DNA of 64,000 bases from Claveliimonas bilis (GTDB lineage Bacteria > Bacillota > Clostridia > Lachnospirales > Lachnospiraceae), in assembly GCF_030296775.1 (NCBI RefSeq), contig NZ_AP027742.1, positions 310,001 through 374,000 of the forward strand, in the 5' to 3' direction. The position numbers and the translations under genes are program-made. The notes beneath the pieces were generated by a model, which saw only the letters and a program-made list of their open reading frames with translations, made no database searches and had not been told where the DNA came from. Below are positions 1 through 64,000 of the stretch, in pieces. Position 1 is the stretch's first letter, and each line of letters starts with the position of its first letter.

Positions 1-117
1 ATGGGAATTGACTCTGAGGGTATGCTGATCTCAGCAGTACATGAGGAGGACGGCCATGAAGGACTGAATCTTCTGATGGTGGATGACAGGATCCCGGCAG
101 GAGCGAAGCTCTACTAG
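1..117 (+). CDS. metG: 3' end of metG-type gene (C-terminal tRNA-binding domain), partial
   Basis: The window opens inside this gene. The last 38 residues (MGIDSEGMLIS onward, ending GAKLY) are the end of the OB-fold tRNA-binding domain found at the C-terminus of many bacterial methionyl-tRNA synthetases, where it helps grip the tRNA. The frame is open to the stop at 115-117 and is followed by a strong terminator at 149-183. The same peptide recurs in the fragment at 35687-36202. The nucleotide differences between the copies suggest that this left copy was brought by the element and restores the gene. A separate tRNA-binding protein instead of MetG cannot be excluded because the catalytic part is outside the window. 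Confidence 0.7.
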   Translation: MGIDSEGMLISAVHEEDGHEGLNLLMVDDRIPAGAKLY

Positions 118-148
118 AAAATATTTGAATAAATATCGGATCAAATGG

Positions 149-183
149 AATCCCTCTTTTTGCCTTTGGCTGAAAGAGGGATT
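149..183 (+). terminator. Intrinsic terminator after metG, left copy
   Basis: An 11-bp perfect stem (AATCCCTCTTT pairing with AAAGAGGGATT, 149-159 with 173-183) with a 13-base loop is followed by TTTCTG. It sits 32 bp after the metG stop and is duplicated at 36234-36268. Confidence 0.8.
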
Positions 184-217
184 TTCTGAAAAAGAAATGA
201 AATAAGGAGAGATAAGT

Positions 218-400
218 ATGAAACGTTACATGAACATGGCTTTGTTGTATGCTGTTTTGGCAATGGTTGGAGGAGTGTTTTATCGGGAGTTTACCAAGAT
301 AAACGGATTTACTGTTAAAACGACGCTTGCAGTGGTACATACCCATTATTTCCTTCTCGGTGTGGTATTCTTCCTTTTGCTAGTGATTGTGCCATTTTAG
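218..400 (+). pseudogene. Truncated DUF2871 membrane protein, left copy
   Basis: The first 54 or so residues (MKRYMNMALLYAVLAM, then GGVFYREFTKINGF) are the start of a DUF2871-family integral membrane protein, nearly identical to the intact 156-residue gene at 36303. Homology ends at base 381, and the frame stops at 398-400 after six unrelated residues. The transmembrane helices of the C-terminal half are missing, so this is a remnant made by the element junction. It keeps its ribosome site (AGGAG near 205) and may still be translated. Confidence 0.9.
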
Positions 401-776
401 ACTGCTATGGAAAGTTGCTTTTAGATACCTGTAAAAATGGATTTGATGAAGCAACAAAGCAGAAAATACACGGCTATCTGCAAGAGTCGGAATCAGAGGC
501 AGAGAAGAAGAATCTGAAAATAAGGCTGGAACATTATCAGAAATTTTATGAGAATGGAACGTATGAACAGAGCTGGAAATCCGGAACAGAAGCTAATTAT
601 GATATGGTAGATGGACAGGTAAATAACCAGAGCAGAAAGACGGCGGAGAATATTCCTGAGAAACTAAAGAAAATCAGTCTAAAAGACTGCGACAGAAACA
701 GATAGCAATTGCCGTAAGATCAGGGAAACCTATGCCGAAATATTTGGATTGGCAGATAGAGAGAAATGGAAAATAA
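382..776 (+). pseudogene. C-terminal remnant of an unrecognised element protein, frameshifted
   Basis: Immediately after the repeat ends, a frame opens without a start codon: it can be read from 382 (SDCAILDCYGKLLLDTCKNG) to a stop at 703-705. A shift near 680-690 brings in a second frame (QSKRLRQKQIAIAVRSGKPM, then PKYLDWQIERNGK) that ends at a stop at 774-776. The basic, glutamine-rich tail and the helical, charged body look like the C-terminus of one larger protein that lost its 5' end at the junction and gained a frameshift. I do not recognise the family. A TTG at 415 could serve as a start, but there is no ribosome site before it. Confidence 0.6.
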
Positions 777-801
777 AAGTGTTTTTTCTGAAATGGATAA
801 T

Positions 802-830
802 AAAGCTTGGGATAATATATCCTAGGCTTT
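802..830 (+). terminator. Hairpin terminator in the gap before the giant gene
   Basis: AAAGCTTGGGATA pairs with TATCCTAGGCTTT (two G-U pairs, 3-base loop), followed by CTTTTTATG. It probably ends transcription of the decayed upstream gene. The rest of 777-1154 holds no reading frame or RNA that I can recognise; it presumably contains the promoter of the giant gene. Confidence 0.65.
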
Positions 831-1154
831 CTTTTTATGCTGAAAAAGCGTAATGTATGAAATTAATAGTAGAATCAATTTTGGATTGATATTCTGGTGA
901 TAATGGGCTGAAAAGCATAGCAGCTATTTATATGCTGATTTTGTATGAAAAGCTAGATAAAAGTGAGCATCTATAGTCAATCACAGAAAGAGGGAGTATA
1001 ATCGAGATATGAAAATAAGATTGCTTATGGGACAGTAAAAGACTGAAGATACGGGAACTTTAGGATGAATGCCGTTTAAATAACAGATATTATATTTGTG
1101 TGCTCTTTTTTGGTACGGTTTGTTTGAAAAGAATAGTAAACGGAGGATTGTGTT

Positions 1155-4100
1155 ATGTGTAAAAAGGAAAATGAAAATGTTACTGTGGGAGTTTGCGATG
1201 AATTAGCTGTTGAAAAATCAAGTAGTGCTGATTCATATATTACTGAGTACATTCAAATTGATGAATTGCTTTCTGATAATGTTGAAATGTCTGCTTCGTA
1301 TAGTATAGGCATTATTATTGTGTTTGGGAAAAAGAAAGCGTTTATATCAGATATTTATTTTGATAAAAAATATTTCTCCAATCTTGAAATAAATTCTAAA
1401 AAAAATATTATGTTTTCGACAAAATACGCAACAATAATCCCCGAAGATATAAAAATACAAACATTTGAAAATGTATATCTAGTACGGTTTGTATTGGGAG
1501 GTAAAGAAATAAATGAAAAAACAGGATTTGAACAGCTTACAATCAATCATCAGTATCCTATAGAGATACTTCGTACTTATTCCAAAAAGCAATGTGTAAT
1601 GATGAAAGTATCAGAGAAAAATGTTTGTATAAAAACACTTAAGGAAGTTCCAAAGGATAAGTTGACTGATGAATTAAGGGAAGCAGTTGAGGAAGAATTG
1701 ATTCGTGAGATACAAACAGATGCTATTTTTTTCCCTTCATCATTTCCTAAATTGTTGAAAAAAGTTGGAATAGAAAACTATAGAAGATATGCTGATAGTA
1801 TAGAAGAATTTGTGAATTTATATTTGACTCCGAAGTTTTGCTTTCGCAAAAACATTGTAATTGGAGGAGTAAGGTATCCTAGCATTATTTTACTAGATAA
1901 CGGGCGGGATACGGATGAAGTTTTATTGGAACTGGTTTCTTCTAAGAAGATTAGCAATATCACATTGGATTCAGAAATTAAAGAAAAAATACAGAGGGAA
2001 TTGTTAGATTTTTTGGATGAAAATGGTGTAATATATGCTGCAAATTTTCCTAAAGTGTTACAGAAGATGGGAGTTGCCGATTACAAGAAATATGCAAGTA
2101 CAGTCGCAGGATTTGTAAAGAATTTCCTAGCTCCTAAATTTCGTTTTGAAAAAAATTATATTATCAATGGGAAAAAACACACAGGTGTAATTTTGATAAA
2201 CAATGAATCCGGAAATACTGATTCAAATTTTAAAACAATATTGGAGAATATACGCAAAAAAATAGAGGTGACTTTAGCAAAAAACATGTTTATTCAAGCA
2301 TCCTTGTTCCCGGATATTACAAAAACATGTGGTATGATTAATTTTAGAGATTACGCAGGAAGTGTGGAACTATTTATAAATACCTATTTGCCAGAGTATG
2401 AACTTAAAAAAAATGTTATTATCAGTGGTACGAAATATCCTGGATTAATAATTCGCCGTGGAGGTGAAATAGTAATAGATTATGAAAATGAGAATGGGGA
2501 AGTTAATAAGGAAAACGATAGCTCTACTGTAAATTACTACTTATTAGATCAATTATATGACGAGGGAAAGTATTATGAATATCTTTCGTCTGAAAGTATG
2601 GAAAAAATTAATTTTTGTGAATTGCCAATAGACTACATGGAGAAAACATTGTTTTGTGCTACACAATTATTATATCCAGATAAAAAAAATACTATTGTGC
2701 TTACCCCTTTTCATAAGGAACTCTTTAAGATAACCACATCACCTGAATTTGCGAAGAAATGGAAAGGTGATTCAGGATTTTCAAGTGAAATGATAGAACA
2801 ATGTGTTGATACTATGCTATTTTCCATCGAACTTCCTGTTGGAAATGCTATTGTTGTAGAAATGCTCAATAACATTGGATATTCTAGAACTCGTAATGAT
2901 AATTATGCAGGATTAACTAAACGATTTTCTTTATGCTATAATAATCTGACACCGCAGTTGTTTTTTATTAGGAGTTGTATTCATAAGGGTCAACCTGCTG
3001 TTGAAAAGGCTATTAGTGAATACATACAAATGGGAAAAGAGGCGTTGCAGTTAACCCATATTCCATTGGAAAACAAGAAAAACCTCTTGTGTTCTTTTAC
3101 TAATTTTTTAGTAGCTGTAGATAAATATATTTTTAAACTTGTTAATTTACCGGGACTTATGAAAACCAACATTATGTCGGTATATATCGATGCTGGAGAA
3201 TTGAAAGAACTTTTGAAAGTCACTGTTCTTTTGGAAGAAGATGAAGAGTCGGTGAATAACAAATTAATTAAATTATATTTCAGTTATGAAACATGTTGCG
3301 AAGAAGAAATTATTGAGTTGCTTGATAAAAAGGTAAGTTTACAACTCTTTCAGAAGATTATCTCCCTAATTTGGGAAAAGTTTGCAAATGAGAAAGAATT
3401 GCCTATTCAAATGCTTAATATTCTCTGCTGGGTATGTTTGAATGATAACGCTACGTCAATAGATGAAATATTACGTTTTCATATTATTAATAATAAATTC
3501 ACCAAATTGCATAAGCAAAAACAATTACTAAATTCGTTAGAGATTATTTATTCATTGACACAAGAAGATATATCAATGTATGTACTGTTATCCTATATTA
3601 CGACTATTGTTGCTCCAAATATGGATGAAGCTAGAATTTCTGAGGATAATTTCATAGCTATATCTAAGTGGAAGGAATACTCAAAAACAGTGGTTGATAA
3701 GATTTTCAGTGAATATGATAAGATTACTATTGAAAGAGAAAAAGACTTTGTTCAGTTGTTTAAAATTTTTAAATTAGATATTACGAATCAATTGAAGTTA
3801 CAGAAACATTATGCTGAATGGTATTTGAACAAATTGACGCTAACAGAATATAATGTAAACGAGATTAGGAAACTTCTTGATAATCTGTTTATGAAAAGAG
3901 CATATGAAGCATTCTCTGATGTTTATTTATTAGTTGAGAATATGTTCATCAATGAAGAAAGTTCAGAAATTATAATTCATGAATATATTTTATCATTAGT
4001 TGAACTTCAACGATATGTGGAGGCGATAACATATATCCAACAGAGTAATCGTATTACAAAAAATTTAAAAGAACAGTTATTGATTAATGTTATTATTGAA

Positions 4101-7100
4101 AACTTTAGAAATAATGGGATAAGTGCAAAAGCATTTGTTATTTTTGGGGATTCGTTTTCTATAGATTATGCAATTGAGTTATTGTTGGATAATATTCTGA
4201 CAAATCGTTATTACATCATTACTGGTTTAATAGCATTATATTGTAATCAGCAAGAATATATGAAGGTGTTATATCTATATCACATTTTTCAGTCAAAAAC
4301 TGAAAATGGATTTACTCGTTTGTATGCTCAGATTCGTAAGAAAATTAAGGATATAAATGGAAAATTAAGTAATCACTATGATGTTATAGAGTTGGCATTT
4401 TCAACATTATATTATGATGAATTAATGGATTTCCTCAAATGGACACAATTAATCAAAATTCCTAATTTCAAAGGATATAGGCCTACACATGCTTTTGCAT
4501 TTTTTTATAATAAAATTGTAGAAAATCCAACGGATGAAAAAACATGGACTTTGTTTTTAAGTCATTTATCAAAGCGTGTAGATATCAACGCATGGGCAAT
4601 TGTGGTCTGTGAAACAGTTTTATCAAAAAAAATTGGGTATAGTGGAAACTTAAATTCAAAATTTGCAATAAGAAATATTATTAATTTAACAAATCCACAA
4701 GAGTTGCCGTTTAACTTTTTGCCATATGTTTATGTATATTTACGTAGTACTAATGATCTGGAGATAGCTAGGGACGTTGGTTTGTTGCTGAAAAAGAAAG
4801 GTGCAACAGAACATTTAATTCAAGAGAATATTTGGAATCAAAGATATGCAAAAGTTATGGCAGAATTTAAAGGATTTTGCATTGAGCAATATAATAAGAC
4901 AGGAGATGTATCTTATTATATTATGATAGAAGCATTGGGGAGAGATTTAGAAATATCTGATTTGAAAAGCTTGGTTCGTATTTCCGGAGATAAAGCATAT
5001 GTATATAGACAAATATGTCATAATTATTTGATCTCAAAAAATACTGCTCAAACGATGGAATTATTAAATAGTTCAGAATGGAATGATATGACTTCTAGGG
5101 ATTCTGCCGTATTAAGTATTCTAAAAAAGGTATATACAGATAACGATGAGTTAATGTCATTAGAGCCTTTGCTTTGGGATGAAAGAAGTGTGGACAGATT
5201 TAAATATGATTGTGCGAAAATATTAAGTACATATCCGGAAAAAGATCAATTGTTTGCATTCGACAGTTCTTGTACTAATTTAAAATATAAGTTATTGGTG
5301 TACTCGTATATATTCAGCGTCTTATATGATGAAGATATTTATGATCGGTATGAAATGGAATATAAAGAGATATGTCAAGATGCACAATTATATAAAACCT
5401 ATTTGAGATTTTTGACAAGTTCGTTCTATGCCCAACTTGATTGGAATGTAGGATACTATTTCTTTTATAAAAAGTGGAGATATCTAAAATTATTCTTAGC
5501 CGGTGTTCTATATTCTAAGGAAAATTTTGACGATGGATTAATTGTATCTATCATGGAAAGAAAAGGGCATTACAATGATGTGTATAATGAAGCTTACATA
5601 CCATTTGTTAAAAATGTTAAAGATTTTATGGCATTTACCGATATTGAAGTCCAGGATAAAGAATACTTTCTATTCGCCTTAATGGAGGGGAAGCTGGGTA
5701 CATTTTTGAAAGAGAAAATTGGTATTCTAAAACAGTTCTCTGAAGATGAAAAAGAGGTGACTCGAAAGTTAATTGAACAAATTGATTATAGAGAAGCCAA
5801 TCGGTCCTTATATTTTTTGGTAAAGGAAGATATTGAAAGACACAATTATTCAAGTGCAATTAGTGTAGCCAAAGCGGTTTCACAGTACGCTTATGATACA
5901 ATTACGGCATTAATGGAAGATCTTAGTCTATCAGAAATAAGTCCATTGTTTGATGATATCGCATCGCAAGAAAAACCGAGCGAGGTTGTAAAAATGGTAT
6001 TAGAACTTGATACGCAAGTATTTAATAGACATGCAGCTGTTTTAATTCCTCTTATGTGTTCGCGACAATTTACATCACAAATATATGGAAATATACGACG
6101 TACAATTATACAACATAGTAAAACAGCTCCGCTTGTTCAATTGGGAAAATTAACAGAATATTTATCACGCTTTAACCATCAAGAAGCAATGGCAATTTTT
6201 AATTATATGTCCGCATTAAGAGCATGTATAGAGGAGGATCGAAACAATGCTAATGAGATCGCAACAAGTTGCGATATAAAGCAAGGAATTCCTATAGTAT
6301 GGAAACAAGAAGCAGATAATATTATTAGTTATGCATTAGGTAATGTACAAAAATTCAGGCCGGATCGAACCGTCCTTGATAGTAGTCAGGGAGCTTCAGC
6401 TGAAAAAAGAGATTTTTCTTTTATCAAGAAGTTGAAGGAAATGTTTGAGGTTGAGGACAAAATTCTTTCCTCAGAGAATGCACAGATGCTTGCTGAAAAA
6501 TACACGAATACATCTCTAACTTTAGAAGAAAGGCTTCAAGCAGCGGTAGAATTATTATGTAACTATCCCCAAATTAACGGGGAAAGAAATGATGGTACTA
6601 AGTTGCCTGCAAAAAATAGTTTGGTTCTGATGATTGGTTTGGATGCTATTTCTCCTGAAATAAGTCTTACGATTGAAGATCAACTGGAAATACTCAGTAA
6701 TCTTTATAGTAACCGGACTTTATTTTCCGAGCGGGGTGATTCTGCCAATTTAGTAAAATTAAATGAATGTTATGCTCAGTGTTTGAAGCGAAACATTTCT
6801 TTACAAGGATGGATTAATTATGCATCTGTAATTAGTGAATTTTTAAAGGATAATCATACAGGAACTGATTTTGAAGAATTAAGAAATAGAATTTTACGAC
6901 CAGCGGAAGCTTTACTTGACAGGAAAGTATCTTATGAAGAACGTTATGCAGGGTTTCGTAAATTAAAGACGATGTCACAAGACTTCGAAGAGTCTGTTTA
7001 TACTCGAAATGTGTTCGATTCAATTCAAACTGAGTGCAATAAGATAGAGGAAGGCGTCCAATTAAAGATAGATATTGTTAATTATAAGGATAAAATAACA

Positions 7101-9890
7101 GACGGTTATGTGTATTTTCTAATTGAAAATGTTGGAAAATGTACAGTAGATTTTCAGACAAAAGCTATTGAGGTGATATTAAAACAAGATAATCATCTTG
7201 GAAAGAAAATAGAAATTAATAATATATGTAATTTGCAGAGCGGATTTATTACGGGTGGAAAGGAACAATTAATTTTAAATGGATCGGAAAAATCGTTAAA
7301 CGTAAACATATCGATTATCAAAAAGGATAAAAGAGATAATTGGGATATTATCTGCTCAGCTGATAAGCCGCTGACAATTACAAACCCAGATAAGCGAATA
7401 GTTGTCAAAACACAGAATCGATATGAAGTAAAAAAGGCAGTAACTGATTCGGAAATGCTTTTTGGGAGGCAGGATCGGCAGGAAGTTTTAAGTGATACTA
7501 TTCCAACTGGTATTACGGTAATATATGGTCCATCTAGAATAGGAAAGACTTCTCTTATGAACTGGATTATGAATGATCTGGTTAAATCAAGAGGAAATGT
7601 TATGAGCATTATCTATGGTGGAGAAGGAGTCAGGGATGAAGAAAAGTATTATGAAAATAATTTTATTTCCCCATATTATCCAGTTCCTTATGATGATAAT
7701 GAAAAAATCTCGGAATATTTGCTGGTTAGCACTATAATTAAGAGTTTTACAGGAATAAGAAGATTAAGAAAGCCTGAGAAAAAAATGATTTCAGAGGAGG
7801 TTCTTCATAGAATTGTTCAAGTGTTGTCTGATGATAGTTTATCTATAATTGACCGGTATGATGAAATGAATGAGTTACTTGTTGCTCAGGAGATCGAATT
7901 ATGGATTTTACTTGATGAATTCCAACAAGTAGTAGAAAGATGGAAAAAAGTGGATTTATCTTGTGAATTTGTCAAGATATGTAAGATGCTTTCGTATGAT
8001 AGCCAGAATATGAACATAAAATTGATTGTTTGTGGATCCGACGATTTACTTCGACATATGATTCTTGAAGATAAATCTGTCTGGAGACAGGCATTTCCTT
8101 CGGATGCTCGAGTTGCGGTGGAACCGCTTCAAGAAAAGCCATTTATGAATATGATAAAGAACAGTAAAAACATTAGAGGAACAAACTTAATTTATTCAGA
8201 TTCAGCACTGCAAGCATTATATGCTTATACGGGTGGAGTTGCACTGTATGGGAAAGAAATCTGTAATGTTATTATAGAGGACATTATAGCAAATCCAGAC
8301 AAATATGCGAAACGAAAGGTTATATATGCTTCTGATGTAGCAGAGGCAACTCAGCGACTTATTGAACAACAAGAATCAAAATTAGCGGAACGATCAAGAA
8401 TTCGCGAGATTTATGAGGCAGTGACAAAAAATTTAAGACGGGATTCAGACATGCAGTATCTTTGGTACATAGCGCAGTGGTTACATACGAATACTCATCA
8501 AGATGGTTTCTCGGTAGATGAGTTTTCAAAGAAGGGAATTCTTCGAGATGAAAAAGAGATGCATGATTCTCTAGAAATTGCAGTTGCAAGAGGTATTTTG
8601 AGGGAAAAAGATTCTAAAAAAGATGGTCATATACGTTATGTTTTTAGGACTATTTTCTATTATTTTGCATTTCTTGGAAGCGCAGATGATAATTTTGATG
8701 AAAAGAAAATTTACCAAGAGGAGCAAGTAAGTCAACAATCCGAATTTGACAATAAAGAAGGATTATCCGTTGACCAAAAATTATTGGTTTATTTTTCTAA
8801 ACAAAATGCTTTGAGGCAAGCTCAATTGTTGGGTGGTCTGTTGCCGATAATTCATGATGACGCCAAAGCAAATATACGAAAAATTGTTGGTGATTGGTTC
8901 GGTGGTGATAAGTACCATAATGAGGTGCATATTAATGTTCAAAATATTACTAATACTTTGAGACAAATTGTATTGAATAATCCAGTTCCTTTACAGAATG
9001 GGAAATTGCTTCCTTCTTTGGAGGAGTATATTCCAGAATGTATTTCGGAAGAAAACCAAAAGAGAATAAATGATTTACGCGCTGAAATTGATGAGTTATC
9101 AGATGACCCCGATGCACAATCGGAGATTCGAGAAAAAGAGCAAGAATTGGAAGAACTTATGCTTCCGGCGGAAAAAGAATATACAAATGATTGTAGTAAG
9201 GCTGTTCTTGATGTTGCTTTAGAAGAAGACATTTCAGATATTCAGGATAATTACAGTATTATCAATTTGACAAAAGAAATGGTATTATCGATAAAAGAAT
9301 GTCTTCCGGAAAAATTTCATTTACAATATGAGTTTACAATATTGTTACATAAATTATTATATAAGTATAAAGAAGATAATGGAAAAGAGATTGATTTTTG
9401 TCCTGTAGCATTAATGTATTGTAAACTAATAGAAGGGTTGTTAAAAGAGTATCATGCCCGGATTTATTCTCTTCGATTATCAGATAAGGCAAAAAATCCG
9501 ATTACTATTGGAGATAAGAGATACTTTTGGAACGAATTTTTAGATGATAATGGAGAATTTGACTCGGAAAAATTTAGAAGGCTTAATTCGACAATGGGTA
9601 ATTTTACATTTCATATTGGATATTTTAATGACAAATCTGATCTTAGCAAAGGGATTGGAAGAAAAAAACCTAATATTAGACTTTTATCTACCCCTGTAGG
9701 CAATCAGAACCCAGAAGAAGAACTTAAAAAACAGTGGGAAGAACATACGGATGCAATAATGTATATTTATTTTTATCGAAATAATCTTGCCCATAATCTC
9801 GACCCTATAACAAGTAAAGAAATGGATGAGATCACAAAAATATTGTTTAATCAAGGAGAATTCGAACGTATTATCAACTTAGGTCGTTGA
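1155..9890 (+). CDS. Giant LOTUS-like / helical-repeat / STAND NTPase / HEPN protein, candidate anti-phage factor
   Basis: This 2911-residue protein has a GGAGGA ribosome site 7 bases before ATG. Domains seen: an uncharacterised N-terminus (1-165); three repeats of about 90 residues (about 171-265, 270-352, 358-440) sharing the pattern FPK(L/V)L.K.G...Y..YA.(S/T)...FV, which resemble OST-HTH/LOTUS winged helices; a long helical, probably TPR-like scaffold (about 460-1960); a beta-rich CARDB-like segment (about 1966-2090); and a P-loop NTPase with Walker A GPSRIGKTS (2125-2133) and Walker B LLDEFQ (2252-2257). Next come a coiled coil (about 2631-2672) and a C-terminal domain with the HEPN-type motif RNNLAH (R2875 to H2880). 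Known: STAND NTPases with helical sensors and nuclease effectors, such as Avs, recognise phage proteins; HEPN domains with Rx4-6H are often RNases. Inferred: the scaffold senses, the NTPase switches and HEPN cuts RNA. It stands alone, with no toxin-antitoxin partner next to it. Confidence 0.75.
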   Translation: MCKKENENVTVGVCDELAVEKSSSADSYITEYIQIDELLSDNVEMSASYSIGIIIVFGKKKAFISDIYFDKKYFSNLEINSKKNIMFSTKYATIIPEDIKIQTFENVYLVRFVLGGKEINEKTGFEQLTINHQYPIEILRTYSKKQCVMMKVSEKNVCIKTLKEVPKDKLTDELREAVEEELIREIQTDAIFFPSSFPKLLKKVGIENYRRYADSIEEFVNLYLTPKFCFRKNIVIGGVRYPSIILLDNGRDTDEVLLELVSSKKISNITLDSEIKEKIQRELLDFLDENGVIYAANFPKVLQKMGVADYKKYASTVAGFVKNFLAPKFRFEKNYIINGKKHTGVILINNESGNTDSNFKTILENIRKKIEVTLAKNMFIQASLFPDITKTCGMINFRDYAGSVELFINTYLPEYELKKNVIISGTKYPGLIIRRGGEIVIDYENENGEVNKENDSSTVNYYLLDQLYDEGKYYEYLSSESMEKINFCELPIDYMEKTLFCATQLLYPDKKNTIVLTPFHKELFKITTSPEFAKKWKGDSGFSSEMIEQCVDTMLFSIELPVGNAIVVEMLNNIGYSRTRNDNYAGLTKRFSLCYNNLTPQLFFIRSCIHKGQPAVEKAISEYIQMGKEALQLTHIPLENKKNLLCSFTNFLVAVDKYIFKLVNLPGLMKTNIMSVYIDAGELKELLKVTVLLEEDEESVNNKLIKLYFSYETCCEEEIIELLDKKVSLQLFQKIISLIWEKFANEKELPIQMLNILCWVCLNDNATSIDEILRFHIINNKFTKLHKQKQLLNSLEIIYSLTQEDISMYVLLSYITTIVAPNMDEARISEDNFIAISKWKEYSKTVVDKIFSEYDKITIEREKDFVQLFKIFKLDITNQLKLQKHYAEWYLNKLTLTEYNVNEIRKLLDNLFMKRAYEAFSDVYLLVENMFINEESSEIIIHEYILSLVELQRYVEAITYIQQSNRITKNLKEQLLINVIIENFRNNGISAKAFVIFGDSFSIDYAIELLLDNILTNRYYIITGLIALYCNQQEYMKVLYLYHIFQSKTENGFTRLYAQIRKKIKDINGKLSNHYDVIELAFSTLYYDELMDFLKWTQLIKIPNFKGYRPTHAFAFFYNKIVENPTDEKTWTLFLSHLSKRVDINAWAIVVCETVLSKKIGYSGNLNSKFAIRNIINLTNPQELPFNFLPYVYVYLRSTNDLEIARDVGLLLKKKGATEHLIQENIWNQRYAKVMAEFKGFCIEQYNKTGDVSYYIMIEALGRDLEISDLKSLVRISGDKAYVYRQICHNYLISKNTAQTMELLNSSEWNDMTSRDSAVLSILKKVYTDNDELMSLEPLLWDERSVDRFKYDCAKILSTYPEKDQLFAFDSSCTNLKYKLLVYSYIFSVLYDEDIYDRYEMEYKEICQDAQLYKTYLRFLTSSFYAQLDWNVGYYFFYKKWRYLKLFLAGVLYSKENFDDGLIVSIMERKGHYNDVYNEAYIPFVKNVKDFMAFTDIEVQDKEYFLFALMEGKLGTFLKEKIGILKQFSEDEKEVTRKLIEQIDYREANRSLYFLVKEDIERHNYSSAISVAKAVSQYAYDTITALMEDLSLSEISPLFDDIASQEKPSEVVKMVLELDTQVFNRHAAVLIPLMCSRQFTSQIYGNIRRTIIQHSKTAPLVQLGKLTEYLSRFNHQEAMAIFNYMSALRACIEEDRNNANEIATSCDIKQGIPIVWKQEADNIISYALGNVQKFRPDRTVLDSSQGASAEKRDFSFIKKLKEMFEVEDKILSSENAQMLAEKYTNTSLTLEERLQAAVELLCNYPQINGERNDGTKLPAKNSLVLMIGLDAISPEISLTIEDQLEILSNLYSNRTLFSERGDSANLVKLNECYAQCLKRNISLQGWINYASVISEFLKDNHTGTDFEELRNRILRPAEALLDRKVSYEERYAGFRKLKTMSQDFEESVYTRNVFDSIQTECNKIEEGVQLKIDIVNYKDKITDGYVYFLIENVGKCTVDFQTKAIEVILKQDNHLGKKIEINNICNLQSGFITGGKEQLILNGSEKSLNVNISIIKKDKRDNWDIICSADKPLTITNPDKRIVVKTQNRYEVKKAVTDSEMLFGRQDRQEVLSDTIPTGITVIYGPSRIGKTSLMNWIMNDLVKSRGNVMSIIYGGEGVRDEEKYYENNFISPYYPVPYDDNEKISEYLLVSTIIKSFTGIRRLRKPEKKMISEEVLHRIVQVLSDDSLSIIDRYDEMNELLVAQEIELWILLDEFQQVVERWKKVDLSCEFVKICKMLSYDSQNMNIKLIVCGSDDLLRHMILEDKSVWRQAFPSDARVAVEPLQEKPFMNMIKNSKNIRGTNLIYSDSALQALYAYTGGVALYGKEICNVIIEDIIANPDKYAKRKVIYASDVAEATQRLIEQQESKLAERSRIREIYEAVTKNLRRDSDMQYLWYIAQWLHTNTHQDGFSVDEFSKKGILRDEKEMHDSLEIAVARGILREKDSKKDGHIRYVFRTIFYYFAFLGSADDNFDEKKIYQEEQVSQQSEFDNKEGLSVDQKLLVYFSKQNALRQAQLLGGLLPIIHDDAKANIRKIVGDWFGGDKYHNEVHINVQNITNTLRQIVLNNPVPLQNGKLLPSLEEYIPECISEENQKRINDLRAEIDELSDDPDAQSEIREKEQELEELMLPAEKEYTNDCSKAVLDVALEEDISDIQDNYSIINLTKEMVLSIKECLPEKFHLQYEFTILLHKLLYKYKEDNGKEIDFCPVALMYCKLIEGLLKEYHARIYSLRLSDKAKNPITIGDKRYFWNEFLDDNGEFDSEKFRRLNSTMGNFTFHIGYFNDKSDLSKGIGRKKPNIRLLSTPVGNQNPEEELKKQWEEHTDAIMYIYFYRNNLAHNLDPITSKEMDEITKILFNQGEFERIINLGR

Positions 9891-10093
9891 TTCATAAATG
9901 TATACTGGTGATATACAATATTAGCTGGATATTAGCTGGTATATGTGTCGAATCTTGAAAAATTGTGAGTGATATGTTACCATTTAGGTACAACTAAACA
10001 GGGTTCTATCATACAATCTTACGGATGCTTTTATTTTTTATCTCGTGATTCAATGGATATGCGGGAACTACAAAAGTCAAGGAGAAAGAAAGT

Positions 10094-10465
10094 ATGATGA
10101 AAACTACAAAAAAACAGAAGGTAGAAGTAACCCGTAAAATAGTTGGAGAGCGCCTCGGAAAACTGCGATGTGTTAACAATCTCACCCAAGAAAGGCTTGC
10201 AGAGATCATGGATGTAAGTCGTTTGACGATTTACAAGTGGGAAAGCGGTAAAAACTGGCCCACACCACCACATTTTGCCAAGCTTGCCGAGCTATATGAG
10301 TGCTCGATGGATTATCTGGTCCTCGGAATCGAAGATCGTGGACGCGATAACGAAGAGGACCAGATAGGTCTTTCACTGTTAAACAGAATATCGAATATTA
10401 TTAAAGGGTATGTGCTTTATGCACATACCCTTTTTGTATACTCATGGTTAATGTCCATATTATAA
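10094..10465 (+). CDS. XRE-family transcriptional regulator
   Basis: The 123-residue protein has a classic Cro/C1 helix-turn-helix at about 20-75 (LGKLRCVNNLTQERLAEIMD, then SRLTIYKWESGKNWP) and the usual DYLVLG end of the domain. The start is ATG 10094 after AGGAGA; ATG 10097 is also possible. It is the first gene before the 13-kb ATPase/peptidase block and probably controls it. Its last 20 codons run straight through a strong hairpin with a T-tract (10404-10432), so translation and termination may be coupled here. The C-terminal extension beyond the HTH is hydrophobic (YVLYAHTLFVYSWLMSIL) and may only reflect read-through of that hairpin. Confidence 0.85.
   Translation: MMKTTKKQKVEVTRKIVGERLGKLRCVNNLTQERLAEIMDVSRLTIYKWESGKNWPTPPHFAKLAELYECSMDYLVLGIEDRGRDNEEDQIGLSLLNRISNIIKGYVLYAHTLFVYSWLMSIL
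10404..10436 (+). terminator. Perfect 12-bp hairpin with T-run inside the end of the XRE gene
   Basis: AAGGGTATGTGC (10404-10415), loop TTTAT, GCACATACCCTT (10421-10432), then more T to 10435. It has all features of an intrinsic terminator but lies inside the reading frame, about 30 bases before the stop codon. It could act as an attenuator that a translating ribosome melts, or simply end a short regulator transcript. Confidence 0.8.
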
Positions 10466-10512
10466 AGGCTATAGTAAAATTTGAACATAAACAAAAGCGA
10501 GGAGGAATTATC

Positions 10513-10767
10513 ATGAAGAACAAGATTACTATAAAAAAAAGCAACAATTATATTCATTTCTATTTACATTGCGATACGGGACAAGCATATCTATTCAGCG
10601 AAAAATATCATAAAGGGGTGTATGACTACTTTCGTAACGGTCGCTCAGAAACTGAATTGCGAAAATATCACAGTTATAATAGCAATCCCAGACGCGATCA
10701 CACAATTGCCAAGTGCTTGATGAAATCATATAGGCGTTCTGCATTGGAAGAACTTGGAGCGGCGTAA
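10513..10767 (+). CDS. Small basic protein of unknown function
   Basis: An 84-residue protein with the start set at ATG 10513 by GAGGAGG eight bases upstream. It is rich in Lys, Arg, His and Tyr (GVYDYFRNGRSETELRKYHS), with a beta-strand-like N-terminus, and has no membrane segment or signal. The GRSETELRKY region and basic C-terminus could bind nucleic acid, but I recognise no family. It is the first gene after the XRE hairpin and is followed at 17 bp by the next gene. Confidence 0.6.
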   Translation: MKNKITIKKSNNYIHFYLHCDTGQAYLFSEKYHKGVYDYFRNGRSETELRKYHSYNSNPRRDHTIAKCLMKSYRRSALEELGAA

Positions 10768-10783
10768 AAGGGGGGGAAGCATT

Positions 10784-11452
10784 ATGAGTAAGAAAAATGT
10801 AAATTTTGTAACAGATATTGTTGGAAAGAATGAAAAGATTTTTCCTAAGGAACTTAAACCTCACGGTCTTGCTACACCTAAATTTTTTGTTGGTTGTTTT
10901 GGTTTTTTTGATGCAAATATTTGGCGAGATGTATGTATAGATGATGAAACGGGAGGTGTTAGATCAAAATACACTGCACGGCAGATGGCGAACTATAAGA
11001 GTTATTGCAAACGAATGGTTGGAGTATTAGGAAATTATCTAGCACCTGCGAGGATCAAAGCAGAACAGCTCATTAAAGAAGATATGAGACTCTGTGATGA
11101 GATAAAAAAATGTATATGCAGTGATGATGCTACAGCGAGAGAGCGCGAAGCTACTGGGAAGAAATTAAATACACTATATCAGAACCACACGGAAATTCTT
11201 AGTAAGTTGATTGAACTTGAAAAATCAATAAAAACGTGTGAATACACTCTAAAGAAGGAACTTGAAGCCGTAGCAGAGGAGTTTAAGACACGTTTTGCCA
11301 CTTATAGTCATGGTATGCGTCTTAAGGCTGTATCTGTGGAGCAGTTTCCAGAAATGTCTTATTCTAATGTATTAGATGATTATAAACAGACATATGGAAA
11401 TGACGATGTAATGTTAACAAATTACATAAAGGAGGGTAAGAAGTATGTTTAA
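10784..11452 (+). CDS. Helical/coiled-coil protein of unknown function
   Basis: A 222-residue soluble protein; GGGGGG precedes ATG 10784. Residues 80-185 are strongly helical with heptad-like spacing (IKAEQLIKEDMRLCDEIKKC and LSKLIELEKSIKTCEYTLKK), consistent with a coiled-coil rod. Two Cys pairs occur (CFGFFDANIWRDVC and CDEIKKCIC). Its stop overlaps the start of the membrane coiled-coil protein by 8 bp, so the two are translationally coupled and may form a complex at the membrane. No family recognised. Confidence 0.65.
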   Translation: MSKKNVNFVTDIVGKNEKIFPKELKPHGLATPKFFVGCFGFFDANIWRDVCIDDETGGVRSKYTARQMANYKSYCKRMVGVLGNYLAPARIKAEQLIKEDMRLCDEIKKCICSDDATAREREATGKKLNTLYQNHTEILSKLIELEKSIKTCEYTLKKELEAVAEEFKTRFATYSHGMRLKAVSVEQFPEMSYSNVLDDYKQTYGNDDVMLTNYIKEGKKYV

Positions 11453-12671
11453 GAAGAAAAGAAGTTCTACAAAATTGTTGCAGGAGGAATTTGTTGACAC
11501 ACAGCTTCCCGTTTTATCAAATTCCATTGGTTATATAGCTCATGGCTATAAATATAATGATCCAGAGTATACAGAAAATCTTTGTAAAAAAACAATGAAG
11601 ACTTTTGAACCTTTGGTGAAGTCTATGGATAAACACAACTCTGGGACAGAGGCATATGGCTACATTGATGCTGAGATTTTGAATCCCATCAAAGCTGATT
11701 TTGAGAATGACTGTGCTTGGGCCGATTATCAGAGTACTCGTATTCAGAATGTAACAAATACTCGTCTTGGTAAAGTAGAACGTGTTATTGAGAAGCTTAA
11801 AACAAGATTGGAGAAGATAGAAGAAGAGCTCGAACCTCTGAAGGAATATAAGGCACATAACGAAATACAGGTGTTCGGTAAACATAAACATATTTCTATG
11901 GGCTTTCTTATTAACATTTTTGCAATTGTCTCGGACGTCCTCGTTACATTTCCTTATCTTCAAAGTATTGTGACGATGGGAGGATTGTTTCTTTTCGTAA
12001 GTGTTCTTGCAATGGCGATTACGTCAAATTGTAGTATGTCAGCTCTTGGAAATATTTGGTCAACGACTGATGAATCCTTTATGAGCAAAAGAACCCGTAT
12101 TATTTTGTCAGTTTCGTATCTGTTGGCATTTGGTTTGAGTGTTGTTGCTGGCCCAATGATTAAATTTGGCTCTATGGATCAACAGTTTGGCACAATTTCT
12201 GCGTCGGGCCAGTTTATTGCGAGAGAAGGCGGTTACACGATGGCGGAGTACGGTATCACCTTGATTACTTCGTTTCTGACTGCATTTACTGGCTTGTTAT
12301 GCTTCCATTTTAACCATAACCGCAATAGAGACAAAGTGTTGGAAAAAAGGAAGTTAGAGAAAGAGAAATCTATCCTCGAACTTGACTTAGAGAATGCCCT
12401 AACGGAGAGAGAGGCGATTTTAGGTGAACATCAAGCAGCTATGAGACTTGATCAAGAAAAACGTAAGGCGGCTATAAACCAAATATCTATACTTCCAGAA
12501 AAGTTAAAGGCACAGTTCACACGTACTTGGGCCGAGACTATCGGAACAGCTGAAACAGTCGAAAAGGCAGCAAAAACAGTAGAAAATATGCTGGAAGAAA
12601 GTGAATCTTCTGGTGCCCATCGAGAAGATAAGAGAGATAACATTAACAAAATTCACAAAATGGCGGTTTAG
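11445..12671 (+). CDS. Membrane protein with flanking coiled coils
   Basis: A 408-residue protein. A soluble N-terminal part (1-145) ends in a coiled coil (VERVIEKLKTRLEKIEEELE). Three to four membrane helices follow at about 150-285 (MGFLINIFAIVSDVLVTF, GGLFLFVSVLAMAI, IILSVSYLLAFGLSVVAG and ITLITSFLTAFTGLLCFHF). A long charged C-terminal coiled coil (about 290-385) is presumably cytoplasmic. It starts inside the preceding gene and ends 11 bp before the lipoprotein gene. The layout could suit an envelope anchor or motor-like scaffold that partners the OmpA-type lipoprotein, but I see no MotA/ExbB signature and make no family claim. Confidence 0.7.
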   Translation: MFKKKRSSTKLLQEEFVDTQLPVLSNSIGYIAHGYKYNDPEYTENLCKKTMKTFEPLVKSMDKHNSGTEAYGYIDAEILNPIKADFENDCAWADYQSTRIQNVTNTRLGKVERVIEKLKTRLEKIEEELEPLKEYKAHNEIQVFGKHKHISMGFLINIFAIVSDVLVTFPYLQSIVTMGGLFLFVSVLAMAITSNCSMSALGNIWSTTDESFMSKRTRIILSVSYLLAFGLSVVAGPMIKFGSMDQQFGTISASGQFIAREGGYTMAEYGITLITSFLTAFTGLLCFHFNHNRNRDKVLEKRKLEKEKSILELDLENALTEREAILGEHQAAMRLDQEKRKAAINQISILPEKLKAQFTRTWAETIGTAETVEKAAKTVENMLEESESSGAHREDKRDNINKIHKMAV

Positions 12672-12682
12672 GAGGAGATAAG

Positions 12683-13939
12683 ATGAAGAAGATTGCAAAA
12701 AGAATCACAGTATTGGGAATCGTGATGATGCTTACTTTGGCATGTGTAGGATGTGGCAAAGATCCAGAAGTGATCGAAGCATCAAATGTGAGTGTTATCG
12801 TTGGGAACTGTAATAATAATCCTGTTATGGATTGCAGTATTGATGAATTGGCATATCTTATGAAAGCAGCAGGTAGTCCCTATACTATTATTGGCGCTGA
12901 TGGAAAGCCATCTCTTATTTATGAGGGAGTAGTGCCATCATTTGAGGATAAGGGATACACACAGGCTATGCTTACGAGAATTCAAAATTCGATGCAAGCT
13001 GACCTAGAGAGTAAGATTAAGGAAGCTACTCCATCTGCACCTGAAACGGACATGGCTGCAGCATTGACTTTAGGGATAAGAGCTATCAGAGCAAGAGAAA
13101 CCGATGATTTGTCGAATACACTTGTGATCTGCCATACGGGAATTAGCACGATAGGCGAAATTAATATGATTGATTGCCCAATTTCGACAATGGATATTGA
13201 GCAAAGTGTTGCAACTCTTGTAGATAAATTAAATTTAGACATGTCAGGGATTCGAGTAGTATTTTACTATCTTTCTGACGTCCGGGGAGACCAGACAGAA
13301 CTATCTTCAGAGGAAGCGGAAAAGTTAAAGACTTTCTATGATGAGCTATTTAAAGGATTGGGAGCTGAATCTGTTACATTTAAGAAGCGACTTGCATTGG
13401 ATGAAACCTATAATTTTCCAGATCAGCCAGTATCATGCATGCCGACAGAGGGAGTGACCTCTCAACTTGTAAAAGTTGTTTCAGCAGAAAATGTGTCTGA
13501 TGAAGATGAGGTGGATTCTATTTTCAATGAAGGTGAAGGAATTACCTTTAACGAGAAACAGATTGCATTCCAACCAGGTACAGCAGAATTTCTGGATAAA
13601 AATGCAGCAAAAGAAGCACTTTCATATGTGATTGAGTTTATGTCCAAGAATAAGGAGTTTGAATTGCTTATTTGTGGAGGATGTGCCGGCGATGAGGGCA
13701 TAGATGTGGAAAGTAACTATGTGGGACCTCTGAGTGAAGAAAGAGGAGAGGCAGTTAAGTCCATTATTTGTGATGAATTGGGAAGTGACGGTGCGAACAT
13801 AACCGTAAAAGGGCTTGGATCTTCGGGACCTTTTCACCAGGCAGGCAGGGGACTTGGCGAGGATGGTTCTGTTAACAGAACTGTAACTTTCCTTTCAAGT
13901 GATAGTGATCAGGGCAAGCAAATTCTTGCAGAATATTAG
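12683..13939 (+). CDS. Lipoprotein with vWA-like and OmpA/MotB-like domains
   Basis: A 418-residue protein. A lipoprotein-type signal (MKKIAKRITVLGIVMMLTLA, then CVGC) predicts lipidation at Cys24. The middle (about 35-220) looks like a von Willebrand A fold: a strand VSVIVGN, TDMAAAL before a helix, and NTLVICHTGIST. The C-terminal domain (about 285-410) matches the OmpA/MotB peptidoglycan-binding pattern: IAFQPGTAEFLDKNA, LLICGGCAGDEG, LSEERGEAV, VKGLGSSGPF and NRTVTF. Inferred: it sits on the outer face of the membrane and grips the wall. OmpA-type domains on lipoproteins are unusual in Gram-positive mobile elements. It lies between two membrane proteins in the block, which supports an envelope-spanning assembly. 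Confidence 0.75.
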   Translation: MKKIAKRITVLGIVMMLTLACVGCGKDPEVIEASNVSVIVGNCNNNPVMDCSIDELAYLMKAAGSPYTIIGADGKPSLIYEGVVPSFEDKGYTQAMLTRIQNSMQADLESKIKEATPSAPETDMAAALTLGIRAIRARETDDLSNTLVICHTGISTIGEINMIDCPISTMDIEQSVATLVDKLNLDMSGIRVVFYYLSDVRGDQTELSSEEAEKLKTFYDELFKGLGAESVTFKKRLALDETYNFPDQPVSCMPTEGVTSQLVKVVSAENVSDEDEVDSIFNEGEGITFNEKQIAFQPGTAEFLDKNAAKEALSYVIEFMSKNKEFELLICGGCAGDEGIDVESNYVGPLSEERGEAVKSIICDELGSDGANITVKGLGSSGPFHQAGRGLGEDGSVNRTVTFLSSDSDQGKQILAEY

Positions 13940-13950
13940 GAGGTATTAGT

Positions 13951-14145
13951 ATGAGAAAAGGAACTAGTTTATTAAAAATAGTGCTTTTTCTGGGTCTGGT
14001 TTTAGCAATTATTCAGAAGATTACTGGCTCATCGGCATTTACATCAAGTGTGCTTGAAATATTTCAAGCAATAATTGTCACAGCAATGCCAGCAGTAATT
14101 ATGATTGCCGGTATTTATATACTAATACGATGTTTGTTTCGATAG
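13951..14145 (+). CDS. Small two-helix membrane protein
   Basis: A 64-residue protein with two hydrophobic helices (IVLFLGLVLAIIQKI and IIVTAMPAVIMIAGIYILIR) and a GGAGG ribosome site. It lies 11 bp after the lipoprotein and 14 bp before the metallopeptidase-like gene. Probably a small membrane subunit of the same assembly; no family recognised. Confidence 0.6.
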   Translation: MRKGTSLLKIVLFLGLVLAIIQKITGSSAFTSSVLEIFQAIIVTAMPAVIMIAGIYILIRCLFR

Positions 14146-14159
14146 TAAGAGGAATAGTT

Positions 14160-14927
14160 ATGACAAGAGAAGAATATGAAGCTTTGAGAGAGAGAACTCT
14201 TGCAGAACATAATTTGAATACAGTGGGCGTTTCAAAAATGTCAGAAGCAGAAATTTTGGAACAGTTCCAGGCTTTGTCGGATAAAATTGCTGTTCAAAAT
14301 CATATGATTCCTGCAGAAGTTCTTTCTCAACAGCTTGAGGCAAACGAATATGGCTACCAACAGGGTAACACAATAGTTTTAAATTCCGATTTAATTAAAC
14401 CGGATACGCTTAAAGAACCCAACAATTTACGAGAGATGAATGATACAGTATTTCATGAAAATTCCCATTTAAGAGATTTTCAAGCTTCATTTTTGAGTGA
14501 AGTAAGACAAGGTATGACACCGGAAGAGTTAGCAAGTTTGGAAGAACGGCTTTCGGAAGTAGAAACAGATTCTTGGGAGTCCTATTATAATCATCCTGGA
14601 GAAATTGCGGCACGAGAGGCAGGTCGCATAGGAACCGAGAAAATGGCTCATGACCAACAGCTGATAGCTGATGTAGATTCGGCAGTGAACGGTGGTCGTA
14701 ATCAGATTCTTGCAACTTTTGATTTTGCGGTAGCGAATGGTAAAGTTATATATGAAGATACATTTGAAATGTCCAATGTTTTGGAAGCACAGACAATGGA
14801 TACTTCCAGTATGCAGACATTAGAAGAAAATGATGCGATGATAGGAGTGGATGAAAATTCAGTGGATATAGATACAATGAGTGCAATGGATGATTACAGC
14901 TTTTCTTCGGATGAAGATGATGCATAG
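14160..14927 (+). CDS. HExxH metallopeptidase-like protein
   Basis: A 255-residue protein; ATG 14160 is preferred to the upstream in-frame ATG 14130 because AGAGGA lies just before it. Seen: HENSH at 99-103 (HExxH), followed about 50 residues later by NHPGEIAAREAG, which could supply a third zinc ligand through its Glu. An acidic, Ser/Asp-rich tail follows (DDYSFSSDEDDA). This arrangement is typical of zinc peptidase or toxin-like domains carried on mobile elements. Neither signal peptide nor membrane helix is visible, so it probably acts in the cytoplasm. One of three HExxH proteins in this block. Confidence 0.65.
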   Translation: MTREEYEALRERTLAEHNLNTVGVSKMSEAEILEQFQALSDKIAVQNHMIPAEVLSQQLEANEYGYQQGNTIVLNSDLIKPDTLKEPNNLREMNDTVFHENSHLRDFQASFLSEVRQGMTPEELASLEERLSEVETDSWESYYNHPGEIAAREAGRIGTEKMAHDQQLIADVDSAVNGGRNQILATFDFAVANGKVIYEDTFEMSNVLEAQTMDTSSMQTLEENDAMIGVDENSVDIDTMSAMDDYSFSSDEDDA

Positions 14928-14938
14928 GAGGAATAAAA

Positions 14939-16261
14939 ATGTATTTTGAGAGGGATGTTGAAAAAAAGATAATTCCATCTTGGTCCGTTGGCGGCGGTAT
15001 TCCAGCTTATATACTGCCTGGATATAAACCTATAGGAATTCCGATTCAAAAAACAAACTATTTTATTACCGGAGGAATTGGTACAGGAAAAACAGAATTT
15101 GTCAAAAAGATAGTTAGATATCGCTTAGAAGAAGAACCGGATCTTCGGTTAGTGATTCTTCAGATAAAACCACATGATTTTGATGAAGTTATAGGGAATA
15201 GGGGACTGTTTATTTGTCAGAATTCTAATGGATATCCTAAAGAGCGAGTGTTCAGATGGAATGCTATGAAGGAATTTCGTTCTGCAGGGGAAGAAAATTA
15301 CTTCCAGAGTATACAGGAATTTACTTCAATTGCTGCTTCGGAGTTCCACAAAAGTGCAGGAGCAAATCTTTACTTTGTGGATACAGCTGAAGAAACAGTA
15401 GATCGATATTTTTGGGCATTACTTCATTCAACAAGTGAAAACATTACTAATGATAGAACTTTTGGTTTCCTTGAGAATGAAGAACCAGAAAAGATTTTGA
15501 GGATAATTGCAAATTATCCACCTAACCATAATTTTCTTAAGATAAACTTCGATTATGATTCCCAAAACCAGAATGCGTATAAGTTGACTAAACGTGCTCA
15601 TGACATTTTTATTTTTATTTCAAAGATTGCGAGAGGGGTAAGAGGATTTTTCACAGAACCAGGGGAAGATTCCATTTGGGATTTCCTTCATAGTAGCGGG
15701 AAAAATGATGTTACTCGGATTTGCATTTGTCACGAAGAAGGAAGTAAGTCCTCCTATATAATGGAGCAGTTCTTTTTGAAAAAAATAACAAATTTGATGC
15801 TTGGAAGTGAGACATCTATAAGTGGGGATTTACTGATGGTGTTGGACGAAGTAGACAAGACTCGTGCCAGAGAGTTCCCGTTGGCAAAACTTGCGACATT
15901 AGGACGGGATGTGAATGGAAAAAGAACCCAATTATTGCTGTCTACTCAAAGTTTTGAATGTCTGTTTACCGTAGCAGAAGAAGAAAACGAACACGATATT
16001 CGATCTTTATTAGCTGGTTTTCCGGTAATAGCCAGTTTTAATCCGGGTATGGATGCTACAACACGGGATCTCTTAAAGGCTGCCTACGGAAATCATCTTG
16101 TTCAGAAAATAATAACACCGATATCGAGGTATGATCGTCCGATAGTGGAAATGACAGAAGAACCTTGGGTAAAAGATCAGGATTTTGCTAGCTTATCAGT
16201 TGGTCAAATGTATATAAAAATACAATCGGAGCACCCCTACCGAGTTCAGATTAGAGAATAG
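14939..16261 (+). CDS. TraD/TrwB-class P-loop ATPase
   Basis: A 440-residue protein, GGAGG ribosome site. Walker A GGIGTGKTEF begins at about residue 45; Walker B LLMVLDEVDK has D303 and E304, followed by LGRDVNGKRTQLLLSTQSFE, a sensor-type strand typical of TraD/TrwB/HerA-FtsK ATPases. No N-terminal membrane helices, so it is a soluble hexameric-type motor or is recruited to the membrane by partners. Known: this class pumps DNA, or recruits substrates to type IV secretion. Here it lies next to a related but degenerate protein and upstream of a VirD4-like protein, so the block has at least two coupling-type ATPases. Confidence 0.75.
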   Translation: MYFERDVEKKIIPSWSVGGGIPAYILPGYKPIGIPIQKTNYFITGGIGTGKTEFVKKIVRYRLEEEPDLRLVILQIKPHDFDEVIGNRGLFICQNSNGYPKERVFRWNAMKEFRSAGEENYFQSIQEFTSIAASEFHKSAGANLYFVDTAEETVDRYFWALLHSTSENITNDRTFGFLENEEPEKILRIIANYPPNHNFLKINFDYDSQNQNAYKLTKRAHDIFIFISKIARGVRGFFTEPGEDSIWDFLHSSGKNDVTRICICHEEGSKSSYIMEQFFLKKITNLMLGSETSISGDLLMVLDEVDKTRAREFPLAKLATLGRDVNGKRTQLLLSTQSFECLFTVAEEENEHDIRSLLAGFPVIASFNPGMDATTRDLLKAAYGNHLVQKIITPISRYDRPIVEMTEEPWVKDQDFASLSVGQMYIKIQSEHPYRVQIRE

Positions 16262-16274
16262 GAGGGTCACGGGA

Positions 16275-17429
16275 ATGAATTATTTATCTTATATTGAACA
16301 TGCAATAAGACAAACAAAAAGACCAATACAGTTTCTTGTCTCAGGAGAAACACAGGCTCAAGAGGTGTTATTGAAACAGATTATTCGTAAGGCATACTCA
16401 GAAAATCATACATTGCTGGTTATAGATGATACAAAAGATTCTATTGGTGTAGTAGAAAAGTTAACGTCTGAAGGATACAGTGTGATAAATGGGCTTTCTG
16501 GTATGTTTATTTTCAATCCGTTTAACATTACTACTTTTACGAATACTTCGAAACTGCGGGAGTTACTGGGAACTTTTCAAATGACGGAAAAGGGACAACA
16601 GAAAGTGGTGGCTTATCTTAGTTTCATTCAACATATGCAGTTATTGAAGGGAGAGTCTACAAATCTTACATTATCTGTTCTTGCTAAAGAATATAGCACT
16701 TATGAATCTGTTGTAAGAAAACTAGACGACATGGTAAGGGGAGGAATAATCAATAACGATGAGATGTATTTTCTTTTAAGTAAATACAGTGAACTTTCTT
16801 CCATAGGGGCAGATCTGGAAGATATATTTCCGTTACTTCAACCATTTGTTGAGGAAATTTCCATGAAACCGATCGAGAAGGAACTTCAAAAGTCCGCTGT
16901 TGTCTTGCAGACAGGAAAATTAGGCCGAGATCAGAATTTAAAACAGATGGTAATACAACTTTTGAAGTTTGGGATAGATGAGGATAGTAAGTTTAATACC
17001 GTGATTTATATTGATAGTGGAAATGGTAGAAGAGAAGAACTACATTATCTTTGCACGGAGTTTTGTTCAAGTGTAACTTTAAATATTTTATCAAAAGACA
17101 TATTTACCGCACCAAGTTCGATGTTGCCAGAAATATTAAACCGTTCGGAAATAAAGATATATGGCAGGCACAATATGTCCAGTGCAGGCCTATTGGAAAA
17201 TGAGTTGGGAGAAGTTTATGTTCAAAAAAGTACATATAACGAAACATTAGATCGAAGAATTGCAAGTAACAAACCGTGGGATGTACTTTTGGGTCGAAAT
17301 AAAACGCAAGGATATCAGACTCTTGCCCCTGTAAAGGAGGCGCTGTATTCTAAAGAACTACTATCAACATTAAAGTCGAATCAGATTATTTTGGACATGT
17401 ATGGAAGAAAGATAATGACTACATTGTAA
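16275..17429 (+). CDS. Degenerate ATPase-like protein paired with the TraD-like gene
   Basis: A 384-residue protein. It starts like a P-loop ATPase (PIQFLVSGETQAQEVLLKQI) but the loop lacks the GK(S/T), and a strand LLVIDDTKD follows where the TraD-like neighbour has its second strand. NPFNITTF resembles the N.F coordinates seen after Walker A in VirD4/TraD proteins, and VIYIDSGNGRREEL occupies the Walker B position without the DE pair. Probably a catalytically dead ATPase-fold partner of the preceding protein, perhaps forming mixed rings. It lies 13 bp downstream of that gene. The family assignment is inference from fold-like spacing only. Confidence 0.5.
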   Translation: MNYLSYIEHAIRQTKRPIQFLVSGETQAQEVLLKQIIRKAYSENHTLLVIDDTKDSIGVVEKLTSEGYSVINGLSGMFIFNPFNITTFTNTSKLRELLGTFQMTEKGQQKVVAYLSFIQHMQLLKGESTNLTLSVLAKEYSTYESVVRKLDDMVRGGIINNDEMYFLLSKYSELSSIGADLEDIFPLLQPFVEEISMKPIEKELQKSAVVLQTGKLGRDQNLKQMVIQLLKFGIDEDSKFNTVIYIDSGNGRREELHYLCTEFCSSVTLNILSKDIFTAPSSMLPEILNRSEIKIYGRHNMSSAGLLENELGEVYVQKSTYNETLDRRIASNKPWDVLLGRNKTQGYQTLAPVKEALYSKELLSTLKSNQIILDMYGRKIMTTL

Positions 17430-17453
17430 ATCGTATGAGGGGAGTGAGTGATC

Positions 17454-18317
17454 ATGAGGAAAATATTTGGCTTAGCTAGAGCGTGTGCCTTATTGACAAT
17501 TAATTTATTTGTATTTTCTTCTGTATTCAAAGCAGAATGGGCGATAGGAATTACAGCAATTATTGCGATTATTGCGTATTTGGGAGAATATGCAAGCCTT
17601 GCAAAAGATCGAGCCATACCAGTTCGAGATTTGGATATTTATTATAAATCCAAACTTGAGAGCGCATATCAGTTACTTTGTGAACAGGGAAATAGTGCAG
17701 GAATAGATCTGGAATATCTTCGGTTGTATATGGTACCTGATGAACGAATAAATGCATATTCTTATGGCCGAAGCCATATTGGAGTGACAAGAGGATTGCT
17801 TGCTCTAGATGAAGCCAGTATTTCTGGTGTCCTCGCACATGAAAGTGGGCATTGCATTATTGGAGATGCTTTTATCAAGCGGATTCTTTTTTGCGATATA
17901 ACTATTATTATCCTTGGTTTGAGCATAATGGGATTTCTGAGCACAGGTTTTCTTTGGATTGTTTTTGCTTTACTGTGTTTTTTCGGTATAGGTGGTGGAT
18001 TTTTATCTTTCTTTATTACTGGATTTTTGAGTAGGATGATTCGATGGGTTTTTACAGGATTTCAGCATATATTTTTGTTTATATATCAGATAACAGTCGG
18101 AATGATCAGTCGAAACATGGAGTATAGTGCGGATCATTTTGCAGCAAAAATGAATTTTGGGAATGAACTTGCATTCTTTTTAAGCAGGTTTTCATTGGAA
18201 GATGGTGCACCAAAAACACTTCGTGACATTATGTATGCTAGCCATCCGACATCTAACAAGAGGATAAAAAAAATTGAAGAATATTGTTATACAACATTGT
18301 CACGGGAGGTGGATTAG
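17454..18317 (+). CDS. M48-family (HtpX-like) membrane metalloprotease
   Basis: A 287-residue protein; ATG 17454 is preferred to GTG 17448 for spacing to GGGGAG. Two N-terminal hydrophobic segments (ALLTINLFVFSSVF and WAIGITAIIAIIAYLG) are followed by the M48 signature HESGH at 129-133, two or more further membrane helices, the downstream Glu motif NMEYSADHFAAK and the closing SHPTSNKRIKKIE. These are the elements of HtpX/Ste24 peptidases, integral membrane proteases that degrade or process membrane proteins. Inside this block it may mature or clear the assembly's membrane parts. Confidence 0.85.
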   Translation: MRKIFGLARACALLTINLFVFSSVFKAEWAIGITAIIAIIAYLGEYASLAKDRAIPVRDLDIYYKSKLESAYQLLCEQGNSAGIDLEYLRLYMVPDERINAYSYGRSHIGVTRGLLALDEASISGVLAHESGHCIIGDAFIKRILFCDITIIILGLSIMGFLSTGFLWIVFALLCFFGIGGGFLSFFITGFLSRMIRWVFTGFQHIFLFIYQITVGMISRNMEYSADHFAAKMNFGNELAFFLSRFSLEDGAPKTLRDIMYASHPTSNKRIKKIEEYCYTTLSREVD

Positions 18318-18318
18318 C

Positions 18319-18708
18319 ATGAATGAAAAGAAAAGAGTATTATTTATGATTTTAAATCGATTAGGAATAACGTATCAATATAAACATATAGGCATATACG
18401 ATGTCTATTTTTGTCGATATGCTGGAGTTGAATTTAGTATTTCCGGAAACGGCAATAGGGTAAATATGAATAAGTACATAGGAGCTTATCCTATAGATTT
18501 ACAGAATGGTATTCTTTGCTTAGGAGAACACGCTAAGAAAAAAGGGTATGATGTTGTATTTGTAGATGATAATGGAGAAAAACATATTGGACTAAATATG
18601 ATTTGCTCTTCTTATACAGATAAACAACAACTTTTTTTTAATATTTGTTATTTCCTTCAGATTATTTCTGTTGGTAAGTTCCTTCAGACAAAATCGATGG
18701 TGGCATAG
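18319..18708 (+). CDS. Hypothetical protein
   Basis: A 129-residue protein starting one base after the protease stop, with GGGAGG upstream overlapping that gene's end. Alternating strands and short helices (FSISGNGNRVNMNKYIG, LCLGEHAKKKGYDVVFVDDN) suggest a small alpha/beta fold; the C-terminal third is hydrophobic and aromatic (LFFNICYFLQIISVGKFL). No family recognised. The overlap with its neighbours places it in the same operon. Confidence 0.6.
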   Translation: MNEKKRVLFMILNRLGITYQYKHIGIYDVYFCRYAGVEFSISGNGNRVNMNKYIGAYPIDLQNGILCLGEHAKKKGYDVVFVDDNGEKHIGLNMICSSYTDKQQLFFNICYFLQIISVGKFLQTKSMVA

Positions 18709-18718
18709 GAGGGCGAAT

Positions 18719-19471
18719 ATGAAAGAGTTTAATTTAGTTTTAACCCCGGGAGTTGAAGATAACGACAAAATTGTATTAGAGTTTATTAATGAAAAATATG
18801 GGGAAATATCATGGTCTTTTTACTCCTTACCATATGTACCCCCCTATCAAGAAAATTGGGAAGGAATTATAAACTATGAAAAAGTCTGTCGATATCACCC
18901 ATTTTCAGATGAATCTCAGGAAAAAACGGTTGTCATAGATTTGAAAGAGTGGATTTTGGAAGATCGAATCCACGAAGATTTTCTTAATATTTTTTTTATG
19001 TATCTTCATGATCAACATTCATATTTTAACCTAAGATATGTTTTTACGGTTGGAGCATATGGGGAGGGGGACGTAAGAGAATTAATCATTCTACTTTCTA
19101 AGTATTTTGAAAAAGGTTGTATAACGGTTAATCGAGTTTTTCAAAATACAGAAGAACTAGAACATTACATAAGTACGAAACATAAACGTATTTCCAAAGA
19201 GCTGATAGCGAAGATGGCAGGTATGATTATTGAAGCTAAAGAAAAAGTTGGCGGCATATCACAGTTAGATTCACTGCTTGCAGGATTAGAAAATTCCATT
19301 TCTAGAACAAGTACATGGATTGATGAACAACTATTAATTCAGAGCGCAAAAGAGGTAAGGACAACGGGATTTTATATGCTTTATGACGAAGAAATGGAAA
19401 AAATATTGAGAGGGTATGAAAAAAGTAGTAAAGAACATAAAGATTCTATTGGAAAGGGGAGAATCGTTTGA
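18719..19471 (+). CDS. Hypothetical soluble protein
   Basis: A 250-residue protein; ATG 18719 follows AGGAGGG. The N-terminal half is mixed alpha/beta with LRYVFTVGAYGEGDVRELI, which looks like a Rossmann-type strand-loop-helix; the C-terminal half is helical. No catalytic motif seen. It overlaps the next gene's reading frame closely (the coupling ATPase starts 3 bp after the stop), so it may be a chaperone or adaptor of that ATPase. That role is inference from position alone. Confidence 0.6.
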   Translation: MKEFNLVLTPGVEDNDKIVLEFINEKYGEISWSFYSLPYVPPYQENWEGIINYEKVCRYHPFSDESQEKTVVIDLKEWILEDRIHEDFLNIFFMYLHDQHSYFNLRYVFTVGAYGEGDVRELIILLSKYFEKGCITVNRVFQNTEELEHYISTKHKRISKELIAKMAGMIIEAKEKVGGISQLDSLLAGLENSISRTSTWIDEQLLIQSAKEVRTTGFYMLYDEEMEKILRGYEKSSKEHKDSIGKGRIV

Positions 19472-19473
19472 TT

Positions 19474-21180
19474 ATGAGTAAAAACAGAAACTATGATTAT
19501 GAATCTATTTGGAGACAATATGCAAATCAAGAGGAAAATCAGCGTTTTTTATCTAATCGACCAGAAGATCTTTTAAAGATATGTGATGTGTATGATTTCA
19601 AAGCTAAGGAACATCCGCATATAGCAGCAGGAATACCAGTTCATTACGATCTAATTCAGCATAAACTTTACTGCCTTCGATACGGACCACATGTACGTAT
19701 CAGTGGTGAATCTGGAAACAAAAAATCACGCTGTGTTGTTCGACCGAAAATATTAAGTTGTGTATTAAATGATAGATGTTCCTTTGTAGTAAACGATCCT
19801 AAGGGAGAACTCTATGCTGATCCTGCAATCATTCATTTGTTACAAACAAATGGATATGAAGTCCATTGTATCAATCTACGTAACTTTAGCGGTGATGGAT
19901 TAAATGTTTTGGCTCCTGTAATTACATTTTTGAAAGCGGGAGAAAAAACTAAGGCAAATATTTATCTTGAAAAATTTCTCGGAAATCTTTTAAAAAATAA
20001 CCCAGCAAAAGATCCTTTTTGGCCAAAAGAAGGACAACGCCTTAATCGTTTGATTATAGATATCTTAAAAATGTTACTTATAAATACAACCGGTGAGGAA
20101 GAAAAGTTTAACTTAGCATCTGTCAAATCTTTTATTCGTATGGATTTTGCTTACATAAAGCAGATTGCGGAGATGTTATTGGAGATTATGCCAAAGAATG
20201 TACCTTATAACCCAGTACGAGAGCTGTTGAATATTCTTGGTGCTGCAGAAAATACGGTGCGCTCTGTTATTATTTCCGCTAGTGCCTTGATTGAGGAATT
20301 TGCAGTATGTGAGGCTTTGTTGAAACAGATATCAATTTCGACTTTTGAACCAAGAGATATGTATAAAAAACCGATGGCGCTTTTTTTTATCATTCCCGAT
20401 GAGACAACAGGAATGGACTGCGTGGCATCATATTTGATGGATGTAGTGTATCAAGAATTAATCGATGAATATACGAATCGATATAGAGACAAGCCTGAGG
20501 GGGCACCGAAAGACGTTCACTTTATCATAGATGAGTGTTCTAATACTTTTGTCCCCAATTTGGGAAGTAAGGTTAGCATCAGTAGATCACGTCAAATTTA
20601 CTTTAGTATAGTGTATCAAAGTGATGATGGTATGGTGGCAACATATGAAAAGGATTGGTTAAATATTAAATACAATATGAAAGCTCATATTTTTCTGGGA
20701 AACAGCAGTGTAGATGTGTTAAAGCAGATTTCTGAAGAAGCCGGTAATATTGCTTTATCAAAAGAGCAGAAAACCGTTCCAGCAGTTTCAATTGATGATC
20801 TTAGACATATGAAAAAGACAAGAACATACAAAGATGCATTAGTTATAGTTGGAGATTATTTATATGCAGCAAAATTACCAGATTATGAAGTCTATCCGAT
20901 GCTTGCTGAAACGAACGAATTTGAACCGTGGCATGATAATTTAGAAGATTTTGATTTTAGTGTTTTCACGCCGGAAAACTTATTTTCACAGCTTATATCA
21001 GGAGAAATTTCATTTGAAGAGGCAGAGATACAAGAAGTGAAAAAAAATTCAAAGTCAGATAAAAAGGAGAAGAATACTAAGAAGACAACAAATGAAGAAG
21101 AAATCACTGAAGATGATGTAGAGGAAAAACTTTCAGAATTATATGATGAATTGTTCGGAGGTACAGAAGATGATTCCTAA
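19474..21180 (+). CDS. VirD4/TraG-family coupling ATPase with altered Walker A
   Basis: A 568-residue protein; ATG 19474 is preferred to TTG 19468 (GGGGAG upstream). Seen: the VirD4 hallmark order of a phosphate loop region (SGESGNKKSR, about 77-86), VVNDPKGELY, and Walker B HFIIDECSN (D353) followed by SRSRQIYFSIVYQSDDGM. The phosphate loop has Lys in place of the last Gly of GxxxxGK(S/T), so nucleotide binding may be changed. It lacks the N-terminal membrane helices of most VirD4 proteins, and ends in a very acidic, Lys-rich tail (about 515-568). Known: VirD4 proteins bring the relaxase-DNA complex or effectors to a type IV channel. No channel ATPase (VirB4) is found nearby. Confidence 0.8.
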   Translation: MSKNRNYDYESIWRQYANQEENQRFLSNRPEDLLKICDVYDFKAKEHPHIAAGIPVHYDLIQHKLYCLRYGPHVRISGESGNKKSRCVVRPKILSCVLNDRCSFVVNDPKGELYADPAIIHLLQTNGYEVHCINLRNFSGDGLNVLAPVITFLKAGEKTKANIYLEKFLGNLLKNNPAKDPFWPKEGQRLNRLIIDILKMLLINTTGEEEKFNLASVKSFIRMDFAYIKQIAEMLLEIMPKNVPYNPVRELLNILGAAENTVRSVIISASALIEEFAVCEALLKQISISTFEPRDMYKKPMALFFIIPDETTGMDCVASYLMDVVYQELIDEYTNRYRDKPEGAPKDVHFIIDECSNTFVPNLGSKVSISRSRQIYFSIVYQSDDGMVATYEKDWLNIKYNMKAHIFLGNSSVDVLKQISEEAGNIALSKEQKTVPAVSIDDLRHMKKTRTYKDALVIVGDYLYAAKLPDYEVYPMLAETNEFEPWHDNLEDFDFSVFTPENLFSQLISGEISFEEAEIQEVKKNSKSDKKEKNTKKTTNEEEITEDDVEEKLSELYDELFGGTEDDS

Positions 21181-21739
21181 TATGAAACGCATTACAAAAT
21201 CTGGAATTGAAGAGATGGATCTTTTTACATATGACTTTCAAGAAAATAGAACAATATACTTGTTCGATGAAATCAACTCAACAACTGCAAAAGAGATTAT
21301 CTGTCAGCTCAGATACCTAGATGTTGTTGGAAATTGGAAGGATATAACACTTATAATCAATTCTCCGGGTGGTTCTGTGAAAGATGGTCTTGCGATACTC
21401 GACTGCATGAATTCTTTAAAATCAGATATCAAAGTTGTTGCGACAGGGGTGGCAGCATCTATGGGAGCGTTCTTATTAGCTTGCGGGACAAAAGGGAAAA
21501 GATATGCTACTTCAAATACAGAAATAATGATCCATCAACCGTTAGGAGAAACCCGAGGTCAGGCAATAGAGATAGAACTTGCTGCTAAGCATATCTTACG
21601 AACAAAGGAACGGTTGTATACAATTTTGGCAAACCAAACCGGAAAAACCAAGGATGTAATAGAAAAAGATTCAGATAGAGATTATTGGATGACTGCACAA
21701 GAAGCCTTGGAGTATGGATTGATAGATGACATTAAATAA
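21170..21739 (+). CDS. ClpP-family serine protease subunit
   Basis: A 189-residue protein; ATG 21170 overlaps the end of the VirD4-like gene by 11 bp and has GGAGGT upstream. The ClpP core is complete: INSPGGSVKDG, the Ser motif GVAASMGAF (S97), MIHQPLG (H122) and DRDYWMTAQEAL with D171, the same spacing as the classic Ser-His-Asp triad. The N-terminus is short and divergent, so its docking to Clp unfoldases may differ from the host enzyme. Phage and mobile-element ClpP relatives often mature structural proteins. With three metallopeptidases around it, it may process or regulate this assembly. Confidence 0.9.
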   Translation: MIPNMKRITKSGIEEMDLFTYDFQENRTIYLFDEINSTTAKEIICQLRYLDVVGNWKDITLIINSPGGSVKDGLAILDCMNSLKSDIKVVATGVAASMGAFLLACGTKGKRYATSNTEIMIHQPLGETRGQAIEIELAAKHILRTKERLYTILANQTGKTKDVIEKDSDRDYWMTAQEALEYGLIDDIK

Positions 21740-21765
21740 GCTGTGAACTCCCAGTATATGTTTCT

Positions 21766-21795
21766 TTGACAAATTTTAGGTTATGGTGAAGATAG
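21766..21795 (+). promoter_or_regulatory. Possible secondary promoter before the guanylate kinase-like gene
   Basis: A consensus -35 TTGACA lies at 21766-21771 in the 86-bp gap, the largest inside the block. The matching -10 region (about 21789-21795, AAGATAG) is poor. It may give extra transcription of the last two genes. Confidence 0.3.
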
Positions 21796-21825
21796 ATGTA
21801 AGTTAATATATTGGAGGTAGCAAAG

Positions 21826-22455
21826 ATGAGCAGGATAATTGTGGTTTCGGGATTTTCGGGAAGTGGAAAAGGTTCTATAATTGAAAAGTTGTTGGAAAAT
21901 AATGTTGATATCTGGTTGAGCGTATCGGATACAGATCGGGAAAGGAGAAATGCTACAGATAGATATACTTTTATTACTTCAGACGAGTTTCAGTCAAATC
22001 TGAAAAAAGGAAGTTATATTGAATATAATCGTTATGGAAATCATTTTTATGGAAGTCCTAGAAAACCTATTTTAGAGAAAATAAAATCCGGCTATACAGT
22101 ACTTCTTGAAATCGATATATGGGGGAAACGCCAAATTGAGCAAGATTTGGATTTGAAACGACTGGAAGTGGAAATTATTTCAGTATTTGTTGCTATCGAT
22201 GCAAATACTTTAAAATCCAGACTTCTTGGTAGAGGTGATTGTGAAAATGAAATTCAGAAAAGAATGCAGATTGCAAGAGAGGAAGCAAGATGTATAGGAG
22301 AATATGATTATGTGCTTATTAATTATGAACTATCAGATACAGTGAGGCGTCTTGAGAGCATGATATGTGGCAAATCAATCAGTAGTGATGATTTTGATTC
22401 AGACCTATTCAGAGAAGAGATAGTAGCATTGCTCGGAAACGATGGAAAAGAGTGA
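21826..22455 (+). CDS. Guanylate kinase-like protein
   Basis: A 209-residue protein with a TTGGAGG ribosome site. The P-loop SGFSGSGKGSII (residues 8-19), the VSDTDRERR stretch where guanylate kinases bind GMP (usually TTR.PR.GE), EYNRYGNHFYG, the LLEIDIWGKRQI strand and the lid-type RLLGRGDCENEIQKRM all fit the fold. The nucleobase-binding loop differs from housekeeping Gmk. So it may phosphorylate a different nucleotide or act as a protein-binding pseudo-kinase. Its place after ClpP in a mobile-element operon is unusual; it could supply GTP, or alter nucleotide pools. Confidence 0.8.
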   Translation: MSRIIVVSGFSGSGKGSIIEKLLENNVDIWLSVSDTDRERRNATDRYTFITSDEFQSNLKKGSYIEYNRYGNHFYGSPRKPILEKIKSGYTVLLEIDIWGKRQIEQDLDLKRLEVEIISVFVAIDANTLKSRLLGRGDCENEIQKRMQIAREEARCIGEYDYVLINYELSDTVRRLESMICGKSISSDDFDSDLFREEIVALLGNDGKE

Positions 22456-22492
22456 CCAGCATAACTGATAATGTTGAAAGAAGGCATAATTC

Positions 22493-23557
22493 ATGATGAA
22501 TAGAAATACATACGGATGTTGTGAATATATCGGAGAAACTTTGTTTTACACGTTTATGGGGTTTGTTTGCTACGGAAACATTCTTTTTCGGTGTATCAAT
22601 GGTATGAGTTATGCTCAGTCTAGAATTATACTGATTACTCTAATTATTACTTTGGAGCTGTTTGGTGTTCTGATTAATTTAGGGAGAGGCAGAAACGTAA
22701 GAAGTTTATTTGCTAATATAGCATTTCCCTTTGGAATATATGCAACTATAACTTACATATCCCTGAATAAATTGCTTTTTTCTGTAGTTCTTATTAGTTC
22801 TAGTATGCTTTCTATTATATGTGCTGGTATTACTCTATGCAGAAAAATAAAGAATAAAAAGAAAGTAAAATATATCATAGTGAATAGAATCCGAAATACC
22901 ATATCTTGTACACAGTTTTTCTTCGCATTAGGATTGACTTGTGCAATGATTTTTATAGGAACTAAGGTGCTGTTTGGTTTCAGTATGATTCAATCAACTG
23001 TTGTAGCAACGTCATCTAAAGAATTAGAGGAGCAAACAATAGAGAACAACATTGATTCCATACTTCTTTTACAGGAAAAATTGTGGAAGAAATTATCGGC
23101 CCAAGAGAGATTGGCTGTGTTACAAACAGTGTCAAACATCGAGCGTCAATTTTTAGGGATACCACATGAATTAAATGTTGGAGTGGAAAATTTAGGCGAG
23201 TATACTTTAGGACATTATGTTGAGGGTACACATGAGATTATTATTAATCTAGATCATTTAATGAATGATGATGCATCAAAAGTATTAGAATCTGTTTGTC
23301 ATGAAGCATTTCATGCATATGAACATTGTCTCGTTTCAGTATTAGAAAATTCACCCGAGGATGCTAAAAATCTGAGATTATTGAAAGATGCTAAAAGTTA
23401 TGCTGAAGAATTCAGTGATTATAAAGAAGGTGCTAGTGATTATTATGACTATTATTATCAAAAGTGTGAAATTGACGCAAGAGAATACGCCGAGGAAGCT
23501 GTGGCAGATTATTATCAGCGTATAGAAGAGTATTTGACCGAGAAGGCAGATGGTTAA
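22493..23557 (+). CDS. Membrane-anchored HExxH metallopeptidase-like protein
   Basis: A 354-residue protein with two candidate starts (ATG 22493 and 22496). Residues 15-170 carry four to five membrane helices (ILITLIITLELFGVLI, FSVVLISSSMLSIICAG and FFFALGLTCAMIFIG among them). The C-terminal half is soluble: EIIINLDHLMND, then SVCHEAFHAYEH with HEAFH at about 270-274, and an acidic, Tyr-rich end (REYAEEAVADYY) that could offer the third zinc ligand. Topology suggests a peptidase domain outside the membrane helices. It is the last intact gene of the block and the third HExxH protein in it. Confidence 0.65.
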   Translation: MMNRNTYGCCEYIGETLFYTFMGFVCYGNILFRCINGMSYAQSRIILITLIITLELFGVLINLGRGRNVRSLFANIAFPFGIYATITYISLNKLLFSVVLISSSMLSIICAGITLCRKIKNKKKVKYIIVNRIRNTISCTQFFFALGLTCAMIFIGTKVLFGFSMIQSTVVATSSKELEEQTIENNIDSILLLQEKLWKKLSAQERLAVLQTVSNIERQFLGIPHELNVGVENLGEYTLGHYVEGTHEIIINLDHLMNDDASKVLESVCHEAFHAYEHCLVSVLENSPEDAKNLRLLKDAKSYAEEFSDYKEGASDYYDYYYQKCEIDAREYAEEAVADYYQRIEEYLTEKADG

Positions 23558-23636
23558 AAATTTTGAGATAATATGACTCTTATATAGAAATTCCAGACTG
23601 TTCATATTTTTATATAAGAAGATGGAGAAATGTGAG

Positions 23637-23977
23637 ATGAATTTAAAAAGGTATATTATAAAGAATAAAGCTGCATCTACATGGGAAAAGATGTATTCAA
23701 AGAAAAAATATGTATAATACTTGTTGCCTTTGTTTTGGGATTGGCATAGATTATGGATGCTGGTAATGTTCAACAGAACAGGTTTCAATGTTTGAGACAA
23801 GGATATGAGGACATGGAAAATAAACAGTATTCAGATGCAATAGAAAAATTTGGAAAATATCTTAAAGTTGATTCGAATTTATATTGGTATCTGTTAGAGC
23901 TTTTCAATGATGATACTTATAGTCGTCAGGAAGTTATGGCAGCTAAAGAGATTTGTCTGCAGCATATGCAAGATTAA
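23637..23977 (+). pseudogene. Broken TPR-like small protein next to the IS element
   Basis: A start at ATG 23637 gives MNLKRYIIKNKAASTWEKMY and stops at 23715-23717. A different frame then carries a hydrophobic helix (ILVAFVLGLA), a further stop, and a 74-residue stretch (23753-23977) with a TPR-like pair GYEDMENKQYSDAIEKFGKY. Read together these look like one membrane-anchored TPR protein interrupted by a frameshift and a stop. Its 3' end lies only about 10 bp from the IS left end. The 23558-23636 stretch before it holds nothing I recognise. Confidence 0.5.
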
Positions 23978-24085
23978 AAGAATAGTAAATAAGAGCAGGC
24001 GACAGGATTTCGATGTGCTACCCGTCAAGTAGACAATGAAAAAAATATAAAATTTTTGTGTTGCCCGGCTCGTGCCGGGCAATAT

Positions 24086-24955
24086 TTATGCGGCTAATAA
24101 CCGTTCATGAAATTCAAACGGTGTTAATACATCAAGGCACCTTTGCGGGCGGTCATTTATGTAATAGTTTATATATGACGTTATCGCTTGTACAAGCTCT
24201 TTTCTGGTATGATACTTCTTCCCATAATACATTTCGCGTTTTAGTATCCCCCAGAATCCCTCCATAGGTCCATTATCCGTACAGTGCGCTACCCGGGACA
24301 TGCTCTGTGTCATCCCCGCATCTACTAGCTTTTGGTGAAATACACGGGAGGTATATTGGAATTCCCGGTCACTATGAAAGATCGGATGAGCTCCCGGATT
24401 GTTCTTTACTGCCAGATCGAAAGTATCAAATACGAGTTGATTGTTATTGTGATCACTTAACACATATGCAACGGGACGATGATCGCATAAGTCCAGAATC
24501 ACACTCAGGTAAAGCTTATGGATGTGGTCAAATGAAGTGCCATATTTAAACGCTGTTACATCTGTTACCCATTTCTTGTTCAGGCTATCTGCATGAAAGT
24601 CTCTGTTTAAAACATTCTCTGCTATAAAAGCTGGCTTTTTCGATGGCCGGGTGCAACCGTCATAACGATATTTCAAGTTTGATCTTATCTGCTGTTTTCT
24701 GCATATGCGCAGGATCCTCTTATCATTTACTTTTATGCCGTTATCGTGACGGAGTTTGTCATTCAATCTCCGATATCCCATGTCTGGATGTTCTTGATGG
24801 ATTGCTTCCAGTTGGCCGGAAATCTGTTTGTTCAGCCGGTCATTTGCTGTTTCTATACGGTTCAGCCATTTGTAGTAAGCCGCTCTTGTAATGTTGCCAA
24901 GCTGACATAGGGACCGGATCGGGTAATGGTGTTCTTCATGCTCCTCTTTGATCAC
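24086..24955 (-). CDS. IS3-family transposase OrfB (DDE integrase domain)
   Basis: A 289-residue protein. The N-terminal HTH_21-type segment (HPDMGYRRLNDKLRHDNG) is followed by an rve integrase core: WVTDVTAFKYG (first Asp), HSDREFQYTS (second Asp; the usual HSDRG has Glu here) and NGPMEGFWGILKREMYYG (Glu). It starts with GTG 24955, but its frame is open upstream through KEAGLSRQRNKHIYQ. It is therefore very likely made as an OrfA-OrfB fusion by -1 frameshifting near the AAAGGAGG at the end of OrfA. Confidence 0.9.
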   Translation of the reverse strand: MIKEEHEEHHYPIRSLCQLGNITRAAYYKWLNRIETANDRLNKQISGQLEAIHQEHPDMGYRRLNDKLRHDNGIKVNDKRILRICRKQQIRSNLKYRYDGCTRPSKKPAFIAENVLNRDFHADSLNKKWVTDVTAFKYGTSFDHIHKLYLSVILDLCDHRPVAYVLSDHNNNQLVFDTFDLAVKNNPGAHPIFHSDREFQYTSRVFHQKLVDAGMTQSMSRVAHCTDNGPMEGFWGILKREMYYGKKYHTRKELVQAITSYINYYINDRPQRCLDVLTPFEFHERLLAA

Positions 24956-24984
24956 CTGATAAATGTGTTTGTTCCTTTGCCGGC

Positions 24985-25662
24985 TCAGCCCCGCCTCCTT
25001 TCGATTTCTGCAAGTTTTTTTAGGAAATCCGCCTCCATTTGTGCGTGTTCTTTTTCTGCGCGTAAGATCCGGTTTTCTGCCCGCAGCTTTTCGAGTTCTG
25101 ACATTTCTGCTTCTGGTTTTCGTTTTCCGCGTCTGTCACGAGGAGCCTCCACTCCCTGGTTCTCGTATTTTATTGTATAATTACGTGCCTGTTGGTAAGA
25201 AATCCCAAACTGTTCTGCTGTCTTGGCATAATTATGATCATGGGCGATGCAGTATTGTACGATTTCAACCCGTTCATCGAAGGCGGTTTTTCTTCCTTTG
25301 GTCATGATAGCAATTCCTCCCGTTCCAGAAGCTTTCAGCTTCTCATGTCCATTATACTTCAAAACCCACTGTCTGATTGTAATTTCGGAAGGAATGTTAT
25401 AGGTGACTGCCAGTTTCCTGTAAGATCCTTCTCCGTTTAGATACGCTTCAACAACACATTTTTTAAAGGAGGCTGAATAAGATTGATTGTGTCCTGTTCT
25501 GATGAAAGCGGATTCTCCGGATGCTTTGTACTTGTTAATCCATCTTCTAAAAACGCTTTCATCCACTCCAAGTTCATTGGCATGTGATAGATAGGATCCG
25601 TTTCCTGAAATATAATCTTTTACGGCCTGCAGCTTCACTTCTGGTAATATTCCTCTAGGCAT
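24985..25662 (-). CDS. IS3-family transposase OrfA (helix-turn-helix)
   Basis: A 225-residue protein with two helix-turn-helix units (VDESVFRRWINKYKASGESA and IPSEITIRQWVLKYNGHEKL), a third HTH-like stretch (FGISYQQARNYTIKYENQ) and a C-terminal leucine-zipper-type helix (MSELEKLRAENRILRAEKEH). This is the IS150-type OrfA layout, binding the terminal repeats and dimerising. The stop lies 29 bp before the OrfB GTG; the overlapping open frames support programmed frameshifting. Its ATG at 25662 follows GGAGGGG. Confidence 0.9.
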   Translation of the reverse strand: MPRGILPEVKLQAVKDYISGNGSYLSHANELGVDESVFRRWINKYKASGESAFIRTGHNQSYSASFKKCVVEAYLNGEGSYRKLAVTYNIPSEITIRQWVLKYNGHEKLKASGTGGIAIMTKGRKTAFDERVEIVQYCIAHDHNYAKTAEQFGISYQQARNYTIKYENQGVEAPRDRRGKRKPEAEMSELEKLRAENRILRAEKEHAQMEADFLKKLAEIERRRG

Positions 25663-25725
25663 AATAAAACTCCCCTCCAGATAAACAGTTCTATTATTTC
25701 AACTGTCTACCTAAAGGGGAGCATA

Positions 25726-26169
25726 TCATTTCTGTCGCCCTGCTCTTATTAAAAAGTATTCTCCGGTACTTCCGAAGGATCCTTTGTCTCTGGATTTTCC
25801 TAAATCCAACACAAAATCAGTAATCAATATCGGTGTAATGACCAGTTGGCCCACCCGGGTATCCTTATGTAGTGTTTGTGGTGTGGAGCTTACATTGCTG
25901 ATGATGGCATGGATTTCGCCTCTGTAACCTGAATCAATAGGTGGAAGTTCACATACAAGACCTTTTGCAGCCATGCTGCTTCGTGGAAATACATATCCGG
26001 CGAAACCATCAGGAATTACCAGTCCAAACCCCAGAGGAATTCTGGCAATTTCTCCCGGTTCTAAGGTACAGTCATAGGGCATGAATACATCCGCGCCGGC
26101 ATCATTTTCATGTGGTCAGAATGGATGGTGATCAGCTTTAAGACCAAAATCAATAAGTTTAATCTTCAT
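25726..26169 (-). pseudogene. dut: dUTPase gene with an internal TGA stop
   Basis: Read from ATG 26169 the protein begins MKIKLIDFGLKADHHPF, hits TGA at 26118-26116 (codon 18), then continues in frame with PHENDAGADVF, the first dUTPase motif, and on through PRSSMAAKG, the uridine-binding GYRGEIHAIISN, and GKSRDKGSFGSTG, the last motif. The family usually has Arg before the P of this region, so a single CGA-to-TGA change would explain the stop. A downstream ATG at 26082 would omit motif 1 and probably give an inactive enzyme. The last eight or so residues come from the IS end. dUTPase lowers dUTP and supplies dUMP, the ThyX substrate made by the neighbouring gene. Confidence 0.8.
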
Positions 26170-26935
26170 GCATGTGCCTCCTTTCCAAAAGAATTGGATA
26201 ATCTTCTTTTAAGATATCAGCTGGGATCCATAATTTAGGGATAGACCGCTTACAGGACATTTTTCCTTCTTTACATTCGCCTCTTTGACAAAACGGACCG
26301 GTGAGATCTGGAGCAAATAACGCAGGGCTGAGATTGTACAGCTTTTGCCAGATATTTAGCATAACGATTCTAGTCTCGTCTGTATTTCTCCGGCAGGTAC
26401 GTTGCCCAATCATATGTTTCCATTGGTAAGGAGTGGCACTGATAACTAAAACATTTCTTAGTCCTTGTGGAGTAGCATATGCGGCAGCATCATGGCTGAT
26501 TCCTGTGTTACAGAGCTGTTCATAACAACTTAGATCAGACTGACAGCTTTTCATATATAAATCTTGGATTTCTTTTCCGGCAGTCAGAATTTCATATGGA
26601 ACTGCGAACATTGCCTTTCCGGAATAATTACTGTACTGTAAAGAAGCACTCATACATTTTACTTCATTTTGGTGTCTGGTTATCTGTGTAAGAAAACGTC
26701 TGCTGGCACCTACTACAGCAACCGTGATCACAGTAAATTTCTGTACTGTAGGATGCGGAAGGTTCGCAATGTTTTTCAGCGTTTCATTACTGAATGATTT
26801 CTGATAGAGATTCAACAGGTCTTTCATGTCACGAATGGTATGTCCATGCTGCGTTAGTGTTGCAGTAAAGACCATATTCTGTTCTGCTTTCCGGACGGCA
26901 ATGCAGTTCAGGATTTCTGTTTCAATGTGATCCAT
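26159..26935 (-). CDS. thyX: Divergent flavin-dependent thymidylate synthase (ThyX)
   Basis: A 258-residue protein, overlapping both the upstream Nmad1-like remnant and the downstream dut remnant. The ThyX signature region is present in altered form: ITRHQNEVKCMSASLQYSNY in place of RHR-x7-S, keeping R, H and the S.QYS part. The C-terminal block TPYQWKHMIGQRTCRRNTDE, then TRIVMLNIWQKL, sits where ThyX proteins bind FAD and dUMP. An extra Cys-rich tail follows (FCQRGECKEGKMSC). Known: ThyX methylates dUMP with methylene-THF, NADPH and FAD. The changed second Arg of RHR may affect activity. It is the only intact gene of this small nucleotide operon. Confidence 0.75.
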   Translation of the reverse strand: MDHIETEILNCIAVRKAEQNMVFTATLTQHGHTIRDMKDLLNLYQKSFSNETLKNIANLPHPTVQKFTVITVAVVGASRRFLTQITRHQNEVKCMSASLQYSNYSGKAMFAVPYEILTAGKEIQDLYMKSCQSDLSCYEQLCNTGISHDAAAYATPQGLRNVLVISATPYQWKHMIGQRTCRRNTDETRIVMLNIWQKLYNLSPALFAPDLTGPFCQRGECKEGKMSCKRSIPKLWIPADILKEDYPILLERRHMHED

Positions 26936-27248
26936 AAGCCTGTTCCTCCTTTACCAATGCTTTCAGCAGTATCAGGTAGTTGATACAGTCTGTGATTTTC
27001 TCGTCCCACTGTTCCTGATCAAAACGGAGCAGACTGGAATAGCACATATCATAGAGAGAGACGATGTGCTTCGACATCATTCCTGCGAGTGCTGCCTTTC
27101 TTGAACAGTTTTGGAGAGATGCGGCAATTTTAAACGCGCATCACCGATCTGTGCGGTCACCGGTATATTCCTTCTTTTTATGTGCCAGAATATCAGCACA
27201 ATGTCTTATCTGTTGTTCAAATACAACGTTAAATTCATTTTGTGTCAT
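26922..27248 (-). pseudogene. Nmad1/DUF1599-like gene with an internal TGA stop
   Basis: From ATG 27248 (AAAGGAGG upstream) the frame runs MTQNEFNVVFEQQIRHCADI and on to a TGA at 27143-27141 (codon 36), then resumes with CAFKIAASLQNCSRKAALAG, MMSKHIVSLYDM and WDEKITDCINYLILLKALV, ending at TGA 26924-26922. These features (ILxxKxxEY, AGMMxKHxVSLYDM, WDEKITDxxNYL) fit phage-type proteins of the nucleotide-modification-associated domain 1 / DUF1599 group. It overlaps the ThyX start. The same kind of in-frame TGA interrupts the dUTPase gene two genes away. Confidence 0.7.
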
Positions 27249-27265
27249 AAGTCCTCCTTTATCTC

Positions 27266-28810
27266 TTATCGTTCTTGATGGTATGTTCTTTGTGCTTTTG
27301 GAATCTGCATCCGAAGAATCGCATCTACGTTTTTATCTGCAGTTTCCAGCTCTTTTTGTTTTTCCTTTAAAGACTGAATGGAGATTTTTTGAGACTGGAT
27401 CTTGTCCAGTAATTTTTTTCTGAGATTTCATAACATTCATGGAATGCATTTTTCCATCCGGATAAAAAGATTTCAGCCAGTCTCTTGCATCTTCATATGC
27501 CTGAATGTCTGCGGAATGCTCTTTACGGAATTTCCATTTATTCTTGCTTTTTAAAATTGGGAATACAGTTTCTTGTTTGTAAAGTATTGACCGGTATAGC
27601 GGATCTGAAGGTTTACGGTTTCTAATTCTGCTGTATATTGTCTGAGCAGATTTTCCATTTCTCCAAGTTTGTTGGTTATTTTGGAAAGATGTTTTTTCAG
27701 ATCATGCTGCGTGTTATATCCATGCTCCTGAATATAGATGATAGTATTTGCCATCTGTTGCAGATTGGTAATCTTTACACGATGGGCATAAGCTGGACTT
27801 TGCATTGCTTTTACATTTGTCTGGAGATCTACAACCAGCCGTAGAGGAGATTGGATATGGAAAATCAGGAAAGGATCCCTATGCAAAAAGATCTGTTCCA
27901 GTCGTTCTTTTCCATAACGGGTTCCAAGAGAACGCTCCGTAATCCTTTTATCACGATCTGGATGGAGATAACTGTATCGACCCCTTTGTTCAACCACAGA
28001 AATATGATACTGCTCCAAAAGTCTGGCTTGGAATTCTTCAAAGTTATTAGAGTGTGCAGCACAGTCCTCAATGGCAGTCCGTAATTCTTGTTTTTGCGTC
28101 TGGAAAACGGATGACAATGGTTCCAGTCCATCTGTGAGAATTTTCTTATTTATCTTTTCCAGTTTTTTCTGTCCGGACTGTTGAGCCATATATTCTTTCA
28201 GCGTGATCTTTTTCTCTGCAGGTGAGAGCAGATCAATCTGATGCAGACCTTCCTGAAGACACATATCCATAACTCCTTTTTTGAAATACTCCAAAAACTT
28301 GTCGGTGGAACGGTGTTCATATCCGGCTTCATGGTCATGAGGCTGCGTCATATAAGATTCCCGTTCAGCAGAATATTTCCGGACACTGTTTATTACGATG
28401 TGTGTATGAATGTTTCCGGATTGATTGTGTCCATCTATGTGAGTAACTATAAGAGCCTGATAGCCAGGAAATATTTTTTTGGCAAGTTCCAAACATAAGA
28501 ATTGTGCTTTTTCTCCGGTCAGTCTACATTCTGTCACATCGGCAGGATCAAAACTGATAATGTAGTGATGGCTTTTGATTTCAGAACTTTTTTGGTTTTT
28601 ATAGAATTTTGAATTTGTCATTTCACATTCTTTATCAAAAGACATGGGATCACAGTTGATGCCACTCATATAAAAGTGTTCTCTAAGAATACTTCTGCCC
28701 AACTCATCCCAGATTTTTTCTCCTGTTTTTTCATCGTGCTGAAAGAGCAGATACTCAATTGCATCTGAGTAATTCGCATTTCGGCTTTTAATATGTTTCA
28801 GGATTGCCAT
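27266..28810 (-). pseudogene. MOBP-type relaxase with two frameshifts near the 3' end
   Basis: Intact for about 418 residues: MAILKHIKSRNANYSDAIEY (candidate nucleophile Tyr), then HIDGHNQSGNIHTHIVINSV (the HxDxx...HxH metal site) and a helical C-terminal part. A 1-nt loss near 27559-27561 stops the frame at 27553-27551. The next frame continues as KSKNKWKFRKEHSADIQAYE to MKSQKK, and a 7-A run (27413-27419 on the plus strand) shifts again to LLDKIQSQKISIQSLKEKQK, ending HQER at 27268-27266. The two shifts cancel, so the original was about 515 residues. The catalytic N-terminal part is whole and may still nick. GTG 28819 is an alternative start. It overlaps mobC. Confidence 0.85.
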
Positions 28811-29174
28811 TTGTTTCACCTGCCATTTTTAACACTTTTTTTCTTAGGAGAAAAAGATCGGAAATACATTGATGAATTTCTTCTTCGACAGCACGAGAGC
28901 GGTCTCCGCCACTGTTAAAATACCGGGCAATCTGATTCAGATTAGAACCAATCTTGCCATATTCGCTGACTAGCTTGCGAAGTATTTTTATATCTGCAAC
29001 AATTTCTATACGATTACAAATTTCTTTTTCTATTAATAGTTTGCGAAGATACTCTGACCGAGAGACACCCAAAATGGAAGCGTTCTGATCTAAGAGTTCT
29101 ATTTCAATATCTGATAATCGTACAGCCACAAAATGTGGATGAAGTAGTTCTAATTGCTTTTTACTTGTTTTCAT
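28788..29174 (-). CDS. mobC: MobC-family relaxosome accessory protein
   Basis: A 128-residue protein; ATG 29174 (MKTSKKQLELLHPHF) follows AGGAGG. The N-terminal ribbon-helix-helix part (VAVRLSDIEIELLDQNASIL, GVSRSEYLRKLL) and the C-terminal LVSEYGKIGSNLNQIARYFN, FNSGG match MobC/BmpH-type mobilisation proteins. These bind near oriT and help the relaxase melt and nick the DNA. The stop overlaps the relaxase start, the usual arrangement. A hairpin-rich stretch lies directly upstream. Confidence 0.9.
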   Translation of the reverse strand: MKTSKKQLELLHPHFVAVRLSDIEIELLDQNASILGVSRSEYLRKLLIEKEICNRIEIVADIKILRKLVSEYGKIGSNLNQIARYFNSGGDRSRAVEEEIHQCISDLFLLRKKVLKMAGETNGNPETY

Positions 29175-29198
29175 ATTCCTCCTTTCGCATTGATTTTC

Positions 29199-29350
29199 CA
29201 TCACATAGTGATGTCACTAATGAGTATCGGCTGTCCCTTCCGATATTTGAATTAGTGATGCGTACACCATTTGGTGGAAGCCGGTTGACGTAGAATACGT
29301 CTGATATCGAGGGTATGGGGAAAACGAAATCCCCATCAAGATAAAACTCA
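29199..29350. other. Candidate origin of transfer (oriT)
   Basis: Upstream of mobC lie nested dyads: CATCAC/GTGATG around 29200-29214; CACTAAT (29215-29221) with ATTAGTG (29251-29257), enclosing TATCGG (29225-29230) with CCGATA (29240-29245); and ATGGGGA with TCCCCAT near 29314-29333. MOBP oriTs usually sit next to mobC and contain such repeats. The nick site cannot be placed from sequence. A minus-strand frame (29418-29161) crosses the stretch but looks spurious. The rest of 29350-29566 shows no feature I can name. Confidence 0.55.
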
Positions 29351-29566
29351 GAAGGTAAACAGATGCCTGAAAAGGCTATACTGTTTAACATGAGTGGATC
29401 TTGCTCTTGAAGATTCAAACCCTCTCACTTATAGAATTCGTAGGGTTATGAAATACAAGATAAGATAGGAAAAATAAAAAATTATTGTGCAGCGCTTTTC
29501 AGAATTTTATAATATTGATATGGATTATTATTACAGGTAAATAAGTGTAACAGGAGAGATGCAGAA

Positions 29567-29953
29567 TTGGAACGAGATGAATTGTTTTGCTGGGTAAAAG
29601 AAGTCTATGGAACGAAGCCAGATTATCCGTGGAAGGATTGGAATGCAGTATTGCGTCATTCAGAGAATCAAAAATGGTATGCTGTCATTCTGGAAGTGAA
29701 TACAAAAAAATTGAGGTTGCCTGATGAAAGAATGACAGATGTTGTGAATGTGAAATGTGATCCGGCGTTAATCGGTTCATTGAGAAATAGGACAGGATAT
29801 TTTCCAGCTTATCATATGAATAAAGAAAATTGGATTAGTATCCTTCTAGATGGATCGGTGCCGAGGGATGAGATTCAGAAACTCATAACATTAAGTTATG
29901 AGCTTACATCAACTGGAAAAAATAGTAAATTATCAAAAAGAACAAGTGACTAG
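29567..29953 (+). CDS. MmcQ/YjbR-family protein
   Basis: A 128-residue protein starting at TTG 29567, with AGGAGAG 10 bases upstream and no in-frame ATG nearby. The pattern YGTKPDYPWKD, then WYAVILEV, VVNVKCDP, PAYHMNKENWISILLDG and LITLSYELT is that of the MmcQ/YjbR (CyaY-like fold) family, proposed DNA-binding proteins common in Firmicutes and often mobile. It stands alone between the oriT region and the large conflict-type gene, on the opposite strand to the mobilisation genes. Confidence 0.85.
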   Translation: MERDELFCWVKEVYGTKPDYPWKDWNAVLRHSENQKWYAVILEVNTKKLRLPDERMTDVVNVKCDPALIGSLRNRTGYFPAYHMNKENWISILLDGSVPRDEIQKLITLSYELTSTGKNSKLSKRTSD

Positions 29954-30066
29954 AAGTGTGTTATTTTACATGGATGGTACGTTTGTGACATTCTAGATTA
30001 TATTATACAATTCTCCGGGGGATGCAATATTTAGGGCATTGGAGAGAGAAAGGATCTGAGGAGGTT

Positions 30067-33000
30067 ATGACAGAGTTATTGTCGACTATGTTGGAGAACT
30101 TAATATATGATATTACTACTTCCGCCATAAAGAAGCGGCTAGACAGGTATCGCTTGAAACGTTTTATCAAGATGCTTAGAAAAGATATTAGTGCGTTTTG
30201 CGAGAAAAATGAGAGCATATATATTGATTCGAGTGCTTTTGATTACTTCATTCGTAATACAGATTTTTTGAACAAGGTGATCGAGCGGTCGATTGCAACC
30301 AAACTTGAAAAGGGAAATAAAGAATTCCTTAGAGATGAGATTAAAAAAGCGAGAGAAATAGCAGTCGCAGAAGGTGTTACGTTTGCAAACAGTGAAGAGC
30401 GTGTGATAAAAGACTTATATCACTTAATAATGGATAGGGTAGGTACTTATTATCGTAATAGTCTGTCTGTTGAACAGCGACATATGGTGTCTATATGCAT
30501 GAATCAATTTGCGGAATTAGAAGAAGCAGTAAATGCTAATCATAAAGAAGATTGCAAAGAGCATAGAGAAATTCTTAATGCAATAAAAGAGGGGGGAAAA
30601 CTTAGCAATACAAAAGCGGCATTGATAGCCGATTTGTTATCGAAGGAGCTGTACGAAGGACGGATTCAGGAATTTGATGATCTTGCAATTGCGGTAAAAG
30701 ATAAATCTGATGATTTGTCGGTTTTCTACGACTGTTTGTCACAAATCCTACGTTCAGAGAGATGTGCAGACGCGGTCAAAAGAATAGCTGATATTTCTGA
30801 TGTGAGAATTAGGGATAACGCAGTTAGAACAGTGCTTCCTTTACTTCTGTTTAGAGACGAAGCTATAGATGGACTGATGGAAGCCATAACTGTGGAATCA
30901 CTGCGGAATATTGTAGATAGTTTGATAAGTGGCAATAATGAAAGAATCTTTTCAGAAGAGATTACTCTTGATGGCGGTCTTGAAATTCACAATTTTACGC
31001 TCAATAAAAAGTTGGTCTATGAGGAAGAAAGACTAATAAAGTTGATTGTCATTTTATCTTTATATGAGAAGCGGATAAGAAATATTCATTTTGCCATGGA
31101 AGAGGTAGGAAAAGGAAAGGGAACTTGGTTCACGGATATCTTAACAGCGGATAAGAGGATAGAGGATTTAATAATCGATAATGCAGATGATAATTCGCAA
31201 GAATTAACCACTGTAATAACTCAAATACTGCAGTATAAGGAGATCTATGACGGATTATGCAAAAAAATCCGAAGCTTTTACTATTCTGTGTTAATAAAAG
31301 CATATTTGTTAATGGATAAAATTGACGTAGCAGAAAAGTATGTTCCCAAGGATTTGATGCAGGAACGTCCCCTTTCTGATTATGTTTATGCCATAAAAAT
31401 CGAGAAAAGGGAAGTAGGGTTAAATGAGATTTACGATTATTCGGTACGAAATGAAGCATATTGGTTGCTAAACAATTATTTTGTATCAAGTAAAAATGAG
31501 AAGGAAATAATAGACTTTTGTAGGGAACATGAGGAAATCTTTGAAAAAGATTGGTCGCTGTTTTTCGTGTATCAAGGTGCGTTGAAGGTTTTGGGGCTGA
31601 ATGATGAACGTGAATTTCAATTAAAAAAACATAGCGATGAATTAAGTAATGTATATGAATATTGGAATGAACTGTTGAATTTGTCAGATTTAGAGGAAAA
31701 TCAGAAGGCGTTTGTTGAAGCATGTCGTGATGGTAAAATGACAAGCTTATTTAGCCATTCAGCTTATCTTATAATTGAGCGTTTACTCAATTTTCATGAA
31801 TATGATCTTGCTGAATTGTATGTGAAAAAACATGAAAAAATAGGTGAAAAAGGTTTTAAAATAAAAAAATATAAAGCGATTATTCTTCAAGGTAAAAAGA
31901 ATGATGTAGAAGCTTTGAAGTGGTATAGAGCAGCGTTTGAAGATAATAGCACCGATGAATTTGTTATAGATTCATTGATAACATTATCACTGGTGAACAA
32001 GCGAAAAGTCAGTAAAGAGGTATTAAATGCAGCAATAAAGGTAGATACATCACGACTACATATGCTTGCGGCTGCCTGCTATTTGAATGAGGGCGATATA
32101 TCAAGAGCGAAGAGTGAAAATATACGTGCTATTTTAATGTCCAGAGAAAGCTACAATCCTGCGTTTGGACAATATATAGAAATTTCGACATCCATACACA
32201 GTAATGAAGCAATAACAATAACAGGAATCGAGGCCGATACTGCGGCATGCTGTAAAAAAAATAATGGTAGTCAACGCTGGTTATGTGTATATAAGGATTG
32301 TATTCTCCCAACTTCTCCATATGTTTGGAATAATGATTATCATGTGCATATTGATGATGCTGCTAGGCTAGGCTTTTTAAGAAAGCATACCGGTAATCAA
32401 ATTACTATAGATAATGATTTATATGTAATTACAGACATAGTGCCGTTAGATTGTTACTTATTTAGAACATGTATAGCGAAAATGACTCAGAATGGATTTG
32501 CTAAGGAACTATCTATTCCGGTACAGAATGGAAAAATGGATTCTTCTGCTTTTACAGAAATGATTTCTCAAATCACTCCTGATGAAAGACAGTCAGTTGA
32601 TTGGCTTGAACAGTATAATAACATTCAAGAGGTTCCGTTACCACTGTATACGTATAAAAGATTTACACATCTTACATATTTTCAGTTTGTAGATGTGATT
32701 CTTTCATCTCATGACTATTTTGTTAGGCAGATGGTTCATGCATCTAAACCAGCAGAGAAATATGTAATTTCTTTTTCGGCGTTAGTTGCTTTGTATAAAG
32801 CGGGATATCCGGCAGATAAAATAGGTGAATCCGGCGGAACCATTATGGAATCCACATTGGTACAAGCTGATTCAGATGTTGCAGAGGTCATTAAAGAATA
32901 TAATAGAGATACTGTAGCTTTTTTAGGGGTTATGGACGAGAAGCTTTTTATTAATCAAGTAGACGAGGGCGGTAAAGATTATTGGCTAAAAGAAGCCGGA

Positions 33001-33651
33001 GGTTTTAAAAAGTATTGTGAGGCTATACCTACCGTCAAGAGTGATCAGGATCTGTCCGGAGAGTTTTTTGGGAAATTTGATAGCAAGGAATTATTCGGGA
33101 TTTGTGATTATGATGCTATAGCATTTGTTCAACATAATGAAGAGTATTCTTTGGTAATAATTGAAGCAATATTAGCATCTTTATCACAAAATGAGTTAGT
33201 CAATCTAAATGTTATTTCAGTTTCAGATTGGTTGGTTAGACAGAAAGTGGATGATACGAGATTAATTGGGTACTTGCAATCTTTACTGGATGAAGGTTGC
33301 TTAATGTCTGTTACAAAAGATGTGATCGATTACATGTCATTAGAAGCATCAAAGAAAGATAGTGTTTCTAAACAGAGAATGTATTTGATGTGGGATGATT
33401 TATTAAGTAGAGTTGATAACTTTCCAGATAAACAAAAGGAGGTATTTATTCAAGCTGTGTCGGAGATTGTTGCTTCATTTGAGGATGAGGTAAGAAATAT
33501 TGATAAAGGTATTCTTCATGTATTGACTACAAATATACTTTTATTTCGAAAACAGAAAATTGAAATGTTTATTGATGCAGCAGGGCGCTTATCCTTTTCG
33601 GTTGTAAACATAGAGTCGGAGGAACAAATGGTGGAAGTTGAGGACAAGTAA
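30067..33651 (+). CDS. Large TPR / GreAB-C-like / PIN-like protein, candidate defence factor
   Basis: A 1194-residue protein from ATG 30067 (AGGAGG close upstream; ATG 30022 is an alternative adding 15 residues). An N-terminal helical domain (about 1-200) resembles those in front of NACHT or TPR modules of conflict proteins. TPR-like helices follow (about 350-700, for example AELYVKKHEKIGEKGFKIKK). A beta-rich domain at about 715-815 (GIEADTAACCKKNN, ARLGFLRKHTGNQITIDND) resembles the GreA/GreB C-terminal fold. A PIN-like domain runs at about 890-1060 (KYVISFSALVALYKAG, TIMEST, FGICDYDAIAFVQHNEEY). From memory this matches a family described by computation as PIN-TPR-GreABC. The first PIN acidic residue looks replaced by Ser, so nuclease activity is uncertain. 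Confidence 0.65.
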   Translation: MTELLSTMLENLIYDITTSAIKKRLDRYRLKRFIKMLRKDISAFCEKNESIYIDSSAFDYFIRNTDFLNKVIERSIATKLEKGNKEFLRDEIKKAREIAVAEGVTFANSEERVIKDLYHLIMDRVGTYYRNSLSVEQRHMVSICMNQFAELEEAVNANHKEDCKEHREILNAIKEGGKLSNTKAALIADLLSKELYEGRIQEFDDLAIAVKDKSDDLSVFYDCLSQILRSERCADAVKRIADISDVRIRDNAVRTVLPLLLFRDEAIDGLMEAITVESLRNIVDSLISGNNERIFSEEITLDGGLEIHNFTLNKKLVYEEERLIKLIVILSLYEKRIRNIHFAMEEVGKGKGTWFTDILTADKRIEDLIIDNADDNSQELTTVITQILQYKEIYDGLCKKIRSFYYSVLIKAYLLMDKIDVAEKYVPKDLMQERPLSDYVYAIKIEKREVGLNEIYDYSVRNEAYWLLNNYFVSSKNEKEIIDFCREHEEIFEKDWSLFFVYQGALKVLGLNDEREFQLKKHSDELSNVYEYWNELLNLSDLEENQKAFVEACRDGKMTSLFSHSAYLIIERLLNFHEYDLAELYVKKHEKIGEKGFKIKKYKAIILQGKKNDVEALKWYRAAFEDNSTDEFVIDSLITLSLVNKRKVSKEVLNAAIKVDTSRLHMLAAACYLNEGDISRAKSENIRAILMSRESYNPAFGQYIEISTSIHSNEAITITGIEADTAACCKKNNGSQRWLCVYKDCILPTSPYVWNNDYHVHIDDAARLGFLRKHTGNQITIDNDLYVITDIVPLDCYLFRTCIAKMTQNGFAKELSIPVQNGKMDSSAFTEMISQITPDERQSVDWLEQYNNIQEVPLPLYTYKRFTHLTYFQFVDVILSSHDYFVRQMVHASKPAEKYVISFSALVALYKAGYPADKIGESGGTIMESTLVQADSDVAEVIKEYNRDTVAFLGVMDEKLFINQVDEGGKDYWLKEAGGFKKYCEAIPTVKSDQDLSGEFFGKFDSKELFGICDYDAIAFVQHNEEYSLVIIEAILASLSQNELVNLNVISVSDWLVRQKVDDTRLIGYLQSLLDEGCLMSVTKDVIDYMSLEASKKDSVSKQRMYLMWDDLLSRVDNFPDKQKEVFIQAVSEIVASFEDEVRNIDKGILHVLTTNILLFRKQKIEMFIDAAGRLSFSVVNIESEEQMVEVEDK

Positions 33652-33837
33652 TAGCCAGTTATCGTAGTTGTTTTTTTCCTCTCCAATGTTATTTTATGGG
33701 GCCACATACAACAAAAAGTAGATAATTTTACATAAAAGCTGAAAAATAAAGAACGGACGTTGTAAAGAAAGCCTTTTTCTTTTGGATATATAAAGGATAT
33801 TACTTCCTTTTAATCTGAAGAAAGGGGCTTTTTAATT

Positions 33838-34047
33838 ATGGGTTTTGCAAGGAAAGATGTGGAAGCTACAAAACGCTTTGAAAAGAAGTTTGTAAGATAC
33901 CAAGAAGGAGCAGAAAAATATAGTTTGGGTTTGACAAAATTCCAGGCACTGGCAAAAGAAGCCAAGGCGGTCTATAAGATTGATAAGGTTGTCTTGGTGA
34001 ATTGTGAGATCTTTGAAAAGTATCTTGAAACATTTAGAGAATACTGA
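33838..34047 (+). CDS. Small DUF6462-like protein of the integration module
   Basis: A 69-residue basic protein (GFARKDVEATKRFEKKFVRY, LGLTKFQALAKEAKAVYKID) with AAAGGGG upstream. The pattern of a short helix-rich protein with S-G-x-x-K-x-x-x-L-A-K-x-A-x-A, just before integrase, matches the small helper proteins of Clostridia ICEs often labelled DUF6462. It is probably a DNA-binding or excision-related factor; this role is inferred from context. Confidence 0.7.
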   Translation: MGFARKDVEATKRFEKKFVRYQEGAEKYSLGLTKFQALAKEAKAVYKIDKVVLVNCEIFEKYLETFREY

Positions 34048-34088
34048 TTTAGCAGTATGAAAGAGACTCTGATATGATTATATGCCTG

Positions 34089-34117
34089 TTGACATTTTGT
34101 CATACGAAAAGTATAAT
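34089..34117 (+). promoter_or_regulatory. Perfect consensus sigma-A promoter for the RHH-int operon
   Basis: TTGACA (34089-34094), a 17-bp spacer and TATAAT (34112-34117): a full match to the vegetative consensus. Transcription would begin near 34124, leaving a leader of about 20 bases before the RHH start and the AGGAGG at 34127-34132. The spacer is partly symmetric (TTTTGTCAT, ACGAAAA), a plausible place for repression. Confidence 0.85.
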
Positions 34118-34145
34118 GTGTAGTATAGGAGGTATGAAAGTTGCT

Positions 34146-34316
34146 ATGACTAAGATGGGAAGACCAAAATCCGATAATGTAAAAAAGAAAGTTATAAGCA
34201 TTCGTGTGTCTGATCAATTATATTCACAGCTGCTTGCATACGCCGAAAAACATAATTTGACGACTACAGATGTGGTTTTACGTGGAGTGGAGACTTATAT
34301 CTCCAAGAAGGAATAA
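34146..34316 (+). CDS. Ribbon-helix-helix (CopG/Arc-type) regulator
   Basis: A 56-residue protein (MTKMGRPKSDNVKKKVISIR, then VSDQLYSQLLAYAEKHNLTT, TDVVLRGVETYI). The GRPK basic arm, the beta strand KVISIRVSD and two helices are the RHH fold. The start is uncertain: ATG 34134 lies too close to AGGAGG, 34146 and 34155 are both possible. It sits on the consensus promoter 40 bp before the integrase and probably regulates or assists integration and excision. Confidence 0.8.
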   Translation: MTKMGRPKSDNVKKKVISIRVSDQLYSQLLAYAEKHNLTTTDVVLRGVETYISKKE

Positions 34317-34356
34317 TCAGTGAGTCCTTCTTTCATATTGGAAGGAGGAATACAGC

Positions 34357-35592
34357 ATGGCAAAGACAAGGAAAGACCTGCGTGGAAGGGTATTGAGAAA
34401 AGGAGAGGTGCAAAGATCGTCAGATAAGCGGTATATGTACACTTATACGGATCCGCTTGGAAGACGAAAATTCATATATGCAAATGATTTAGCGGAACTT
34501 CGGGAAAAAGAAGAAAAACTTCTGAAAGATCAATTGGATGGATTAGATTTATATGTTGCTGGAAAAGCCAGTCTGAATGATACGTTTGACCGATATATAT
34601 CAACGAAACATAATCTGAGGGAATCAACCAAAAGCTCGTACACCTATACATACGATCATTATGTACGTGGAACATTTGGTCAGAAACGGATTGCGGAAAT
34701 AAAGTATTCAGATGTTCTTCAATTTTATTATTATCTTCTTAATCAGAAGAATATTTCGTTAGGAACGCTGGATACGGTACACTGTCTGTTACATCCTACA
34801 TTTCAGCTGGCGGTAAGAGATGAAATAATCCGTAAGAATCCGACAGATGGTGTGATGAAAGAGATTAGCCGTGAATCTGGAAAAAACAGAGGTGCACGTC
34901 ATGCTCTGACGGTTGACCAGCAGAGGAAATTCATGGAGTATATTGCGAATCATCCGATTTATTTTCACTGGTGGCCGATGTTCACAGTTTTGTTAGGAAC
35001 CGGATGCAGAATAGGAGAAGCATTAGGACTTCGCTGGCAGGATCTGGATTTTGACAATAGAGTGATAAGTATCAACCACAGCATTGTCTACTATCCGATG
35101 AATGGAAGCAATAAAAGTGTTTTGAGAGTAGCATTACCGAAAACAGATGCAGGTATCAGGACAATTCCGATGCTTGATATCGTAAAGGATGCCTTTGAAA
35201 TGCTTTATGAAGAACAGCAGGAAACTGGTTTTAATGAAACAGAGATAGACGGAATGTCCGGTTTTATCTTTTGTAACCGGTTTGGTTCAGTGCCGAATCC
35301 GCAGACTGTGAATCACACAATCAAGCGCATTGCAAATAATTATAATGCAGAAGAAGTTGTGCAGGCCAAAAAAGAGAACCGAGATCCAGTGATTCTTCCA
35401 AATTTTTCGTGTCATCATTTGCGACATACATTTTGTACCAGACTTTGTGAAAATGAAACAAATTTAAAAGTCATCCAGTCCATTATGGGGCATAAGAATA
35501 TTGAAACCACACTGGACATTTATGCGGAAGCAACAGAGAAAAAGAAACAGGAATCATTTGAGAATTTGGCTGCCAAATTAGATATCTTTTAA
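34357..35592 (+). CDS. int: Tyrosine recombinase, Tn916/Tn1549-type integrase
   Basis: A 411-residue protein with a GGAGG ribosome site. The N-terminal arm-binding domain (GRVLRKGEVQRSSDKRYMYT, DPLGRRKFIYAND), a SAM-like core-binding domain (about 70-180) and the catalytic domain are all present. Catalytic residues: Arg in GTGCRIGEALGLRW, His-x-x-Arg in HHLRHTFCTRL, the GHKNIETT helix and Tyr in LDIYAEAT. It integrates and excises the element through a Holliday junction. It lies at the right end, followed within 25-65 bp by three 12-bp repeats that look like its arm sites. Confidence 0.95.
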   Translation: MAKTRKDLRGRVLRKGEVQRSSDKRYMYTYTDPLGRRKFIYANDLAELREKEEKLLKDQLDGLDLYVAGKASLNDTFDRYISTKHNLRESTKSSYTYTYDHYVRGTFGQKRIAEIKYSDVLQFYYYLLNQKNISLGTLDTVHCLLHPTFQLAVRDEIIRKNPTDGVMKEISRESGKNRGARHALTVDQQRKFMEYIANHPIYFHWWPMFTVLLGTGCRIGEALGLRWQDLDFDNRVISINHSIVYYPMNGSNKSVLRVALPKTDAGIRTIPMLDIVKDAFEMLYEEQQETGFNETEIDGMSGFIFCNRFGSVPNPQTVNHTIKRIANNYNAEEVVQAKKENRDPVILPNFSCHHLRHTFCTRLCENETNLKVIQSIMGHKNIETTLDIYAEATEKKKQESFENLAAKLDIF

Positions 35593-35614
35593 GAAGGGCG
35601 CACAAATTCGAGAG

Positions 35615-35656
35615 TGACAACAAAATTCAAAAATGACAGCAAAATGACAACAAAAT
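35615..35656 (+). repeat. Three TGACARCAAAAT repeats, probable integrase arm sites
   Basis: TGACAACAAAAT at 35615-35626, TGACAGCAAAAT at 35634-35645 and TGACAACAAAAT at 35645-35656 (sharing one T). Same orientation, just past the integrase stop and before the metG junction. Tn916-like integrases bind short direct repeats beside each end, so this is the expected place and shape. Equivalent left-end sites are not obvious in 382-800. Confidence 0.75.
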
Positions 35657-35686
35657 GAATTGAATAATGAATGATAACGAAGGATT

Positions 35687-36202
35687 GTGAGTAATATCCA
35701 TATTCAGTTGCAAGTCGGAATAAGTGATCACGAAGAGATCATAAAATATTTCCCGACAATGAAGTCACAGGGCGCAGCAAAGCACGCTGCAAATAATGAA
35801 AGCCAGGCAGCACCGGCAGCGAAGATCGACTTCTCCAACGTGAAGATCGAGCCCCTCTTTGAAGAGATGGTAGATTTTGAGACATTTGCAAAATCCGATT
35901 ACCGTGCTGTGAAGATCCTGGCATGTGAGGCTGTGCCCAAGAGCAAAAAGCTTTTGAAATTTACTCTGGATGACGGCGTTCGCAAGGACCGCGTGATCTT
36001 AAGCGGTATTCACGAGTATTACGAGCCGGAAGAACTGGTTGGAAAGACAGCGATTGCTATCGTAAACCTGCCGCCGAGAAAGATGATGGGAATTGACTCT
36101 GAGGGGATGCTGATCTCAGCTGTACATGAGGAGGACGGCCATGAAGGACTGAATCTTCTGATGGTGGATGACAGGATCCCGGCAGGAGCGAAGCTCTACT
36201 AG
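35687..36202 (+). pseudogene. metG: Headless 3' fragment of metG (tRNA-binding domain)
   Basis: A stop at 35675-35677 precedes a GTG at 35687, from which a 171-residue frame runs to 36202. Residues about 60-171 are the MetG C-terminal tRNA-binding domain (VDFETFAKSDYRAVKILACE, HEYYEPEELVGKTAIAIVNL, then MMGIDSEGMLIS). No catalytic domain precedes it: the sequence upstream is the element's end. It is best seen as the original chromosomal metG 3' end cut off by integration. GTG-driven translation without a good ribosome site seems unlikely. A naturally short tRNA-binding protein is the alternative. Confidence 0.7.
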
Positions 36203-36466
36203 AAAATATTTGAATAAATATCGGATCAAATTGAATCCCTCTTTTTGCCTTTGGCTGAAAGAGGGATTTTCTGAAAAAGAAATGAAATAAGGAGAGATAA
36301 GTATGAAACGTTACATGAACATGGCTTTGTTGTATGCTGTTTTGGCAATGGTTGGAGGAGTGTTTTATCGGGAGTTTACCAAGATAAACGGATTTACTGC
36401 TAAAACGACACTTGCAGTGGTACATACCCATTATTTCCTTCTCGGCATGGTATTCTTCCTTTTGCT
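36086..36466 (+). repeat. Right copy of the flanking duplication
   Basis: Matches 1-381 at about 98 percent. The homology may begin at or before 35,690, since the metG fragment already reads from there; its left partner would lie outside the window, giving a duplication of roughly 0.78 kb or more. This copy runs on into the whole DUF2871 gene, so it is the resident chromosomal copy. Confidence 0.95.
36234..36268 (+). terminator. metG terminator, right copy
   Basis: The same 11-bp perfect stem and 13-base loop as at 149-183, followed by TTTCTG. It separates the metG fragment from the DUF2871 gene. Confidence 0.8.
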
Positions 36467-36773
36467 GGTTCTTCTGGAAAAGAGTTTTTCCTTTACCGGA
36501 CCAAAGACCGGACGAGTATTGGCTGTCTATCATATCGGGTTGAATCTGACTGTTGTTATGTTTGTTGTGCGAGGGATAGTTCAGGTACTGGGGACTGCGC
36601 TTTCCGCAGGTATGGACGCGGCAATTTCCGGTATTGCAGGAATCGGACACATCCTGCTGGGGATCAGTATGGTACTTCTGTTGATGCAGATCAGGCGGAG
36701 TGTTGCCGGGAAGGATGAACTTAAATTAGGGGAAATCCATAACTTCAGAGAATGGGCGCGCGTCTGTGTCTGA
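36303..36773 (+). CDS. DUF2871 integral membrane protein
   Basis: A 156-residue protein with an AAGGAGAG ribosome site. Four membrane helices (ALLYAVLAMVGGVFY; HYFLLGMVFFLLLVLLE; IGLNLTVVMFVVRGIVQVLG; GIAGIGHILLGISMVLLLMQ) and the DUF2871 hallmarks GVFYREFTK, HTHYFLLG and GIAGIGHILLG are present. The two His-containing helices resemble haem- or metal-binding membrane proteins, but the function is not established. The intact partner of the truncated left copy. The last 15 or so residues (EIHNFREWARVCV) are less typical. Confidence 0.85.
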   Translation: MKRYMNMALLYAVLAMVGGVFYREFTKINGFTAKTTLAVVHTHYFLLGMVFFLLLVLLEKSFSFTGPKTGRVLAVYHIGLNLTVVMFVVRGIVQVLGTALSAGMDAAISGIAGIGHILLGISMVLLLMQIRRSVAGKDELKLGEIHNFREWARVCV

Positions 36774-36783
36774 ATGGTATAAT

Positions 36784-36878
36784 GATAAAAAATTTTTCAA
36801 AATAGCAAAATATAATGGGAAAAATGATAAAAAATTTATCGAAATGTTGAAAAAATCGATATTATCATATATGATAAT
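36784..36878. promoter_or_regulatory. AT-rich control region with three dyads
   Basis: Two 20-bp direct repeats, 36784-36803 and 36826-36845 (18 of 20 identical, starts 42 bp apart, about four helical turns), each contain a dyad of the form GATAAA-AAA-TTTATC (perfect in the second). A perfect 18-bp palindrome, ATTATCATATATGATAAT, follows at 36861-36878. TATAAT sequences occur near 36778 and 36811. These probably bind the XRE protein encoded 90 bp downstream and set transcription of the 21-kb biosynthetic train. Confidence 0.6.
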
Positions 36879-36968
36879 TAATAGAACTGACAACGCAGGC
36901 ATCTTAACTGTGCTCCGGTCAGGATGCCTCATTTGTAACCTGCATCAGGAAAAAGGAAAGGAAATTCT

Positions 36969-37262
36969 ATGCATAAAAAAGAAGAACTGCTAAAGAGATG
37001 TACAGAAATATTAAGCAAGGAATTGCCTGTATTGAGAAAAATAAACAATTTAACGCAAAAGGATCTGGGAGATATTATCGGGGTGAGCCGGCAGACGGTT
37101 ACCAATATCGAGAGTGGAAAAAGTGAGATGAAATGGACCACCTTTCTGGCGATTATGTTTGTTTTCTCATTAGATCACAGTTCAGTCGAATATTTAAGGA
37201 GATTAGATATTCCTTATGCGGAAATAAAGCAATGGCTGGCTGAAAAGAGGGGAGAAAAATAG
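36969..37262 (+). CDS. XRE-family regulator at the head of the biosynthetic operon
   Basis: A 97-residue protein with a helix-turn-helix at about 22-70 (LPVLRKINNLTQKDLGDIIG, then VSRQTVTNIESGKSEM). ATG 36969 follows GGAAAGGAAA. The first glycosyltransferase starts 3 bp after its stop, so the regulator and the pathway are very likely on one transcript. The dyads at 36784-36878 are candidate binding sites, which would make the operon autoregulated. Confidence 0.85.
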   Translation: MHKKEELLKRCTEILSKELPVLRKINNLTQKDLGDIIGVSRQTVTNIESGKSEMKWTTFLAIMFVFSLDHSSVEYLRRLDIPYAEIKQWLAEKRGEK

Positions 37263-37265
37263 TTT

Positions 37266-38390
37266 ATGGACTTTTCGATTGTCGTTCCAACATGGAACAG
37301 GTCAAAATTAGTGGATGCCTTATTGGAATCGCTGTATGAAGAACGAAAAAATTATGATCTGGGAGAGACAGAAGTACTCATAGTAGACAGCAGTAAAGGA
37401 GAAGAAAAGGCGGCCATTATGGCATCGTGTGAAAAATATGATGCACAGTATATAGAAGGGGATGACAGTGTCCGAAAGAAAAGAAACAAAGGAATTGACC
37501 TGGCCGGGTATGAGTACATATTGTTTATCGATTCCGATGTTACGGTAGGGCCGGGGCTTTTGAAAAGCCACGCGGCTACACTGAAGGAAGGTGAATCGAA
37601 TCCGAAGATTACAGGTTCTTTCGGACTGACGGAGTTTGTCGGAAAAAAGAAATTCTGGTGGCATGTAATAGAACATACCTCCTTTCTGGATTCTTTCGGT
37701 TTTGCAAAGTTTATGCCGTTTGTGTCATGGACGATCGGAAATAATGTTGCTTTCCGCAGGGATGAATTAATTAAGATAGGAAAATTTGAAGAGAATTTTC
37801 CATTCAAGCTTGGCGGAGACGATCTTGATATGACTTACCGTTATACAAAAGCCGGTAATCTGATCAAAACAACGCCCGGGGCGGTCACTTATCATTCAAG
37901 GGAAACATGGAATACACGCAAAGCGGTAAATGACAGAGCAAAACGCTGGGGGACGATGGAATATCATATTTTGAAACGATATCCGGAACTGGTTCACAGG
38001 AGGCTGCCGATGACAGGCGATGTGGCAGCGCTTGTGACAGGCGTACTGGGAATCATGGCGCTTATCAAAGGATCCTGTGTGCCGATCCTGTTTCTGCTGG
38101 CGTGGTATCTGCTTTTATATTTTATGATGTATAGACATTATGTGTCCTGCAATGGGAAGGCAAATATTTTTTTCTGGACAATTGCCATGTTCCAGCAGGG
38201 GAAATACAGATTTTGGAGAATGGTAAATTCCATCAGGCATCTGGATTTTTCTCTTGCTTTCAAAGGGCAGTATTTTGGAATATATCATATAAAATCAGAT
38301 TATCAGAACAGCGTAAAGAAAATATGGCTTTATTATGACTCGATTTTTATTCTTATCATTGCCATGATCTTTTACCGTTTTATTGTGTAG
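37266..38390 (+). CDS. GT2-family glycosyltransferase with C-terminal membrane helices
   Basis: A 374-residue protein. GT-A fold start FSIVVPTWNRSKLVDALLES, nucleotide-sugar binding strand VLIVDSSKG, the DxD motif in FIDSDVTVGPG and the acceptor-site stretch KLGGDDLDMTYRYTKAG. C-terminal helices at about 253-285 (ALVTGVLGIMALI, PILFLLAWYLLLYFMM) and at the end (SIFILIIAMIFYRFIV) tie it to the membrane, so it probably glycosylates a lipid-linked acceptor on the inner face. It is translationally coupled to the XRE gene. Sugar donor unknown; UDP-xylose or UDP-glucuronate are candidates given the epimerase in the cluster. Confidence 0.85.
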   Translation: MDFSIVVPTWNRSKLVDALLESLYEERKNYDLGETEVLIVDSSKGEEKAAIMASCEKYDAQYIEGDDSVRKKRNKGIDLAGYEYILFIDSDVTVGPGLLKSHAATLKEGESNPKITGSFGLTEFVGKKKFWWHVIEHTSFLDSFGFAKFMPFVSWTIGNNVAFRRDELIKIGKFEENFPFKLGGDDLDMTYRYTKAGNLIKTTPGAVTYHSRETWNTRKAVNDRAKRWGTMEYHILKRYPELVHRRLPMTGDVAALVTGVLGIMALIKGSCVPILFLLAWYLLLYFMMYRHYVSCNGKANIFFWTIAMFQQGKYRFWRMVNSIRHLDFSLAFKGQYFGIYHIKSDYQNSVKKIWLYYDSIFILIIAMIFYRFIV

Positions 38391-38412
38391 TAGTGAAAGG
38401 ATATAGAAGAAG

Positions 38413-39525
38413 ATGGATCGTATAAGTTTCAGTATTGTTGTGGCGACAAAAAGCAGAGTCCGGTTACTGACGGAGCTGATAGAGAGTATAGATGTCGCAA
38501 GGAAAAACTATTCCGGAGACTGTGAAGTACTGATCGTTGACGACAGCATTCCGGAAGAAAGCGAAGCAGTTCAGGCCGTATGCAGGGAGCATGACTGTAA
38601 ATACATTTTTTATGAGAACAGTGTTTCTGCAAAAAGAAATTACGGAGTTTTGCAGGCTAAGAATGATGTTGTACTGTTTCTGGATTCGGACTGTATTTGT
38701 ACAGAACATATCATAGAAAGATATGCGGAAAAATATACAGATGAAAAAATTGCTGCAGTTGCAGGCCCATTAGAGTTCGTAGGGGAAGACACCTGGTTTT
38801 GGAAGGCGATTGAAGCAACACCTTTTTTAACCTGTTTCTATCTGCCCAGGTTTCTTCCGAAAGTGGAATGGGGTGTGACTGCAAATTTTTCTGTCCGCAG
38901 ACAGGTTTTCCTGGAAGTAGAGGGATTTGATGAGACATTTAAAAGACCGGCAGGAGAAGACGTGGATCTGGGTATGAAGATCTGTGAAAAAGGATATGAG
39001 ATCAACGCGGCGGCGGAAGCGCTTGTCTATCACAGCAAAAAGACCTGGATTCCGGTGAAAGCCATGTTCCGCCGGCTTAACTTCTACGGGACAGCAGACT
39101 GTGATCTGATCCATAAGCACCCGGACAGAGGGGACGTGGTCCTGCCGAAAAGAAGTATGCTGTATATCATATATGCTCTCTTCCTTGTGCTGGCAGCCAT
39201 TGCCTCCGGGAAATGGTGGGTATTGGCAGGAATCCCGCTGGTTTTCCTCGTGGAAAATATCGTGATGTCTCATCTGGTGAACCGCCTTTCCAGGGAGAAG
39301 AAGGCGACTTTATGCCAGCAGTTTGTAGCGCAGATGTTAATTCATGACAGCGATTTTGCCTATTTAAAAAGATGTGCGGTAACCGGACAGTTTTCGGATA
39401 TCCGGAAACAGATGATCTACTATATGGGACAGTACAACGGTATGCTGGAAATAGGCTCTTACAATACATGGCTGCAGCTGCTGCTGTTGATGGGCATCGC
39501 AGCCCTCATAGTCTTCTTATTATAG
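38413..39525 (+). CDS. GT2-family glycosyltransferase with C-terminal membrane helices
   Basis: A 370-residue protein, similar in plan to the preceding one: SFSIVVATKSRVRLLTELIE, VLIVDDS, DxD in LFLDSDCICTE, and the acidic acceptor motif PAGEDVDLGMKI. Helices MLYIIYALFLVLAAIA, WVLAGIPLVFLVENIVM and WLQLLLLMGIAALIVFLL lie at the C-terminus. The resemblance in length and layout suggests the two arose by duplication and add successive sugars. Confidence 0.85.
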   Translation: MDRISFSIVVATKSRVRLLTELIESIDVARKNYSGDCEVLIVDDSIPEESEAVQAVCREHDCKYIFYENSVSAKRNYGVLQAKNDVVLFLDSDCICTEHIIERYAEKYTDEKIAAVAGPLEFVGEDTWFWKAIEATPFLTCFYLPRFLPKVEWGVTANFSVRRQVFLEVEGFDETFKRPAGEDVDLGMKICEKGYEINAAAEALVYHSKKTWIPVKAMFRRLNFYGTADCDLIHKHPDRGDVVLPKRSMLYIIYALFLVLAAIASGKWWVLAGIPLVFLVENIVMSHLVNRLSREKKATLCQQFVAQMLIHDSDFAYLKRCAVTGQFSDIRKQMIYYMGQYNGMLEIGSYNTWLQLLLLMGIAALIVFLL

Positions 39526-39560
39526 AAAATTTGTGCGGAAAAAGCAGGGGGGAAATTTCT

Positions 39561-40751
39561 ATGTATGAAAAAGAAATGAAAAAGTTGATGAAACTGTACC
39601 AGGACGGCATTTTCTCGCAGCCGTTTTACGCAGACAAGATTGCCGGGGCGCAGGATTTTGAAAGTTATGAAAATTTTTCAAAAATTCCGTTTATGTACAA
39701 GGATGATCTGAGAAACACAAAGCCATTCGATAGAACGTCGGCAACGACAAAAGACGTCTACGGCATTTTCTCAAGCAGCGGCACAACAGGCAGCAAAACT
39801 TTTTATGTATATAGTAAGAAGGATAAAAAAGTTTACAATGAATTTGTGAAAGCATTCTACAGTGAGCTCGGGGTAAATGAAAGGGACCTCGGAGGAGTAT
39901 TTGCTCCGGTTGATACGGGAGTTATGGCTCACTCAATGATGTGGCAGTTTACGACCATGGGAAGCGGATATGTGAATTGTCCGGAGCCCTCTCCGGATAA
40001 TATGATCGATTTTGTAGAAGCTCTGCCGATTACAATTATTGCAACAAGGCCAAGTGTGGTGTGTTCGATCGCAGACAATCCGCAGTACGTGAAAAGCGCC
40101 GGGGAATCCAATGTGAGAATGCTGCTTCTGGGCGGCGGGTTTCTGACGGAAGGGCGCAGGAAGTTTATTGAAAAAATGTGGGGAGCCAGCTGTTACAGTA
40201 TGTTTGGCATGAGCGAAGTATTTGGGCCCATGGCCGGGGAATGCCGCTATCAGGACGGGCTGCACTATCTGGACAAATATCTGCTGATCGAAGTTCTGGA
40301 TCCGGTTACCCATATGCCTGTAGAGCCGGGAGAGTATGGAGTTGCAGTGTATACGACCCTGTGGGATAAGGGCTTCCCGATCCTTCGGTATTGGACAGAT
40401 GATTACATTGCAGTGGATACATCTCCGTGCCGCTGCGGCAGAGATCTTCCAAGATTCCGCTATAAAGGAAGGCTGGCGGACTGTCTGGAGATCAAGGGGC
40501 AGTATGTTTTCCCACGTATGCTGGAAGAATGTCTGTTCAAGTATGGTTTTGAAGGAGAATACCGTGCCCTGCAGGAAAAAGGAAACCGGATCAAAGTGGT
40601 ACTTGAGAAGAGGGATGGTTACAGCGTTTCGCCGGGGATGAAGAAAGAAATAGATGAATTGTTCATGAATGAGGTGGCAATAGAGTTTGTCCCGAAAGAA
40701 AAGCTTGCGTATGATGGGCATGCGATAAGGTTTATAAAAGAAAATGGTTAA
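39561..40751 (+). CDS. PaaK/CapK-like adenylate-forming enzyme
   Basis: A 396-residue protein; ATG 39561 follows GGGGGG. The ANL-superfamily motifs are in order: SSSGTTGSKT (phosphate loop), MFGMSEVFGPMAGE, RYWTDDYIAVD, and RYKGRLADCLEIKGQYVFP, with CRCGR as in phenylacetate-CoA ligases. These enzymes activate an aryl or acyl acid as an adenylate, usually to a CoA thioester; CapK relatives occur in polysaccharide clusters. It probably activates an aromatic or other acid that is attached to, or forms the core of, the cluster product. A benzoate-type acid would suit the UbiA prenyltransferase; that is inference. Confidence 0.85.
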   Translation: MYEKEMKKLMKLYQDGIFSQPFYADKIAGAQDFESYENFSKIPFMYKDDLRNTKPFDRTSATTKDVYGIFSSSGTTGSKTFYVYSKKDKKVYNEFVKAFYSELGVNERDLGGVFAPVDTGVMAHSMMWQFTTMGSGYVNCPEPSPDNMIDFVEALPITIIATRPSVVCSIADNPQYVKSAGESNVRMLLLGGGFLTEGRRKFIEKMWGASCYSMFGMSEVFGPMAGECRYQDGLHYLDKYLLIEVLDPVTHMPVEPGEYGVAVYTTLWDKGFPILRYWTDDYIAVDTSPCRCGRDLPRFRYKGRLADCLEIKGQYVFPRMLEECLFKYGFEGEYRALQEKGNRIKVVLEKRDGYSVSPGMKKEIDELFMNEVAIEFVPKEKLAYDGHAIRFIKENG

Positions 40752-40768
40752 GATATGAGGAGAAAAGT

Positions 40769-41629
40769 ATGAGGATCTCAGTTGTAATTCCTGTTTATAA
40801 TGAGGAAAAATGTATCGGACGGTGTTTGAAGGCATTGGCAGATGGAACAGAAAAGCCTTACGAAATTATTGTCTCAGATGGGATGTCCACGGACCGTACA
40901 GAGCAGATTGCAAAAAAATACGGTGCAATTGTAGTTGAAAATAAAAAAAGACATGCTGCCGGCGGGAGAAATGCAGGGATAAAAAGAGCGAAAGGAGATA
41001 TTATTGCCTTTATTGATGCGGACTGCATTCCCGATAAAGACTGGTTAAAAGAGATACGAAAAGCATTTGAAGAGGATGACATTGACGGACTGGGCACTTA
41101 CATCAGACCCGCTAAGTCGGATAATAAATACGAGGAATTTTGGGGACGTCTATCCCTTCAGATTTTGATGTCATATGGAGACGAGCCTTATTATGTGCAG
41201 GATAAAACATTGAATACAGCGTTTATTACAGCAAGCTGTGCATACAGACGTTCTCTCCTGTGCCGGATAAAAGGATTCAACAACTTTTTTGCCAACAATG
41301 CAGAAGATATAGATATATGCTGGAGAGCATTGGAGCAAGGGGCAAAACTGAAATATGTGCCTTCGGCAAAGATTACGGCACACTCTCCGAGAACTCTGAA
41401 AGGAATCTGTAAGAAGAGCTTCAGAAACGGTATTTCAAGTTCCAAACTTCAAAAAGTATATTCAAATAATAGAGTCAGTATAGACAAAACTTTATATAAA
41501 GCCCTGGTTTCTAATATAAAGGGAATTTTTAAAGGTGAAACATACAGCTGGCTTTTTGTCGTTGAAATCATATGCCATTTGGCAGGGAAATATTACGGAA
41601 GCGTGAAGTGTGGTGTGATCAACATATGA
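40769..41629 (+). CDS. GT2-family glycosyltransferase
   Basis: A 286-residue protein with the canonical GT-A start RISVVIPVYNEEKCIGRCLK, EIIVSDGMSTDRT, GGRNAGIKRAKGDIIAFIDA (DxD as DADC) and NNAEDIDICWRALEQG. Only weak hydrophobicity at the C-terminus (WLFVVEIICHLAGKYYG), so it is peripheral or has one helix. Its stop overlaps the start of the GT4 gene by 4 bp (ATGA). Confidence 0.9.
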   Translation: MRISVVIPVYNEEKCIGRCLKALADGTEKPYEIIVSDGMSTDRTEQIAKKYGAIVVENKKRHAAGGRNAGIKRAKGDIIAFIDADCIPDKDWLKEIRKAFEEDDIDGLGTYIRPAKSDNKYEEFWGRLSLQILMSYGDEPYYVQDKTLNTAFITASCAYRRSLLCRIKGFNNFFANNAEDIDICWRALEQGAKLKYVPSAKITAHSPRTLKGICKKSFRNGISSSKLQKVYSNNRVSIDKTLYKALVSNIKGIFKGETYSWLFVVEIICHLAGKYYGSVKCGVINI

Positions 41630-42849
41630 GGCGGAAAAAAGTATTGTTTATCTCGGCGGGTATTTTTCCGATACCGGCGAACAAAGGCGGAGCCGTTGAA
41701 GAATTGATCGATACATTTACGGAAAATAATGCGAAAGAAGACAGATATGAGATTTCTGTTGCGAGCTGTGTGTTTAAGGGAAGGGAAATAAAAGCAAAAA
41801 CGAAGGGCGTGAAATATTATTACTTCAGGACGCCGTTTTATCTTTCCCTTGCAGATAAGATGTATTATCTCTATGTTGACAGAATAGAGAAGGACTGGAG
41901 AAGTATGTTTCGGCAGTACTGTTTCCGGAACAGACATTATATAAAGAAGATTACGGAAACGCTGGATTTAAAAGCATATGATGCGGTGATCGTGGAAAAC
42001 AACATGTCCCTGCTTGAAAAACTGTCTGAAGTAATGGGGGAAGAGTTTGAGCGCAAATGTATGTATCACATGCACAGCAATCTGGTGGATAATGAGGAGA
42101 TGATCCCTTATCTTGCCCGCTGCAGGAAGATACTGGCAGTCAGTGATTATGTGAAAGACCATCTGTACCAGACTGTTCCCCAATTGCGGAATACGGAAAT
42201 TGTAAAGGTCACAAATGGTATAAGAGGGTGGACGTACTCGACAGAAGAACGGCAGAGCCTTCGGGAACAAATGCGTGACAGATACCATGTTGGTGAGGAA
42301 GAGACGATATATCTGTTTGCGGGGCGTGTAAGTCCGGAAAAGGGAGTGCTGGAAATGACCAGGGCATTTCGCGCTGTATTGCCGCGCCTTCGGCATAAAT
42401 CCCGCCTGTTTATTGTCGGATCAGCCAGTTCGGGATCGGATAAAGAGTCTTATTATTACAGGGCGGTCAAAAAGGAGGCGGCACAGTCTCCGGAGAGTAT
42501 CATCCTGACAGGATATATTAACCATGAGGATGTTGCAAAGTATCATGTGATGGCAGACGCACAGATCGTACCGTCTATTATGGATGATCCGGCTCCGCTT
42601 ACTGTACTGGAAGGAATGTCAATGGGAAATTTCCTTTTGTTGTCAAAAGCAGGAGGGATTCCGGAATATTCTGCAAATTACAGCAACAAAATATTTTTTG
42701 AGCGGGGAGATTCCTTTGAAAAAAATATCCGGGACGCGTTTCTTTCTTATGACCAGGATAAGGCTCCCCATCGTTATGAAAACAGCGCGAACCATTTTGG
42801 AGAGGAACGGTATTACCGTGAACTTGCGGAGGCAGTAGATGTTTCGTAA
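41626..42849 (+). CDS. GT4-family glycosyltransferase
   Basis: A 407-residue protein starting at ATG 41626 within the previous stop. GT-B fold: N-terminal KVLFISAGIFPIPANKGGAV (acceptor side), and C-terminal FAGRVSPEKGVLEM, LFIVGSA, ILTGYINHEDVAKYHVMADA and PAPLTVLEGMSMG, the E-x7-E-like nucleotide-sugar site typical of GT4. No membrane helices. Retaining transferase, probably acting after the GT2 enzymes; its 3' end overlaps the first radical SAM gene by 11 bp. Confidence 0.9.
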   Translation: MRRKKVLFISAGIFPIPANKGGAVEELIDTFTENNAKEDRYEISVASCVFKGREIKAKTKGVKYYYFRTPFYLSLADKMYYLYVDRIEKDWRSMFRQYCFRNRHYIKKITETLDLKAYDAVIVENNMSLLEKLSEVMGEEFERKCMYHMHSNLVDNEEMIPYLARCRKILAVSDYVKDHLYQTVPQLRNTEIVKVTNGIRGWTYSTEERQSLREQMRDRYHVGEEETIYLFAGRVSPEKGVLEMTRAFRAVLPRLRHKSRLFIVGSASSGSDKESYYYRAVKKEAAQSPESIILTGYINHEDVAKYHVMADAQIVPSIMDDPAPLTVLEGMSMGNFLLLSKAGGIPEYSANYSNKIFFERGDSFEKNIRDAFLSYDQDKAPHRYENSANHFGEERYYRELAEAVDVS

Positions 42850-43756
42850 AAAATTCAGATATATTGCGCCACGTTTCGGGCGATTTCGATATTATAACCG
42901 AATAAGGATCTTTGGCTTTGACAGAGAACGAAGGATAAGGCGTACTTTTGGAGAAAAGGCAAACATCATATTAAATTCCGATTCCAGGATCGTTCTGCCC
43001 TTTACTGATATAGATATTACGACATTTTGTAATCTGAGGTGCAGGCGCTGTGCAAAATGCATTCCGTATTTCCGTCAGAGAAGGCATTTTACTGCAGAAG
43101 AAATCCGTGAAAATCTGGAAGCACTGACAACATATATAGATCGGATTTATGTGGCAAATATCATTGGCGGTGAGCCTTTTCTCAACCCGGAACTGAAAGA
43201 GATTGTTCGGATATGTGCAGAAAACCCCAAAATAGAAACGCTGGAACTGACGACCAACGCCACCATTGTTCCGGATGACGGGGTGATCCGCGCTATAAAA
43301 GACAGCGGTGTGACTGTTCATATTTCCAATTATCCCAATCTCGATCAAAGGTATATGGAGAATAAAAGACGGCTGATCGAAAAACTGAAGGAATATGGTG
43401 TGCCTTATGAATATCAGTTCCATGAAATCTGGCTGGATTTTGGAGAGATTGAAAAACACAATTACTCCGGTAAGGAATTGGCAGGGATGTTCCTTCGCTG
43501 TCCGATGAACAGCTGCACTGTATTTCATGGCAGAACACTGTACCGGTGCGGAAAGGCAAGTTATCTTGCGCAGCATGGCATGGAGAGAGGGGCTGACGAT
43601 ATCATTTCTCTGGAAGAAATTCATAGTAAAAAGGAAATGGCGGCGAAAATAAAAAAATTCTTTTCAGTGAAATATCTTCCGGCCTGCAGGTACTGCCATT
43701 TACATCCGAAGGCAATTGCAGCTGCTGAACAATTGGAGGGGGATTCGTTCCTATGA
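42839..43756 (+). CDS. Radical SAM enzyme with C-terminal Cys cluster (1 of 5)
   Basis: A 305-residue protein. The 4Fe-4S/SAM motif CNLRCRRC gives Cys 64, 68 and 71; NIIGGEPFLNPEL is the SAM-binding GGE strand. The C-terminal half has CPMNSC, RCGKASY and CRYCH, a SPASM-like or twitch-type auxiliary cluster. The N-terminus is short and basic (MFRKKFRYIAPRFGRFRYYN). Substrate unknown. It overlaps both neighbours, so it is translated with the GT4 and flavoprotein genes. Confidence 0.85.
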   Translation: MFRKKFRYIAPRFGRFRYYNRIRIFGFDRERRIRRTFGEKANIILNSDSRIVLPFTDIDITTFCNLRCRRCAKCIPYFRQRRHFTAEEIRENLEALTTYIDRIYVANIIGGEPFLNPELKEIVRICAENPKIETLELTTNATIVPDDGVIRAIKDSGVTVHISNYPNLDQRYMENKRRLIEKLKEYGVPYEYQFHEIWLDFGEIEKHNYSGKELAGMFLRCPMNSCTVFHGRTLYRCGKASYLAQHGMERGADDIISLEEIHSKKEMAAKIKKFFSVKYLPACRYCHLHPKAIAAAEQLEGDSFL

Positions 43757-44655
43757 TGTACGATTATATCATTGTGGGCGCAGGTCCGGCAGGCTGTGTC
43801 TGCGCGGGGGAATTAAAAAGGAAAAATTATTCCGTGTGCGTGTTGGAAAAACAGCCTGAGCATTATAGAAAAGTATGCGGAGACGGTATCAGTTACGTCT
43901 GTGTCCAGGCCCTTAGAAGCATAGATTTTCCGATAGAATCTCTTATGGATGCCGGCGCTGTGAAAATTCAGAGATATATTCATTATGTAAATGGAAAGAT
44001 GTATGAGGACAGGATCGGAGATTACGGGAAAGAAGCATATGGCCTGGCAAGAGATAAGACAGACGCTGCTTTCAGGCAATATTTTATCAAAGACAGAGAC
44101 ATACCTCTTTATTATAACAGGAACGCCGGGGAAATAAGAAGTGTGGATCAGGGATATGAAGTATGCGGCATCAAAGCAAAAAGGCTCGTACTTGCAGCAG
44201 GAGCTTTGGCAAAAATAAATCTTGACGGCAAAGCGCTGCTTCGCCCTGATGCAGGAAGCCCTGTTGGAATATCTGCCATACTTCAGGCAGATGCTGCCGG
44301 GAGTCCTTTTTTCCTGTTTGATTACAGGGCAGAATATGAGGGGACATACGGTTGGATCTTCCGTGTGGGTGAAAGAGAATATAATGTCGGATTATGGCTG
44401 AAAAGAGAGAAAAATCTGCTTGCAGCAAGATTTCAGCAATTTCTGGAAACGCGGGTGGAGGAATACTTAGGGCGCGATTATCAGTGGAGGAGAAAGCCGC
44501 GGGGCGCCATTATGGGAATCGGAAACAGAAGAGTACATACAGATGATTCCATTGTTTATCTTGGAGATGCATCAAATACTTCCAATCCGGAAGACGGAGA
44601 GGGAATTTCACTGGCAGTAAAAGATGCCCTGGATTTCACCGGCGGGCTGAAATAG
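43753..44655 (+). CDS. Geranylgeranyl-reductase-like flavoprotein
   Basis: A 300-residue protein (ATG 43753 or 43756). Rossmann start YDYIIVGAGPAGCVCAGELK, VCVLEKQPEHYRKVCGDGIS (the Cys-Gly motif after the FAD strand seen in geranylgeranyl reductases), ARDKTDAAFRQYF, and the second FAD strand IVYLGDASNTSNPEDGEGIS. It is shorter than the usual 390-450, lacking most of the C-terminal part. Known: the family saturates double bonds in prenyl chains of archaeal lipids and chlorophyll. With UbiA and Idi in the same train, prenyl-chain reduction is a reasonable inference. Confidence 0.8.
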   Translation: MMYDYIIVGAGPAGCVCAGELKRKNYSVCVLEKQPEHYRKVCGDGISYVCVQALRSIDFPIESLMDAGAVKIQRYIHYVNGKMYEDRIGDYGKEAYGLARDKTDAAFRQYFIKDRDIPLYYNRNAGEIRSVDQGYEVCGIKAKRLVLAAGALAKINLDGKALLRPDAGSPVGISAILQADAAGSPFFLFDYRAEYEGTYGWIFRVGEREYNVGLWLKREKNLLAARFQQFLETRVEEYLGRDYQWRRKPRGAIMGIGNRRVHTDDSIVYLGDASNTSNPEDGEGISLAVKDALDFTGGLK

Positions 44656-44690
44656 CAGGCGTCCATTGGGGGAAGGGCGGCGAAAAAAGG

Positions 44691-46769
44691 ATGATAGAGA
44701 TAAAAAAAGCAGTATTGAAAGTACGGCGTCAAAAGACAGGAGAGCTGGAACTGGCACAGGAGAAACCTGTCCGGGAAGGAGAAAGGGAAGGATGGCTGTT
44801 TGAAGACGGGAAAGAAGTCACAGGAGGGTTTGTTCTTGGGAAAATCCCGGATGGACAGACCGGATGGCTTACCTTTACGATTTCCAATACAGCAGTGGAG
44901 GAAAATGCCAACCTCAGGATGGAGACACCGGTGATTCTGGATCTGTATATTTCGGAAAAACCGGAGAAGATCACGGTCATGTATTTATTCAGCGACTGGT
45001 GGACCAGACCTGCGTTTCTTAACAGTTTTGCTGAAATTCCGCCGGGAACTCAGGTGGCTTTCCTGAAATATGCAGATCATTACGCCTGCCTGATCCCGGG
45101 CGTGGGGGAAAGTTATAAAACTACCCTGGCGCCGGGAGGAGAGATGTTGATTTCTCTGGAAATGACCGCCTTCATGGGAGGGATGAGCCAGGTAGATGAG
45201 CCGGTATTGCTTTACGTGGAAGACAGAAATATTTACCGGGCAGTGGAAAAGGCGTTTGCCTGTCTGGCCGCTTCTAAAGGGATCAAAAAAAGGGAGGACA
45301 GAAGGTTCCCTGAAATATTCCGCTATTTGGGATGGTGTACCTGGAATGCATTTTACCAGGAAGCGGACGAAGAGAAAATAAGAGAAAAGGCCCGGGAATT
45401 TAAGGAAAAACGAGTGCCGGTGCGCTGGATCCTGCTGGATGACGGCTGGCTTTCCGCAAAGGGGAGCAGATTGTATGATTTTGAACCTGATAAAAAGAAA
45501 TTCCCGGAAGGATTTCTGAAAATGAAGGCAGAAATCTGCAGGCCGAAGGAGATTTCCTGGCTTGGCGTATGGCATGCGCTGGGCGGATACTGGGGCGGCA
45601 TTCTTCCCGGAAGTATCCTGGAGAGGGAAGAAAGGGAGCATTTGTGCCGCACGGCAAACGGCAGGTATCTTCCGAAGCCGCAGGCAGACGCCGCTTTTGC
45701 ATTCTACAGAAGCTGGTATAAAATCTTGAGAAAAGAAGGGGTTGATTTTCTCAAGGTGGACGGGCAGAGCGCGGTAAAGAATTATTTTGAGAATACAGCT
45801 CCTGTGTGCCGTGCGGCAAGGGAGATTCAGGAAGGCCTGGAGGGAGCTGCCGCCTGTTTTGACGGGGCGGTTATCAATTGCATGGGTATGTCTATGGAAC
45901 AGATATTGGCGAGGCCATCTTCTGCTGTATCCCGAAGCAGTGATGACTTTTTCCCGGACCGGGAAAGCGGATTCCCGGAACATCTTTTACAAAACGCTTA
46001 CAATACACTGTATCAGGATATGTTGTATTACTGTGATTGGGATATGTTCTGGACGGACCATAAAGACAGTGTGAAACACAGCCTTTTGCGGGGAATCAGC
46101 GGCGGGCCGGTTTATATCAGTGATAAAATCGGCAGAACGATCCCTGAAGTATTAAAACCGCTCATCTATCTGGACGGGGAAATCCTCATGATGGACAGGG
46201 GAGCCAGGCCGGCGGCAGACTGTATTTTCACAGATCCCCGAGAATCAAAAGTGCTGAAGCTGACCAATGTGGCCGCTTATGGGGAAGGGAAAAAGGGAGG
46301 CGGAGTTGCCGTATTTAACTTTTCGAGCCAGAGGCGGTGTGTCGTTTTTTCTCCGTCTGATGTATGGGATATTTCCCATTACGATCAATACTGGGTCTAT
46401 GATTATTTTAACCAGACCGCCCGTATATGCGGAAAGGATGAGCGCATAGAAGAGGAGATCGGGGGAGACGGATTTGCCTGGTATGAGATACTTGGCGCCG
46501 AAAGTCCGGGGACCTTCCTGGGATTAAAAGAAAAATATGCAGGATTTACGGCGGTGGAGGACGTATACAGGTCAAAAGACAGAATGACGGCTCTCATGAA
46601 AGAGCAGGGAAAGACAGGCATTCTCTCGGTCAAAGAGCCGGAGGCTGTGTACTGCAATGGGACAGATGTTTCGGAATGTGTTGAAAAAAAGGGATTTTTC
46701 TATACGGTAAATTTGGAAGAAAAAAGCAGGAAAGCCATGATAGAAGTTGTCTGGAGGGATCAGATATGA
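44691..46769 (+). CDS. GH36-type alpha-galactosidase/raffinose-synthase-like protein
   Basis: A 692-residue cytoplasmic protein (no signal). An N-terminal beta-sandwich (1-200) precedes a TIM barrel with WCTWNAFYQEA, WILLDDGWLS, VWHALGGYWGG, FLKVDGQS (D357, expected nucleophile) and SRSSDDFFPD, where the acid/base Asp would lie. The C-terminal beta domain follows. These are the landmarks of raffinose synthase/seed imbibition (Sip1)-type GH36. In a biosynthetic train it may transfer a galactosyl-type sugar rather than hydrolyse one, as raffinose synthase does. Hydrolysis of an intermediate is the alternative. Confidence 0.85.
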   Translation: MIEIKKAVLKVRRQKTGELELAQEKPVREGEREGWLFEDGKEVTGGFVLGKIPDGQTGWLTFTISNTAVEENANLRMETPVILDLYISEKPEKITVMYLFSDWWTRPAFLNSFAEIPPGTQVAFLKYADHYACLIPGVGESYKTTLAPGGEMLISLEMTAFMGGMSQVDEPVLLYVEDRNIYRAVEKAFACLAASKGIKKREDRRFPEIFRYLGWCTWNAFYQEADEEKIREKAREFKEKRVPVRWILLDDGWLSAKGSRLYDFEPDKKKFPEGFLKMKAEICRPKEISWLGVWHALGGYWGGILPGSILEREEREHLCRTANGRYLPKPQADAAFAFYRSWYKILRKEGVDFLKVDGQSAVKNYFENTAPVCRAAREIQEGLEGAAACFDGAVINCMGMSMEQILARPSSAVSRSSDDFFPDRESGFPEHLLQNAYNTLYQDMLYYCDWDMFWTDHKDSVKHSLLRGISGGPVYISDKIGRTIPEVLKPLIYLDGEILMMDRGARPAADCIFTDPRESKVLKLTNVAAYGEGKKGGGVAVFNFSSQRRCVVFSPSDVWDISHYDQYWVYDYFNQTARICGKDERIEEEIGGDGFAWYEILGAESPGTFLGLKEKYAGFTAVEDVYRSKDRMTALMKEQGKTGILSVKEPEAVYCNGTDVSECVEKKGFFYTVNLEEKSRKAMIEVVWRDQI

Positions 46770-47746
46770 TGACATCTGCAGAGGGAAATCTGGAACAGGA
46801 TATGTTAAGATACAGACCTTTCATAGAGGAATGTTTTGGAGGAAAAAGGTATACGCTGGAAGAAGTGCCGGGAGGCCGCTCTTTTGATATAAAAGCAAAA
46901 GCCCATTGTGATGGGAAAGATTATATGGTCAAAGTGATCGAAGGACGCCTGGATGGGGAGGAGAGGAACAAAAACAGAATAGCCTGGTATCAGGCGCTGT
47001 GGCGGATCCGCCATGAAAATCCCTGCGTTCTTGGACCGCTCTTTTACGGCATGGCGGCCGGCCGTGTTGTTACGATAACAGAATGGATAGAAGGAGAGCA
47101 GTTGAATGAGGCGTTCGATAAAAGACCGGACAGCATGGTCCTCTTTGGAAAGAAAGCAGGCCGGCTGCTGTATGAGCTCCACCATCAGGAGTTTGTAAGG
47201 AGGGCGGCGAAAAGCGGGGGCGTCAGTATCGCCGAAAAGACCGCGAGGGCAGTATCAGAGCTGGAGCAGGAAATAGGACGATGCGGAATTGATTTCAGGG
47301 GAATGGATCGGGCAATGGATTATTTGAAAAGCAACAGAGCGATTCTGTCAGAAGAAAGAGCAGGGATTGTACATAATGATATCCGGCCGGAAAACTTCAT
47401 ATCTGCAGGCGGGAAATTATATATTTATGATTTCGACTCAGGGACGATCCAGGATTGTTTTGCAGATTTTACATATCTTTCTGCAATTTCTCAGGAAAAG
47501 TACAGGCCATTTTCCTATGCGGCCATCATGTCATATTTTGATCTTGATATACCGGAGGAATTCTGGAAGGTGAATTTATATTTCAGTATTATAAAATTGC
47601 TGGATTATGCAATTTATAAGTACCATAAAAGCGGAAAAAGGATCGTAAACCAGGCAGATAATTTTGTGCAGTTATTTCATAACTATGAAAACCCTGTCCC
47701 GGACTGGTGGGGACAGATAGATGAACAGTATCGGGATAAATTATAA
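46766..47746 (+). CDS. APH/CotS-type small-molecule kinase
   Basis: A 326-residue protein whose start overlaps the previous stop by 4 bp. Kinase-like fold: the Lys strand KDYMVKVIEG, hinge ITEWIEGEQLNEAF, the catalytic loop IVHNDIRPENFI (Asp and Asn in place) and the metal-binding YIYDFDSGT. It is the aminoglycoside-phosphotransferase/spore-coat kinase group, which phosphorylates hydroxyls of sugars, choline or antibiotics. In this setting it could phosphorylate a sugar, an isoprenol or the polar head of the product. Confidence 0.85.
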   Translation: MMTSAEGNLEQDMLRYRPFIEECFGGKRYTLEEVPGGRSFDIKAKAHCDGKDYMVKVIEGRLDGEERNKNRIAWYQALWRIRHENPCVLGPLFYGMAAGRVVTITEWIEGEQLNEAFDKRPDSMVLFGKKAGRLLYELHHQEFVRRAAKSGGVSIAEKTARAVSELEQEIGRCGIDFRGMDRAMDYLKSNRAILSEERAGIVHNDIRPENFISAGGKLYIYDFDSGTIQDCFADFTYLSAISQEKYRPFSYAAIMSYFDLDIPEEFWKVNLYFSIIKLLDYAIYKYHKSGKRIVNQADNFVQLFHNYENPVPDWWGQIDEQYRDKL

Positions 47747-47768
47747 GAAAATGGAAAAGGAAAGAGAA

Positions 47769-48296
47769 ATGGACGAATTAATACTTGTAAATGCAGAGGA
47801 TGAGGAAATCGGATATGGAGAAAAGGCCTATGTGCATGAGAAGGGTCTGCTGCATCGGGCGTTTTCTGTTTTTATCGTAAATGACGGAAAGATGCTGATC
47901 CAAAAGAGAAACCGGAATAAGTATCATTCCGGAGGACTATGGACGAATGCATGCTGTTCCCATCCGAGAAAAGGGGAGTCTCTTAAAGAGGCGGTCCACA
48001 GGAGGCTGGAAGAAGAGCTGGGAATAGACTGCGATGTGGAAGAATTGTTTGACTTTATGTATCGGACCGTATTTGCCGAAAATCTGTATGAGTATGAATT
48101 TGACCATGTATTTCTGGCGGACTACTCTGGAAGCATTGAATTAAACCGGGAAGAAGCCTCGGAAATAAAATGGATCGATCTGCAGGAATTAAAAGAAGAT
48201 ATTGTCCGTCGACCGGAAAAGTACACAAGCTGGTTTTTGATTGCGGTAAATAAAGTCATAAAAGTTGCGGAGGAAAAGAAGGAATGGAAGCAGTAA
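47769..48296 (+). CDS. idi: Isopentenyl-diphosphate delta-isomerase, type I
   Basis: A 175-residue Nudix-fold enzyme. ATG 47769 follows AAAGGAAAGAG and gives the family's usual start (MDELILVNAEDEEIG); upstream ATGs at 47721 and 47751 are less likely. Catalytic Cys in LWTNACCSHPRKGE, metal-binding His in that motif and in LLHRAFSVFI, Glu pair in RRLEEELGI and Glu in YEYEFDHVF. It interconverts IPP and DMAPP. Most Firmicutes that use the MEP pathway lack a type I Idi or use type II, so its presence in this train points to a dedicated need for prenyl units. Confidence 0.95.
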   Translation: MDELILVNAEDEEIGYGEKAYVHEKGLLHRAFSVFIVNDGKMLIQKRNRNKYHSGGLWTNACCSHPRKGESLKEAVHRRLEEELGIDCDVEELFDFMYRTVFAENLYEYEFDHVFLADYSGSIELNREEASEIKWIDLQELKEDIVRRPEKYTSWFLIAVNKVIKVAEEKKEWKQ

Positions 48297-49276
48297 TAAA
48301 ATATCTCCGGGTCGATGAGTGGATGAGTTCCAAAGTGACGATGATGCTTGGAATACAGGCGTATTTTATCTGCCTTGACCAGACGGACGCTCTTGCCGCC
48401 TGCAAAGAGCTGCTCGTCTATTTTCTGTTCCTTTCCATGTTCCTGGCAGTCAGCTATGTGGCAAATGATTTCTCGGATCTGGAGATTGACAAAATGGCCG
48501 GGAAGAAAAAGGTAATAGGGAATTTGCCGCGGTGGGCTGTCTGGCTGTCCTTTCTTCTCATGGCTTTAGCAGGCGATGTACCCATCCTTCTTTATGCGGA
48601 CAATAAGATTTTCGCCGTAGCTGCAGTTTTTCTTACTACATTTCTGGGGGTGGCCTACTCCGTTCCGGGCATCCGCTTTAAGGAAAGAGGTATCTGGGGG
48701 CTTATCGAGTGTTCTTTTGCCCAGCATTGTATGCCGCTTGTTGTTTTGCTTCTGTTTCTTAACTGGAACAGGCTCAATATATTTTTGTGGATCGTCTGGT
48801 TCTGTCTTTCATTTTTTGACGGTTTAAGATATATTCTGATCCATCAGTTTATCGACAGGGAAAATGACAGAGCGACAGGTACTCATACGTTTGTCTCCGA
48901 TCGGCAGATGAATATAAGAAAATGGATTTTATATTTATGTATGGCGGAAGGAGTGTGCTGTATCTTTTTGCTGGTTCCTTTATTTGCCAGGTACAGTGTT
49001 ATTATCATTTCCGGGCTGGCCTTTAATTTTATATTAGAGTTCTGCATTTACGAAGTGCTCAATGTTTATGCCAAAAAAGACTGGCTGGTGTCCTATGATT
49101 CTGTTCCGCTGGAAGCGCTTCTCAATATCATCATGCCGGTTATGTTTGGACTGTGTATGGCGAAGAGAAATGTGTGGGCAGGGCTTTTTTGTATATTTAT
49201 CCTGGTCTGCTGCTTCAAATCGCTGAAAATAAAACTGGGAATTGCAAATGTGTTCCTGAAGTCGAAATTCTCATAA
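48284..49276 (+). CDS. UbiA-family prenyltransferase
   Basis: A 330-residue membrane protein with about nine helices. The first Asp-rich motif is NDFSDLEID (NDxxDxxxD) at about 62-70, the second lies in HQFIDRENDRATG. Both bind the Mg-diphosphate of the prenyl donor. The enzyme prenylates an aromatic or other small acceptor in the membrane. It overlaps the idi gene by 13 bp, and no prenyl-diphosphate synthase is present in the train, so the donor is drawn from the cell's pool. Confidence 0.9.
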   Translation: MEAVIKYLRVDEWMSSKVTMMLGIQAYFICLDQTDALAACKELLVYFLFLSMFLAVSYVANDFSDLEIDKMAGKKKVIGNLPRWAVWLSFLLMALAGDVPILLYADNKIFAVAAVFLTTFLGVAYSVPGIRFKERGIWGLIECSFAQHCMPLVVLLLFLNWNRLNIFLWIVWFCLSFFDGLRYILIHQFIDRENDRATGTHTFVSDRQMNIRKWILYLCMAEGVCCIFLLVPLFARYSVIIISGLAFNFILEFCIYEVLNVYAKKDWLVSYDSVPLEALLNIIMPVMFGLCMAKRNVWAGLFCIFILVCCFKSLKIKLGIANVFLKSKFS

Positions 49277-49299
49277 TGGAGAAAAGGGGGGATTCTTTT

Positions 49300-50820
49300 A
49301 TGAAAGCAACCGTGTATTGTCTGGAAGATCATAAGATGGAAATCAGGGAAGCTGTAAGCGTATCTTTCCCGGATGCAGAGGTGAAATTTGCCGCATATGA
49401 AGATCTGACAGAGGGAGGAGAACTTTTAGCTGTTGATCACGAACTGGTACATCTGCTGAAAAAGGATGAAACAGCAGGTTACCCGTCTGTATATGTATAT
49501 TTCAAAAAACGCCTGTTTGCTGTATCCCGGGCGGATCTGCTGGAAGAAGAAAGAGAGACATATGTAAAGAAAGAGGACTGGGACAGTGCAAAGGACATCA
49601 ACGAAGTGTTGTGCGATATTGATTTCCTCTGCAAAAACACAGTAAATCGATCTTATCCGGATTTTTTCCAAATTGAATCAACGGACTATTGCAACAGCAA
49701 ATGTATCATGTGCGAACATTATTTTACTCATAATAAACAAGCGGAGATCCTCAGTATGGAAACGCTGGAGCATATGAGAGATGCGATACAGCTAAGCAGA
49801 CGTATTAATCTCAACGGGATGGGAGAGCCGTTCATCAGTAAACTGGTAAAACAGCAGATCGATCTGTATGTCGGATACGGGAATAAGATAGTTGCCAACA
49901 CAAACCTGTCTGTGCTGGATGACGAACTGATAGAGCGGATAGGGAAAGATTTTGAGTGGCTTGCGATCTCTATTGACGGCGCAAGCAAAGAAACCTACGA
50001 ATCCATTCGGATCGGCATGTCCTATGAAACACTGATCAGCAATCTGTACAAATTAAAAGAGAGAGTGCCCCATGTGAAGAAGATCATATCCATGGTCATG
50101 ATGCGCCAGAACGTCTGCGAAATGCCGCAGATGGTGGAACTGGCTCATAAGGCGGGGGCGGACCAGGTGGTCTTTTTGAACCTGAATCCTAACCTGATCA
50201 TCGGAAATGCCGGGGATGTCATGCTCCATTACCCTAAAGTGACCGAATATTATTCCGTGAAAGCACTGGAGAAGGGAGAAGAACTGGGAATCCATGTCGT
50301 AGTGGCAAATGCCGGGGGATTAAACCGTGCAATTACATTTGATGAAATTCAGGACGAACTTACTCAAATGAGAAGGATACCTATGTGGAAAACGAAAGAA
50401 GAAGAGCAGAAAATGCTGGAGACAGCCGAAATTGTGAATCGTTACATTGAGACACATGATCAGGAGCAAAATACAACGGTACCGACAGAGGTGAGATGTT
50501 CCGGAGTCTGCGACTGGCTGCTGAAAAACTGCTATACAAATCTGCACGGCGATATCTCCATGTGCTGCAGAAATTTAATATACCGCGCCGGAAACGTATC
50601 GAAGGAAGGGGAGTTCCTCTCTGTATGGAACGCTCCTTTGATGCAGAAAAGCAGAGAGATCTTCTATTCGGGCTATGTTCCGGAGGCGTGCCTGAAATGC
50701 GGCATGATCGAAGGAGGAGAGCTGAAATATCTGACAGTAGATATCAGCCCGGATTTTTATCAGGATACCAGGCTGAAAAAAAAGCAGAAACAGGAACTGA
50801 AAACACTGCTGGGAGAATAA
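49300..50820 (+). CDS. Radical SAM-SPASM enzyme (2 of 5)
   Basis: A 506-residue protein; ATG 49300 is chosen over the upstream frame for its GGGGGG at eight bases. An N-terminal domain of about 125 residues (ATVYCLEDHKMEIREAVSV) precedes CNSKCIMC (Cys 131, 135, 138), LNGMGEPFISK, and a SPASM region CSGVCDWLLKNCYTNLHGD, MCCRNLIYRAGN, CLKCGMIEGG. The N-terminal extension is absent from its neighbours except the fourth enzyme, and may bind a carrier or partner. Confidence 0.9.
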   Translation: MKATVYCLEDHKMEIREAVSVSFPDAEVKFAAYEDLTEGGELLAVDHELVHLLKKDETAGYPSVYVYFKKRLFAVSRADLLEEERETYVKKEDWDSAKDINEVLCDIDFLCKNTVNRSYPDFFQIESTDYCNSKCIMCEHYFTHNKQAEILSMETLEHMRDAIQLSRRINLNGMGEPFISKLVKQQIDLYVGYGNKIVANTNLSVLDDELIERIGKDFEWLAISIDGASKETYESIRIGMSYETLISNLYKLKERVPHVKKIISMVMMRQNVCEMPQMVELAHKAGADQVVFLNLNPNLIIGNAGDVMLHYPKVTEYYSVKALEKGEELGIHVVVANAGGLNRAITFDEIQDELTQMRRIPMWKTKEEEQKMLETAEIVNRYIETHDQEQNTTVPTEVRCSGVCDWLLKNCYTNLHGDISMCCRNLIYRAGNVSKEGEFLSVWNAPLMQKSREIFYSGYVPEACLKCGMIEGGELKYLTVDISPDFYQDTRLKKKQKQELKTLLGE

Positions 50821-50824
50821 AAAT

Positions 50825-51979
50825 ATGTTTGAGAAGGAAAAGCAGGAAAACAGGGATCAAATCCTGGAATTTGAAGAAGGAAAACAAATACCGGACAGGG
50901 ACTGGGACGGGTCCGTTTCCTTTTATCCCAGATATCTTCAGATTGAACATACGACCCGCTGCAACGCAAAGTGCATTATGTGCAACCATCTGTATACCGG
51001 AAACAGAGGGGCGAAAGATATTGACCTGGATGTGCTCTATGCCCTGGAAGATATCCTGAAATACGCGGAAACCGTGATGCTGAACGGAGATGGAGAGCCT
51101 TTTCTCTATAGGGATATCGACAAGTCTCTTGCCCTTTTTGGAAAATATGAAGTAAAGGTTGGCATGAACACGAATTTTACAGTAGTTCCGGAGCAGCTGT
51201 GGAATGATATGGGACATGCATTTTCCTTTCTTAACATATCATGCGACGGGGCCGAAAAGGACTTGTATGAATCCATAAGAAAAGGGCTGTGTTTTGAGGA
51301 TTTTAAGGCTAATCTTGAAAAGCTGAACAAGGTTGCCCCCCATTTGAAAAAGAATATGGACTGTGTGCTGATGCGCCAGAATATAGGAGATATGGAAAAT
51401 CTGGTCCGTTTTGCGGCGGATTATGGATTTTCATCTGTTCGTTTTCACTCGCTGGGAATAAACCCCATCATAGGCAATGAAAAAGATGCGCCGGATCTCT
51501 ATCCCCATTATCTGATGGAGCAGGCCCAAAAAGCGGCAAATGCAGCCAGGGAGCGGGGGATCAGGATACAGCTGCCCCGGGTTCAGTCTCCGGAAGGAGG
51601 AGACGCGGCGCAGGATTTGGAAAAAATACACGGCGAGGAAAAAGAGGCAGAAAAAAGGATCCGAAAAGCAGAAGCTTATCATGAGGTATTGTCCCGGCAG
51701 TATCTGGGCAGCTCCGTAAGGGAGGAAGATTTTACGCGGGAATTATTTGATTACGGCGATCTGTGCAGATGGGCAGTGGAACGGTGCTATATTGATCTTA
51801 ACGGGAATCTGACGACATGCTGCTATGATGTGAGCCACCGCTATGGCAGTCTGAAAGAACAAACTTTTGAGGAAATATGGAACGGACCTTTTTATAAAAA
51901 GCTCCGCCTTAAGATGAGAGAAGGGAAGCTGCCGAAATGGTGCGGGGAGTGCCAGTGGCTGAAAAACCCGGAATTTTAA
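50825..51979 (+). CDS. Radical SAM-SPASM enzyme (3 of 5)
   Basis: A 384-residue protein. CNAKCIMC (Cys 46, 50, 53), MLNGDGEPFLYRD, SCDGAEKDLYESIRKG, MRQNIGDMENLVRFA, then a SPASM region CRWAVERCYIDLNGN, TTCCYDVSHRYG and WCGECQW. Clearly related to enzymes 2 and 5 of this train (shared MxMRQN, S.DGA...YESIR phrases), suggesting local duplication and divergence. It starts 4 bp after the previous stop. Confidence 0.9.
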   Translation: MFEKEKQENRDQILEFEEGKQIPDRDWDGSVSFYPRYLQIEHTTRCNAKCIMCNHLYTGNRGAKDIDLDVLYALEDILKYAETVMLNGDGEPFLYRDIDKSLALFGKYEVKVGMNTNFTVVPEQLWNDMGHAFSFLNISCDGAEKDLYESIRKGLCFEDFKANLEKLNKVAPHLKKNMDCVLMRQNIGDMENLVRFAADYGFSSVRFHSLGINPIIGNEKDAPDLYPHYLMEQAQKAANAARERGIRIQLPRVQSPEGGDAAQDLEKIHGEEKEAEKRIRKAEAYHEVLSRQYLGSSVREEDFTRELFDYGDLCRWAVERCYIDLNGNLTTCCYDVSHRYGSLKEQTFEEIWNGPFYKKLRLKMREGKLPKWCGECQWLKNPEF

Positions 51980-52018
51980 GGAAAGAAACGATATCAGGGA
52001 CAAAGAAGGTAGAGGAAA

Positions 52019-53092
52019 ATGACAATTTATGATTCGGTAAATGATATAAAAGAAATGCTATTCGGGGAAAAGGGAACCGGCTTTGATGAAGTGCGCTCTG
52101 CCATCCGAAAAGAAATAGAAGCGGAAAAGGTCAGTATGCCCCCACAGTATATGATGATGAAAATAACAAATTACTGCAATTCGGATTGCGTTTACTGCAA
52201 TCATGCAAAAAGCAGGATCCAAAATGAAGTGAAGCAGGAAATTTCCCTGGAACGCCTGCAGTCCATCATTGGAGAGGCCATACAGATGGGCGTAAAGGCA
52301 ATCAGCATAAGCGGTGGAGAACCGCTGGTGCGAAAAGATGTGGAGACGATTGTCAGACAGATCGCCGACAGCAATGTGGTTCCTGTCCTTCTGACAAACG
52401 GCTGCCTTTTAAAGGAGAGAGCCGAAAGCCTCTACGAAAGCGGACTGCGATATTTCATCATCTCCCTGGACTCCTTAGATGCAGAAGACTACCTTGCACA
52501 GCGGGGAGTAGATATCGGCCCTGTACTGGAGGGGATTGAAACAGTAAGAGGACTCATGCAGAAGGATGAAACTGTCAAGTTACATATTACACCGGTGATC
52601 ACGGCCAAAAATATAGGGCAGATGCCGGAAATGGTCCGGTACTATTCAAAAAAAGGCGTTTCCCTGCAATTCAGCCCCTACCACAGATTTGTTTTTAATA
52701 TGAGGGATGAACTGGCGGAATTTGACGCCAGGGAGGTTGACACCGTTATGGATCAACTGTTACAGATGAAGAAAGAGGGATATCTGATCGCCAATTCCAT
52801 TACTTTTCTGCGGCACTTTAAAGCTTTTATGTGCGAGAATAAAATACTGCCTGACGGATACCGGTGTCTGGCAGGATATTCCACAGTCTATGTAGATACC
52901 TATGAAAATGTGCTTCCCTGCTGGAGCGGCGGATTCGGGCCGGTCGATAATCTTCAAAATCATACGTTGTCAGATATCTGGTACGGTGAGAAATACATGG
53001 AGCTGCGCAAAAAGATGGAAAAGTGTCAGTGCGCCGGCTGCTGGCTTCTGTGCACCGGGGAGCTTACAGTTCTTATTAATGGGGAAGAGTAG
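52019..53092 (+). CDS. Radical SAM-SPASM enzyme (4 of 5)
   Basis: A 357-residue protein with CNSDCVYC (Cys 53, 57, 60), SISGGEPLVRKDVE, a LLTNGCLL strand, and a C-terminal Cys set (YRCLAGYSTVYVD, LPCWSGGF, CQCAGCWLLCTGEL). The pattern, GGEPL and TNG phrases, is that of the MoaA/PqqE/AdoMet-dependent heme-d1-type enzymes rather than the MRQN subgroup of its neighbours. So it likely has a different reaction. Ribosome site GGTAGAGG is weak. Confidence 0.9.
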   Translation: MTIYDSVNDIKEMLFGEKGTGFDEVRSAIRKEIEAEKVSMPPQYMMMKITNYCNSDCVYCNHAKSRIQNEVKQEISLERLQSIIGEAIQMGVKAISISGGEPLVRKDVETIVRQIADSNVVPVLLTNGCLLKERAESLYESGLRYFIISLDSLDAEDYLAQRGVDIGPVLEGIETVRGLMQKDETVKLHITPVITAKNIGQMPEMVRYYSKKGVSLQFSPYHRFVFNMRDELAEFDAREVDTVMDQLLQMKKEGYLIANSITFLRHFKAFMCENKILPDGYRCLAGYSTVYVDTYENVLPCWSGGFGPVDNLQNHTLSDIWYGEKYMELRKKMEKCQCAGCWLLCTGELTVLINGEE

Positions 53093-53121
53093 TTTTATAA
53101 GATTAAGAGGAAACAGGCAAT

Positions 53122-54486
53122 ATGCAGATAAAGAGAGAGGATCTTACGAAAGAATACAGTAATATATTTTTTCACTTTGATTTCAGCCAAAGGATGGAAC
53201 TGGAATACGATCATAAAAGCTATGAACTGACTGATCACACACAGCTGCCGGAATTGATCGAACATTCTAAAGCAAAAGGAGATTATCAGATCAGTAAGAT
53301 CGCAAATAATATTCTGGCTGTATATGAAACGGAACATCAGATGGAGACATACAGCCATACTCCGGTGATGATTCATATGGAACTTTCCAGCTTCTGCGAC
53401 TGTGAATGTATGATGTGCAAACATTGCTATGAGAAAAACAGCGATGCACAATACCTGTCCCGCGATAAATTCCATGAACTTAAGCAGTATTTTGCAGCCT
53501 GCAGGATCGTTATGATCAACGGATATGGGGAACCCTTTATTCATCCGCAGATTTCAGAGATCATTTCCATTTTTGAAACATATCAGGTAAAGATTTTCAC
53601 TACGACAAATCTGCAGCATCTTCCAATGGACAGCCTGCCTAAGATCAATAAAGTTTTTGCGAGAATGAACGTTTCCTGTGACGGGGCCTGTGCAGAAACG
53701 TACGAATCCATAAGAAGAGGAGCTTCTTTTGCCAAATTTATCAAAAATTTGACTATACTGCGTGAAAACTGTCCGGATGTGCAGCTTTTTATGTCAGTCG
53801 TGGCTATGAGACAAAATATTGAGGAAGCAGTCAGTCTCGTGCGCATGGCAAAAGAATTAGGATTTGAAGAAATAAGATTTGGGAGATTGGGGTCTAATCT
53901 TTTTCTGGGAAATGAAAAAGACGAGCTGATTTATTATCCTAATTTTGCCGGCAGGGAACTGGAGAGGGCGAAGCAGGAAGGGGAAAGGATCGGGATACGC
54001 GTAGTAACGCCTGTTATCATGCAGAACAATGTCATTGACTGTAAGAAGGCGGAGCGGGAAAGGGAACAGATCCATGAGGAGCCGTTTTATAAAGGCGATA
54101 AATATTATGAAGGATTGGCAGAAAAATATAAAGAATTAAAAGAGTCCCATTTGTTTGAACCTCATCTGTACTCTACGGAAGGAGCAATTTCCTGTGAAGG
54201 GCTCTGTCACTGGATCGGATTCGGGCTGTACGTAAACTCATCCGGCAAAGTGAGGCCATGCTCTGAAATTCCCTATAACAGAGGACAGGAAAAAAGAGAA
54301 GAAAGGATTGATCATAATTATGAGGAACTGAAAACATTTCGGAAGAAATTTATTTCAGGAGAAGTGCCTAGGGTATGTATGGACTGCGCGTTCATTATGA
54401 GCGATGAGATCGGCTGCCTGAAGGTAAATCTTCGGGAGTATAAAAATTATTTTCTGGAAAAGGCGGGGGCGGGAAGAGAAGAATGA
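53122..54486 (+). CDS. Radical SAM-SPASM enzyme (5 of 5)
   Basis: A 454-residue protein with a 90-residue N-terminal extension, then CDCECMMC (Cys 92, 96, 99, with an extra Cys 94), INGYGEPFIHPQ, SCDGACAETYESIRRG, AMRQNIEEAVSLV, and a SPASM region CEGLCHWIGFGLYVN, VRPCSEIPYN and VCMDCAFIM. It belongs with enzymes 2 and 3. Its stop overlaps the start of the amide-ligase gene by 4 bp. Confidence 0.9.
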   Translation: MQIKREDLTKEYSNIFFHFDFSQRMELEYDHKSYELTDHTQLPELIEHSKAKGDYQISKIANNILAVYETEHQMETYSHTPVMIHMELSSFCDCECMMCKHCYEKNSDAQYLSRDKFHELKQYFAACRIVMINGYGEPFIHPQISEIISIFETYQVKIFTTTNLQHLPMDSLPKINKVFARMNVSCDGACAETYESIRRGASFAKFIKNLTILRENCPDVQLFMSVVAMRQNIEEAVSLVRMAKELGFEEIRFGRLGSNLFLGNEKDELIYYPNFAGRELERAKQEGERIGIRVVTPVIMQNNVIDCKKAEREREQIHEEPFYKGDKYYEGLAEKYKELKESHLFEPHLYSTEGAISCEGLCHWIGFGLYVNSSGKVRPCSEIPYNRGQEKREERIDHNYEELKTFRKKFISGEVPRVCMDCAFIMSDEIGCLKVNLREYKNYFLEKAGAGREE

Positions 54487-55808
54487 ACTTTTTATTAGAA
54501 ACAGGCAGTACCGGTTCTGTGAGATTTCTGTATACAGAAGGGGAAGAGATTACAGACCGTGACGGGAAGCAGGTGTATGTATATGGAAATAAAGAGATGT
54601 TTACCGCTGTTGAAAATCCGGAAGGGCCGGGTTCCTGCCGGGTCATTCGGAGCACAATGGGAGGAAATAAGACTGTCTTTTATCTGAAACATAACGGCAG
54701 GTATTATATTTTCACTTCACTGAAACTGCTGTCTGCCATTTCTTATCAATGCCGTTTCCAGGATGATCCGGAACTGATCAGTGAATTTATATACAACGGA
54801 TTTATCCGGACAAAGGACACGCTGGTACGTGATGTTTATAAGCTGCTTCCGGAAGAATACCTGGAAATAGAAGCAGGAGAGCTTAACATACATCGACTGG
54901 AAAGGACAAAAGCGAACAGGCAGAAGGTCAGCCTGGATCAGATGTATGAAAGAGAAAGAGCAATCATCAATTCCTATATCGATCTGGCGTTGTCAAAAAA
55001 GGGGCAGGTCAATCTGGCAATCTCGGGAGGATTTGATTCCAATCTCATCCTGCATTTTCTGAAGGAAAGAGGGATACCATCATGTGGATTTTCCGTCGGT
55101 GCGGCCCGGGGATTGGACGAGACAGGTGTGGCGGCAAACTTGTGTGCTCATGCCGGGAATGTCAGCCTTCGGAAAGGAAGCGTGGGGCCTAAGATACGGG
55201 AGCACCTGGAAGAAATTGTTGAGACGCTGGAGGGGAATCTTTATGAACGGGGGATTTTCCTTCAATATGCGCTGGCAAAGCTTCTGAAAGAGGAGCATGT
55301 CCGATATATTTTGCTGGGCGAAGGAGCGGATCAGGTATTTAACCGGAATTTTTATGACCGTAAGGCGCCCCCATATCTGACAAATTACAATGATAATCCA
55401 TATGAACTGGGGGCCATGGTCGTACTGAAAAAGAGTGTGCTGATGCTGGAGGCATTTGGGATTACAGGGCTATATCCATTTATCAGCAGAAAAATGCAGG
55501 ATCTTGGGGCTGAAATAATGGAGGAAAACGGCGTTTCCAAAATAAGACAGAAGGAAATGTGCCGAAAATACTTTGATGACGAAACAAACAGCCTTGTAGG
55601 AAAGAACCCCGGCAGCACTTCCCTGTGCGCATTGTTCCGGGATTCTGAAGACGAGGAGGCGTTTATTGCCAAAGTAAAGGAAACAAACGAGTTTTATGAT
55701 CCTTCCTTCCGGATCTCTTATAAATACGGGCCGGGGGAGTCAGAGCTGGATTATTATTTATGCCTGGAGTACCTTAGGATATTTAAGAAAATATTTTGCA
55801 GCGGATAA
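54483..55808 (+). CDS. Asparagine-synthetase-like amide ligase without the glutaminase Cys
   Basis: A 441-residue protein. The C-terminal synthetase domain has the PP-motif AISGGFDSNLIL (about 180-191) and ILLGEGADQVFNRNFY. The N-terminal domain (1-165) keeps an AsnB-like outline (YTEGEEITDRDGKQV, KLLPEEYLEIEAG), but residue 2 is Asn instead of the Cys that hydrolyses glutamine. Known: relatives lacking Cys2, such as beta-lactam synthetase, join an acid to an internal or external amine using ATP. Here it probably forms an amide in the product from an adenylated acid. Confidence 0.85.
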   Translation: MNFLLETGSTGSVRFLYTEGEEITDRDGKQVYVYGNKEMFTAVENPEGPGSCRVIRSTMGGNKTVFYLKHNGRYYIFTSLKLLSAISYQCRFQDDPELISEFIYNGFIRTKDTLVRDVYKLLPEEYLEIEAGELNIHRLERTKANRQKVSLDQMYERERAIINSYIDLALSKKGQVNLAISGGFDSNLILHFLKERGIPSCGFSVGAARGLDETGVAANLCAHAGNVSLRKGSVGPKIREHLEEIVETLEGNLYERGIFLQYALAKLLKEEHVRYILLGEGADQVFNRNFYDRKAPPYLTNYNDNPYELGAMVVLKKSVLMLEAFGITGLYPFISRKMQDLGAEIMEENGVSKIRQKEMCRKYFDDETNSLVGKNPGSTSLCALFRDSEDEEAFIAKVKETNEFYDPSFRISYKYGPGESELDYYLCLEYLRIFKKIFCSG

Positions 55809-55822
55809 AAGAGGTGTGCAAT

Positions 55823-56674
55823 ATGAAGAGAGTAGAGTGTGAAATACTTGCACCGGCGGGAAGGGCGGCAGATATAGCTCCTTTACTGAAAAACGGTGCG
55901 GATGCTGTTTATGTCGGGCTTGCCGGGTACAGTGCAAGACCGGAATCTTCAGACTTTTCAGCGGAAGAGATATGGGAAGCGCTGCCGTCAGTTCATGAAG
56001 AGGGAAAAAAACTGTTTGCGGCGATAAATGCCAATGTTCCCGGAGAGAAAATAGAAGAGCTATGCGGGCTGATAGAAGAGCTGGATGAAAAGGGGATTGA
56101 CGCTCTGATCCTGTCAGATTACGGGCTGATGAACCGCGTTTCCAAAGTAGTCAGACATGCTCAGCTTCATGCAAGCACACTCACGGGGGTCTATAATCAC
56201 GAAGACGTCCGCATGCTGCAGGAAATGGGAGTAAGCCGCATTATTTTGTCTTCCGACTTATTTGTAGACGAGATTGTGGATCTGACGGACAAAGTTCCGG
56301 ATATGGATTATGAGATCGTGGCCGATGGCGGGATCTGTTTCAATTCCAACCGCCAGTGCCTGCTTCCTCATTTCGGGCAAAAGGAAGGATACAGTGTGTA
56401 CTGTCAGAAAGAATATGAACTTTTGAAAGACGGGACATTCCTTGGGCCTGCAAAACGGATCGGAAATCCCCCGGGGAAAATACACCGTACGATGGGTATT
56501 TACCTTGGAATGGGCATACGCTCCTTTAAAGTGGAAGGAAGAACAAACCATCTGGACTACATTCTGCAGAGAGTGAAGGATATGGCGGAAAGCAAGAAGT
56601 TTTATCTGGAGCATTTGTCTGAAATCCCGGGGATGATGCATTATATAAGACGAAGCAACTGGTATGAGGTGTGA
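55823..56674 (+). CDS. U32-family protein, UbiU-like
   Basis: A 283-residue protein; ATG 55823 follows AGAGGTG. The U32 phrases LAPAGRAADIAPLLKNGADA, YVGLAGYSAR, HASTLTGVYNHEDVRMLQEM, GVSRIILSSDL, GGICFNSNRQC and VEGRTNHLDYI are all present; Cys residues in GGICFNSNRQC and YSVYC fit the [4Fe-4S] set of the family. Known: UbiU/UbiV carry out O2-independent hydroxylation in anaerobic ubiquinone synthesis; other U32 proteins modify RNA. Being directly coupled to a second, shorter U32 gene is the UbiU-UbiV arrangement. Confidence 0.8.
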   Translation: MKRVECEILAPAGRAADIAPLLKNGADAVYVGLAGYSARPESSDFSAEEIWEALPSVHEEGKKLFAAINANVPGEKIEELCGLIEELDEKGIDALILSDYGLMNRVSKVVRHAQLHASTLTGVYNHEDVRMLQEMGVSRIILSSDLFVDEIVDLTDKVPDMDYEIVADGGICFNSNRQCLLPHFGQKEGYSVYCQKEYELLKDGTFLGPAKRIGNPPGKIHRTMGIYLGMGIRSFKVEGRTNHLDYILQRVKDMAESKKFYLEHLSEIPGMMHYIRRSNWYEV

Positions 56675-56676
56675 AA

Positions 56677-57402
56677 ATGAGGGAATATTTTGCAGGCCGA
56701 GAGACCTATGATCTTGGGAGAATAGAAGAACTGATTGAAAAAAGCGAAGTAAAGGGGATCATTTTAGGAGATCTGTTTTGTCAGAAACGTATGTTTCAAA
56801 ATGGAATTGCGGATCTGATCCTTTTGATGGACCGTGTTCTTGCCTCTAAGAAGGAGGCGGTTTACCAGGCGCCGTTGTATGTTACCGGGAGAAACTTAGA
56901 AGAAGTAACAGCCATCCTACGCCTGATGGACGGATATAAAAAGGAATCCTGCGTGATCGTCCAGGACTTCGGGACTGCCAGGATGGCTGCCGGAGCGTAT
57001 AAGAATATACGGCTGGTCTGGGGACAGATGGGGAGAGTGCGGGAGCGGAGGTACTCAGATGAGTTTCTTCAGTTCCTGAAGGAAAGAGGATTTACCGGCA
57101 TGGAGACAGGGGATCAGGAACTTGCGGGCAGGCTGTATTCATTTGGGCTTGTACCGTTTTTTGACAACGCACTCCTTCAATACCAGACGCTGGGAAGGAT
57201 CTGTTATCTGGAATACGAGACAGGACGGTGCGAGCCGGAGCTGTGCCGCCAAGGATGTTACAGCTTAAGGGCCGGGGGAGAAGAATATGAGATGACGATA
57301 GACGGATATATGCTTGGGAAAAAGTACCGGATGATACCGGAAAACATACTGGAAACTGTTCATAAGAAATATGGGGCTGAATTGATTTTCAGGAAAAAAT
57401 AA
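56677..57402 (+). CDS. U32-family protein, UbiV-like partner
   Basis: A 241-residue protein starting 2 bp after the UbiU-like stop (ATG 56677 preferred to GTG 56671). It lacks the long U32 C-terminus and has a Cys cluster in [20 protein letters not shown] and the following CYS, matching the four-Cys pattern of UbiV. EGRTNH is absent. The pair probably forms a heterodimer that inserts an oxygen atom from a non-O2 donor, perhaps on the prenylated aromatic core. Confidence 0.7.
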
Positions 57403-57425
57403 AAAGGAAACCGGAGAGAAAAAAG

Positions 57426-58355
57426 ATGAAGAGAATATTAGTAACAGGCGGAGCCGGATTTATAGGCTCTCATTTGTGCCGGAGGCTGCTGGACGCCGGA
57501 AATAAAGTAATCTGTATTGACAATATGTTTACGGGAACGTATGACAATATAGGAGAGTTGTATTCCAATCCTGATTTTGAGTTTGTGAATGCAGATATTA
57601 TCCACCCGATGCATCTTGATATTGATGAAATCTATAATCTGGCCTGTCCTGCAAGTCCGGTTCAATATCAGTACGATCCGATCATGACGACCAAGATCAG
57701 TTTTCTGGGAGCGCTTAATGTACTTGAAATGGCCAGAAAAATGAATGCGAAAGTCCTGCAGGCAAGTACAAGCGAAATTTATGGAGATCCTCTGATTCAT
57801 CCGCAGAAGGAAGGCTACAGAGGCAATGTAAATACCACCGGGCCAAGGGCGTGTTATGACGAGGGAAAGAGGGTGGCGGAAACTCTGTTTTCCGATTATC
57901 GGAGATTATATGGAACGGACACGAAGATCATAAGGATATTTAACACATACGGACCGCATATGCTGGAAAACGACGGGCGGGTCGTCTCCAACTTTATCAT
58001 GCAGGCCATACACAACAAGGATATCACCATATATGGAAGCGGAACTCAGACGAGAAGTTTCTGCTATGTGGACGACCTGGTGACCGGCATGATCGCGGTC
58101 ATGGAGAAAAAGAATTTTCCGGGGCCGGTCAATCTGGGGAATCCCCATGAGATGACCATCCTGGAGCTGGCAGATATGATCATAAGAAAGACCGGTTCCA
58201 GCTCCAGGATCGTGCATCAGCCGCTTCCGGAGGATGACCCTGTGAAAAGACGGCCGGATATTTCCTATGCGAAAAGAGAACTGGGCTGGGAACCGACTGT
58301 TGATATCGAGCAGGGGATCGAGAGGACGATCGCCTATTTTAAAAAGAAATATTAA
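57426..58355 (+). CDS. UDP-glucuronate decarboxylase-like SDR epimerase (UDP-xylose synthase type)
   Basis: A 309-residue extended SDR. NAD site [25 protein letters not shown], and the subfamily mark [18 protein letters not shown], in which YDEGKR carries the catalytic Tyr and Lys and is typical of UXS enzymes. Later [22 protein letters not shown] and [16 protein letters not shown]. It would convert UDP-glucuronate to UDP-xylose, a donor for the cluster's glycosyltransferases. It is the last gene of the train; the stop is followed by a gap of 30 bp and a convergent gene. Confidence 0.9.
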
Positions 58356-58384
58356 AGGGAAAATTATCGGTATAGTGTAAAGAA

Positions 58385-59125
58385 CTACGATTGCTTTTCA
58401 AATTTGCGGAGAAACTGCTGTAAGCGCTGTGTCTTTGGGGCGGAAAAAATTTCTTCGGAGGTTCCCTCTTCGGCGATTTCCCCTTCGTCCAGAAATACCA
58501 CATGATCGGCAATGTGTCTGGCAAATGCCATTTCATGGGTGGCGATGATCATAGTGGTATTTTCCTTTGCCAGTTTATATAAAAGGTTCAATACTTCCCC
58601 TACCAGTTCCGGATCCAGTGAAGAAGTAGGCTCGTCGATCAGCATTACTTTTGGGTTTACTGCCATAGCCCGTCCGATTCCGATCCGCTGCTGCTGTCCG
58701 CCCGACAGCTGGGACGGATAAGAATCGGCCTTTTCTGTCAGACCGATTGCTTCCAGGATTTCCCGTGCTTGACCTTCTGCTTCTTTTTTAGGGATCTTTT
58801 GTACTGCCGTTAGAGGTTCCATGATATTTTCCAGTGCGGTCTTATTTTTGAACAGGCTGTAATTCTGGAAGACCATGGCCGTCCTGGCGCGAAGTTCATA
58901 TTCTTCGTTTTTCTTATGGTTTTTGGCGTCTACTGAAAACTGGTCAATTGTTATGATGCCGGAATCAGGCTTTTCCAGATAATTGATACAGCGAAGCAGG
59001 GTAGACTTTCCGGTACCCGACGGCCCGATCAGGACTAATACTTTTCTTTCTTCCAGACGGATAGAGATATCTTTTAAAACATGCAGCGATCCAAAACTTT
59101 TATTTAAATTGTCAATACGAATCAT
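58385..59125 (-). CDS. Polar amino acid ABC transporter, ATP-binding subunit
   Basis: A 246-residue protein: Walker A LIGPSGTGKSTLLRC (about 32-46), Q-loop VFQNYSLF, signature LSGGQQQRIGIGRAMA, Walker B VMLIDEPTSSLDPE and the His switch TMIIATHEM. Closest in look to the GlnQ/TcyC group. It powers import of a polar amino acid or cystine. It is the last gene of the minus-strand operon and converges with the epimerase. Confidence 0.95.
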   Translation of the reverse strand: MIRIDNLNKSFGSLHVLKDISIRLEERKVLVLIGPSGTGKSTLLRCINYLEKPDSGIITIDQFSVDAKNHKKNEEYELRARTAMVFQNYSLFKNKTALENIMEPLTAVQKIPKKEAEGQAREILEAIGLTEKADSYPSQLSGGQQQRIGIGRAMAVNPKVMLIDEPTSSLDPELVGEVLNLLYKLAKENTTMIIATHEMAFARHIADHVVFLDEGEIAEEGTSEEIFSAPKTQRLQQFLRKFEKQS

Positions 59126-59148
59126 AGTTTTGCCTCTTTCATTTCATA

Positions 59149-59817
59149 TTAATAAATTCTGTTCAGACGTTTTTCCATTCTGCTCTGGAGCAGATTCAAC
59201 GCGGAAATAATGATCCAGTAGATGACGACTGTTGCCAGATATCCTTCCAGGAAGCGGTAGGTTCTGGAGGTTTCCATGCTGACCGCTGCCATCATATCTT
59301 TGAAGCCGATCATAAATCCGATAGATGTTGATTTGAAAAGGTTGATAAAATTATTGGAAAGTCCCGGCACGGCGATTCTTGCAGCCTGCGGAATAATAAT
59401 TTTGGTAACAACTTTTAGCGGACGCATCCCGATGGAAAGTCCTGCTTCATACTGATCTTTTGTGACGGAATTTAAAGCGGCCCGGATGTCTTCGGACATA
59501 AAGGCACAATAATTAGCACTTAGACAAATAACAACAGCTGTAAATGCGCTCATGTTCCGTATCGTCTCGCTGACCTGGGCAAACCCATAATAAAAAAGAA
59601 ACAACTGTGCGATAAATGGTGTCCCTCTGAAGAAAGAAACATAGACTGTACTCAAAGAGAACAGTCCTCTGATCCGGTACTGGCGAATGACTGCCAGTAT
59701 GATACCCAGTAGCAGGGAAAGGATCAGGGAGAGAAACGCGACGATGACTGTCGCCGGGAGCAGCTTTAGTATTTTGGGAATAATTTCAATAAAATAGTCG
59801 ATTCTAAATGTATCCAT
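59149..59817 (-). CDS. Polar amino acid ABC transporter, permease subunit
   Basis: A 222-residue protein; ATG 59817 has GGAG six bases before it, better than TTG 59829. Five membrane helices of the HisM/TcyB type and the EAA loop EAGLSIGMRPLKVVTKIIIP, which docks to the ATPase. It lies 23 bp before the ATPase gene and 90 bp after the binding-protein gene, from which a hairpin separates it. Confidence 0.95.
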   Translation of the reverse strand: MDTFRIDYFIEIIPKILKLLPATVIVAFLSLILSLLLGIILAVIRQYRIRGLFSLSTVYVSFFRGTPFIAQLFLFYYGFAQVSETIRNMSAFTAVVICLSANYCAFMSEDIRAALNSVTKDQYEAGLSIGMRPLKVVTKIIIPQAARIAVPGLSNNFINLFKSTSIGFMIGFKDMMAAVSMETSRTYRFLEGYLATVVIYWIIISALNLLQSRMEKRLNRIY

Positions 59818-59840
59818 TTTTTTCTCCAAGGTTTCAAAAG

Positions 59841-59888
59841 AAGGGGCTTATCACATGAGAACTAAATTCCTCATGTGACGGCCCCTTT
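59841..59888 (-). terminator. Hairpin between binding protein and permease genes
   Basis: AAGGGGC...TCACATGAG pairs with CTCATGTGA...GCCCCTT (59841-59888), with a small internal bulge and a T-run on the minus strand (CTTCTTTT). It would let a large share of transcripts end after the binding-protein gene, the usual way to make more binding protein than permease. Confidence 0.7.
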
Positions 59889-59907
59889 TGGTTAGTTAGT
59901 TGTAATC

Positions 59908-60717
59908 TTATTCTTCCATAGGATCAAATCCAAACCACTTCACTGACGTATCATGAAGGAATCCTTCTTCTTTCAGATCGCTGATCACAGCGTTTACTTC
60001 ATCACACAGGGCTTTGCCTTCCTCTGTTTTCTGGAACGGATATCCGGCATTTTCTGTATATACTGCCTCACCTACGCCCTTGATTTCAAGTCCGGATTCC
60101 TGTTTTACAGATTCAATATGAAGAGCTGACATCAAAGTGGCGTCAATCCTTCCAAGCGCTACGTCTGTCGGTACTGCTGTGCTGTCGTCGTAATTTACAT
60201 ACTTGATCTGTCCATCCGGATCCAGTTCATCAAAATAGTCATAGGCAATATCATCGCTGAGAAGTCCAAGGGTCCTTCCGTATAAGTCTTCCACACTGTT
60301 GATATCATTGGTGCTCTCTGCTACAACAATCTTATATGGCACATAGAAATAGGTATCTGTAAAATAGTATTTTTCCTTTCTTTCATCTGTGATACCGATC
60401 TGGTCAGCCACAGTATCTACGCGTCCGCTGTCAAGCAGTTCAATGACGCCCGGGAACCCGGCGGTTTCCCACTCGATCTCATAATTCAGACGGTCCGCAA
60501 TTTCATTCCATACATCAATTTCAAATCCCTGAAGCTCGCCGTCCTCATTTGTTTCTGAAAAAAATGCATGCTCCCCTGTGGTGGAAATGCGGATTGTTTT
60601 CTTTTCTTCCTTGCTTTCTTCGGAGCCTTCTGATGAGCTGTCTGAGCCGCATCCAGTCAACATTGCGCCGGTGATTGCCGCCACCAGCAGAGCGGAAACA
60701 AATCTTTTCTTTTTCAT
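59908..60717 (-). CDS. Polar amino acid ABC transporter, substrate-binding lipoprotein
   Basis: A 269-residue protein with a lipoprotein signal (MKKKRFVSALLVAAITGAML, then TGCGSD; lipidation at Cys23) and a short Ser/Glu linker. SBP_bac_3 fold: ISTTGEHAFF, GFEIDVWNEIADRL, GRVDTVADQIGITDERKEKY and the DVALGRIDATL motif. Cystine-binding TcyA and FliY are close in style (DVALGRIDAT). GGAGGG ribosome site. Confidence 0.9.
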   Translation of the reverse strand: MKKKRFVSALLVAAITGAMLTGCGSDSSSEGSEESKEEKKTIRISTTGEHAFFSETNEDGELQGFEIDVWNEIADRLNYEIEWETAGFPGVIELLDSGRVDTVADQIGITDERKEKYYFTDTYFYVPYKIVVAESTNDINSVEDLYGRTLGLLSDDIAYDYFDELDPDGQIKYVNYDDSTAVPTDVALGRIDATLMSALHIESVKQESGLEIKGVGEAVYTENAGYPFQKTEEGKALCDEVNAVISDLKEEGFLHDTSVKWFGFDPMEE

Positions 60718-60802
60718 TTTTTCCCTCCTGTAAAAAGTAAAACCATTTATTCATCATTCCATATTGTCGCACAGAAAAAAACAATTTACCAATCACTTAT
60801 TT

Positions 60803-60825
60803 CGATATATGTAGAACACATATCG
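60803..60825. promoter_or_regulatory. 23-bp near-palindrome in the divergent intergenic region
   Basis: CGATATATGT-AGA-ACACATATCG is symmetric at 9 of 10 positions. It lies in the 251-bp gap between the binding-protein gene (minus) and the glutathione-transferase-like gene (plus), about 85 bp before the former, and is a plausible operator for one or both. Confidence 0.5.
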
Positions 60826-60886
60826 GGATTTTCAATATGTTGTCATATACTTTACATGAATCTGCAAATATTTTTATAAAAAGTTC

Positions 60887-60914
60887 TTTTCCGATTTCAG
60901 GGCTGTGATATAAT
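60887..60914 (+). promoter_or_regulatory. Probable promoter of the glutathione-transferase-like gene
   Basis: TATAAT at 60909-60914, with a weak -35 (TTTTCC near 60887) at 16 bp. Transcription would begin near 60921, which leaves no room for a ribosome site ahead of ATG 60939 and supports ATG 60969. Confidence 0.5.
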
Positions 60915-60968
60915 TACGAAGGAAATAGTTAAATTTACATGGGAAAGACAGAAATGGGAAAGGAACAT

Positions 60969-61991
60969 ATGGCAGATTATGTTGATGTAAACGGAAGGAA
61001 AATAAGGATCAGGACTCCGGAAGTCTCGGAAATTGATGAAAACGGCTATTTTCGCCGGCAGTCAAACGCATTTACCGGACATTTGGGAAGCAAAGAGCAT
61101 CCGGTGGAAAAAGGAAGATATATTCTTTTTTGGTCAACCGGATGTGCCTGGTCTAATCGGGCTGTGATTGTGATCGACCTTCTGGGACTGTCGGAAGCTG
61201 TGAAAACAGAAGCGGTAGACTGGACGGACCGTCCGGAAGATCTTGGATGGGAATTTGTCCATTCTCCGGGTCATATTAATCCGGAAACGGGAGCACAGTT
61301 TTTAAGCGAACTTTATTACAATACGGATGGGGACTACAAGGGAAGGACAACCGTGCCGGCTTTGGTGGATTATCGGACAAAGACAGTTGTGAATAATGAT
61401 TTCCAGATGCTGACTGTTTTGCTGGAGACGGAATTTTCTCCTCTGCATCATCCGGAGGCGCCGGATTTGTATCCGGTTCGGCAGAAGGATAAGATCGACA
61501 GGCTTAACAGCTGGCTGTATCAAAATGTCAATGATGCGATATACCGTGCATGTTTTGCCAGATCCGTGGAGGCTTATTATGAAGGATACCATACATTTTT
61601 TGACAGTTTATCTGTGCTGAACACATGTCTGGAAAAACAGCGGTTCCTGCTTGGCGATTATATTACGGACAGTGATATTCGCCTGTTTACAACGCTGGCC
61701 AGACTGGATATCAATTATTCACGGCATCTTGGGCCCTGCCCCGGCCTTTCGGACTATCCGAATTTGTGGGACTATGCAAGAGATCTGTATCAGGTTCCGG
61801 CTTTTCGCAGACACACACATTTTCAGGAATTTGCAGCCAGGCAGGATTCAGACAGAAGAGGGCAGAATTTTCGCTTTCATCCCTATTATGATATGGTAGT
61901 GCCCGGTACAGATTTTCCAGAACTATGGTCAGTGCCTGCCGCAAGGGAGAAACTTAGTTCGGATCCTCCCCATAGATTTATGATAAAGTAA
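60969..61991 (+). CDS. Glutathione S-transferase-like protein (glutathionyl-hydroquinone-reductase type)
   Basis: A 340-residue protein; ATG 60969 follows GGGAAAGGAAC (ATG 60939 and 60954 are possible). The Xi/omega-class plan is visible: GRYILFWSTGCAWSNRAVIV with the active-site Cys (CAW, where the family usually has CPW), TTVPALVDYRTKTVVNND (cis-Pro and Ser/Asn site), and the all-helical C-terminal domain with FLLGDYITDSDIRLFTTLAR. It would reduce glutathionylated or related thiol adducts of quinones. Strict anaerobes rarely make glutathione, so a different thiol may be used. Confidence 0.85.
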   Translation: MADYVDVNGRKIRIRTPEVSEIDENGYFRRQSNAFTGHLGSKEHPVEKGRYILFWSTGCAWSNRAVIVIDLLGLSEAVKTEAVDWTDRPEDLGWEFVHSPGHINPETGAQFLSELYYNTDGDYKGRTTVPALVDYRTKTVVNNDFQMLTVLLETEFSPLHHPEAPDLYPVRQKDKIDRLNSWLYQNVNDAIYRACFARSVEAYYEGYHTFFDSLSVLNTCLEKQRFLLGDYITDSDIRLFTTLARLDINYSRHLGPCPGLSDYPNLWDYARDLYQVPAFRRHTHFQEFAARQDSDRRGQNFRFHPYYDMVVPGTDFPELWSVPAAREKLSSDPPHRFMIK

Positions 61992-62005
61992 AAGGAGAGC
62001 GCGGA

Positions 62006-62512
62006 ATGTCTGTTTATATAAAAACAACAAAAGAAGATATCGATTATGAGGCGGTTGCCGCCCTCTTAAATTCCTTCGGAATGAGCGGGCGGAATGCGGA
62101 TGAACAGGAGAAAATTTTCAAAAGCAGCTATGCGGTGTCATTTCTATATGACGGTGACAAACTGATCGGCTGTGCCCGCGCGCTGTCAGACGGCGTCTGT
62201 GAAGCAGCTCTTTACAATATTGCCCTTGCCAGAGAGTATCACGGCCGGAAATTAGGCCGCATGTTGATAGAATCTATCTTAGAGCAGGTCAGGGGATGCA
62301 ACATTATCTTATATACCCATCCCAGGACAGTGGCTATGTATGAAAAATTCGGATTCCGTCGGCAGAAAACAGGGATGGCCATCTATCAGGGGAATGCGGA
62401 TGATCTGAAACGTATGGAAAAGACTGGATTTCTTTTGCCGGAAGGGTATCGTTTTTCGGATAATGAATTAGGAAGGCCAGTAGGAGGAAATGATGAAAAA
62501 ACTGAAATTTAG
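62006..62512 (+). CDS. GNAT-family N-acetyltransferase
   Basis: A 168-residue protein with AAAGGAG upstream. GNAT core: LYDGDKLIGCARALSDGVCE, ALYNIALAREYHGRKLGRML (Q/RxxGxG/A acetyl-CoA loop as YHGRKLG), and YTHPRTVAMYEKFGFRRQK. Substrate unknown. The end overlaps the BrnQ gene by about 20 bp. Confidence 0.9.
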   Translation: MSVYIKTTKEDIDYEAVAALLNSFGMSGRNADEQEKIFKSSYAVSFLYDGDKLIGCARALSDGVCEAALYNIALAREYHGRKLGRMLIESILEQVRGCNIILYTHPRTVAMYEKFGFRRQKTGMAIYQGNADDLKRMEKTGFLLPEGYRFSDNELGRPVGGNDEKTEI

Positions 62513-63845
62513 AGAAACTGTTTTTGTAGCCAGCATGTTATTTGGCATGTTTTTTGGAGCAGGAAATCTGATCTTCCCCGTATCTATGGGGCAGATGGCG
62601 GGGAGACATGTGTGGCAGGCGGCAGCAGGCTTCCTTATTACGGGAGTGGGGCTGCCGCTTCTCGGCGTGGCGGCGCTTGGGATCAGCCGCAAAAGCGGAC
62701 TTTTGGGACTTGGAACCCAGGTGGGCAGGAAATATGGGATTTTGTTTACCTGTGCCCTTTACCTGACGATCGGTCCTTTTTTTGCCATACCAAGATGCGC
62801 TACGGTATCTTATACAGTAGGAATAGAGGGACTGATCTCCGGAGAGGGAGGCAAGCTGTTTTTAGCCGTGTTTTCCCTTGCCTTTTTTGCAGTGGTATTG
62901 TTTTTCTCTCTGCGGCCGGGCGAGATCATGACATGGATCGGAAAAGTGATGAATCCTTTGTTCCTCGCTTTTCTTGCTGTCCTTGTCATAAGGGCGCTCA
63001 GCAGCCCTCTGGGAAAAGTAGGTGAGATAGAACCTACAGGCGCTTATGCGGAAGGGGCGTTTTTTACAGGTCTTCTGGAAGGATATAATACAATGGATGC
63101 CCTGGCAGGGCTGGCTTTTGGTATCGTGGTGGTTGATGTGATCAGAAGGCTTGGCGTAAAGGAACCGGAAGAAGTGGCGGGAAGTACTGTCCGCGCCGGA
63201 TTGTTCAGCGCTATTTTGATGGCAGTCATCTATCTGCTGGTGGCTGTGATGGGCGCCCAGAGTGCAGGCGGCCTGGAAGTGAGCAGTAACGGGGGAGAAG
63301 CATTGTCGCAGATTGCAGAATATTATTTCGGAAGAGCCGGAGCGTTGATTCTGGCTGTCATCGTGACAATGGCCTGCCTGAAAACGGCAATAGGACTCAT
63401 CACAAGCTGCGGAGAAGCATTTGTGCAGATTTTTCCGAAGGGACCTTCCTATCATAAGTGGGCAGTTATGTTCTGCATTCTTTCGTTTTTGATCGCAAAT
63501 CTGGGATTGGATGCGATCATTGCATATTCCCAGCCGGTGCTTATGTTTCTTTACCCTCTTGCAGTTGTGCTGATTATTTTGACGCTGTTTGGAAAATATT
63601 TCGCAAATGACAGGACGGTATTCCAGTGGGGCATTGGTTTTACGGCAGTATCAGCGCTGGCGGACGGACTTCGAGCATTGCCGGAAGGCACCAGAGCTTT
63701 ACTGCACATAGATGTAGTGACAGATCTGGCAGGGAGAATACTGCCCCTGTCTGACAAGGGATTCGGCTGGCTGTGTCCGGCTGTTGCAGGAATTGTGATC
63801 GGAGTGATCAGATACCGCATGAAAAGGAAGAGGGAGACAGAATAA
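62493..63845 (+). CDS. brnQ: Branched-chain amino acid carrier BrnQ
   Basis: A 450-residue protein with about 12 membrane helices; ATG 62493 (or 62490) follows AGGAGG. LIVCS-family start (TVFVASMLFGMFFGAGNLIF), FFAIPRCATVSYTVG, GYNTMDALAGLAFGIVVVD and VTMACLKTAIGLITSCGE are BrnQ hallmarks. Na+- or H+-coupled import of Leu, Ile and Val. Confidence 0.95.
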   Translation: MKKLKFRETVFVASMLFGMFFGAGNLIFPVSMGQMAGRHVWQAAAGFLITGVGLPLLGVAALGISRKSGLLGLGTQVGRKYGILFTCALYLTIGPFFAIPRCATVSYTVGIEGLISGEGGKLFLAVFSLAFFAVVLFFSLRPGEIMTWIGKVMNPLFLAFLAVLVIRALSSPLGKVGEIEPTGAYAEGAFFTGLLEGYNTMDALAGLAFGIVVVDVIRRLGVKEPEEVAGSTVRAGLFSAILMAVIYLLVAVMGAQSAGGLEVSSNGGEALSQIAEYYFGRAGALILAVIVTMACLKTAIGLITSCGEAFVQIFPKGPSYHKWAVMFCILSFLIANLGLDAIIAYSQPVLMFLYPLAVVLIILTLFGKYFANDRTVFQWGIGFTAVSALADGLRALPEGTRALLHIDVVTDLAGRILPLSDKGFGWLCPAVAGIVIGVIRYRMKRKRETE

Positions 63846-64000
63846 ATGAACGATATCTGTATGAGATTTGAATTTAGAGAGATCCGGCAGGACGAAGCAG
63901 AGTATGCCGCGCAGATAGAAGAGATCTGCTTTCCGCCTAACGAGGCGTGTTCCAGGAAAATGATGCTTGAGAGGGTTAAGACGGCGCCGGAATTGTTTCT
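63846..64000 (+). CDS. GNAT-family acetyltransferase, 5' part only
   Basis: Starts at ATG 63846 (or 63861, MRFEFREIRQDEAEYAA) just after the BrnQ stop and is open to the window end. IEEICFPPNEACSRKMMLER and the following TAPELF are typical of the N-terminal part of a GNAT protein common in Lachnospiraceae. The acetyl-CoA motif lies beyond the window. Confidence 0.75.
   Translation, partial: MNDICMRFEFREIRQDEAEYAAQIEEICFPPNEACSRKMMLERVKTAPELF

Follow-up and report, generated by a model that had tools for sequence, protein, structure and literature searches.

The window, by which we mean the whole stretch of 64,000 nucleotides analysed, contains a single uninterrupted ATG frame on the forward strand between positions 1155 and 9890 that encodes a protein of 2911 residues, here called P0001. 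The frame is real and intact. It has no internal stop, as the first-pass annotation had read it, and P0001 was recovered at 100% from its own genome, a single contig of 3.11 Mb. The features of the protein and of its surroundings are listed in Table 1.

As read from the sequence, the segment between positions 1 and 36466 is a ~36-kb integrative element of the mobilizable type, putatively mobile and inserted in the 3′ end of lysS. It combines an integrase, a relaxase and attachment repeats with a known insertion target: lysS, which ends at position 117 of the window (read in locus L013), is described as an ICE target in streptococci (PMC4701971). The VirD4-like protein also matches the NCBIfam CD1115 family (1.5e-50, 172.4 bits), under the cut-off of 250. 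The GC content amounts to 30–34% in the first 10 kb and to 42–49% beyond 36 kb. P0001 is the first ORF of at least 100 aa inside the left attachment repeat, at the left end of the element, and the next gene, which starts 203 bases after it, is HTH repressor-like and probably belongs to the element itself.

Between 17448 and 23557, genes for an M48 peptidase, the VirD4-like protein, ClpP, a guanylate kinase-like and a weakly SprT-like protein follow one another, an odd run for an integrative element, and dUTPase and ThyX genes lie on the minus strand at 25726–26935. Towards the element's right-hand boundary, positions 30022–33651 encode a 1209-aa protein that is possibly a second conflict protein; it has no Pfam or PADLOC match at an E value of 0.01. 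P0001 has no match in the second genome of the species (G343), where the genes that come after lysS look, on reading, like reverse transcriptases. A related integrase and a lysS fragment also occur in a further genome of the genus (G005), and the genes lying beyond that fragment look, on reading, like type I restriction-modification genes (L055:9200-13601).

Table 1 Features of P0001 and of the element that carries it, with window coordinates
Feature	Residues	Position	Strand	Basis
Left attachment repeat		1..381	+	374/381 identical to 36086-36466
Shine-Dalgarno GGAGG		1142..1146	+	8 nt before ATG, direct reading
D1 domain	29-165	1239..1649	+	common to giants of two-gene system
Winged-helix repeat 1	169-256	1659..1922	+	alignment; AlphaFold2
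Repeat 2	267-354	1953..2216	+	local alignment
Repeat 3	360-440	2232..2474	+	local alignment
Long, probably helical region	446-1930	2490..6944	+	composition, periodicity
Beta-rich domain, weakly supported	1957-2052	7023..7310	+	Pfam Arch_flagellin
STAND-type P-loop NTPase	2117-2362	7503..8240	+	Pfam ATPase_2
Walker A GPSRIGKTS	2125-2133	7527..7553	+	motif reading
Walker B LLDEF	2252-2256	7908..7922	+	motif reading
Post-NTPase segment like end of nSTAND_NTPase4	2468-2505	8556..8669	+	Pfam
Probable HEPN core	2858-2895	9726..9839	+	Csm6, DUF4145, below cut-off
RNNLAH, HEPN-type Rx4H	2875-2880	9777..9794	+	motif reading
VirD4-like coupling protein		19468..21180	+	Pfam T4SS-DNA_transf 1.9e-17, over cut-off
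MobA/VirD2-type relaxase		27551..28819	-	Pfam Relaxase 3.6e-16
Tyrosine integrase		34357..35592	+	Pfam Phage_integrase 1.6e-31; Integrase_DNA (Tn916) 1.8e-19
Duplicated lysS 3′ fragment		35687..36202	+	translation; 35750-36201 87% match to lysS of G343
Right attachment repeat		36086..36466	+	pairs with 1..381

D1, the winged-helix repeats and the middle region

The first domain of P0001, D1, is shared with the giant proteins of a two-gene system found in other Clostridia (see below). The pairwise BLASTP alignment covers 170 aa at 29% with an E value of 4e-13, and hhalign relates the domains with a probability of 96.5% and an E value of 8.9e-10. We considered a cold-shock fold for D1 and dropped it because the z scores against four segment types of these giants (24 comparisons) were only −1.3 to 2.9 and a PDB match was absent.

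D1 is followed by three repeats of ~85 aa each. Their local alignment scores of 177, 136 and 114 compare with maxima of 49, 45 and 48 among 500 shuffles each, corresponding to an excess of 30, 23 and 17 SD. Structure prediction, which the first-pass annotation had recommended for the repeats, the NTPase region and the tail, was informative for the repeats: the AlphaFold2 model of repeat 1, calculated on an alignment whose three rows are the three repeats, reaches a pLDDT of 85.7, and its three main helices follow one another and alternate with four short strands in the order of a winged helix. Foldseek comparison of this model with the PDB gave only loose matches (best E = 0.61), including KAT6A, SAMD1 and ROQ domains; a fold search of BFVD gave no match below an E value of 0.001. 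The three repeats are modelled as a clean set of winged helices for which the searches performed here returned no named relative.

The winged helix is the fold class of LOTUS, and the repeats had been annotated as three LOTUS-like units. Their repetition is firmly supported by the alignments above; their identity as LOTUS is not. When the repeats were scanned at E values up to 5, the Pfam family OST-HTH (PF12872) did not appear, and their best Pfam match is to the unrelated APC1_3rd at 0.0057, below cut-off. PF12872 is found in 63 of 120 genomes of the family at an E value of 0.05 and over cut-off in 60. The host genome itself holds two OST-HTH copies in a 311-aa frame (C1:1226680-1227096), detected by the same whole-genome search that gave no match at the P0001 locus at an E value of 0.05. 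We further derived a local alignment of OST-HTH domains from 18 of 20 fetched Lachnospiraceae loci (L045 and L047 were omitted without substantive reason), and the HMM calculated from these 18 domains matched nowhere in P0001. By hhalign, the repeats and OST-HTH are colinear over 66 columns, yet the score is also reached by 10 of 200 shuffles of the columns. No LOTUS entry is present among the best 50 of the 115 PDB fold matches of the repeat model, a search performed without a true-LOTUS positive control. After three negative sequence tests, we rejected the LOTUS label and kept the term winged helix, because the local HMM was silent and the profile score was no better than that of shuffles.

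The ~1500 residues that follow the three repeats had been described as helical repeats. Both composition (2.0% Pro and 2.9% Gly) and periodicity are compatible with this description: relative to shuffles, strand-type periodicity lies 2.5 SD below and helix-type periodicity 1.7 SD above, with 0.3 to 2.1 SD for the individual thirds. This periodicity is soft evidence since the test discriminates poorly and does not flag residues 1931–2095 as strand-rich. Scanning of the whole protein assigned no Pfam family to residues 446–1930 at an E value of 0.1, the piece 446–1000 gave none at 5, and no repeat family was identified. The beta-rich domain annotated ahead of the NTPase comes down to one match, to Arch_flagellin (E = 2.4e-4, 21.9 bits, below the cut-off of 29.5). 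We take this likeness to the archaellin beta fold as a hint at the type of fold only.

The NTPase and the C-terminal tail

The P-loop NTPase that had been read from its two Walker motifs is confirmed, with both motifs present and Pfam ATPase_2 above cut-off (for the whole protein, E = 2.7e-11 and 44.2 bits, the cut-off being 33.2; for the piece alone, E = 9.1e-13). Judged from profile and motifs, the domain is a member of the ATPase_2/nSTAND class. We take ATPase_2 to belong to STAND, and we use the label STAND-type because ATPase_2 exceeds its cut-off and because the NTPase is followed by a segment weakly resembling the end of nSTAND_NTPase4 (E = 0.0093, 16.5 bits, below the cut-off of 27), which is a candidate C-terminal winged helix.

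The C-terminal tail had been annotated as an RNase of the HEPN type. The motif on which this annotation was based, RNNLAH, is present; the usual HEPN motif is Rx4H in which R is followed by a polar residue (PMC3710099). We scanned the tail alone against two libraries. NCBIfam (E up to 0.1) returned a single family, Csm6 (E = 0.02; 14 bits, with the cut-off at 150). Pfam (E up to 5) likewise returned a single family, DUF4145, with E values of 0.21, 0.13 and 0.059 for three cuts of the tail, the lowest for the last 92 residues and none reaching the cut-off of 23.1 bits. Both families are listed as HEPN families in PMC3710099. Both matches sit on RNNLAH, and the two signals are therefore not independent. 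HEPN families gave no match when the whole of P0001 was scanned, and a PDB sequence search with the tail (E up to 10) yielded no HEPN protein among 8 matches, all of which are to a primase subunit with E values of 0.18 and worse. The single-sequence structure model of the tail has a pLDDT of 40.7, and an all-helical form is not seen in so weak a model. A search with the DUF4145 profile found matches in 5 of 13 genomes and none in the host genome.

How much weight the motif can bear depends on where it is counted. The form R[NDH]xxxH is expected 0.21 times in the whole of P0001 and 0.007 times in its last 100 residues; for the plain form Rx4H, the expectation over the protein is 1.5. At least one R[NDH]xxxH occurs in 385 of 2000 shuffles of P0001, so that RNNLAH alone is not rare in a protein of this length; what is rare is its placement within the last 40 residues. 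These numbers bear on an alternative in which RNNLAH arose by chance, the tail is not a HEPN RNase, and P0001 is a STAND-type regulator, for instance one of transcription or one that binds RNA, acting via its winged helices. The low quality of the tail model, the profile matches below cut-off and the frequency of the motif in shuffles are what such a protein would show, whereas the position of the motif and the return of only HEPN families by two libraries, though both via the same motif, are not readily accounted for. We regard this alternative as unlikely and consider the tail, by judgement, to be a putative HEPN domain, an assignment that we think is likely correct. Overall, P0001 is a real giant NTPase protein, rare and carried on a putatively mobile element, with a probable HEPN tail and with verified repeats that are modelled as winged helices.

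Relatives of P0001 and a two-gene system

We searched for homologues and their neighbourhoods, as the first-pass annotation had proposed, and found no homologue of the whole architecture; relatives of D1 were found in a two-gene system. Whole P0001 has no match in plasmids, phages or IMG/VR. Its own genome is the only one matched among 98 genomes of relatives and among 398 genomes of the phylum, and of 397 genomes of the family two are matched, its own and G412, the latter over D1 only. The three samples overlap, and this first look scored few candidates per genome (at most two in the rows listed for family and phylum).

Searches with individual parts of the protein gave a similar picture. The repeat region matches in 3 of 200 genomes, its own included; we rejected the match at L007, which contains stops and is found opposite an ORF that looks like a transporter, and that at L008, where a 147-aa ORF does not read as related. 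A tail of 295 aa matches in 2 of 250 genomes (its own and L012) and a tail of 247 aa in 1 of 299 (its own), and the L012 match (E = 0.006) was rejected as a coiled-coil-like ORF. The D1 alignment matches in 4 of 196 genomes, namely its own and three with short matches (E = 0.0015 to 0.0099) that we take as chance because they span only 23 to 48 of 138 positions. Scans of IMG/VR with D1, the repeats, the tail, the NTPase and the partner protein of the two-gene system gave no match, and plasmids gave none with the tail and the repeats at an E value of 1. Scans of IMG/VR and genome_contigs depend on short patterns, and distant relatives escape them. In PADLOC, P0001 matches no Avs model at an E value of 0.1 and only mad8 (E = 0.014), on the P-loop. 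Two of nine neighbours of P0001 match PADLOC models, RmrA at 4.5e-12 on the HTH part (65 of 400 positions) and mad8 at 4.1e-6 on the ATPase part; seven other element genes have no match at an E value of 0.01.

The presence of whole P0001 in no sampled genome but its own would also suit a protein that serves the element, an exclusion or stabilisation device that uses the same NTPase/RNase machinery to harm cells gaining a competing element or losing their own. The position of P0001 as the first ORF inside the left attachment repeat points in the same direction. An antitoxin-like partner tied to P0001, however, was not found, the next gene being repressor-like, and we hold this possibility to be improbable.

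Two D1 patterns run against genome_contigs (84,980 species) retrieved two loci, L009 and L010, both from other Clostridia. This number is a lower bound because near-exact short patterns are needed. L010 is from Lachnospiraceae bacterium UBA1753, and the D1 gene of G412 belongs to the same pair of 2021-aa and 648-aa ORFs. At both loci, a giant protein (2021 and 2086 aa, 38% identical) is encoded directly before an NTPase protein (648 or 624 aa, 42% identical), and the partner NTPase proteins contain an invariant CRNxSxHLN, a HEPN-type motif. The L009 partner matches HEPN_Swt1 with an E value of 6.1e-4 as a whole protein and of 0.012 as a piece (16.3 bits, below the cut-off of 27.5), the L010 partner has no HEPN match, and neither of two comparisons aligned the partner HEPN with the tail of P0001. 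The giants also end in an NTPase, which hhalign relates weakly to that of P0001 (probability 36.7%). The two-gene system resembles P0001 in joining D1 and an NTPase in one giant protein and, by reading only, in its helical and beta-rich stretches. It differs in being made of two proteins, in having repeats that look cold-shock-like instead of the three winged helices and in carrying the HEPN motif on the partner. At L009 (5719–15876), the opposite strand just upstream carries genes for EcoRI (5.8e-129) and for an N6/N4 methylase (1e-54); on reading, the neighbours at L010 look like genes for transport, regulation and metabolism. No description of the P0001 architecture or of the two-gene system was found in the literature covered, a search thin on subscription papers and without bioRxiv.

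The repeats of the two-gene giants are cold-shock-like by eye, and we compared four segment types. For three types, z scores are 19.9 to 29.0 between proteins within a type and 0.9 to 7.9 between types, and the fourth type is not clearly related to these three (z = −0.3 to 4.2). Because the D1-bearing giants contain repeats with the look of RNA-binding modules, we also considered that P0001 might be a cellular factor for RNA quality control or stress, with no role in conflict. The mutual likeness of the three repeat types, their appearance and an LSM match below cut-off (0.0027) would agree with such a factor. We nevertheless consider it very unlikely, given that neither the giants nor two repeats scanned alone have a Pfam cold-shock match, that P0001 is rare in the samples and is cargo of a mobile element, and that restriction-modification genes lie beside one relative.

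Proposed function and comparison with known systems

The reading that we favour, to which we assign slightly less than an even chance, is that P0001 is a STAND-switched HEPN RNase, a single-chain conflict protein acting in defence or in competition between elements and carried as cargo of a mobile element. A role in conflict is made likelier by the integrative element that carries P0001 and by the kinship of D1 with a system of NTPase and HEPN motif, one copy of which lies beside EcoRI-type restriction-modification. The HEPN fold and its activity, the N-terminal sensor role, oligomerisation and the defence outcome are what we infer for the following scheme. In the resting state, the NTPase and the scaffold preceding it would keep the C-terminal HEPN RNase switched off. 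Recognition of a trigger by D1, the winged helices, the helical scaffold or a combination of these would induce an NTP-dependent rearrangement or oligomerisation. HEPN domains paired in this way would form an active site from their RNNLAH motifs and cut RNA, and the resulting growth stop would halt phage replication or a competing element.

A more specific form of this proposal, which we put forward tentatively and as one joint claim, describes P0001 as the fused counterpart of the two-gene system. The N-terminal winged helices and D1 would sense foreign nucleic acid, and the ~1500-residue scaffold and the STAND NTPase would license the C-terminal HEPN RNase, placing P0001 in a new class of single-chain immune proteins. 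If true, a sensor-first, effector-last STAND architecture would join bacterial immunity, linked to a two-gene system for which we found no description.

Several known systems share individual parts with P0001. OST-HTH/LOTUS proteins have repeats of the winged-helix type as P0001 does, but P0001 lacks a match to the OST-HTH profile; in TERNS3 effectors, OST-HTH is fused to S1 folds (PMC8195603). HEPN-STAND proteins with cold-shock-like OB folds, such as B. cereus gi 229028907, combine HEPN and STAND, in some cases along with RNA-binding modules, in a single bacterial protein (PMC3710099). In this type, HEPN is N-terminal and the OB fold C-terminal, whereas the probable HEPN of P0001 is at the C-terminus. 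The NTPase, cold-shock and HEPN parts of CoCoNuT systems are predicted to target RNA (PMC11090510); these systems are built on a McrB-type GTPase and McrC, for which our scans of P0001 gave no match.

The first-pass annotation had set P0001 apart as a reversal of the Avs arrangement and as a domain order for which it knew of no described system. Like Avs and other STAND immune proteins, P0001 places a STAND-type NTPase in a large multi-domain protein. The Avs order of N-terminal effector, central NTPase and C-terminal sensor (PMC12931631) is indeed not found in P0001, in which the probable effector is C-terminal, the NTPase occupies residues 2117–2362 of 2911, and neither pieces of residues 1–1000 nor the whole protein match an effector family over cut-off. 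The claim of an unprecedented order did not hold. In PrrC and RloC, which have a role in defence, an N-terminal NTPase controls a C-terminal HEPN RNase (PMC3710099). P0001, with its HEPN assignment being probable, shares this order of NTPase and C-terminal HEPN, and the reversed order is less novel than claimed because PrrC and RloC already place HEPN after the NTPase. Both PrrC and RloC are built on an SbcC/Rad50-like ABC NTPase and are not known to contain D1, repeats of winged helices or a giant helical region. An anti-virus role of P0001 is plausible, and its domain order is uncommon among the systems compared here.
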